From IMG/VR virus record IMGVR_UViG_3300009285_006183, positions 1-23,126 of that record: 23,126 nt of DNA; one strand, written 5' to 3'. Source of the DNA: a virus. The translations under genes were made by a program, and so were the position numbers. Under the pieces are notes generated by a model. The model made no database searches and was not told where the DNA came from. It saw only the letters and a program-made list of their open reading frames with translations. Positions 1 through 23,126 of the stretch are shown here, one piece after another (position 1 is the first letter of the stretch; the number at the start of each line of letters is the position of its first letter).

Positions 1-207
1 ATAGGCCCAATTGGTACCAAATTGGAACTCCATCGTAATTCCCGTTGCCACCCCCATCGCAAAATTAATCCCAAAGAGCACGCCCCAATACTGTGTCATC
101 TGTTTCCAAATTTCGCGGCCCGTCATCACATAAACGGTTTCCATGATGCCCAGCAGCACGGACAAACCCAGCGTCAGCGGCACAAAAATAAAGTGATACA
201 TCCATTG
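1..207 (-). pseudogene. cydA: cydA fragment (cytochrome bd ubiquinol oxidase subunit I)
   Basis: On the minus strand this stretch reads without a stop through [16 protein letters not shown], then an IMETVYV segment, and ends in [11 protein letters not shown]. That is the conserved N-terminal part of CydA, the quinol-oxidising, heme-binding membrane subunit of cytochrome bd oxidase, roughly residues 15-85 of a protein of about 450-520 residues. The frame leaves the window at base 1. Towards the N terminus the similarity stops at about base 207, where an in-frame TAG (210-208) and the first CTAAAGGTA repeat begin, so the first helix and start codon are missing. The fragment is clearly richer in G+C than all neighbouring DNA. 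It is bacterial core metabolism, not a phage gene: a truncated host gene at a junction, or a chimeric assembly. The family call is very sure; the biological reality of the junction is not. Confidence 0.85.
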
Positions 208-525
208 CTAACTAAAGGTAGGTTTTTATATTTTTATTTCAGATATTCAGATACCTAAAGGTATTCAACTAACTAAAGGTAGGGTTTTATATTTTGGATA
301 AATTATATAGTATGATTGTATATTTCAAATTAAAAATAATATGTCTAGAATTGATTAAGAACGATTTGGGTATCATTTTAGCTGGTTAGATGCGTTTTTT
401 AATTCAGGGTGTCTTAAAACGCATCCTATTAAATTTTTTTATTCAGGCATATAAATACCTAAAGGTAGCCAGCTAACTAAAGGTAGGTATTCATATTTTT
501 TTTTATATAGAAATACCTAAAGGTA
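208..525. repeat. Iteron-like array of CTAAAGGTA repeats
   Basis: Six copies of CTAAAGGTA lie in the same orientation. Type A is CTAACTAAAGGTAGG (208-222, 270-284, 473-487). Type B is ATACCTAAAGGTA (251-263, 455-467, 513-525), an inverted repeat with TACCT and AGGTA arms around AA; 251-264 is the perfect ATACCTAAAGGTAT. B is followed closely by A twice (251-284 and 455-488), so a composite unit of about 34 bp is itself repeated. T-rich DNA separates the units. Such arrays serve as replication iterons, partition sites or clustered operators; the sequence does not say which. There is no spacer regularity as in CRISPR. Confidence 0.7.
389..425. repeat. Inverted repeat inside the repeat region
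   Basis: GATGCGTTTT (389-398) and AAAACGCATC (416-425) form a perfect 10-bp stem with a 17-base loop. It is followed after six bases by a T-rich run (434-440), so it could act as a + strand terminator, or be a protein-binding site within the repeat array. Confidence 0.45.
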
Positions 526-734
526 GTTGCGGTGTGAAAAAAGAGAAATAAGAAAAATGTCTAACTAGTTATGGGTAGGGAGATATGGTCTCAACAAAGA
601 AATAAAAACGTTCTATAATCGCTTATGGTGTGTTTGAAATATTGAATTGTGCAAAAGGACGTTGAAGTTAATCCGTTGCAGTCTGAATCAATCTGGTGAA
701 GAATTTCAATACTTTTAAATGTGGAATTGAGACT
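526..734. other. AT-rich gap without a recognised gene
   Basis: About 210 bases between the repeat array and the minus-strand terminator. No convincing coding frame with a ribosome binding site, tRNA or strong hairpin is seen. A degenerate CTAACTAGTTATGGGTAGGG near 560-579 resembles the type A repeat but is too diverged to count. Confidence 0.4.
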
Positions 735-773
735 AAAAAACTCTGGTTATCTAAAATATGATAACCAGAGTTT
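735..773 (-). terminator. Rho-independent terminator after the zinc-ribbon gene
   Basis: AAACTCTGGTTATC (738-751) and GATAACCAGAGTTT (760-773) make a perfect 14-bp stem with an 8-base loop. Read on the minus strand, the stem is followed by a run of T (complement of 735-740). It lies 16 bases beyond the TAA of the 790-1134 gene and should end the minus-strand operon. Confidence 0.8.
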
Positions 774-789
774 GAAAACAAAGTTAAAG

Positions 790-1134
790 TTATTTGTGCA
801 ACATTTCAGAAATTTCGTCATCTATAATATCTAGCAATTCATCAACTATATTTCCAAAGTGTACTTCATCTAATTTAAGATTTCCATGAAAAGTGATATT
901 ATCTGAAATTGCATCTTCAAGGACTCTTGTAATTCTTTCTTTTATTGTTTCTAATTTCCTTTCTACTGTTTTCACATTTTCCAATTTGACATGTTCAATA
1001 GCATCGGATGTTTCGTCAAATGGTATGACTGTAATATATTTGTCATTATAACATCTATTACATAATATTATTTTGACGTTATCCGACCAGAAATAATCTA
1101 TTTTTTTTGTGTATCCACAGTCTTTGCATTTCAT
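790..1134 (-). CDS. Small zinc-ribbon protein, 114 residues
   Basis: The function is not recognised. The protein starts MKCKDCGYTK and has two CxxC pairs, CKDC near residues 3-6 and CNRC near 26-29, the usual layout of a small zinc ribbon. The rest is charged and probably helical (residues about 45-75), ending in acidic sequence. The ATG at 1134 is preferred because GGAAAGAGAG lies just upstream; an in-frame TTG at 1152 would place the ribosome binding site inside the gene. Leader and trailer are nearly identical to those of the next small gene (1214-1372), which also begins M-x-CK, so the two are probably duplicated cassettes. It is the last gene before a terminator. A role as a regulator or RNA/DNA-binding protein is possible but unproven. 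Confidence 0.7.
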   Translation of the reverse strand: MKCKDCGYTKKIDYFWSDNVKIILCNRCYNDKYITVIPFDETSDAIEHVKLENVKTVERKLETIKERITRVLEDAISDNITFHGNLKLDEVHFGNIVDELLDIIDDEISEMLHK

Positions 1135-1161
1135 CTTTTTCTCTCTTTCCAAAAAAGTTAA

Positions 1162-1198
1162 AAGTAGACTCTGATATTTATTTTATCAGAGTCTACTT
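1162..1198 (-). terminator. Intergenic hairpin, terminator or attenuator
   Basis: AAGTAGACTCTGATA (1162-1176) and TATCAGAGTCTACTT (1184-1198) form a perfect 15-bp stem with a 7-base loop. On the minus strand it is followed by TTTTAACTTTTTTGG, so it looks like a terminator, yet the ribosome binding site of the next gene follows directly with no clear promoter. It may be a partial terminator, an RNA processing or stability element, or a regulated attenuator. Confidence 0.65.
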
Positions 1199-1213
1199 GA
1201 CAATGAAATAAAG

Positions 1214-1372
1214 TTACTCTAAAGTAATCAGAGACGACATAATGTCAATGTAACAACGTTGACAGATCACGTCACCAGACAAATTTCTATAGTTTTGAAT
1301 GGTCTCATTCTTGCAAACGGAACAAGTTCTTACACGCTCTTCTCTGGTTTTTTTGATTTCTTTGCATTCCAT
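1214..1372 (-). CDS. Tiny zinc-ribbon protein, 52 residues
   Basis: A complete 52-residue frame starts MECKEIKKTR, has two cysteine pairs CSVC (residues about 17-20) and CQRC (about 37-40), and ends SSLITLE. The spacing of the pairs fits a single zinc ribbon and little else. The ATG at 1372 is preceded by GGAAAGAGAAAAAT. It sits between two hairpins in the minus-strand operon, and its flanks match those of the 790-1134 gene almost base for base, so the two zinc-ribbon genes look like copies that diverged. The function is unknown; phages carry many such small zinc-binding proteins that bind host proteins or nucleic acid. The gene is short and easily missed, but frame, ribosome site and motif agree. 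Confidence 0.65.
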   Translation of the reverse strand: MECKEIKKTREERVRTCSVCKNETIQNYRNLSGDVICQRCYIDIMSSLITLE

Positions 1373-1399
1373 ATTTTTCTCTTTCCAAAAGAAGTTAAA

Positions 1400-1438
1400 A
1401 AGAGACTCTGTATATAATTATTATATACAGAGTCTCTT
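1400..1438 (-). terminator. Intergenic hairpin, terminator or attenuator
   Basis: AAGAGACTCTGTATATAA (1400-1417) and TTATATACAGAGTCTCTT (1421-1438) form a perfect 18-bp stem with a 3-base loop, followed on the minus strand by TTTTTAACTTC. It begins 14 bases after the stop of the 1453-1914 gene. Its outer arm (AGACTCTG/CAGAGTCT) is shared with the hairpin at 1162-1198, while the inner arm differs but still pairs. Confidence 0.65.
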
Positions 1439-1452
1439 GACAAGAAATAAAG

Positions 1453-1914
1453 TTACTTAGAAGTCAAAACTTTTGCAATCTTTTTTGACTCATCCTCTGA
1501 AAGATAGTCGTTTGCACCAACTCTTGGTTTGATAATCGGAAGTACAAGTTTAGCAACTTTGTTTCCGTCAATTTCATGGACATACAAGAGCTTTCCTTGA
1601 CGATGTGAAAGCTTCCTCTCTTCCAGTCTGCAAAATATAGAATAGAATGTATTCCCAAACTTGTTCTTGATGTCTTTCATCGTTACGTCTATTTCTTTCC
1701 TATTGCAATCAAGGATGTGTGCAACGACTTGACTAGCCAACGATCCAGTTTCAATGTGATAAGCATCAAATGTATCTCTTATCGCTTTTGGCTTAGTATC
1801 CTTGACATCCACTTTCTTGACATCCACTTTCTTGATAGTATCTGACTTCAGCGCTATTTTAATCTTATCTGTCACTTTACTTTTCTTTCTTTCCAAAAAT
1901 TCTTTAACTTTCAT
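1453..1914 (-). CDS. Basic protein, possible winged-helix regulator
   Basis: The function is not recognised. The 153-residue protein has a lysine-rich N terminus (MKVKEFLERKKSK onwards), a repeated KKVDVKKVDVK segment at about residues 29-39 encoded by a perfect tandem 15-bp repeat (1801-1815 and 1816-1830), and a compact C-terminal part from about residue 50. The latter (VTMKDIKNKFGNTFYSIFCR, then LEERKLSHRQGKLLYV) reads like a winged helix: an S/T-x2-DI helix, a recognition helix and a wing with the turn RQGK. It is the first gene of the minus-strand operon, next to a control region with a 20-bp palindrome, which suits a DNA-binding regulator; this is inference. The ATG at 1914 has a weak purine-rich site (GAAAGTGAGAAAG) upstream. 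Confidence 0.65.
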   Translation of the reverse strand: MKVKEFLERKKSKVTDKIKIALKSDTIKKVDVKKVDVKDTKPKAIRDTFDAYHIETGSLASQVVAHILDCNRKEIDVTMKDIKNKFGNTFYSIFCRLEERKLSHRQGKLLYVHEIDGNKVAKLVLPIIKPRVGANDYLSEDESKKIAKVLTSK

Positions 1915-2079
1915 ACTTTCTCACTTTCTTGGTTGTGCGTATCCACTAGCTTAATATAATTGTATCCCACATGAGATAACCAATTACATTATCCTATATA
2001 ATACGCTATTCAATTATCAATTAACAGTACCAACTCTTACTTTCTGTCTGCAAGTAGAGCGTTCAAAAGTTTACAAGAG

Positions 2080-2099
2080 ATTGACTAACGTTAGTCAAT
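2080..2099. promoter_or_regulatory. 20-bp perfect palindrome, likely operator
   Basis: ATTGACTAACGTTAGTCAAT is a perfect inverted repeat with no spacer, the usual shape of a site for a dimeric repressor. Each half contains TTGACT, so it may overlap a -35 element on either strand. A direct repeat ATACGCTATT lies on both sides. The possible winged-helix protein at 1453-1914 is the nearest candidate ligand. Confidence 0.6.
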
Positions 2100-2145
2100 T
2101 AATCTAATAATATGATACGCTATTTATTTTTAATGTCAACATAAA

Positions 2146-2179
2146 ATTTATTTAATTTATTTAATTTATTTAATTTATT
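2146..2179. repeat. AT-only tandem repeat
   Basis: The nine-base unit TTTATTTAA is repeated nearly four times in a row. Pure A/T DNA of this kind bends or melts easily and is common in phage control regions; no function can be assigned. Confidence 0.55.
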
Positions 2180-2240
2180 CCTTGACATTAAATTTTTATT
2201 TGTTCTCATTTTTTTATTTACATATACACTTAGACTTTTG

Positions 2241-2294
2241 ACGGATGAGGACATGTCTGCGCCAGAGTCCTAGTGTGCACCCCCTGCTCACTAG
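2241..2294. other. GC-rich two-hairpin element, candidate packaging site
   Basis: A GC-rich island in very AT-rich DNA, about 130-180 bases before the terminase small subunit gene. It folds as two neighbouring hairpins. The first pairs AGGAC (2248-2252) with GTCCT and TCTG (2256-2259) with CAGA (2263-2266) around the loop CGC. The second pairs CTAGTG (2270-2275) with CACTAG (2289-2294) and GCA (2277-2279) with TGC (2285-2287) around CCCCC, with a single T-T mismatch. The pairing shares bases 2270-2271. Position just before the terminase genes fits a cos or pac site; a structured RNA is the alternative. Confidence 0.4.
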
Positions 2295-2341
2295 ATATCA
2301 TACCTAACAATACCTAGTCTCCTCAAATAAAATATAAAATA

Positions 2342-2370
2342 TTGACATTTCAATCAACCCTAATTACAAT
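2342..2370 (+). promoter_or_regulatory. Sigma-70-type promoter for the terminase and head operon
   Basis: TTGACA (2342-2347), a 17-base spacer, then TACAAT (2365-2370): a perfect -35 and a five-of-six -10 at ideal spacing. Transcription would start near 2377, about 45 bases before the terminase small subunit start. No other promoter this good is seen on the + strand, so it may drive the whole late region. Confidence 0.8.
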
Positions 2371-2421
2371 AAGCCAAAAGTGAAGTAACCCTAAATTTAA
2401 AGGAAGGAGAAATTTGCATAT

Positions 2422-2961
2422 ATGAGAGATGCACTGACCGTCCCACCTAAATTCATCAGGAAACAATTAAATGGCAAAAAGGTAATGAAACATAGCATTG
2501 AAAAGAGAGGAATTGATAATAAGCTCTCTCTAAAGTGCATAAATACAACAAGAAGGGCTATCCGGCTCGAAAGAGGCCTTCTCACCCATGCTTCCGACAG
2601 ACTGGGAATCGGACTAGCGGTGCTTCAAAGGCGCATTTCAAAAAATCCTGCCATAGCAGAGGCGTATACAGAGCAAATGGAGAGAAATCTGGACGATATT
2701 CAGAAAAATTTAATGGATGCGGCAGATGATAGATACCCATGGGCGATAAAATTCTTCCTGCAAACTCAAGGGAGAAAACGTGGATTTTCAGAACACGTAG
2801 AACATGGTGGGGAAATCAAACTTTCTGGTTCTATTATTTCAAAAGAAGAGGCAGCAAGATTAAGTATAGATGAAATTCGTGAACTTATCAGCATTATCAA
2901 TAGGGCAAAACAACCTGTGCTGGAAGCAAAATTTGAAATAAAAAAGAAAGATGAAAATTAA
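2422..2961 (+). CDS. terS: Terminase small subunit
   Basis: This 179-residue protein probably recognises the phage DNA and hands it to the large subunit for cutting and packaging. Residues about 50-75 (LLTHASDRLGIGLAVLQRRI, then SKNPAIAEA) read as a helix-turn-helix in which an index repressor-like helix is followed by RRISKNPAIAEAY, the pattern of many small terminases. A long charged helix follows (MERNLDDIQKNLMDAADDRY), and the tail is acidic then lysine-rich. The ATG at 2422 has AAGGAGA 11 bases upstream. The gene overlaps the start of the large subunit by 11 bases, in the standard terS-terL order, and lies directly behind the promoter at 2342-2370. The call rests on position and the helix-turn-helix rather than on strong sequence recognition. 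Confidence 0.8.
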   Translation: MRDALTVPPKFIRKQLNGKKVMKHSIEKRGIDNKLSLKCINTTRRAIRLERGLLTHASDRLGIGLAVLQRRISKNPAIAEAYTEQMERNLDDIQKNLMDAADDRYPWAIKFFLQTQGRKRGFSEHVEHGGEIKLSGSIISKEEAARLSIDEIRELISIINRAKQPVLEAKFEIKKKDEN

Positions 2962-4585
2962 AAACAAATTTATTCGCCGGAGAAGCCCTGAAGACAATGA
3001 AAAATTGCAAAGGCAATTGAAAGGCTTTGTTAGAAAGAAAACTAAACCTGAAATAAACCCTCAAATATCTAAAGGCGAAGATTACCTGCATAAAATAACA
3101 GATGCGGATTTAGAACTTCTTTTGAAAGAACTTGCCGAAAGGAAGTTAATAGAATTTGTGCGTCAGGCATGGCACGTGTTGGAGCCCGACACTCCATTTG
3201 TAGATGGATGGCACTTGCACGCTATTTGCGAACATCTGGAGGCTGTGCATGAGGGGAAAATTAAAAGGCTGTTGATAAATATTCCGCCTAGATATATGAA
3301 AAGTCTGGCTGTCGCTGTGTTCTTTCCCTGCTGGGTGTGGATTAAGAAGCCTGAAAAGAGAATGCTTTTCTCATCATATTCTTCCGAATTGTCGGAACGT
3401 GATGGAGGCAAATGTGCGGCACTGATAAATTCAGTATGGTATAAGAAAAATTGGGGAGACAAGTATACCCTCACTAAAGAAACCTCAAATAAAATAGAAA
3501 ATAGCAAGAAAGGATACAGAATTTCAACATCTGTAGGCGGAATGACCACTGGAGAAGGAGGAGATTTAATTGTAGTAGACGACCCCCACAATGCAAAAGA
3601 GATTAGTTCTGAAATAAAGAGGGTGGGTGTCCTTCGCTGGTGGGATGAAGCAATGTCCACCCGTCTCAACGACCAGAAAACAGGCGCTAAAATTATCGTT
3701 ATGCAAAGATTACATGAGAAAGATTTAAGTGGGCATGTTCTTTCAAAAGACAATAGTTATGTTCATTTGTGCTTACCTGCAAGATATGAAATGAATGCGG
3801 AACGGACACGAACCCCATTAGAGTTTAAAGACCCCCGCTCTAAAGAAGGTGAGATTTTATGGTCTGAAAAATTTACAGAAGAAGAGATGGTGCGTCTGGA
3901 AAAAGATTTAGGAGAATATGCAAGAGCAGGTCAGCTTCAGCAGAGACCTTCCCCAAGAGGTGGCGGCTTATTTAAAGTTGCTAATTTTGTCAGAAAGGCT
4001 ATGGTTGATTTTAATGAAGTAAAAAGCGCAATTAGATATTGGGACAAGGCAGGTACTCAGGAGGGGGGTTGTTTTACCTGTGGAGTTTTAATGTTTTGGA
4101 TGAAAGATGGTTCATTTTTCGTTTATGATATAGTTAGCGGACAATGGAACGCATCAGATAGGGAAAAACATATTGAATCAACCGTTAAAAGGGATTCTTG
4201 TCATGCTAAAGCGCATAAATACCAATACTGTAGCTGGTGTGAACAAGAGCCTGGCTCTTCTGGTAAAGAAAGCGCACAAGCGACTATAAAGCGTCTTGCA
4301 GGTTACAGAATGTATGCTGATAGGGTGACAGGAGATAAAGAATCCAGAGCGACAGATTTTGCTGTGCAAGTTGATGGAGGTAATGTTTATGTTCTTGACG
4401 AAGACTGGACAGATATGTATTTTATACGTATGGAGTTTTACCCTTTAGGCGAATATAAAGATTGGGGGGACGCTAGTAGCGGGGCTTTTAATAAACTTGT
4501 CAATTCTAAAAAAGCAGGAGCTTGGGGAAGAAGGAGGGAAAGAGACATTGAAAAAACAAAAGTTGCAAAAGTCTATGCCGCATAA
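2951..4585 (+). CDS. terL: Terminase large subunit
   Basis: The packaging motor: an ATPase that drives DNA into the prohead and a nuclease that cuts the concatemer. In its 544 residues the ATPase part shows the Walker A-like IPPRYMKSL (residues 111-119), Walker B LIVVDDPH (206-213) with the catalytic acidic residue, and the coupling segment IIVMQRLHEKDLSG (248-261). The RNase H-like nuclease begins at RYWDKAGT (362-369), whose Asp365 is the expected first metal ligand, and a late acidic cluster (EYKDWGDASSGAFN) supplies the last. Length and motif order are normal for the family. The ATG overlaps the end of the small subunit gene by 11 bases, which suggests translational coupling. The 3' end overlaps the start of the portal gene. 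Confidence 0.95.
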   Translation: MKIKNKFIRRRSPEDNEKLQRQLKGFVRKKTKPEINPQISKGEDYLHKITDADLELLLKELAERKLIEFVRQAWHVLEPDTPFVDGWHLHAICEHLEAVHEGKIKRLLINIPPRYMKSLAVAVFFPCWVWIKKPEKRMLFSSYSSELSERDGGKCAALINSVWYKKNWGDKYTLTKETSNKIENSKKGYRISTSVGGMTTGEGGDLIVVDDPHNAKEISSEIKRVGVLRWWDEAMSTRLNDQKTGAKIIVMQRLHEKDLSGHVLSKDNSYVHLCLPARYEMNAERTRTPLEFKDPRSKEGEILWSEKFTEEEMVRLEKDLGEYARAGQLQQRPSPRGGGLFKVANFVRKAMVDFNEVKSAIRYWDKAGTQEGGCFTCGVLMFWMKDGSFFVYDIVSGQWNASDREKHIESTVKRDSCHAKAHKYQYCSWCEQEPGSSGKESAQATIKRLAGYRMYADRVTGDKESRATDFAVQVDGGNVYVLDEDWTDMYFIRMEFYPLGEYKDWGDASSGAFNKLVNSKKAGAWGRRRERDIEKTKVAKVYAA

Positions 4586-6014
4586 TTCATTAAATAATTT
4601 ATCCTCTGGAAAACGCATTAATAAGGAGACAAGACTTAATATCCTTGCTTCGGAACTTGTAACAAGAACTGAACTTGCAAGGAAATTAGGGTATAGTTAT
4701 AAAGGCAAGCGTGATATATATGAAATTCTTGGCTATGAAAGAGACCCTAATTTTGAAAGTTTTTATGCTCTTTATCAGCGGGCAGGTATCTCAAGACGGA
4801 TTATTAATGCCCCTGTTGATGCTTCGTGGAGAGGTTTGCCTGAAATAGTTGAAAAGGAAAAAAAAGATACGAATTTTGAAAAAGCATGGAATGAGATTGT
4901 TCTTAGTAAGAAAATTTATAGTAAAATCAGACGTTCAGATAAACTTTCCCGTATTGGACAATATTCTATTCTATTGATGGGATTTGACGATGGGGCAGAT
5001 TTGTCTAGGCCTGTTAAAAAAGCTGGTGAACTATTGTATTTGCAACCCTACAGTGAGGATTCTGCTGAAATTGATATTATAGAAGATAAAACTAATAATG
5101 AAAGATATGGATTGCCAAATACATATAAAGTTAAACTGTCCAATCTTTCAGATGTTACTGAGGTAGCCCCAAAAATTGTTCACCACAGTCGTATTATTCA
5201 TATAAGCGAAGATTTACTTGTTAATAATATTCGTGGAGAGCCGGCGTTGAAATGTATTTTTAATAATTTGCATAATATTGAGCTTATTAGTGGCGGTAGC
5301 GCAGAAATGTTTTGGCGTGGGGCATTACCTGGGCTTGCTTTTAAAGCTGAAGAAGGGGCTCAATTTGGGTCAGATGATGAATTGGATGAATTGGAAGACG
5401 AGATTCAAGAATATTTATTAGGTTTAAAAAGATATTTACGGATACAGGGTGTTGATGTTGAACAACTATCTCCACAAGTAGCAGACCCTTCAAGCCACAT
5501 AACCGTACAAATGGATATAATTGCAGGGACAATTGGTATGCCAAAACGTATTTTAATAGGCAGTGAAAGAGGAGAGCTTGCAAGTTCACAAGACCAGGTT
5601 GCATGGAATCGTCAAATGGACGAAAGAAGACAGGATTTTTGCGAACCTGTTATTTTAAGACCTTTAATTGATAGATTAATTGAATTTGGCGTGTTACCAG
5701 AACCTAGAAATGATTATACAATAAAGTGGAAAAGCTTAACCCAAGAAACTGAACATGCGAAGTCATTAATGGGGAAATTAAGGACTGATGCTTTAGTTGC
5801 ATATTCCAACGCTTTGACAGCATCAACAATTATACCGCCAGAAATGTTTTTGAGTAAAGTTATGGGTTTTGGAGAGGACGAAATAGAATTGATAAAAACT
5901 GTTTTGGGGCACGAAATTGGGAAAGGACGTGAGAAACAATTAACATCACAAATGAAAAAGACAAGTGCGGACCCTAGACAGTTAAAGAAGGTTGCAAAAG
6001 TAGCTAATCAATAA
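4548..6014 (+). CDS. Portal protein, DUF1073 family
   Basis: The portal is the dodecameric ring at the special vertex through which DNA enters and leaves the head. The family signature is easy to see: FYALYQRAGISRRIINAPVD near the N terminus, ASWRGLPEI, a SRIGQYSILLMGFDD strand, the central HNIELISGGSAEMFWRGALPG segment, the helix DELDELEDEIQEYLLG, and IAGTIGMPKRILIGSERGELAS followed by QDQVAWNRQMDERR. The start is taken at the TTG at 4548 because AAGGAGG (4531-4537) lies ten bases ahead of it; an in-frame TTG at 4497 has no such site and an ATG at 4575 lies further away. This gives 488 residues. It overlaps the terminase gene by 38 bases in another frame. DUF1073 portals typically travel with DUF2213 proteases, as here. 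Confidence 0.92.
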   Translation: MKKQKLQKSMPHNSLNNLSSGKRINKETRLNILASELVTRTELARKLGYSYKGKRDIYEILGYERDPNFESFYALYQRAGISRRIINAPVDASWRGLPEIVEKEKKDTNFEKAWNEIVLSKKIYSKIRRSDKLSRIGQYSILLMGFDDGADLSRPVKKAGELLYLQPYSEDSAEIDIIEDKTNNERYGLPNTYKVKLSNLSDVTEVAPKIVHHSRIIHISEDLLVNNIRGEPALKCIFNNLHNIELISGGSAEMFWRGALPGLAFKAEEGAQFGSDDELDELEDEIQEYLLGLKRYLRIQGVDVEQLSPQVADPSSHITVQMDIIAGTIGMPKRILIGSERGELASSQDQVAWNRQMDERRQDFCEPVILRPLIDRLIEFGVLPEPRNDYTIKWKSLTQETEHAKSLMGKLRTDALVAYSNALTASTIIPPEMFLSKVMGFGEDEIELIKTVLGHEIGKGREKQLTSQMKKTSADPRQLKKVAKVANQ

Positions 6015-6081
6015 AATAATATAAATAGTCTTGATTTTTAATTTATTTTTTGGTTTTATAAAGGCAGAAGGAGGGGTATAT

Positions 6082-7677
6082 ATGCCTTGGAAAAAGATTG
6101 ATGTAAAAAAACATAAAAAAGGGTTGAGCGATGCGCAAGAGGAAAAGTGGGTGCGTATTGCGAATGGTTTTTTGTCTGCATGTATAAAAAAAGGTAAAAA
6201 AGAGGCGGAGTGTGCAGTGTCCGCTATTCGTCTTGCAAATAGCATGTCTGGAACTAAAACTAATGAAGAGATTTTGAATTTTAATGAGAGTCTTATTACC
6301 TTAACAGATATTAAAATACGAACTGAGTATCTTGATAAAAGATTACATCTTGTTGTCCCTATGATTATGCTTCTTGAGGGCGTTCATAATGGGAGACTTT
6401 ATTTGGATGAAGATTTATCAAATGCCCCTGAATCATGGAATGGGAGACCTATTGTTGTAACGCATCCTAAAGAAAATGGAGAGCCAGTAAGTGTAAATTC
6501 TTCCCCTAGATTAGTCGAAAAAACTAGAATTGGGACTATATTCAATTCATCATATCAAGATAAAAAACTGACGGCAGAAGGATGGATAGATGTTGATAGA
6601 GCTATGCTTATTGCGCCTGAAATTCTTAATAGGATTAACAATTCAAAACCTCTCGAATTATCTACAGGTTTATGGTTTTTAGAGGAAGAAAAAGAAGGGG
6701 ATTGGAATGGAGAGCCTTATTATGCGATTGCCAGGCATTATAAGCCAGACCATGTAGCTTTTCTTCCTAACGGAAAGGCAGCATGTTCTTGGGAAGATGG
6801 TTGTGGAGTAAGGGCTAATGAAGTAGAAATTGCGGAAGGAGAACTTAGCTTACATTGTATTGTTGATAAATTATATCAAATGGTCAATGTGGGGGACAAG
6901 CCTGTAAATGTTGGAGATTCTGTTGTGGATACAGGTCGAAGATTAAAAGAAGTTTATTTTGATTATTTTACTTTTGTGGATATTGAGGGGAACCTTTATA
7001 AACAAGATTATAAAGTAAATAAAAAGGGGGACATTGTAATAAAAGGAGACCCGGAGAAGGTTAAAAAGATGGTGTCTTATGAAATTGCGCATAAACAGGA
7101 GTTTAATTCATCAACACATTTTGTTAAGGAGGTCGGTATGGACAAGAAGGAAAAAATAGATTATATTTTAGGGACGAAGAAAATGGGACATGAAGAAAAG
7201 AAGAGGCCTGGTTTAGAAGCATTATCAGACGAAGATTTGGAATGGCAATATAAAATGGCAGAAAATTTTAGGAATTGCAAATCATGTAATGGAGATGTTC
7301 TTCCCGGTAAAATTGAAGACAAGACCATTGCAACGAATCAAGGCGAGGCTAAGCCTAAGACATTACAGGAGTATATAAAAGACACTCCTGCTGAATTTAA
7401 AGATGTTATTACAGAAAGTGTGAGAATGCACAATGAAAGGAAAAGTCTCCTTGTTAATGCTATAAAGGGGAACAAGAGAAATAGGTTTTCTTTGGAAAAA
7501 TTAAATGCAATGTCTATTGATGAGATTGAAACATTGGTGGCTTTGGCACAGGTAGATGTTGATTTTAGTGGTCAACTAGGAGGTAGTATTTCTGCGGTAT
7601 TGAAAGCTAACGAGAGGCAACCTGATGGTAGTGGAGTTCCAGATGCGCCTGAGATGAAATGGGGCAATAAGAAGTAA
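6082..7677 (+). CDS. Prohead protease fused to scaffold, DUF2213 family
   Basis: This 531-residue protein probably matures the prohead and carries its own scaffold. Residues 1-55 form a small conserved cap (MPWKKIDVKKHKKGLSDAQE, then WVRIANG and a Cys-x8-Cys pair). Residues about 70-240 are the DUF2213 protease-like domain, with the conserved RPIVVTHP (His128), LELSTGLWF (Ser194) and KPDHVAFLP (His224). The C-terminal 180 residues are charged and helix-rich, with glutamine-poor lysine/glutamate stretches, as scaffolds are. The ATG at 6082 has GAAGGAGGGG just upstream; a longer frame from 6031 lacks a ribosome site. A second in-frame ATG at 7138 with its own AAGGAGGT appears to allow separate production of the scaffold part. 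The gene lies between portal and capsid genes in the normal order. Confidence 0.88.
   Translation: MPWKKIDVKKHKKGLSDAQEEKWVRIANGFLSACIKKGKKEAECAVSAIRLANSMSGTKTNEEILNFNESLITLTDIKIRTEYLDKRLHLVVPMIMLLEGVHNGRLYLDEDLSNAPESWNGRPIVVTHPKENGEPVSVNSSPRLVEKTRIGTIFNSSYQDKKLTAEGWIDVDRAMLIAPEILNRINNSKPLELSTGLWFLEEEKEGDWNGEPYYAIARHYKPDHVAFLPNGKAACSWEDGCGVRANEVEIAEGELSLHCIVDKLYQMVNVGDKPVNVGDSVVDTGRRLKEVYFDYFTFVDIEGNLYKQDYKVNKKGDIVIKGDPEKVKKMVSYEIAHKQEFNSSTHFVKEVGMDKKEKIDYILGTKKMGHEEKKRPGLEALSDEDLEWQYKMAENFRNCKSCNGDVLPGKIEDKTIATNQGEAKPKTLQEYIKDTPAEFKDVITESVRMHNERKSLLVNAIKGNKRNRFSLEKLNAMSIDEIETLVALAQVDVDFSGQLGGSISAVLKANERQPDGSGVPDAPEMKWGNKK
7138..7677 (+). CDS. Nested scaffold protein from an internal start
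   Basis: Inside the protease gene and in the same frame, an ATG at 7138 follows AAGGAGGT (7126-7133) with four bases between. Translation would give a 179-residue protein beginning MDKKEKIDYILGTKK and equal to the C-terminal, charged, helix-rich part of the protease. Lambda uses the same arrangement: the scaffold Nu3 is made from an internal start in the C protease gene. The domain boundary agrees, because the protease core ends by about residue 240 and the internal start is residue 353. The spacing of the ribosome site is a little short, and the site could be chance in a gene rich in GGAG. No direct evidence of use. Confidence 0.5.
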   Translation: MDKKEKIDYILGTKKMGHEEKKRPGLEALSDEDLEWQYKMAENFRNCKSCNGDVLPGKIEDKTIATNQGEAKPKTLQEYIKDTPAEFKDVITESVRMHNERKSLLVNAIKGNKRNRFSLEKLNAMSIDEIETLVALAQVDVDFSGQLGGSISAVLKANERQPDGSGVPDAPEMKWGNKK

Positions 7678-7724
7678 AAATATAAGATTAATTTTATTAA
7701 CTTTTTATAGGAGGTTGAAATGTT

Positions 7725-8189
7725 ATGGCTTATAGAACAGTAGTTTTGAAGGGAGACCCAATAAGAAAGGAAATTAAGGCTGGTGGAGCGATTACACCTG
7801 GGCATTTAGTAGAAAGAAATACCAGTGGGAACGTAGTTGTTCATCCTACTGCCGGAGGTAATTATAGTCCAACGTTTGCAATAGAAGATTCTTTGCAGGG
7901 GAAAGAGATTACAGATGCTTATGCGACTAATAATAGAGTCCAGGTCGCATTTTTATCTTCTGGAATGGAGGTTGCCGCTATTCTTACGACTTCTCAAACA
8001 ATTGTTATTGGAGATTTGCTTGAAAGTGCTGGCAATGGGACAGTGAGAAAACATACTGTTCAGGCTGCTGATAGTGTGGGTGCTCTTGAGGCTGGCGAAC
8101 AGATTCCTACTCTCCTTGCCCGTTTGCGGGCAATTGAAGCAGTAACTACGACTGTCGCTACTGCTAGAATTGCATGTGAGGTTGTTTAA
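7725..8189 (+). CDS. Head decoration or cement-like protein
   Basis: A 154-residue protein of mostly beta character lying between the protease and capsid genes, where decoration proteins are usual. The opening AYRTVVLKGDPIRKEIKAGG and the PGHLVERNTSGNVVVHPTAGG segment resemble DUF2190-like cement proteins, in which a glycine-rich first strand and a repeated valine/threonine pattern form a compact barrel. The later AAILTTSQTIVIGDLLESAG and the alanine/threonine-rich C terminus are consistent with a structural protein. It would bind the outside of the capsid lattice and stabilise it. The ATG at 7725 follows AGGAGGTTGAAATGTT; a nearer ATG at 7720 is in another frame. Family assignment is moderate because such proteins diverge quickly. 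Confidence 0.65.
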   Translation: MAYRTVVLKGDPIRKEIKAGGAITPGHLVERNTSGNVVVHPTAGGNYSPTFAIEDSLQGKEITDAYATNNRVQVAFLSSGMEVAAILTTSQTIVIGDLLESAGNGTVRKHTVQAADSVGALEAGEQIPTLLARLRAIEAVTTTVATARIACEVV

Positions 8190-8230
8190 TTGTTTTTAAT
8201 TTTATGTTTTTTATTAAGGAGGTTTAAGAT

Positions 8231-9229
8231 ATGAAACTTCGGGGTGGAGATGCAAGTGTAGAAATGTTGACTGGCGATAAGAGGTCTCATGGAAGTATTG
8301 CTAAGAGACTACTTCAAAGTGGTTTCGATGTCAACTCATTAAGGACGAATGATACCCTTTTGTATGATGAATGGAAAGAATTGGATGGGGCTGTTTTAGA
8401 TTCTTTCCAGAATAGGATTGTTGGGGTTGCAGATTTACTTTCAAGAAATTTGGTTTATGATGTAAAGAAAGGTCTTGCCGCTACAGTGCTTTCATTTCAG
8501 GATGCTAGTGATATTAATGCCGCAGATATGACAATGGATGGTGTTAATCATGGGCAAAGAGACAGACAAGAATACAATATTAATTATTTGCCTTTGCCAA
8601 TTATTCACAAGGATTTTGGTTTCTCTATTCGTGAGATTCAGGAATCTAGGAATGGTACACGTCCCCTTGATACGAGTATGGCAGAGCTTTGTGCCCGTAA
8701 GGTAGCTGAAAAGGCAGAAGATTTACTGTTTAATGGTTCATCTTCGTATACCTATGGAGGTGGGACTATTTATGGGTATACTGATTTTACTAATCGGAAT
8801 ACGTTTACAATTCAATCTGGAGGCTGGGATGGGGCTACCGGTGAGCAGATTGTAGCTGATGTTATTGATATGAAGCAGGCAAGTATTAATGATAGATGCT
8901 ATGGGCCCTGGGTATTATACATTCCAACAGATTTTGAAAGCAAAATGGATAGTGATTTTAAGGCTAATAGTGACAAGACAGTTCGGCAGAGAATATTGGA
9001 GATTGGGGGTATTCAAGATGTAAAAGTTGCAGATACCCTTACCGCTAGTAATGTTGTTCTTGTTCAAATGCAGAGCAATACTGCTCGTATTGTTCAAGGA
9101 TTAGGCTTAAAAACAGTTCAATGGGATATTGAAGGCGGGATGTTTGTTAATTTTAAAGTTATGGCGATTATTGTTCCTCAGATTCGTTCAGACCAATCAG
9201 GAAGATGTGGTATTGTTCATGGAACTTAA
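8231..9229 (+). CDS. Major capsid protein, HK97 fold
   Basis: This 332-residue protein is the likely shell subunit. Position after protease and decoration genes is standard. Recognisable stretches include the N-terminal arm with DEWKELDGAVLDSFQNR, the E-loop/spine region with LPLPIIHKDFGFSIREIQES, the long spine helix (DTSMAELCARKVAEKAEDLLFNG), the glycine-rich YTYGGGTIYGYTDF, and the late VADTLTASNVVLVQMQS and VNFKVMAIIVPQIRSDQSGR strands. The pattern of a helix ending in LFNG followed by GYT is typical of encapsulin-like and DUF2184-like capsids. No cleavage site for the protease is obvious near the N terminus, since the first 30 residues are short. AAGGAGGT stands ahead of the ATG at 8231. 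Confidence 0.88.
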   Translation: MKLRGGDASVEMLTGDKRSHGSIAKRLLQSGFDVNSLRTNDTLLYDEWKELDGAVLDSFQNRIVGVADLLSRNLVYDVKKGLAATVLSFQDASDINAADMTMDGVNHGQRDRQEYNINYLPLPIIHKDFGFSIREIQESRNGTRPLDTSMAELCARKVAEKAEDLLFNGSSSYTYGGGTIYGYTDFTNRNTFTIQSGGWDGATGEQIVADVIDMKQASINDRCYGPWVLYIPTDFESKMDSDFKANSDKTVRQRILEIGGIQDVKVADTLTASNVVLVQMQSNTARIVQGLGLKTVQWDIEGGMFVNFKVMAIIVPQIRSDQSGRCGIVHGT

Positions 9230-9274
9230 TTGGAAATTAGTTTAATTACAAACCTTTTAAAATAGGAGGTAGAA

Positions 9275-9310
9275 ATGGGCGATAAGAAGAAGAAAAAGGG
9301 TAAAAAGTAA
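9275..9310 (+). CDS. Lysine-rich mini-peptide, 11 residues
   Basis: A short frame reads MGDKKKKKGKK and stops with TAA. It is preceded by an ideal ribosome binding site (AGGAGGT at 9264-9270, five bases ahead of the ATG), as strong as that of the capsid gene 45 bases earlier. Eight of eleven residues are lysine. It sits in the gap between the capsid gene and the next small gene, in the same operon. Nothing known to me matches it. A polybasic peptide could neutralise packaged DNA or bind the acidic inner surface, but this is inference; a leader peptide coupling translation to the next gene is the main alternative. Confidence 0.5.
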   Translation: MGDKKKKKGKK

Positions 9311-9342
9311 ATTTATTTAATCAGTTTCAGAGGAGTAATAAG

Positions 9343-9597
9343 ATGGGATATTTTAGAAAGAAGTACGGCAAGCATCATTATCGTGGAGGAGATGGAGAGG
9401 TTCATGTTGTTAAAGCTGGGGAGATAATAAAATGTCAACGTGAATTTCTCAGGGGGGCTATTTCTACGTTTGATGAAATAGAAGAGGGTGAAATAGGCAA
9501 CAAGAAGATGAAAAAAGTAAAAATTGCAGACGGTGAAGTAGTCTCTGCATTAAATGTAAAAGAGGGCAAGAAGTTTAAAAGGGAAAAGAAGGTATAA
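9343..9597 (+). CDS. Small basic head-region protein, 84 residues
   Basis: The function is not recognised. The N-terminal half (MGYFRKKYGKHHYRGGDG, then VHVVKAGEIIKC and a C-terminal FDEIEEGE) looks like a small beta domain: GKH-x-R, a gap, a KAGEII strand and an aromatic-acid-I-E end. The same pattern appears as an insertion within the methyltransferase encoded at 15579-17246 (GKHRIGHETFIKGDIIEV, then RFELIES). The C-terminal half is lysine-rich (KKMKKVKIADGE and EGKKFKREKK). The ATG at 9343 follows AGAGGAGTAATAAG. It is the last gene before the sugar island and may be a minor head or decoration protein; that is inference from position. Confidence 0.7.
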   Translation: MGYFRKKYGKHHYRGGDGEVHVVKAGEIIKCQREFLRGAISTFDEIEEGEIGNKKMKKVKIADGEVVSALNVKEGKKFKREKKV

Positions 9598-9607
9598 TAT
9601 AAATTGG

Positions 9608-9651
9608 GCATGACAGGCTGTATAATGTAAAAGTTATATGATCTGTCATGC
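9608..9651. promoter_or_regulatory. Hairpin at the left edge of the sugar island
   Basis: GCATGACAG (9608-9616) and CTGTCATGC (9643-9651) pair perfectly over nine bases, with an inner TATAA/TTATA pair (9621-9625, 9634-9638). No T-run follows, so it is not a plain terminator. TATAAT occurs at 9593 and again at 9621, but no -35 fits either. It may be a processing or pausing site or the scar of an insertion. Confidence 0.5.
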
Positions 9652-9672
9652 TTACCTTGAATGGAGGATTTA

Positions 9673-10314
9673 GTGAAATACGAAATACCTAGGATATGGG
9701 AAAATGAACCTTGCTATATTATTGGAGGTGGTTGGAGCTTAAAAGGGTTTGATGTCTCTATACTTAAAAACAAGAATATAATTGCTATAAACAATGCTTT
9801 TAAACTAGCGGATTTTATTCAATATTGTTGGTTTGGCGATTTTCAATGGTACACGTGGAACGAAAACGATATTACGGCTAGATTTTTAAGGTTGTCCCCT
9901 CCATTTAATTTAATATCATGTCATCCTAAATTTGAAAAACACAATCAAATTCGTTATGTACAAAGAACTGGAGGTAATGGGATTAATAGAACTCCAAATA
10001 CAGTATATTGGAATTATTGTAGTGGTTTTAGTGCAATCAATTTTGCGTATCATTTAGGGTCAAATCTAATCATCCTCTTAGGGTTTGATATGAAACCGAA
10101 TCCTATATCGCCATTAGACAATAATTATCATAATGAGCATCAAGTTAAATTAAGGAAGGCGTATAATCCATACCTTTCTTATTTAAGGTCGGTAGAATCA
10201 ATAAAAAAAGATATTGATGAATTGGGGATAATAATTTTAAATGTAACTAAAGATAGCGGCATACCTAATGATATTTTTAAATGGGTTTCTATTGAGGAAG
10301 TGATTAATTTATGA
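9673..10314 (+). CDS. DUF115/MptE-like protein, first gene of the sugar island
   Basis: A 213-residue protein with a Rossmann-like start: IWENEPCYIIGGGWSLKGFD (residues about 8-27), then IIAINNAFKLADFIQYCWFGD and a later strand NLIILLGFDMK. This matches the DUF115/MptE-like group, found in flagellin-glycosylation Maf proteins and in phage genes, where the fold binds a nucleotide-linked substrate. A sugar-transfer role is likely from context but the exact reaction is not known. The start is taken at the GTG at 9673, because GGAGG (9663-9667) lies five bases upstream; an ATG at 9661 is in frame but has no ribosome site. The gene's 3' end overlaps the next start in an ATGA, so the pair is translationally coupled. 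Confidence 0.7.
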   Translation: MKYEIPRIWENEPCYIIGGGWSLKGFDVSILKNKNIIAINNAFKLADFIQYCWFGDFQWYTWNENDITARFLRLSPPFNLISCHPKFEKHNQIRYVQRTGGNGINRTPNTVYWNYCSGFSAINFAYHLGSNLIILLGFDMKPNPISPLDNNYHNEHQVKLRKAYNPYLSYLRSVESIKKDIDELGIIILNVTKDSGIPNDIFKWVSIEEVINL

Positions 10315-10961
10315 TAAATGATGATAAGGTATCTGTTATTTGTGTTCTAAAAAGAGGGGGTGTTTATCGTCAATCCTTTGTTAAAAATTTAAGGGATATG
10401 GTAACTAAACATTTAAGCTTCCCCCATGAATTTGTGTGCCTAACAGATATGATTTCTCCGTTTTCCAGGCCTTTATTGGATAATTATTATAAGTGGTGGA
10501 GTAAAATTGAAGCCTTCCGTATAACTGGCGCTGTTATATATTTTGATTTGGATACCGCAATTTTCAAATCTATTGATTCTATGGCTAAGAGTCTTCTTGA
10601 GGGAAAGAATAAAGGACTTAATGTGATGTATATGCTACATACCTTTAGGAACTCTTTCAAAAATACGGGTGAGTGGAGTAGTAGTTTTATGGCGTGGTCT
10701 GGTGATTTTAAATGGTTATTTAACGAATTTAATGAAAATGAGGATGTAGATAAATACCAGTGGGAACAAAAATATATTATTGATAAATTACAAGGCCGTA
10801 ACATTCCAATTTTATCAATACAAGGGCTTGTTAAAGGGAAAATCACAGGATATAAGCATTATACGATGAGCGATGAAGAAATAAAAAAAATGAATGTTAC
10901 AGTGGCATGTTTTCATAACAAACAGAATCATAAGGAGGTTTGGGAACATGGTAAATCTTAA
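10311..10961 (+). CDS. DxD glycosyltransferase-like protein, copy 1
   Basis: This 216-residue protein opens with KVSVICVLKRGGVY (a beta-strand and loop typical of GT-A glycosyltransferases), then KWWSKIEAFR and YFDLDTAIF (residues about 77-85). DLD is the DxD motif that binds the metal and nucleotide sugar in GT-A enzymes such as GT8. The later MAWSGDFKWLF may form the acceptor-side loop, and VACFHNKQNH ends the conserved part. It shares every one of these blocks with the protein at 11135-11821, so the two are paralogs. The donor and acceptor are unknown. The start at 10311 overlaps the previous stop by four bases. An additional small gene overlaps its 3' end. Confidence 0.72.
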   Translation: MINDDKVSVICVLKRGGVYRQSFVKNLRDMVTKHLSFPHEFVCLTDMISPFSRPLLDNYYKWWSKIEAFRITGAVIYFDLDTAIFKSIDSMAKSLLEGKNKGLNVMYMLHTFRNSFKNTGEWSSSFMAWSGDFKWLFNEFNENEDVDKYQWEQKYIIDKLQGRNIPILSIQGLVKGKITGYKHYTMSDEEIKKMNVTVACFHNKQNHKEVWEHGKS

Positions 10962-11142
10962 AGACGCTACAATAACTTTTAAGATAACAGGAATTTTAAA
11001 GGAGACAATTCTAATAACAGTTCATATTAAAGGTTATAGATGGTGGAGAATTAAGTCTTTTATAGCGAAATATTTAATCCGATTAGGTTGTTGGATGGCT
11101 AATTTACCTATTGTTTTTGAAAATAATAAAACAAATGATTAG
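10948..11142 (+). CDS. Hypothetical protein, 64 residues, between two paralogs
   Basis: The function is not recognised. The protein starts MVNLKDATITFKITGILKET and has a mixed hydrophobic and basic middle (ILITVHIKGYRWWRIKSFIA) followed by KYLIRLGCWMANLPIVFEN. The tryptophan pair and the alternating basic and hydrophobic residues would suit a peripheral membrane protein, but no clear transmembrane helix is present. The ATG at 10948 follows AAGGAGG (10932-10938) nine bases upstream, a strong site, so it is probably translated. It overlaps the 3' end of the first glycosyltransferase-like gene and the start of the second, filling the exact gap between the two paralogs. Confidence 0.6.
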   Translation: MVNLKDATITFKITGILKETILITVHIKGYRWWRIKSFIAKYLIRLGCWMANLPIVFENNKTND

Positions 11143-11821
11143 TATAATCTGTGTATTAAAGACAGGTGGAGATTATGATAAAAGGTATGTTTTTGCCCTT
11201 TTAAATGCCTGTAAAAAATATATCAATGAGAATTTTGCGTTTAAATGTTTTACAGATGATGAAAATTTTCTTAAAGACCCTGATGAGGGCTCAATTTTAA
11301 CCTACATAACAAATAAAAAGATTCTTTTCTCGATGATTAAGTTGGAGAAGGGATATAAAGGATGGTGGAGTAAGTTTGAAATATTTAGAAATAAAGGAAT
11401 TAATCTGTATTTTGACCTTGATACGGTTATTTTTTCAGGTTTAGATGAAATTATTCAAATTGTAAAGGGGTTAAAAGATACTGAATTTCTTGCAATGAAA
11501 AGGCTTAATCCTTTAAGATGGGAAAGGGAAGGAATGTTCACTTCTGGAATTATGGGTTGGAATGGAGATTTTAGATTTATGTTTGATGATTTTCGTTATG
11601 AAAATGCACTTGGACCCTCTATTCGTGGAGATGCAGATATTATTTATAAAATGTTAAAACATCGAAATATTATTATTCAATATCTTCAAGACCAATTTCA
11701 AGGGCTATATAGTTATAAAAGACATTGTTTATGTAAAATCCCTGAAGACGCTAAAATAGTTTGTTTTCATGGAAAACCTAGGCCTCATGAGGTAGGGGGG
11801 GTATACTGGAATGAAATGTAA
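11135..11821 (+). CDS. DxD glycosyltransferase-like protein, copy 2
   Basis: A 228-residue paralog of the 10311-10961 product. Shared blocks are ISIICVLKTGG (residues 2-12), YKGWWSKFEIFR (74-85), LYFDLDTVIF (91-100), GWNGDFRFMF and the closing KIVCFHGKPRPHEV. The DLD motif is intact, so both copies may be active. This copy has an extra segment before the DxD motif (SILTYITNKKIL). The start at 11135 overlaps the previous stop; an upstream ATG at 11111 would add MFLKIIKQ but has no ribosome site. Its 3' end overlaps the dehydrogenase gene. Two diverged copies suggest two linkages or two donors in one glycan, or an old duplication. The donor sugar is unknown. Confidence 0.72.
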   Translation: MISIICVLKTGGDYDKRYVFALLNACKKYINENFAFKCFTDDENFLKDPDEGSILTYITNKKILFSMIKLEKGYKGWWSKFEIFRNKGINLYFDLDTVIFSGLDEIIQIVKGLKDTEFLAMKRLNPLRWEREGMFTSGIMGWNGDFRFMFDDFRYENALGPSIRGDADIIYKMLKHRNIIIQYLQDQFQGLYSYKRHCLCKIPEDAKIVCFHGKPRPHEVGGVYWNEM

Positions 11822-12860
11822 AGCGGCAATACTCAATAAATTAAATGAGCCATTGATAATAGAAGATATTGAAATTCCTAATTTGCAATGTGGTCAGGTT
11901 CTTGTTCAAGTACGAGCCAGTAGTATTTGTGGAGCGCAAATAGGAGAAATAAATGGGGCTAAAGGTGAAGATAAATATTTACCTCACCTTTTAGGACACG
12001 AAGGCGGGGGTATTGTTTGTGATGTTGGTGAAGGCGTAACACAAGTAAAAATAGGAGACAATGTTGTTTTACATTGGAAAAAAGGATTGGGGATTGAGAG
12101 CCCTTTCCCTAAATATAAATATGATGGTGGAATAGTTGGAGGCGGAAGCGTAACAACATTTAATGAGTACGCAGTAATTTCTGAAAACCGATTAACGGTA
12201 ATTGATAAATCTATTTCTTTTGAGATAGCCGCCCTTATGGGATGTTCTGTGACAACAGGTTTAGGGTTGATTAATAATGAGGCACAATTAAAGATTGGGC
12301 AGTCTATTGTTGTAATTGGGTGTGGTGGGGTTGGGCTAAATGTAATTCAGGGAGCATTTATGGTATCTGCAAATCCTATTATATCTATAGATAAAAACCC
12401 ACATAAACTTTTTACCTCTCTTCAATATGGGGCTACTCATAATATTCTTGCTGTTGATTCAGATACAAATATTGAAGAGGAAGTTTGTAAAATTTTAGGG
12501 AAAAAAGGGGCTGATGTTGTTGTTGACTGCACTGGAGTAGTAGGTTTGATTAATCAAGGATATAGAATTACTTCTTCTAATGGTAAAATGATTTTAGTTG
12601 GGCAACCTAGACATGGTGAGAATTTAATATTTACTTCTATGAGAGACCATTATTGCGGGAAAACAATAATGGATTCTCAAGGAGGGTTGACGAACCCAAA
12701 TATAGATATTCAGAGGTATTTAGACTTATATTCTTTAGGAAAGCTACATTTAAACAAATTAATCTCTCAGAGTTTCCCCCTTCATCTTGTAAATGAAGCA
12801 ATAAATTTAATTCAAGATGGGATAGGCAATAAATATATTTTAAGAATGGATGGGGTATGA
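11811..12860 (+). CDS. Zinc-dependent alcohol/sugar dehydrogenase (MDR family)
   Basis: A 349-residue medium-chain dehydrogenase that probably oxidises or reduces a hydroxyl on a sugar or sugar phosphate with NAD(P). The zinc-binding catalytic core shows Cys40 (SSICGAQ), His63-Glu64 (LLGHEGGG) and Cys145 (MGCSVTTG), the normal ligand set. The nucleotide-binding fold has GCGGVG at residues 170-175, followed by ISIDKNPHKL. The four-cysteine structural zinc lobe of classical alcohol dehydrogenases is absent around residues 90-115, as in many sugar dehydrogenases. The substrate cannot be read from the sequence; neighbouring transketolase and short-chain dehydrogenase genes suggest a sugar precursor route. 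It overlaps the preceding gene by 11 bases and the next by four. Confidence 0.9.
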   Translation: MKCKAAILNKLNEPLIIEDIEIPNLQCGQVLVQVRASSICGAQIGEINGAKGEDKYLPHLLGHEGGGIVCDVGEGVTQVKIGDNVVLHWKKGLGIESPFPKYKYDGGIVGGGSVTTFNEYAVISENRLTVIDKSISFEIAALMGCSVTTGLGLINNEAQLKIGQSIVVIGCGGVGLNVIQGAFMVSANPIISIDKNPHKLFTSLQYGATHNILAVDSDTNIEEEVCKILGKKGADVVVDCTGVVGLINQGYRITSSNGKMILVGQPRHGENLIFTSMRDHYCGKTIMDSQGGLTNPNIDIQRYLDLYSLGKLHLNKLISQSFPLHLVNEAINLIQDGIGNKYILRMDGV

Positions 12861-13645
12861 TGGACAATATGAGATTATTTTTTAATGAAATTAATAGAAT
12901 TTATGATTGTAATTTGACTAAAATAAGAATTGGAAATAAACATGATGGGGGGTATATAGCTTTAAAGGAAATTTGTGAAAATATTAAAAAGGTATATAGT
13001 TTTGGGATAGGTGATGATGTTGGTTTTGAAATGGATTTTATTAAAAGATTTCCTGATTCAATTATACAATGCTTTGACCCTACAATAGATTCACTACCTG
13101 TTTACCCTCGTAATATGTTTTCAGAAAAAATATTATTTAAGAAAGCAGGGCCTAAATCTTTAATGAAAGTAGATGGTGGGTCGTTGTTAAAAATGGATAT
13201 TGAGGGCAATGAATGGGATAATATTAATTCATCAGAAATGTTTAATATAAAAAACCTTGTTAATTTTAACCAAATACTTATTGAGTTTCATATTTTAACC
13301 GTAGAGGCTAAAGTTGGAACGACTACATATTTCGATAAATTGTATTCTGATTTTGCCGTTGCGATAAACGATAGTTTATTTAATAGTTATTACAGAGTGA
13401 TGAATCATCTGAATAAATTCTTTTATATTTTTCATGTGCATCCGAATAATTCTCTCCCTAAAGTTACCATTCAAGGTTATACATTCCCCCCTTTAATTGA
13501 ATTAAGTTTAGTTAGAAAAGGTTTGGTTGATATTGTTTATGATACCCATACTGAATTCCCTGTAGAAGATTTAGATTTCCCTAATAAGACAGATAGACCA
13601 GATATTCTTCATTTTTATCCTTTAGGAGGTATTATTGATGAATGA
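12857..13645 (+). CDS. FkbM-like methyltransferase
   Basis: A 262-residue protein that probably transfers a methyl group from S-adenosylmethionine to a sugar hydroxyl. RIGNKHDGGYIALKEI (residues about 24-39) precedes the SAM-binding strand VYSFGIGDDVGFE (46-58), and LLKMDIEGNEWDNI (110-123) is the very characteristic D-x-EG-x-E signature of the FkbM group. The C-terminal part (YRVMNHLNKFFYIFHVHPNN) ends in the F-H-x-H-P-N pattern often seen in phage members of the family. Its ATG overlaps the previous stop (ATGATGG), implying coupling. It also overlaps the transketolase gene by eight bases. O-methylation of a rare sugar would fit the island; the acceptor is inferred. Confidence 0.78.
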   Translation: MMDNMRLFFNEINRIYDCNLTKIRIGNKHDGGYIALKEICENIKKVYSFGIGDDVGFEMDFIKRFPDSIIQCFDPTIDSLPVYPRNMFSEKILFKKAGPKSLMKVDGGSLLKMDIEGNEWDNINSSEMFNIKNLVNFNQILIEFHILTVEAKVGTTTYFDKLYSDFAVAINDSLFNSYYRVMNHLNKFFYIFHVHPNNSLPKVTIQGYTFPPLIELSLVRKGLVDIVYDTHTEFPVEDLDFPNKTDRPDILHFYPLGGIIDE

Positions 13646-14375
13646 GATGAGTGAACGGTCAAAACAAATAAGAAGGGATACGATTGCATTATCTAAAGCA
13701 AATGGAGGGTATCATTATGGGGGTTGTTTTTCTATTGTAGAAATATTAATCGCTTTATTTGATTATACTATGAAACCTAAAGATAAGTTTATTCTTAGTA
13801 AAGGGCATTCGTGTTGGCCCTATTATGTTATTTTAAGAGAATTAGGGTATAATCCAAAGTTATTTGGGCATCCTACAAGAGACGAGAAAAATGGAGTTTA
13901 TTGTACTACTGGTAGTGAAGGGCATGGATTTCCTGTAGGAGTTGGTATGGCTTTAGCAAAGAAAATAAAAAATGAAGAAGGAATTATTTATGTGTTAATG
14001 GGAGATGGAGAGTGTCAAGAAGGGACTACTTGGGAATCTTTGTTAATAGCAGGAAAACACAAACTCGATAACCTTGTTGTGGTTATTGACAAAAACAAAA
14101 TACAAGGTTCTGATTATGTAAATAATATTCTTCCTATTGATGGAATTGAGAAGATTTTTCATTTTGCTGGTTGGGTTTCTTATGAAGGTGTGAATGGACA
14201 TTCTATTGATGAGCTTGTTACAGAATTTAGAAGTAGGGTGGAGGGGTATCCTCAATTAATAATAGCAAATACAGTTAAGGGTAAAGGCGTTAGTTTTATG
14301 GAGAATGAACCTAAATGGCACGCTTGTTGGCTTGATATTGAAAAGGAACAATTAGCTTTAAAGGAGTTACAGTGA
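13638..14375 (+). CDS. Transketolase N-terminal subunit, thiamine diphosphate domain
   Basis: The first half of a split transketolase, 245 residues. SKGHSCWPYYV (residues 54-64) and TTGSEGHGFPVGVGMALA (90-107) carry the histidines and glycines around the cofactor, and MGDGECQEGTTWES with Asn153 (VVIDKNKIQ) is the thiamine diphosphate and metal signature GDG-x(26-30)-N. The chain ends where the pyrophosphate-binding domain normally ends. Transketolase moves a two-carbon ketol unit between sugar phosphates, so it could make an unusual ketose or branched sugar here. The ATG at 13638 lies eight bases after GGAGG (13625-13629). Its partner follows directly, overlapping by four bases, and both are needed for a complete active site. 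Confidence 0.9.
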   Translation: MNEMSERSKQIRRDTIALSKANGGYHYGGCFSIVEILIALFDYTMKPKDKFILSKGHSCWPYYVILRELGYNPKLFGHPTRDEKNGVYCTTGSEGHGFPVGVGMALAKKIKNEEGIIYVLMGDGECQEGTTWESLLIAGKHKLDNLVVVIDKNKIQGSDYVNNILPIDGIEKIFHFAGWVSYEGVNGHSIDELVTEFRSRVEGYPQLIIANTVKGKGVSFMENEPKWHACWLDIEKEQLALKELQ

Positions 14376-14854
14376 GAAGGCAATTTGGGAAAACAATTAT
14401 TAAATTAGCCGAAAAAGATGAGAGAATTGTTTTAATAACGGGGGATGTTAAACAAGAAATGGATGAATTTATTAATAAATTTCCGTGTAGATTTTTTAAT
14501 CTTGGACTAACCGAACAAAGTATTATTAGTATCGTTGCGGGAATGGCGATAGAAGGGCTGAGACCAATTGTTTATTCGATAACCCCATTTTTAATTGAGC
14601 GTCCATTTGAGCAAATTAAAATTGATATTGACGAACAAAACCTTCCTGTAATATTAATTGGGAATGCGGATTATCCTACTCACGGGCCCACGCATAGACC
14701 TTTGAATGCAGAAGGCCTAATAGGGTTATTTAAAAATATTGATGGTTATTTTCCTCGTAATATGCAAGAGACAGAAAAAGCAATGATTGATGCCTACTTA
14801 ACTAAGAACCCTTCTATTATTTGCCTTAAAAAGGATGGAGTCCCCATATTTTAG
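14372..14854 (+). CDS. Transketolase pyrimidine-binding subunit, C-terminal domain missing
   Basis: The second half of the split transketolase, but only 160 residues. It covers the pyrimidine-binding domain: IVLITGDVKQ, then FFNLGLTEQSIISIVAGMAI with Glu48 in the place of the catalytic glutamate that activates thiamine, then RPIVYSITPFLIERPFEQIK and HGPTHRPLNAEGL. The usual split C-terminal subunit is about 300-330 residues with a further transketolase C domain; here the chain stops after KDGVPIF, and the next gene starts 9 bases later in an unrelated family. It begins at a GTG overlapping the previous stop. Since the C domain mainly helps dimer contacts and not cofactor binding, activity is possible but unproven. 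Confidence 0.85.
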   Translation: MRRQFGKTIIKLAEKDERIVLITGDVKQEMDEFINKFPCRFFNLGLTEQSIISIVAGMAIEGLRPIVYSITPFLIERPFEQIKIDIDEQNLPVILIGNADYPTHGPTHRPLNAEGLIGLFKNIDGYFPRNMQETEKAMIDAYLTKNPSIICLKKDGVPIF

Positions 14855-14862
14855 GAGAAGGT

Positions 14863-15579
14863 ATGGACAATTACAAAAAAGTATTAATAACAGGGGCAAG
14901 TAGAGGATTAGGTAAGGAGCTGGCGTATGTTTTTGCAAATAATGATTATGATTTGATTTTACATTCTAAAAGTACGGTTTTACCTGTAGTATATAGGAGT
15001 TTTCGATTTGATAGACAAAATACCCCAATTCATTTTGACCGTCTTTATGGAGATTTATATCTCTTTAAGACTGTAAAGGATTTAATAAAAATTGCTAAAG
15101 GGGGAAATATAAGTGTTTTTGTCAATAATGCCGCTATATATCTCAATGATTCAATTTCCAATATAACTTCTGAAAAGTGTAGGGAAATATTAGAGGTTAA
15201 TTTAATCGCACCTATTCTTTTAATTAAAGGTATTTGGGAAATATTTAAAGAAAAAAAAGAAGGAATAATAATCAATATCAATTCTACAGCGGGCAAATCT
15301 GGCTCTTTTGGAGAATCTCTTTATAGTGCATCTAAGCATGGGCTGGCCGGCTTTCTTAAATGCCTTCAATTTGAGGCCTCAGCATATAATATCCAGATTT
15401 TCGATGTATATTTAGGCGCAATGAAAACCGAAATGACACAACACAGAGAAGATGCTGAAAAGCTAATGAGGCCTTATGAAGTTGCAAAATGTATTTACTC
15501 TTCATGTTTGTCTGATGATATTGTTGCTTGTGGAACAACGAAAATTTCTGAAATTGTGATTAACAGGAGGGTTTATTAA
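14863..15579 (+). CDS. Short-chain dehydrogenase/reductase
   Basis: A 238-residue NAD(P)-dependent oxidoreductase of the classical SDR type. TGASRGLG (residues 10-17) is the dinucleotide-binding glycine motif, NNAA (88-91) stabilises the central sheet, and Ser141, Tyr154 and Lys158 (INSTAG ... YSASK) are the catalytic residues, all present. LGAMKTEMTQ follows in the position that closes over the substrate. A basic residue after the glycine motif is consistent with NADPH but does not prove it. In this cluster it probably reduces a keto sugar made by the transketolase or dehydrogenase. AGGAGAAGG stands ahead of the ATG at 14863. It overlaps the next gene by one base. Confidence 0.9.
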   Translation: MDNYKKVLITGASRGLGKELAYVFANNDYDLILHSKSTVLPVVYRSFRFDRQNTPIHFDRLYGDLYLFKTVKDLIKIAKGGNISVFVNNAAIYLNDSISNITSEKCREILEVNLIAPILLIKGIWEIFKEKKEGIIININSTAGKSGSFGESLYSASKHGLAGFLKCLQFEASAYNIQIFDVYLGAMKTEMTQHREDAEKLMRPYEVAKCIYSSCLSDDIVACGTTKISEIVINRRVY

Positions 15580-17246
15580 TGCAAATGAAATGTATTTGTG
15601 GATTTTCTAATTATAATTCTATAAATGATAGGGAAAGTTATAAAGTAACCTCTATGGGGGAAACTGTCATAGCGGATTATAAAATTGAATTTGGTTCATG
15701 TATTGATTGTGGTATAGTTCGTCAAATAAATGTCCCTTTTAATAATAACGAAGATTATCTTCAATTTTACCGAAATAAATATGAACCTGTTAACCCTTTA
15801 TATGTCGTAAAGAGTTACGAGCATGATAGGGAATTAGCAAAAATAAGATGTCAAAATTATGGGATTGGAAAAGTCGTTATTTCGACAATTAAGCCTCCTG
15901 AAAGCCCTTCTATTCAAAAAAATAAATATAGATTATTAAAAGGTAAACATAGGATAGGGCATGAAACCTTTATAAAAGGAGATATTATAGAGGTGTCTGC
16001 TAAAAGAATTGCTCAATTTATGGACAGGTTTGAGCTTATTGAGTCTATAAAACCTAAGCAAGAATTAAAACAGGAATTATCAATTCTTACTATGGAGAAC
16101 AAAGAAAGAATTTTAGATGTAGGTTCTGGAAGTGGGGCTTTTGTAGATGAATGTAGAGAATTAGGTCACGAGGCATTTGGGTGTGAAATATCTCATTATG
16201 ACTATGCAAAAAAAACAGATTATATTTATTACGACCAATTTGAAAATGTAAATTTTCCTACTGATTATTTTGACAAAATAACTTCTCATGATGTTATAGA
16301 GCATTCTTTAGAACCCGTAAAAATGATTATTGAGGCATTCAGAGTTTTAAAGCAGGAGGGGGAATTTATTGTAGATTATCCTAATTATTTTGTAGATGCT
16401 GGAAAACATCACTGGAAAAAAGAACATCTCTGGTATTTTTCAATAGAAGATTTGAAAAGGATTTTTGTAAAGGTTGGGTTTCATATTAAAGAAATAAAAT
16501 ATCCGATACCATCTAAAGCTACATTTTATTTAAAAAAACCAAGACAATTAAGAGTTAAGATTCTGTACCCCCCAGGTATTGGAGATTCATATTGGTCTAT
16601 AGTTAAAACACAAGCACTTCTAAAGCGTGAGAAATTAGATATTCCTGATATTTATATTGCGTGTCCTCGTGAGAAGGAGTTTGATGGGCATAAACGGGCA
16701 TTCCCATTTATTGAGATGTTCCCATTTCTCAATTCTACTAATGAAACTTTTGATAATAGCGATTCCAAAAGTAGAGGGATTTGGAATGAAGCCTATAAAT
16801 ATAAAGGCAGAACGATATTTAAAGATATATTAGGCTTCGATTATTTCGTTTCTTATAATGGACACCTTCGTTATGGAGAACAGATGGAAGAAATAGATTC
16901 TGATTTAGAGTGCAATTGGTTTCCACCTATATTTGTTTCTTTGGAGCAGGAAAGGTTTAAGTCAAAGTGTATTCAAAAATATGGGAAATACATCGTCTTT
17001 TATTTTGTCTTTCAAGGTACTTATGCTTATTGGACAAAAGAGTTCTCAGTAGAAAGTGTTATTCAGGCTATAAAAGAAATTACAATGAAAACAAATTATA
17101 CGCCTATATTTGCTGGTGCAATTTGGGACAATAAAAGAGACGACCATCTTAGTCTTGTTAGGCAAAGCATACCTAATTGCGTGGATTTAACAGGTCAAAC
17201 GACTGTTCCTCAATTATTCGGACTATTAAAGGGAGTGAGGCTGTAG
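15579..17246 (+). CDS. Zinc-ribbon methyltransferase fused to GT9-like glycosyltransferase, cut by a frameshift
   Basis: A 555-residue product with four parts. Residues 1-50 hold CxC and CxxC (Cys5, 7, 41, 44), as in zinc-binding N termini of sugar methyltransferases. Residues 114-157 are an inserted small domain (GKHRIGHETFIKGDIIEV and RFELIES) that resembles the 84-residue protein at 9343-9597. Residues about 175-310 are a class I SAM methyltransferase (ILDVGSGSGAF at 178-188, then SHDVIEHSLEP). From about residue 335 (VKILYPPGIGDSYWSIVKTQ) the chain looks like a GT9 heptosyltransferase. It stops prematurely at LLKGVRL; the natural continuation SEAVVGYPSGLTIVSG lies in the -1 frame (to 17464). 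Whether this is a programmed shift or an indel is open. It begins in a TAATG overlap after AGGAGGG. Confidence 0.82.
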   Translation: MQMKCICGFSNYNSINDRESYKVTSMGETVIADYKIEFGSCIDCGIVRQINVPFNNNEDYLQFYRNKYEPVNPLYVVKSYEHDRELAKIRCQNYGIGKVVISTIKPPESPSIQKNKYRLLKGKHRIGHETFIKGDIIEVSAKRIAQFMDRFELIESIKPKQELKQELSILTMENKERILDVGSGSGAFVDECRELGHEAFGCEISHYDYAKKTDYIYYDQFENVNFPTDYFDKITSHDVIEHSLEPVKMIIEAFRVLKQEGEFIVDYPNYFVDAGKHHWKKEHLWYFSIEDLKRIFVKVGFHIKEIKYPIPSKATFYLKKPRQLRVKILYPPGIGDSYWSIVKTQALLKREKLDIPDIYIACPREKEFDGHKRAFPFIEMFPFLNSTNETFDNSDSKSRGIWNEAYKYKGRTIFKDILGFDYFVSYNGHLRYGEQMEEIDSDLECNWFPPIFVSLEQERFKSKCIQKYGKYIVFYFVFQGTYAYWTKEFSVESVIQAIKEITMKTNYTPIFAGAIWDNKRDDHLSLVRQSIPNCVDLTGQTTVPQLFGLLKGVRL

Positions 17247-17464
17247 TGGGATACCCTTCTGGACTGACTATTGTTTCAGGAATGTTAAAAGCGAAAACCT
17301 TAATTATTTGGAATAATTATTATAATAAAGATTTTGCATGGTATTGTGTCCCTCCTTCTGTAAGAGAAAAAACATATTTTATTGAAAATACGAATGGCTT
17401 AAATCCACTAAAATTGACAAATAGAGTGGTAGAACTCATAAAATCGTACCCAAATACGTCCTAG
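17177..17464 (+). CDS. C-terminal part of the GT9-like glycosyltransferase, -1 frame
   Basis: The genuine homology starts at about base 17234, where KGSEAVVGYPSGLTIVSG continues the sequence lost from the 15579-17246 frame, and goes on through KTLIIWNNYYNKDFAWYCVP, SVREKTYF and the C-terminal helix. This is the donor-binding half of a GT9 glycosyltransferase. The shift point lies at A AAG GGA (17228-17234), which has the X XXY YYZ form of a -1 slippery site. The ATG at 17177 is in the right frame but its first 19 residues do not look natural and it lacks a ribosome site. If the shift is used, the complete enzyme has about 628 residues; if not, the gene is broken here. No strong stem follows the site. 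Confidence 0.65.
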   Translation: MRGFNRSNDCSSIIRTIKGSEAVVGYPSGLTIVSGMLKAKTLIIWNNYYNKDFAWYCVPPSVREKTYFIENTNGLNPLKLTNRVVELIKSYPNTS

Positions 17465-17517
17465 AGCTTCCTAGACGCATTCCTAACGATTTAAAATATG
17501 TTTTTAGGAGGAGGAAA
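17459..17517. promoter_or_regulatory. Short repeats and a weak hairpin before the 37-residue gene
   Basis: TCCTAGA occurs at 17459-17465 and 17469-17475 with the related TCCTAAC at 17481-17487, about one helical turn apart. CCTAA (17482-17486) can pair with TTAGG (17504-17508), which covers the start of the AGGAGGAGG ribosome site, so the next gene could be weakly gated. The stem is only five base pairs. Confidence 0.35.
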
Positions 17518-17631
17518 ATGATGATTAAGCTAGTAGGAATAACAACCGTGTTTTTACAAGATAAAAATAGAAAGGCTGTTCAATTAAGGGCAAAAATGCG
17601 GGAAAGAAATAATAAAGGGCAATTTACTTAA
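17518..17631 (+). CDS. Small hypothetical protein, 37 residues
   Basis: The frame reads MMIKLVGITTVFLQDKNRK, then an arginine-rich helix and ends ERNNKGQFT. It is preceded by AGGAGGAGG (17506-17514), the strongest ribosome site of the island; a start at the second ATG (17521) would be one residue shorter and gives better spacing. It lies alone between the glycosyltransferase and the sulfotransferase-like gene, seven bases before the latter. The basic C-terminal end with NNKGQF resembles the ends of small phage DNA- or capsid-associated proteins, but there is no assignable family. Its real translation is supported mainly by the ribosome site. Confidence 0.5.
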   Translation: MMIKLVGITTVFLQDKNRKAVQLRAKMRERNNKGQFT

Positions 17632-17638
17632 AAGGCAT

Positions 17639-18331
17639 ATGGTTATGAACACTAAAGAATTTGTAGCAAAGGGAATTTTAATAACTGGGTGTGCTAGAAG
17701 TGGAACTTCTTTAGTAGCAGGAATAATTAACCTTTGTGGTGCTTTTGGAGGTAAGATGAGGCCTCCAAATGTAAATAATAAAAAAGGGATGTTTGAGAAT
17801 ACAGTTATAACCCAAAATATAGTTAAGCCATTTTTAAAATCTATTGAGGCAGATACAATGGGACAAAACCCACTGCCCGACCCAATTAAAGTAAGAAGAA
17901 AAATAATATCAAATGAGAATGATTGGGCGTTACGTATTCTTAATGTATTGAAAGAAGAAGGGTATAAAAATAATTATTGGTTTTATAAAGGTGCGAAAAT
18001 GTGCTTGATGTGGGAAATGTGGCATTCTGCATTTCCTGATGTCAAATGGATTATTGTAAGGAGAGATAAACAAAAAATTATCGAATCTTGTCTTAGAACG
18101 TCATTTATGAGAGCATATAAGGATAGGCAAGGTTGGACTCAATGGGTTGATTGGCATGAAAAACGATTTAAAGAAATGTTGGAAAATAAGTTAAATGTAA
18201 CCGAAATATCATCTGAAAAGGTAATTCTTGGAGATTTAAGCGAAATTAAAACTATTGTTATCGAAACAGGTCTTTCTTATAATGAAGAGGCAATACGAAA
18301 TTTTGTTTCGCCTGAGTTATTTCATCTTTAA
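17639..18331 (+). CDS. Sulfotransferase-like P-loop protein
   Basis: A 230-residue protein whose ITGCARSGTSLVAG (residues about 15-28) is the 5'-phosphosulfate-binding P-loop (G-x-x-RSGTS) of the sulfotransferase fold. VKWIIVRRDKQKIIESCLRT in the middle resembles the second PAPS-binding loop with the conserved Arg and Ser in R-x(6-8)-S spacing. KGMFEN between them and the C-terminal FVSPELFHL fit distant phage and bacterial members of the family. It would transfer sulfate from PAPS to a sugar hydroxyl, or may use a related activated donor. No PAPS synthesis gene is in the window, so the host would supply the donor. The start is ATG 17639, with AAAAGG before it; ATG 17645 is also possible. It is the last gene of the island. 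Confidence 0.72.
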   Translation: MVMNTKEFVAKGILITGCARSGTSLVAGIINLCGAFGGKMRPPNVNNKKGMFENTVITQNIVKPFLKSIEADTMGQNPLPDPIKVRRKIISNENDWALRILNVLKEEGYKNNYWFYKGAKMCLMWEMWHSAFPDVKWIIVRRDKQKIIESCLRTSFMRAYKDRQGWTQWVDWHEKRFKEMLENKLNVTEISSEKVILGDLSEIKTIVIETGLSYNEEAIRNFVSPELFHL

Positions 18332-18350
18332 TCAATTGTATAGGTGATAT

Positions 18351-18782
18351 ATGGCAAATAGAGTAACATCAACGGAAGTCAAAACGATATTGGTAACTGC
18401 ACTTACGGGTACTCAGCTTGACCCTTTTATTACTGTGGCAAATCTTATTGTTACTAATAAGTTAGGAAATAGTGGGCTTGGTGATGCTCTGCTAAAAGAA
18501 ATTGAACGTTGGCTTTCGGCACATTTTATTTATATATCAAACCCATCTTATTCTAGTACGCAAAAAAATGCAAGGGGGGTTGTTGTATCGGAACGAATAG
18601 GAGAGACATCTATCTCTTATTCAGATATTTTAAAAAATCCAAATTCAAATTTAGGCTTATTGTCAAGTACAATTTATGGACAACAGGCGATTACAATAGA
18701 TTTAACAGGAACTCTTGCGAATTTGGGGAAGAGAAGAGCAAGTGTGAACGTTTTAAATGTTATTGACACAAGTGACGTATGA
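18351..18782 (+). CDS. Head-tail adaptor, DUF4054/gp6-like
   Basis: This 143-residue neck protein probably sits under the portal and joins it to the tail connector. RVTSTEVKTILVTALTGTQL (residues 4-23), DPFITVANLIVTNKLG and LLKEIERWLSAHFIYISN are the three conserved helices of the family, followed by ERIGETSISYSD and the STIYGQQAITIDLTGTLANLG segment. The pattern is well known from DUF4054-type phages that also have a DUF1073 portal. The ATG at 18351 follows TAGGTGATAT. It resumes the structural gene order interrupted by the sugar island and overlaps the next gene by four bases. Confidence 0.78.
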   Translation: MANRVTSTEVKTILVTALTGTQLDPFITVANLIVTNKLGNSGLGDALLKEIERWLSAHFIYISNPSYSSTQKNARGVVVSERIGETSISYSDILKNPNSNLGLLSSTIYGQQAITIDLTGTLANLGKRRASVNVLNVIDTSDV

Positions 18783-19129
18783 GTTTTTTAATACAAAATT
18801 TAAATCAAACGGTTGTTTATTGGGGGTCTCCTACCCCCGATGGCTATGGAGGTTTTACCTTTGCCTCTCCTGTAGAGTTTTCTGCAAGGTGGGAAGATAA
18901 AACCGAACTTTTTATTAATAATACTGGTCAAGAATCTAAATCGCTTGCAGTTGTATTTGTTAATCAAGATGTTGCTATAGGAGGTTGGTTGTTTCTTGGC
19001 GAAATAAGTGATATAGATTCTGGTTTATCTGATACGCCACATAAAATAGATGGGGCTAGACAAATAAGAGGCTTTAAAAAAATTCCTAATTTAGATATTA
19101 CAGAATTTGAAAGAAAAGTATGGCTATAA
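18779..19129 (+). CDS. Head-tail stopper-like protein
   Basis: A 116-residue protein, mainly beta, in the stopper position. It has the pattern VVYWGSPTPDGYGGFTFASP and EFSARWEDKTELFINNTGQ (residues 12-50), typical of small head-closure proteins with a glycine-rich turn followed by a RWEDK strand, and ends GARQIRGFKKIP. Such proteins close the portal channel after packaging and meet the tail. The start ATG overlaps the previous stop and its own end overlaps the next start by ten bases, so the neck genes are translationally coupled. Family assignment rests on position and pattern. Confidence 0.65.
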   Translation: MSFLIQNLNQTVVYWGSPTPDGYGGFTFASPVEFSARWEDKTELFINNTGQESKSLAVVFVNQDVAIGGWLFLGEISDIDSGLSDTPHKIDGARQIRGFKKIPNLDITEFERKVWL

Positions 19130-19677
19130 CAATTCAGCATGGGATTACAGGGAAAAAATATTCCTTTCAAATGAAAGGAACTGAGAAGGCGATTAATAAT
19201 CTTAATAAAGCTATAGACAAATATAAAGATAGAACATTAAAGGGGGTATCAAGAGCCGCCCTTCTTGTTCGGCGAGAATCTTTGGCATTAGCACCTAAGG
19301 ATACGGGGAATTTGAAAGAAAGTTGTTTTGTTGCATGGACTGGAGGTACTGTTGGAGCAGGAAAAACCCCTAATTTTGTTACAGGTGGTCGCCGTGTAGC
19401 CACAATGAAAGAGGTTGATGTTCTTTATGAAGGGCATACAAAAGCACTGGAGGCCGTACAAGCATTATATGAAAATACAACACAAATACTCGCAGGGGTT
19501 AATTATTCTGCCTATTATGCTCTTTTTGTCCATGAAATTAAACAGAAACATGATGTTGGTCAATGGAAATTTCTTGAAACAGCCGTAAAGCAAAACCAAG
19601 CAAACATTTTAAGGATTATTGCAGAGAGTGTTAAATCTAAAGGTGGAGGGTTTACAGGTGAAAGCAAATCTTTTTAA
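19120..19677 (+). CDS. Neck/tail completion protein, HK97 gp10-like
   Basis: This 185-residue protein has the signature of the HK97 gp10 group: MKGTEKAINNLNKAIDKYKD (residues about 18-37), a helix with VSRAALLVRRESLALAPKDTGNLKES (APKDTGNL is the most conserved stretch) and the later YYALFVHEIKQKHDVGQWKF, where VHE is typical. The final helix (LETAVKQNQANILRII) is also usual. Members lie at the head-tail interface or help finish the tail tube. Between these blocks is a longer insertion than usual, with TVGAGKTPNFVTGGRR. It overlaps the stopper-like gene by ten bases. Confidence 0.82.
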   Translation: MAITIQHGITGKKYSFQMKGTEKAINNLNKAIDKYKDRTLKGVSRAALLVRRESLALAPKDTGNLKESCFVAWTGGTVGAGKTPNFVTGGRRVATMKEVDVLYEGHTKALEAVQALYENTTQILAGVNYSAYYALFVHEIKQKHDVGQWKFLETAVKQNQANILRIIAESVKSKGGGFTGESKSF

Positions 19678-19689
19678 TAGGGGATTAAT

Positions 19690-20085
19690 ATGAAAGCTCC
19701 CTCTGTTGATATAGCAGAATTACTGGAATCTTCCAGTTCTGGATTAGGGCTTACTATAGGTACGAATTTATTTATTGATACAGCTCCAGCTTCAATTGAT
19801 AAATGTATTACAGTAATTGATACGTCAGGGGTATCTCCTGAATTAAACTATATATATGAACGAGTGGGGGTTCAGCTTCTTCAAAGAGGGTTAAAATTTG
19901 GATATGTTGATGCTTATAATACATTGCAAAGTGTTAAGGTATATTTGCATGGGAAAAACGACATAACATTATCGGGGACAAGATATATTTTAATTTTTGT
20001 TGTTAGTGATATTTTATCTTTAGGGTATGATGACAATAACCGTCCTTTGTTGTCATGCAATTTTAGAATCCATAGGACAGGATAA
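19690..20085 (+). CDS. Tail terminator-like protein
   Basis: A 131-residue protein in the tail-terminator position, just before the tail tube gene. SVDIAELLESSSSGLGLTIG (residues 5-24) is the first helix and turn of Minor_capsid_3/tail terminator-like proteins, followed by a CITVIDTSGVSPELNYIYER segment with strands, RVGVQLLQRG (the conserved V-Q-x-x-R turn), and AYNTLQSVKVYLHGKNDI. Such proteins cap the tail tube at its head end and fix its length. A GGGGATTAAT ribosome site precedes the ATG at 19690. Recognised by pattern and position. Confidence 0.68.
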   Translation: MKAPSVDIAELLESSSSGLGLTIGTNLFIDTAPASIDKCITVIDTSGVSPELNYIYERVGVQLLQRGLKFGYVDAYNTLQSVKVYLHGKNDITLSGTRYILIFVVSDILSLGYDDNNRPLLSCNFRIHRTG

Positions 20086-20097
20086 GGAGGGATAGAA

Positions 20098-20511
20098 ATG
20101 GCAAGTAATGCCTTTGCGGGTGTCGGAACGAAGTTTTATAGAGGGTCAGTTGCTCCAGCGAATTTAGTTGCAGAAGTTAATAGTATAGCAGGCCCTAACG
20201 CAACTAGGAATCAAATTGATGTGACAAGTTTAGATAGTACAGGGGGATATAAAGAGTATATAGGAGGCTTTCGTGATGGCGGTGAGGTAACACTTAATAT
20301 GAACTTTACTAAGTCGTCTTATGGGCTTATGCAAAATGATTTTGAGGATAATGATTTAGTAAGCTATACTATAGTTTTACCTGATGCCAGTGCAACAACG
20401 ATTTCATTTAATGGTTTTGTACAAAACCTTGGGTTTGCCGTTCCTACAGATGATAAAGTAACGGCAGATATTACTATTAAGGTATCTGGCGCAGTAACAC
20501 TTACTTCATAA
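20098..20511 (+). CDS. Major tail tube protein
   Basis: A 137-residue beta-rich protein that probably forms the tail tube. ATRNQIDVTSLDSTGGYKEY (residues about 36-55), FRDGGEVTLNMNF (57-70) and FNGFVQNLGFAVPTDDKVTADITIKVSG make the lambda gpV-like tube signature: a strand-loop with VTSLDSTGG, a GGEVTL strand and the C-terminal KVSG strand. A contractile sheath gene is not seen beside it, so a long flexible (siphovirus) tail is implied. AAGGAGGGATAGAA precedes the ATG at 20098, one of the strongest sites here and fitting for an abundant protein. It is followed by two frameshifted tail chaperone frames. Confidence 0.88.
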   Translation: MASNAFAGVGTKFYRGSVAPANLVAEVNSIAGPNATRNQIDVTSLDSTGGYKEYIGGFRDGGEVTLNMNFTKSSYGLMQNDFEDNDLVSYTIVLPDASATTISFNGFVQNLGFAVPTDDKVTADITIKVSGAVTLTS

Positions 20512-20542
20512 AATTTCTTAACAAAAGAAAGAGGGGAAAAAG

Positions 20543-20911
20543 ATGTCGGTATTAAATAAAGATCAAATATTAAATTTTGATGATTTGGCAATAGAGAAAG
20601 TTAAAATTCCTGAATGGGGCGATGGCGAAGTTATTGTCCGTTGTTTAACTGGTCAAGAGAGGGATGAACTTGAATCTTTTGTTGTAATCGAAAAGCCCGA
20701 TGGAGCCCGGGGTGTTGACCTTACTAATTTTCGTGCTAGATTAATTTCCCTTTCAGTAATAGACGAAAAAGGGGATAGGCTTTTTAGCGTTGGAGATATA
20801 GAAAGGCTTACAAAGAAGTCTGCAAAAGCTCTTGATAGAATATTTGATGTTGCGGAACGGTTAAGCGCATTAAGAAATAAGGACGAGGAAAAGGCAATAA
20901 AAAACTTATAG
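20543..20911 (+). CDS. Tail assembly chaperone, gpG-like
   Basis: A 122-residue protein with the role of lambda gpG, coating the tape measure while the tube grows. VKIPEWGDGEVIVRCLTGQE (residues about 20-39) is the core strand region seen in this chaperone family, followed by RDELESFVV and the closing helix AKALDRIFDVAERLSALR. The 3' end holds the sequence A AAA AAC (20899-20905) followed after five bases by a perfect 12-bp stem, a complete -1 frameshift signal. Most ribosomes should stop at TAG 20909-20911; a fraction should shift to the -1 frame and make the long form. It follows the tail tube gene and precedes the tape measure, the canonical order. AGAGGGGAAAAAG precedes the ATG. Confidence 0.85.
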   Translation: MSVLNKDQILNFDDLAIEKVKIPEWGDGEVIVRCLTGQERDELESFVVIEKPDGARGVDLTNFRARLISLSVIDEKGDRLFSVGDIERLTKKSAKALDRIFDVAERLSALRNKDEEKAIKNL

Positions 20912-20951
20912 CGAGTCCCAATAAAAGGTTTTGGTTTCGATTGGGACTCGC
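20899..20951 (+). promoter_or_regulatory. -1 ribosomal frameshift signal
   Basis: The heptamer A AAA AAC (20899-20905) is in phase with the chaperone frame (ATA AAA AAC TTA TAG) and fits X XXY YYZ. After a five-base spacer, GCGAGTCCCAAT (20911-20922) pairs perfectly with ATTGGGACTCGC (20940-20951) around a 17-base loop. Slip site, short spacer and strong stem together are the standard signal of tail chaperone genes. It also overlaps the stop codon of the zero frame. Confidence 0.9.
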
Positions 20952-21252
20952 TCTTGGGAAAACCGTTAAGCAATTGAAGAAGGAGCTTGACTCCAAAGAA
21001 TTTACTGACTGGAAGGCTTATTACCAAATAGAACCTTTTGGGACAGAGCAAGACTATGTTCAAGCTGGTATTATTTCTTCTGTTATTGCAAATGTTAATA
21101 GGTCTAAAAATAGCTCCCCATTCAAGCCTTACGATTTTGTTCCATCTTCATTTAAAGCCCAGTTACATAAAAAACAATCTATTGAAGATATAAAAGGTAT
21201 TTTTGAGAAAATGGCAACAAAGAAAAGTAAAAAAGAGGTAAAACATGGCTGA
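20905..21252 (+). CDS. Tail assembly chaperone extension, gpT-like, made by -1 frameshift
   Basis: The frame starts at the slip site and runs as LIASPNKRFWFRLGLALGKT, then VKQLKKELDSKEFTDWKAYYQIEPFG, which is the family pattern of the second chaperone part (a KxLxxELxSxEFxxW helix and YYQIEPFG turn). It has no convincing ribosome site of its own: a TTG at 20941 lies inside the stem. The likely product is the fusion of the 20543-20911 chaperone with this extension, about 236 residues, as lambda gpGT. The fused form ties the chaperone to the tape measure. The C terminus is lysine-rich and overlaps the tape measure start by eight bases. Confidence 0.88.
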   Translation, partial: LIASPNKRFWFRLGLALGKTVKQLKKELDSKEFTDWKAYYQIEPFGTEQDYVQAGIISSVIANVNRSKNSSPFKPYDFVPSSFKAQLHKKQSIEDIKGIFEKMATKKSKKEVKHG

Positions 21253-23126
21253 AGAAAATATTGGTAAATTGATGGTTACTATTGGCGGAGACATTGGCGA
21301 TTTAGCCAAAGCGTTTACCAAAACTACCCACTATATTAATGAAATAAAAAAATCAGTTGCAGATGTAAATTTTGAGCAAATGGTCAAAAACGTCAGTGTT
21401 ATAGCAAGGGTAATTAAATCTTTAAGAACTCAAACAGTAAATGGATTTCACGATATTGATTTAGGGGTTAGAAAAGTAGGAAGGACTCTTGAGAGAACCA
21501 ATAGGCTTCTTTCTCAAATGGCAGGAGTTACAGGAAAGGCGACAAATAATGTTGTTAATAATGTTAATAACATTAATAAAGTTTACAATAAATTAGGTAA
21601 AACTATGCAATATACAGGGGTAAAAGGCAGCAAGTCTCTACATCAAATATCAGGGGGTTTTGGGTTTCTTGGTTCAGTTTTAGGGAGTCATTCAAGAATT
21701 ATAAGAGCATTTTCACATAGTTTTATAGATGGGCTTTCCCTCATGTCTGCTGAGTTTTGGGTATTAGAAATGGCTGCCCGTACTGCATATAGGGTTTTAA
21801 TGGCATTTCCTAAAAAGGCGATAGCATCGGTTGACGCTTTTCGCTTATCTGTAATTAAAACACAAGCCTTAATTTCTACTTTCTCTCCAAAAGATGTTGA
21901 TTTTGAAACATCTTTTCAAAATGCAAGAGAATATGCAAGAGACCTTGTTACGGAAATGGATATCCTTGCCGCTTATACATTAGGAACATCTTTTGATTTA
22001 CAGGCAATTACACAGGAATTTATGAAGCAAGGTGTTCTTATTGATATTAATAAAACAAAAGCAAAAGACGCCTTTCTTAACATTGCAAATGCTATTGAAA
22101 TTATAGCTTCTGGCTTTCAAGCACCAGAACTTCAAATACGTCAGGAAGCAAGAGCCCTTGCTATGGGACAAGTTGATTTGCGTGCTACGTTGGCTACGGA
22201 GCTTAATGCTCGTCTTGGTGGGCAATTAAAAGAACGGATTGCTTTATGGAAGCAAGAAGGAACGTTTATAGAGAATATTGGGGACTTGTTAAAAGGTTAT
22301 GCGGCATCAATTGCAGATATTAGAAGTACATGGAAATCTGTTTCTGCATTGTTTAAAACTATGTCCGATAGGATTATTCGATTTGGTTCTGAGGCTTTCT
22401 ATGATGCTATAAACGTACAATTAAGAAAAATGACAGATTATTTGCGTGAGCATGAAGTATTGCTTTCAGGCAAGCTTTATGCCGGGTGGCAAGGGCTTAT
22501 TACTATTGTATCTTCTCTTAAAAGGTCTTATCAAACCTTAGAAGAACCTATTGGTAAACTAATTGAACTTTCAAGAAGTTTTTTACATGGTTGGGGATAT
22601 ATTTTAGTTGGGTTTCTTCCTGTTGCTATTGAACGTGTTGCTCTTAAACTTAGGGTTTTGTATGATTCAATATTGTTAATAATCGGAGCGCAAATGACCC
22701 TAAGTGCGGTACAACGGGAAGCCTTTTCAAATTGGAATTTTGATGAAACTAAAGACCTTGCCAAACAGATGAAGGAAATTTTTCAAGACCTAAGTCAGGC
22801 ATCAAAGGCATTCGGAACGGATAAATGGAAACTTTTTACCCAAGATTTTGCGCCACCTTCCAATGATTTTTTTGATGAAGTAGCAAGAAGAATGAAAGTA
22901 TTTGATTCTATGGTAACAGATTTTAAAGAAGGTCTGAAAAGAAAACAAACGGGAACTCCTAAAATCATGTCTTTCATAGATAGGGAGAAAATAGAGTCAG
23001 AGTATGATGCCTTCCTTAATGCGACATCTGTCAAAACATCACGTTGGCTCGATGAAGAAAACCGAAAAATTGAAAAACATCGGGACTCACTGATTAAAAA
23101 TAAAATATTACTCATTCAGGATGAGG
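21245..23126 (+). CDS. Tape measure protein, N-terminal part
   Basis: A frame open from the ATG at 21245 to the end of the window (627 codons) and continuing beyond. The product sets the tail length and is wound inside the tube. MAEENIGKLMVTIGGDIGDL (residues 1-20) is the usual tape measure beginning, and FTKTTHYINEIKKS with the repeated VNNVNNINKV (about 102-111) is coiled-coil-like. Residues about 120-190 hold a glycine-rich segment and a hydrophobic helix (GLSLMSAEFWVLEMAART), followed by long helices with FRLSVIKTQALI and YTLGTSFDLQAITQEFMKQG, the tape-measure N-terminal pattern seen in many siphophages. GAGGTAAAAC precedes the start. It overlaps the chaperone extension by eight bases. 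Confidence 0.85.
   Translation, partial: MAEENIGKLMVTIGGDIGDLAKAFTKTTHYINEIKKSVADVNFEQMVKNVSVIARVIKSLRTQTVNGFHDIDLGVRKVGRTLERTNRLLSQMAGVTGKATNNVVNNVNNINKVYNKLGKTMQYTGVKGSKSLHQISGGFGFLGSVLGSHSRIIRAFSHSFIDGLSLMSAEFWVLEMAARTAYRVLMAFPKKAIASVDAFRLSVIKTQALISTFSPKDVDFETSFQNAREYARDLVTEMDILAAYTLGTSFDLQAITQEFMKQGVLIDINKTKAKDAFLNIANAIEIIASGFQAPELQIRQEARALAMGQVDLRATLATELNARLGGQLKERIALWKQEGTFIENIGDLLKGYAASIADIRSTWKSVSALFKTMSDRIIRFGSEAFYDAINVQLRKMTDYLREHEVLLSGKLYAGWQGLITIVSSLKRSYQTLEEPIGKLIELSRSFLHGWGYILVGFLPVAIERVALKLRVLYDSILLIIGAQMTLSAVQREAFSNWNFDETKDLAKQMKEIFQDLSQASKAFGTDKWKLFTQDFAPPSNDFFDEVARRMKVFDSMVTDFKEGLKRKQTGTPKIMSFIDREKIESEYDAFLNATSVKTSRWLDEENRKIEKHRDSLIKNKILLIQDE

Follow-up and report, generated by a model that had tools for sequence, protein, structure and literature searches.

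Three minus-strand genes that lie left of the packaging genes of a tailed phage raise the question of how genes 2 and 3 come to be expressed when a terminator-like hairpin stands directly before the ribosome site of each, and why the sequence around these hairpins recurs nearly unchanged between genes that are themselves barely alike. The analysed virus record, which at its full length of 23,126 bases we call the window, encodes on its plus strand, starting at position 2422, the head, packaging and tail functions of the phage; to the left of these genes are three minus-strand ORFs, each closed by a hairpin. The features on which the argument turns are the following.

2139-2112, minus strand: TTGACA-16-TATCAT, candidate promoter for the leftward unit, 11/12 consensus, ranked first on the minus strand
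1914-1453, minus strand: gene 1, a 153-aa ORF of no known family
1359..1464, minus strand: cassette copy 1, with the gene 1 end, trailer TAACTTTATTTC-TTGTCAAG, hairpin, leader TTTTAACTT..TTTTGGAAAGAGA and the gene 2 start
1438-1400, minus strand: hairpin 1, after gene 1, intrinsic-terminator-like, 18-19 bp, then TTTTTAAC
1372-1214, minus strand: gene 2, a 52-aa ORF with C17xxC20 / C36xxC39
1121..1225, minus strand: cassette copy 2, with the gene 2 end, trailer, hairpin, leader and the gene 3 start
1198-1162, minus strand: hairpin 2, after gene 2, intrinsic-terminator-like, 15 bp, then TTTTAAC
1134-790, minus strand: gene 3, a 114-aa ORF with C3xxC6 / C26xxC29
738..792, minus strand: gene 3 end and terminal hairpin 3, with trailer TAACTTTA and without the leader
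773-738, minus strand: hairpin 3, after gene 3, 14 bp with a T6 tail, TTTTTTAG

The sequence-only reading had placed three hairpins and three minus-strand genes here, and both the coordinates and the genes were confirmed on the sequence. All three stems are perfectly paired over 14-19 bp (for hairpin 1 the terminator scan counts 18 pairs, and the repeat search gives two 19-nt arms with a single central nucleotide) and lead directly into a T-run, so that each combines the stable stem and the adjoining T-run by which intrinsic terminators are recognised. Their folding energies are -24.2, -21.1 and -20.0 kcal/mol for hairpins 1, 2 and 3 (z -7.4, -6.6 and -5.8), and none of the shuffled sequences was as stable as any of them. 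Nowhere else in the 23-kb window does a hairpin of 10 bp or more run into a T-rich tail. A search of Rfam returned only chance matches below the gathering scores.

Second, we find that the two inner hairpins sit in a duplicated unit. Aligned to each other, cassette copies 1 and 2 score 112, compared with a mean of 17 and a maximum of 35 among 2000 nulls sampled from the same dinucleotide frequencies, and with a best score of 28 among 1374 other tiles of the window. The claim that they are nearly identical outside the stems holds: with the stems left out, both flanks still exceed all 5000 nulls (29 vs 25 upstream, 48 vs 34 downstream). The repeat sets in weakly some 9 nt ahead of the stop codon of the upstream gene and stops about 14 nt into the downstream ORF (ATGnAATGCAAAGA), and the distance from the hairpin end to the ATG is 27 nt in both copies, with the ribosome sites of genes 2 and 3 lying within it. 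Between the copies the stems differ by a one-pair T/A insertion and by a different A+T-rich upper stem. This had been read as compensatory change and hence as a sign of selection; both stems do still pair, but because only two related copies exist the differences only weakly suggest selection for pairing, and they would fit template-switch correction of palindromes as well. With two copies, recent duplication and selection are inseparable. We also considered an integron attC site, and rejected it on finding no GTTRRRY / RYYYAAC core sites on either strand at the three junctions, and translational masking, in which the trailer would pair with the next start codon; the fold hinted at such pairing, but the pairing is no better than in shuffled sequence.

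Hairpin 3, which has no gene downstream, helps to divide the cassette into its parts. It keeps the stem core ACTCTG/CAGAGT and the trailer TAACTTTA; this trailer scores 24 against cassette 1 (9 of 5000 shuffles did as well) and is, the two cassettes aside, the closest to cassette 1 of the 1479 TAA sites in the window. Aligned over the whole gap, gap 2 and the hairpin 3 region show no significant similarity. Since hairpin 3 retains the trailer side only, trailer and hairpin appear to be tied to gene ends, as would fit a terminator, and the leader to gene starts.

The encoded proteins do not share this likeness. Genes 2 and 3 had been called zinc-ribbon genes, and each protein does contain two CxxC pairs; neither gave a family match above the curated cut-off. 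Apart from an 18-aa match (BLASTP E 0.004) the two are barely alike, and given how similar the cassettes are, the likeness sits in the seam and not in the genes. The proteins begin with MECK (gene 2) and MKCK (gene 3), that is, with a common MxCK, yet Cys3 of gene 2 is not part of its own four-Cys set; the start of gene 2 thus seems to have been carried over with the seam. A structure model of gene 3 was too poor for use (pLDDT 53). Near the annotated start of gene 1 the leader TTTTTGGAAAGAAAGAAAA reappears at 1881-1899 on the minus strand as a 19-nt match within the gene 1 frame, with a GTG directly downstream, and the true start of gene 1 may be this nearby GTG.

Third, promoter-like sites point to transcription from upstream of gene 1. 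In a consensus-based sigma-70 scan with E. coli hexamer weights, which may not represent the host's promoter type, the best minus-strand site is the one at 2139-2112, upstream of gene 1, and the best plus-strand site (TTGACA-17-TACAAT, 2342-2370) falls where gene 1 and the packaging genes diverge, in the gap that separates them. The same scan found no conserved sense promoter-like site in the two gaps between the leftward genes, the best sense sites there coming only 39th for gap 2 and 321st for gap 1 in the minus-strand ranking, which bears out the earlier description of terminator-like hairpins directly before ribosome sites with no evident promoter. The second-ranked plus-strand site, TTGACA-17-TAAAGT at 1197-1225, starts in cassette 2 and would yield RNA antisense to gene 2; cassette 1 retains its TTGACA but not its -10. 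In addition, a repeat, ATAGCGTATNATAT, possibly an operator, occurs on the minus strand at 1996-2015 and 2110-2129, and one of the two overlaps the -10 of the candidate gene 1 promoter; its downstream copy lies inside a 31-nt match (93.5%) to two Klebsiella phage records.

We believe, with a probability of roughly 55%, that genes 1-3 form one leftward operon whose expression is graded by readthrough of two internal terminators, and that the duplicated seam stems from the recombinational gain of gene 2. Transcription would start from the promoter near 2139-2112, and an intrinsic terminator would end each gene, hairpins 1 and 2 being internal and hairpin 3 final. Part of the RNA polymerase would pass hairpins 1 and 2, so that expression would fall stepwise from gene 1 to gene 3, with genes 2 and 3 each translated from the ribosome site within 27 nt past the preceding hairpin. 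The duplication of the roughly 100-nt unit, made up of trailer, terminator, leader and the beginning of the ORF, would reflect homologous recombination at this seam, through which gene 2 was acquired or can be exchanged; the two copies flank the gene 2 body (~1225-1358), and recombination between them would excise gene 2 cleanly. In favour of this reading are a repeat far beyond chance that ends close to the gene boundaries while genes 2 and 3 are barely alike, the MxCK start of gene 2, the trailer and stem core that hairpin 3 shares without the leader, the stable hairpins with their T-tracts, and the position of the best minus-strand promoter-like site upstream of gene 1, with none conserved in the gaps. 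Against it stand the short T-tracts after hairpins 1 and 2 (5 and 4 T, then AAC), and we found no relative in which the site is empty or the seam holds a different gene. Of the three mechanisms that the sequence-only reading had offered for such an arrangement, namely attenuation, antitermination and processing, attenuation by partial readthrough stays the simplest; for the other two, inspection by eye revealed neither a boxA-like nor any other specific element.

The strongest challenge from known systems comes from the extended start-associated sequences (ESAS) of cluster K mycobacteriophages, inverted repeats that lie right upstream of start-associated sequences (SAS) and come with SigA-like promoters (PMC3203893; PMC11373665). 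By analogy, the inverted repeat here would be an operator over a promoter, and genes 2 and 3 would be transcribed separately under a phage regulator. TTGTCA is common to both trailers, and the hairpin arms contain TATAAT and TGATAAAAT; however, only 12 nt separate TTGTCA from these -10-like hexamers, the gap sites with allowed spacing are those ranked 39th and 321st and fall at non-matching positions, and hairpin 3 carries the same stem core with no gene behind it. We consider this reading unlikely. Control by antitermination seems less likely again: hairpins 1 and 2 would stop transcription until a phage factor allowed passage, delaying genes 2 and 3, and strong internal terminators behind one promoter are indeed the usual target of such systems, but inspection by eye shows no recognisable signal for it, gene 1 has no match among antiterminators or any other family, and its single-sequence structure model carries no confidence (pLDDT 35).

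RNase III sites lie between the early genes of T7, and long perfect stems right before ribosome sites could similarly be cut by RNases, or protect 3' ends, at the junctions of genes transcribed together; with a T-tract after each stem, and with hairpin 3 closing the operon, we regard this role in processing or stability as improbable. More doubtful still is an old tandem duplication in which a whole small zinc-ribbon gene was copied with its flanks and the ORFs have since diverged. Two CxxC pairs in both proteins and their short common stretch speak for it, but the intergenic likeness would need to outlive the coding likeness, and DNA similarity ends 14 nt inside the ORF. The graded operon can tentatively be extended, though we think the extension rather unlikely, to a promoter-free seam for gene exchange, by which the phage would add or drop small operon genes that are expressed only by readthrough of the neighbour's terminator.

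A search for the seam elsewhere was negative in every collection reached, which is uninformative and no refutation, because these collections contain no close relative. The exact cassette patterns have no true copy in IMG/VR; the single match fell within protein-coding DNA of an unrelated contig and was judged chance, and other scans were empty. No homologues of genes 1, 2 or 3 were found in viral_contigs, nor of gene 1 in genome_contigs, and a search of phage records gave nothing significant. Terminase relatives came from 32 viral loci and one MAG; identity does not exceed 52% even for the nearest, most of which belong to G+C-rich phages. None of these relatives has a hairpin pair with shared flanks, including the one closest in G+C, which has no hairpin pair. 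A whole-record search against 24 of the terminase relatives gave only short low-complexity matches.

The seam shares its layout with several known systems. PeSLs, which Arbiol in 2010 and Comeau in 2014 are said to have described, are reportedly promoter-terminator composite motifs of T4-like phages. A citing paper presents them as units of stem-loop and promoter linked to gene shuffling (PMC4503421), and as characterised there they resemble our cassette in being short repeated intergenic units with a terminator-like stem-loop between small genes, and differ from it in that here no early promoter follows the stem-loop and only two copies exist. Run on 79 kb of T4, our hairpin-pair scan returned no pairs and so does not detect PeSLs there; it did detect, in Adephagia, terminator hairpins followed by similar ESAS blocks. 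In cluster K an inverted repeat immediately precedes a conserved start-associated sequence (PMC3203893); a later study interpreted these elements as SigA-like promoters that may include an operator (PMC11373665), and Microbacterium cluster EF carries sequences similar to the cluster K SAS/ESAS (PMC7302621). Our cassette likewise has a conserved ribosome-site sequence with an inverted repeat right upstream. However, ESAS contain a promoter and imperfect repeats in many copies genome-wide, whereas here a perfect repeat with a T-tract occurs in two promoter-less copies, and the sigma-70 scan found no inverted repeat with -35 and -10 at 17-18 bp. Two gene starts share the start-associated sequence, and the 19-nt match lies within the gene 1 frame. 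As the layout is common to PeSLs and ESAS and the promoter is missing, we see the cassette as a variant and not a member of either. Corndog gene 14, in a cluster O mycobacteriophage, lies between 17-bp direct repeats and is missing from relatives, and such repeat-flanked small genes have been explained by recombinational gain or loss (PMC4351075); gene 2 similarly is a small gene with direct repeats at its junctions, although here the repeat spans about 100 nt and includes a terminator and a leader. The seam around gene 2 seems to depart only modestly from the gene cassettes bounded by repeats that have been described in phages. If our reading is right, it would be a promoter-free form of the cassettes that phages use for swapping small genes, and a compact natural example of internal terminators setting expression levels inside one operon.

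Finally, other parts of the record deserve mention. Positions 1-205 (minus strand) hold the in-frame start of a host-type cydA, encoding cytochrome bd oxidase subunit I (Pfam E 1.5e-29), which matches a plasmid copy from Legionella adelaidensis at 84% identity; this segment has 48% G+C and ends abruptly at phage DNA of 29% G+C, the boundary being an integration junction or an assembly chimera. Adjoining it, 207-525 contains six same-strand copies of CTAAAGGTA, which has only one copy elsewhere; the copies are embedded in longer repeats, CTAACTAAAGGTAGG and TACCTAAAGGTA. They may be iterons or arm sites for a recombinase, and in their paired form have no match in IMG/VR. The roughly 8.7 kb that separate the capsid gene from the tail genes (9661-18331) encode glycan-type enzymes, namely a sialyltransferase-like protein, a zinc alcohol dehydrogenase, an FkbM-like methyltransferase, split transketolase halves, a short-chain dehydrogenase, a methyltransferase and a sulfotransferase, which is unusual cargo within a virion gene module.

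Follow-up and report, generated by a model that had tools for sequence, protein, structure and literature searches.

The window, i.e. the whole stretch of 23,126 nt analysed here (positions 1 to 23,126 of IMG/VR record IMGVR_UViG_3300009285_006183), is a tailed-phage fragment in which a co-directional (+) glycan operon at 9661-18331 lies between the capsid genes and a DUF4054 neck gene. Its features are the following:

2951-4585: TerL, head gene
4497-6014: portal, head gene
6031-7677: protease, head gene
7725-8189: decoration protein, head gene
8231..9229, +: major capsid protein (MCP; PHROG 771/264), left border of the slot and candidate glycan acceptor
9343..9597, +: small ORF of 84 aa between MCP and cassette, without family match
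9605..9654, +: strong RNA hairpin between the small ORF and the DUF115 gene (-26.7 kcal/mol, z -5.8)
9661..10314, +: DUF115-like glycosyltransferase, Maf/CstII fold (PHROG 4603, E 1e-28; AF2 pLDDT 93)
10311..10961, +: small DxD glycosyltransferase-like protein (a) (PHROG 1962)
10948..11142, +: tiny ORF of 64 aa
11135..11821, +: small DxD glycosyltransferase-like protein (b) (PHROG 1962), with relatives in most slots
11811..12860, +: zinc-type medium-chain dehydrogenase (Pfam PF00107/PF08240), with which the recurring pathway module begins
12857..13645, +: FkbM-like methyltransferase (weak Pfam match, below cut-off)
13641..14375, +: split transketolase, ThDP-binding N-terminal subunit (PF00456)
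14372..14854, +: split transketolase, Pyr-domain-only second subunit of 160 aa (PF02779)
14863..15579, +: short-chain dehydrogenase/reductase, SDR (PF00106, E 7e-36)
15579..17464, +: class I methyltransferase fused to a GT9-like domain (PF13489; ORFs 15579-17246 and 17177-17464)
17518..17631, +: tiny ORF of 37 aa
17639..18331, +: PAPS-type sulfotransferase, constant right end (PF13469; AF2 pLDDT 94)
18351..18782, +: DUF4054-like head-neck gene (PHROG 302), right border of the slot

From the DUF4054-like gene onwards, neck and tail genes continue to the tape measure gene at 21245, which overruns the end of the window. The GC content is 32% in the island as against 37% in its flanks. An earlier note on this DNA had described a glycan island with these ORFs and families, flanked by capsid genes and the DUF4054 gene; positions and families were confirmed here, but the two tiny ORFs, the hairpin and a -1 frameshift in the GT9 domain had been missed. 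Relatives of the window MCP were found in MAG records labelled Zixiibacteriota, Sulfurovum, Marinimicrobia, Bacteroidales and Thermoplasmata, among which the Zixiibacteriota record L168 is the only full-length chromosome.

The same gene order from capsid to DUF4054, which the earlier note had proposed to seek in other phages, was found in independent contigs. In 60 non-redundant relatives from IMG/VR and MAGs, the interval follows a constant plan consisting of a small ORF, a DUF115-like glycosyltransferase, zero to about 12 variable sugar genes, a sulfotransferase and DUF4054. MCPs 41-56% identical to that of the window lie upstream of the cassette in relatives, and relatives with an empty slot also possess a small ORF at the position of the window ORF 9343..9597. 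In the slots found via the MCP alone, which derive from the best 80 of at least 512 MCP relatives and are not an unselected sample, the DUF115 gene was present in 41 of 42 and the sulfotransferase in 38 of 42. Of 56 distinct sulfotransferase genes, 50 have DUF4054 as their immediate 3' neighbour, and 19 of 20 large contigs harbour the DUF115 gene. Slot interiors can be almost wholly different between phages with 88% identical MCPs, replacement of the middle was seen at MCP identities of 85-89%, and the middle is lower in GC in 47 of 53 slots. The island had been taken for an unusual insertion; it is instead what such a slot normally holds, its contents being variable, and the slot is typical of a large, almost entirely uncultured phage clade. 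In it, the dehydrogenase/transketolase pathway is one among many such fillings.

The junctions, gene order and families are seen again in independent contigs of numerous metagenomes, and dN/dS values of 0.02-0.18 for corresponding genes in two close pairs of relatives point to purifying selection on the cassette genes; chance is therefore not an explanation for the cassette. The lower GC of the island and the frameshift in GT9 would fit an assembly chimera in which a bacterial O-antigen fragment was joined into a phage contig. However, both junctions and the block order are repeated in independent contigs, which renders this reading barely conceivable, and assembly artefact or bacterial contamination was ruled out because relatives share both junctions. 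The bacterial O-antigen origin or assembly breakpoint that the earlier note had named as the contrary case was thus not borne out, and for the module's FkbM gene only two remote matches were obtained in 132 genomes of Zixiibacteriota, a related host phylum.

The large turnover and the lower GC of the middle, together with NUMOD3/GIY-YIG homing-endonuclease domains present among the slot genes, would also be compatible with a permissive site through which auxiliary metabolic or moron genes are shuttled without a common product. We consider this quite unlikely, given that nearly all recognised slot genes belong to sugar, methyl or sulfate chemistry (interior families include GT2, epimerases, RmlD, hexapeptide transferases and GT9), that both slot ends are constant, that a multi-gene module retains its order in eight slots, that the cassette genes appear to be under purifying selection and that APS kinase adjoins the sulfotransferase.

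The constant left end is the DUF115-like gene, which starts with GTG at 9673, preceded by GGAGG, or possibly with ATG at 9661. The sole PDB match of its AF2 model below 1e-3 was the Maf glycosyltransferase 5mu5 (E 4.9e-5, TM 0.56), with CstII next. Since a Pfam search of the protein yielded no family at E<=0.01, and thus no DUF115 or Maf model, the DUF115/Maf link consists of the PHROG match and the fold, the latter with a modest TM, and we call the protein Maf-like instead of classing it as Maf. The elements GGG-S-L, N44, D60, SG, GxD and H157 are strongly conserved among the homologs and are candidate sugar-nucleotide and catalytic residues. In addition, DUF115 co-varies with the head genes as these do among themselves (Spearman 0.49-0.56). 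The protein is probably the first (protein-O-)glycosyltransferase of the pathway. Maf enzymes O-glycosylate Ser/Thr of flagellin, and one of them takes CMP-Kdo (PMC11339370). Genes resembling kdsB, the CMP-Kdo synthetase gene, are located in the terminase/portal interval of several relatives, four of which also carry the transketolase module; kdsB is absent from the window.

At the right end, the sulfotransferase profiles barely exceed their curated cut-offs (PF13469, 27.9 bits vs 27; PF17784, 22.9 vs 22.8), and all 16 PDB matches of the AF2 model at E<=1e-3 are sulfotransferases, the best being tyrosylprotein sulfotransferases. The PAPS-binding loop (RSGT/S) and the 3'-phosphate motif (R...S) are invariant in 56 homologs (R20 S21 G22 S24 / R142 S150). 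Fold and PAPS-binding residues are common to the window enzyme and to tyrosylprotein and other PAPS sulfotransferases at 14-18% identity. The window enzyme, predicted to transfer sulfate, belongs to a separate subfamily, to which no match occurred among 50,697 phage records. APS-kinase-like genes are located just upstream of the sulfotransferase in three cassettes, and the window itself lacks one. Besides a glycan, a protein or another molecule could be the sulfate recipient.

With regard to the variable middle, the DLD motif of the small DxD glycosyltransferases is invariant in nine homologs, and a PDB sequence search with these proteins gave no match. The FkbM-like protein is 39-50% identical across eight module carriers. 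The best PDB match of the N-terminal transketolase subunit is 6yak, the N component of a split-chain transketolase, and its GDG...N motif is intact in the alignment. The Pyr subunit is 67-79% identical in relatives and keeps the Glu of TEQ/CEQ; it is without a C-terminal domain in the window and in relatives, which characterises it as a putative reduced variant of the split-chain transketolase. Eight of the 60 slots contain the block of dehydrogenase, split transketolase, SDR and methyltransferase-GT9 with its genes in the same order; the block is hence not an assembly artefact.

In relatives, the methyltransferase-GT9 genes are intact single ORFs of 541-831 aa, with the GT9 domain recognised in relative L014. 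Compared to all of them, the window has a -1 frameshift near 17230, the C-terminal third of the domain being encoded by ORF 17177-17464. A slippery A-AAG-GGA occurs at this site; given that no stable structure follows (z -0.14) and that the relatives are continuous, a programmed frameshift was not adopted, and the shift is no less likely to stem from a mutation or an error in sequencing. Of the pathway described as complete in the earlier note, the genes are present, but the GT9 step is frameshifted in the window contig. The hairpin at 9605-9654 was absent from the other loci and was dropped as a conserved element; it is possibly a processing or attenuation element. Promoters and terminators within the island showed no excess over shuffles.

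A simple hydropathy count, which may miss single unusual spans, predicted more than one membrane span in none of the 437 slot proteins, while the background is 31 of 2971 ORFs. Flippases, polymerases and membrane-bound initiating transferases are thus absent from the slots, and this speaks against a host-surface polysaccharide. A cassette that remodels lipopolysaccharide core or O-antigen during infection or lysogeny, with superinfection block or receptor masking as the outcome, would agree with the interior families, which are typical of surface-polysaccharide loci, and with kdsB, which is a lipopolysaccharide enzyme in bacteria. GT9-type enzymes use lipid-linked acceptors at the inner membrane face, so that soluble enzymes could still work at the membrane. 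Yet the genes reside within the head operon, an integrase was found in no more than 4 of 20 large contigs and DUF115 evolves together with the head genes. We therefore regard this explanation as unlikely, and of the two destinations considered in the earlier note, virion or host surface, the latter is disfavoured.

The absence of membrane proteins fits a DNA target as well, and phage glycosyltransferases and sulfotransferases have been proposed to modify bases (Iyer et al. 2013, as cited in PMC10829341). It is nevertheless very unlikely that modified bases in the phage DNA are what the enzymes glycosylate and sulfate, as the genes are situated in the head operon, away from replication genes, a thymidylate-synthase fold is found in only 3 of 20 large contigs and the constant enzyme best matches a protein O-glycosyltransferase in structure; a Tet/JBP gene was seen in 0 of 20 large contigs, which is a weak argument because the search control was silent.

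We consider it fairly likely that the window carries a cassette for virion glycosylation, and that the slot it occupies in the head operon is dedicated and exchangeable in this almost entirely uncultured tailed-phage clade; the cytoplasmic pathway of the cassette probably O-glycosylates and sulfates a virion protein, presumably of the head, and is diversified by cassette exchange. In the working that we infer, with its activities, acceptor, glycan structure and benefit, the DUF115-like enzyme would act in the cytoplasm and transfer the first sugar, probably CMP-activated (Kdo or a different ulosonic acid), directly to Ser/Thr of a freshly synthesised virion protein; the capsid protein or some other protein of the head is the most likely acceptor. 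The variable middle genes would then synthesise and add further sugars. In the window, the dehydrogenase, minimal split transketolase and SDR may produce an unusual ketose-derived sugar, to be methylated by the FkbM-like and class I methyltransferases and transferred by the GT9 and DxD enzymes. The constant sulfotransferase would cap the glycan (or protein) with sulfate from PAPS, and exchange of the middle between constant ends would give related phages different coats. The previously claimed phage-encoded pathway to make, transfer and decorate an unusual sugar within the structural operon is supported at the level of predicted activities. A more specific version is tentative and rather doubtful: a capsid 'serotype' locus in which the Maf-like enzyme attaches a Kdo-type sugar to a head protein as the primer of a sulfated, lipopolysaccharide-core-like glycan, whose middle varies as cassettes are swapped between the two constant genes, so that one lineage bears different coats. 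The conserved place in the structural operon could also reflect expression timing alone.

Few cases of virion glycosylation are known in tailed phages. The mycobacteriophages Che8 and Rita likewise encode glycosyltransferases, and glycans were reported on their major capsid proteins (Freeman et al. 2023, as cited in PMC11256854). The candidate glycosyltransferases of Maravista, a related phage, are near the 3' end of the genome; that source describes no sulfotransferase, Maf-like gene or exchangeable pathway slot in the head operon, unlike the window clade. The Maf flagellin O-glycosyltransferases (5mu5; PMC11339370) have the predicted fold in common with the DUF115-like protein, and the proposed reaction is also shared: a soluble enzyme would move a CMP-activated ulosonic acid onto Ser/Thr of a surface protein that self-assembles. 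In contrast to Maf, the window protein is half-size, single-domain, adjacent to a capsid gene and without a Pfam Maf/DUF115 match. Bacterial O-antigen and capsule loci resemble the slot in their constant borders, exchangeable sugar genes and lower-GC middle, but the slot belongs to a phage head operon and lacks flippases, polymerases and any other membrane protein with multiple spans. The Brevundimonas phages StAshley and MaInes have an MCP 38% identical to that of the window and a DUF4054 homolog, and in StAshley the slot is empty, with a single 118-aa ORF between the two genes. Our literature search revealed no paper that combines sulfotransferase, major capsid protein, terminase and glycosyltransferase.

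The fixed slot, the interchangeable sugar genes and the two constant enzymes that nearly always bracket them suggest that the particles of these viruses probably bear a sulfated sugar coat, which the viruses themselves make and diversify. A whole, almost entirely uncultured clade would thereby keep a dedicated virion-glycosylation slot in its head operon, with the end enzymes fixed and the pathway genes exchanged. The system offers testable enzymes, a likely donor, CMP-Kdo, in some of the phages, and a ready set of natural variants. If this reading is true, the surface of the phage particle is diversified much as bacteria diversify their O-antigens, and sulfated glycans would represent a new class of phage coat.

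The record is that of a linear virus of 23,126 bases, in which ORFs and profile searches delineated the head module of a tailed phage (TerL, portal, protease, decoration and major capsid protein, MCP), followed by an island of some 8.7 kb, whose plus-strand genes mostly overlap, and, 3' of it, DUF4054, connector and tail genes. The island genes listed in an earlier note, made from the sequence alone, were correct in substance by these searches; its FkbM methyltransferase has only a Pfam match below threshold, and the families of its methyltransferase/GT9 protein are present in a gene spread over two ORFs. The GTG at 9673, named there as the DUF115 start, is a likely start with GGAGG immediately 5' of it. 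The gap between the small ORF and DUF115 contains a near-perfect hairpin (9605-9654; 13 + 8 pairs, -26.7 kcal/mol, z -5.8), which was sought across the other loci and found in none; it could tune expression of the cassette versus the capsid.

All distinct relatives recovered with one glycosyltransferase and the MCP carried glycan genes in the same slot, flanked by MCP and DUF4054. When the search was widened with alignments of the sulfotransferase and the MCP, about 170 loci were obtained, and in these 60 non-redundant slots were delimited; as the best 80 matches of each search were taken, the nearer relatives are described. Three of the 60 slots were empty (211-262 bases, one small ORF each), and most of the others ran from a small ORF and DUF115 through 0 to about 12 variable genes to the sulfotransferase and then DUF4054. 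Slot length had a median of 4.9 kb and reached 11.5 kb. Since one of the searches had selected for the sulfotransferase, the two directions were counted apart. Among slots found from the best 80 MCP matches, DUF115 was present in 41/42 and the sulfotransferase in 38/42; DUF4054 lay directly 3' of 50 of the 56 distinct sulfotransferases from the best 80 matches, and DUF4054 or connector genes slightly farther downstream of the remaining six. The cultured phage StAshley (MCP 38% identical) has an empty slot, and a search of 50,697 phage records gave no match to the sulfotransferase. One relative (L168, CP070742.1) lies inside a chromosome record of Zixiibacteriota (3.7 Mb), and some clade members are therefore probably prophages of this phylum; the slot of L168 holds DUF115, a glycosyltransferase and methyltransferases, and the genome yielded no sulfotransferase.

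The relatives L072 and L160 have an MCP 88% identical to that of L140, and the share of interior genes in common with it is only 0.11-0.12. The slot of L125 measures 2.5 kb versus 8.5-9.6 kb in these three, despite an MCP 85-89% identical to all of them. Pairwise identities of DUF115 and of structural genes were correlated (Spearman 0.49-0.56), as they are between one structural gene and another; for the sulfotransferase the correlation was weaker (0.19-0.43). By these sequence comparisons and the turnover of the interior, DUF115 behaves like a core gene of the head operon, the middle appears exchangeable, and the sulfotransferase stands in between. Island GC was below that of the flanks in 47/53 slots (median -2.7 points), and GT2, radical SAM, hexapeptide transferase, methyltransferase, epimerase, RmlD and GDP-mannose dehydratase families were abundant in the interiors. 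In an alignment of slot genes (A5), two proteins showed the homing endonuclease domains NUMOD3 and GIY-YIG, a possible means of cassette movement.

The AlphaFold2 model of the DUF115-like protein (55 sequences, pLDDT 93) had the Maf glycosyltransferase 5mu5 as its sole PDB match below 1e-3, followed by CstII sialyltransferase. Maf enzymes link ulosonic acids to Ser/Thr of flagellin through oxygen, and one of them accepts CMP-Kdo (PMC11339370). In several relatives, the interval from terminase to portal contains a kdsB-like gene for a CMP-Kdo synthetase:

L185:6082-6813, kdsB-like CMP-Kdo synthetase
L186:4900-5661, kdsB-like CMP-Kdo synthetase
L183:5949-6728, kdsB-like CMP-Kdo synthetase
L182 9163-9894, minus strand, kdsB-like CMP-Kdo synthetase

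Beside the slot, this interval is a second, small accessory site of the head operon. NCBIfam named four kdsB-like genes, 3/4 of them above the kdsB cut-off. Such a gene occurs together with the transketolase module in four cases (L011, L014, L141/L143, L116) and is absent from this interval in the module carrier L043 and in the window. GT9 is the heptosyltransferase family, which acts on Kdo in lipopolysaccharide. A scheme in which CMP-Kdo would be the donor and GT9 the follow-on enzyme is coherent but unproven.

In the sulfotransferase model (pLDDT 94), every PDB match at or below 1e-3 was a sulfotransferase, with tyrosylprotein sulfotransferases at the top, and the PAPS residues are invariant. 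Three cassettes carry APS-kinase-like genes directly upstream of the sulfotransferase:

L020:9301-9726, APS-kinase-like protein
L025:9645-10010, APS-kinase-like protein
L051:9562-10017, APS-kinase-like protein

The three proteins have only 121-151 aa, below the ordinary length of APS kinases. An APS kinase that looks full-length (196 aa, E 8.7e-57) is encoded outside the cassette of a cassette phage, L131 (contig G020:62873-63322). The APS-kinase-like and kdsB-like genes lend independent support to the proposed chemistry.

The module of the window (dehydrogenase, FkbM-like, transketolase N, transketolase second part, SDR, methyltransferase-GT9) was found in this order in 8/60 slots, some carriers having one extra gene between the two transketolase parts. 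The proteins encoded there (L043:6335-7213, L116:13379-14167, L024:5297-6073; 258-292 aa) had no Pfam match and belong to more than one family. The N part is nearest to 6yak, the N component of a split-chain transketolase. The second part comprises only the Pyr domain, with about 160 aa in the window and its relatives, 67-79% identity and the catalytic Glu retained; given this conservation, it looks functional. In two pairs of closely related phages among the relatives, the module genes had dN/dS of 0.02-0.18. In the relatives, methyltransferase-GT9 is a single ORF (541-831 aa) that often includes a DxD-type domain as its third; the window loses the GT9 frame by -1 near 17230 (17205-17260), at a slippery A-AAG-GGA, where all relatives are continuous. 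This is either a mutation that broke the gene in this individual or contig, a sequencing error or a programmed frameshift, for which no supporting RNA structure was found in the window.

None of the 437 slot proteins of at least 100 aa had two or more hydrophobic spans (31/2,971 for all plus-strand ORFs); as judged from these sequences, export of a lipid-linked polysaccharide is therefore not encoded by the cassette. Given the position in the head operon and the Maf-like first enzyme, the simplest acceptor would be a virion protein, a head protein first. We give lower weight to the rival readings of a cassette that alters the host surface or one that modifies phage DNA.

Virion glycosylation encoded by phages is as such already known, and capsid glycosylation is reported for the mycobacteriophages Che8 and Rita (PMC11256854). 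In two environmental studies, phage sulfotransferases appear in lists of auxiliary metabolic genes (PMC12285232, PMC10829341). A literature search for a description of this locus found none, and what appears to be new is the presence, inside the head operon, of an exchangeable cassette that has constant ends and includes a sulfotransferase.
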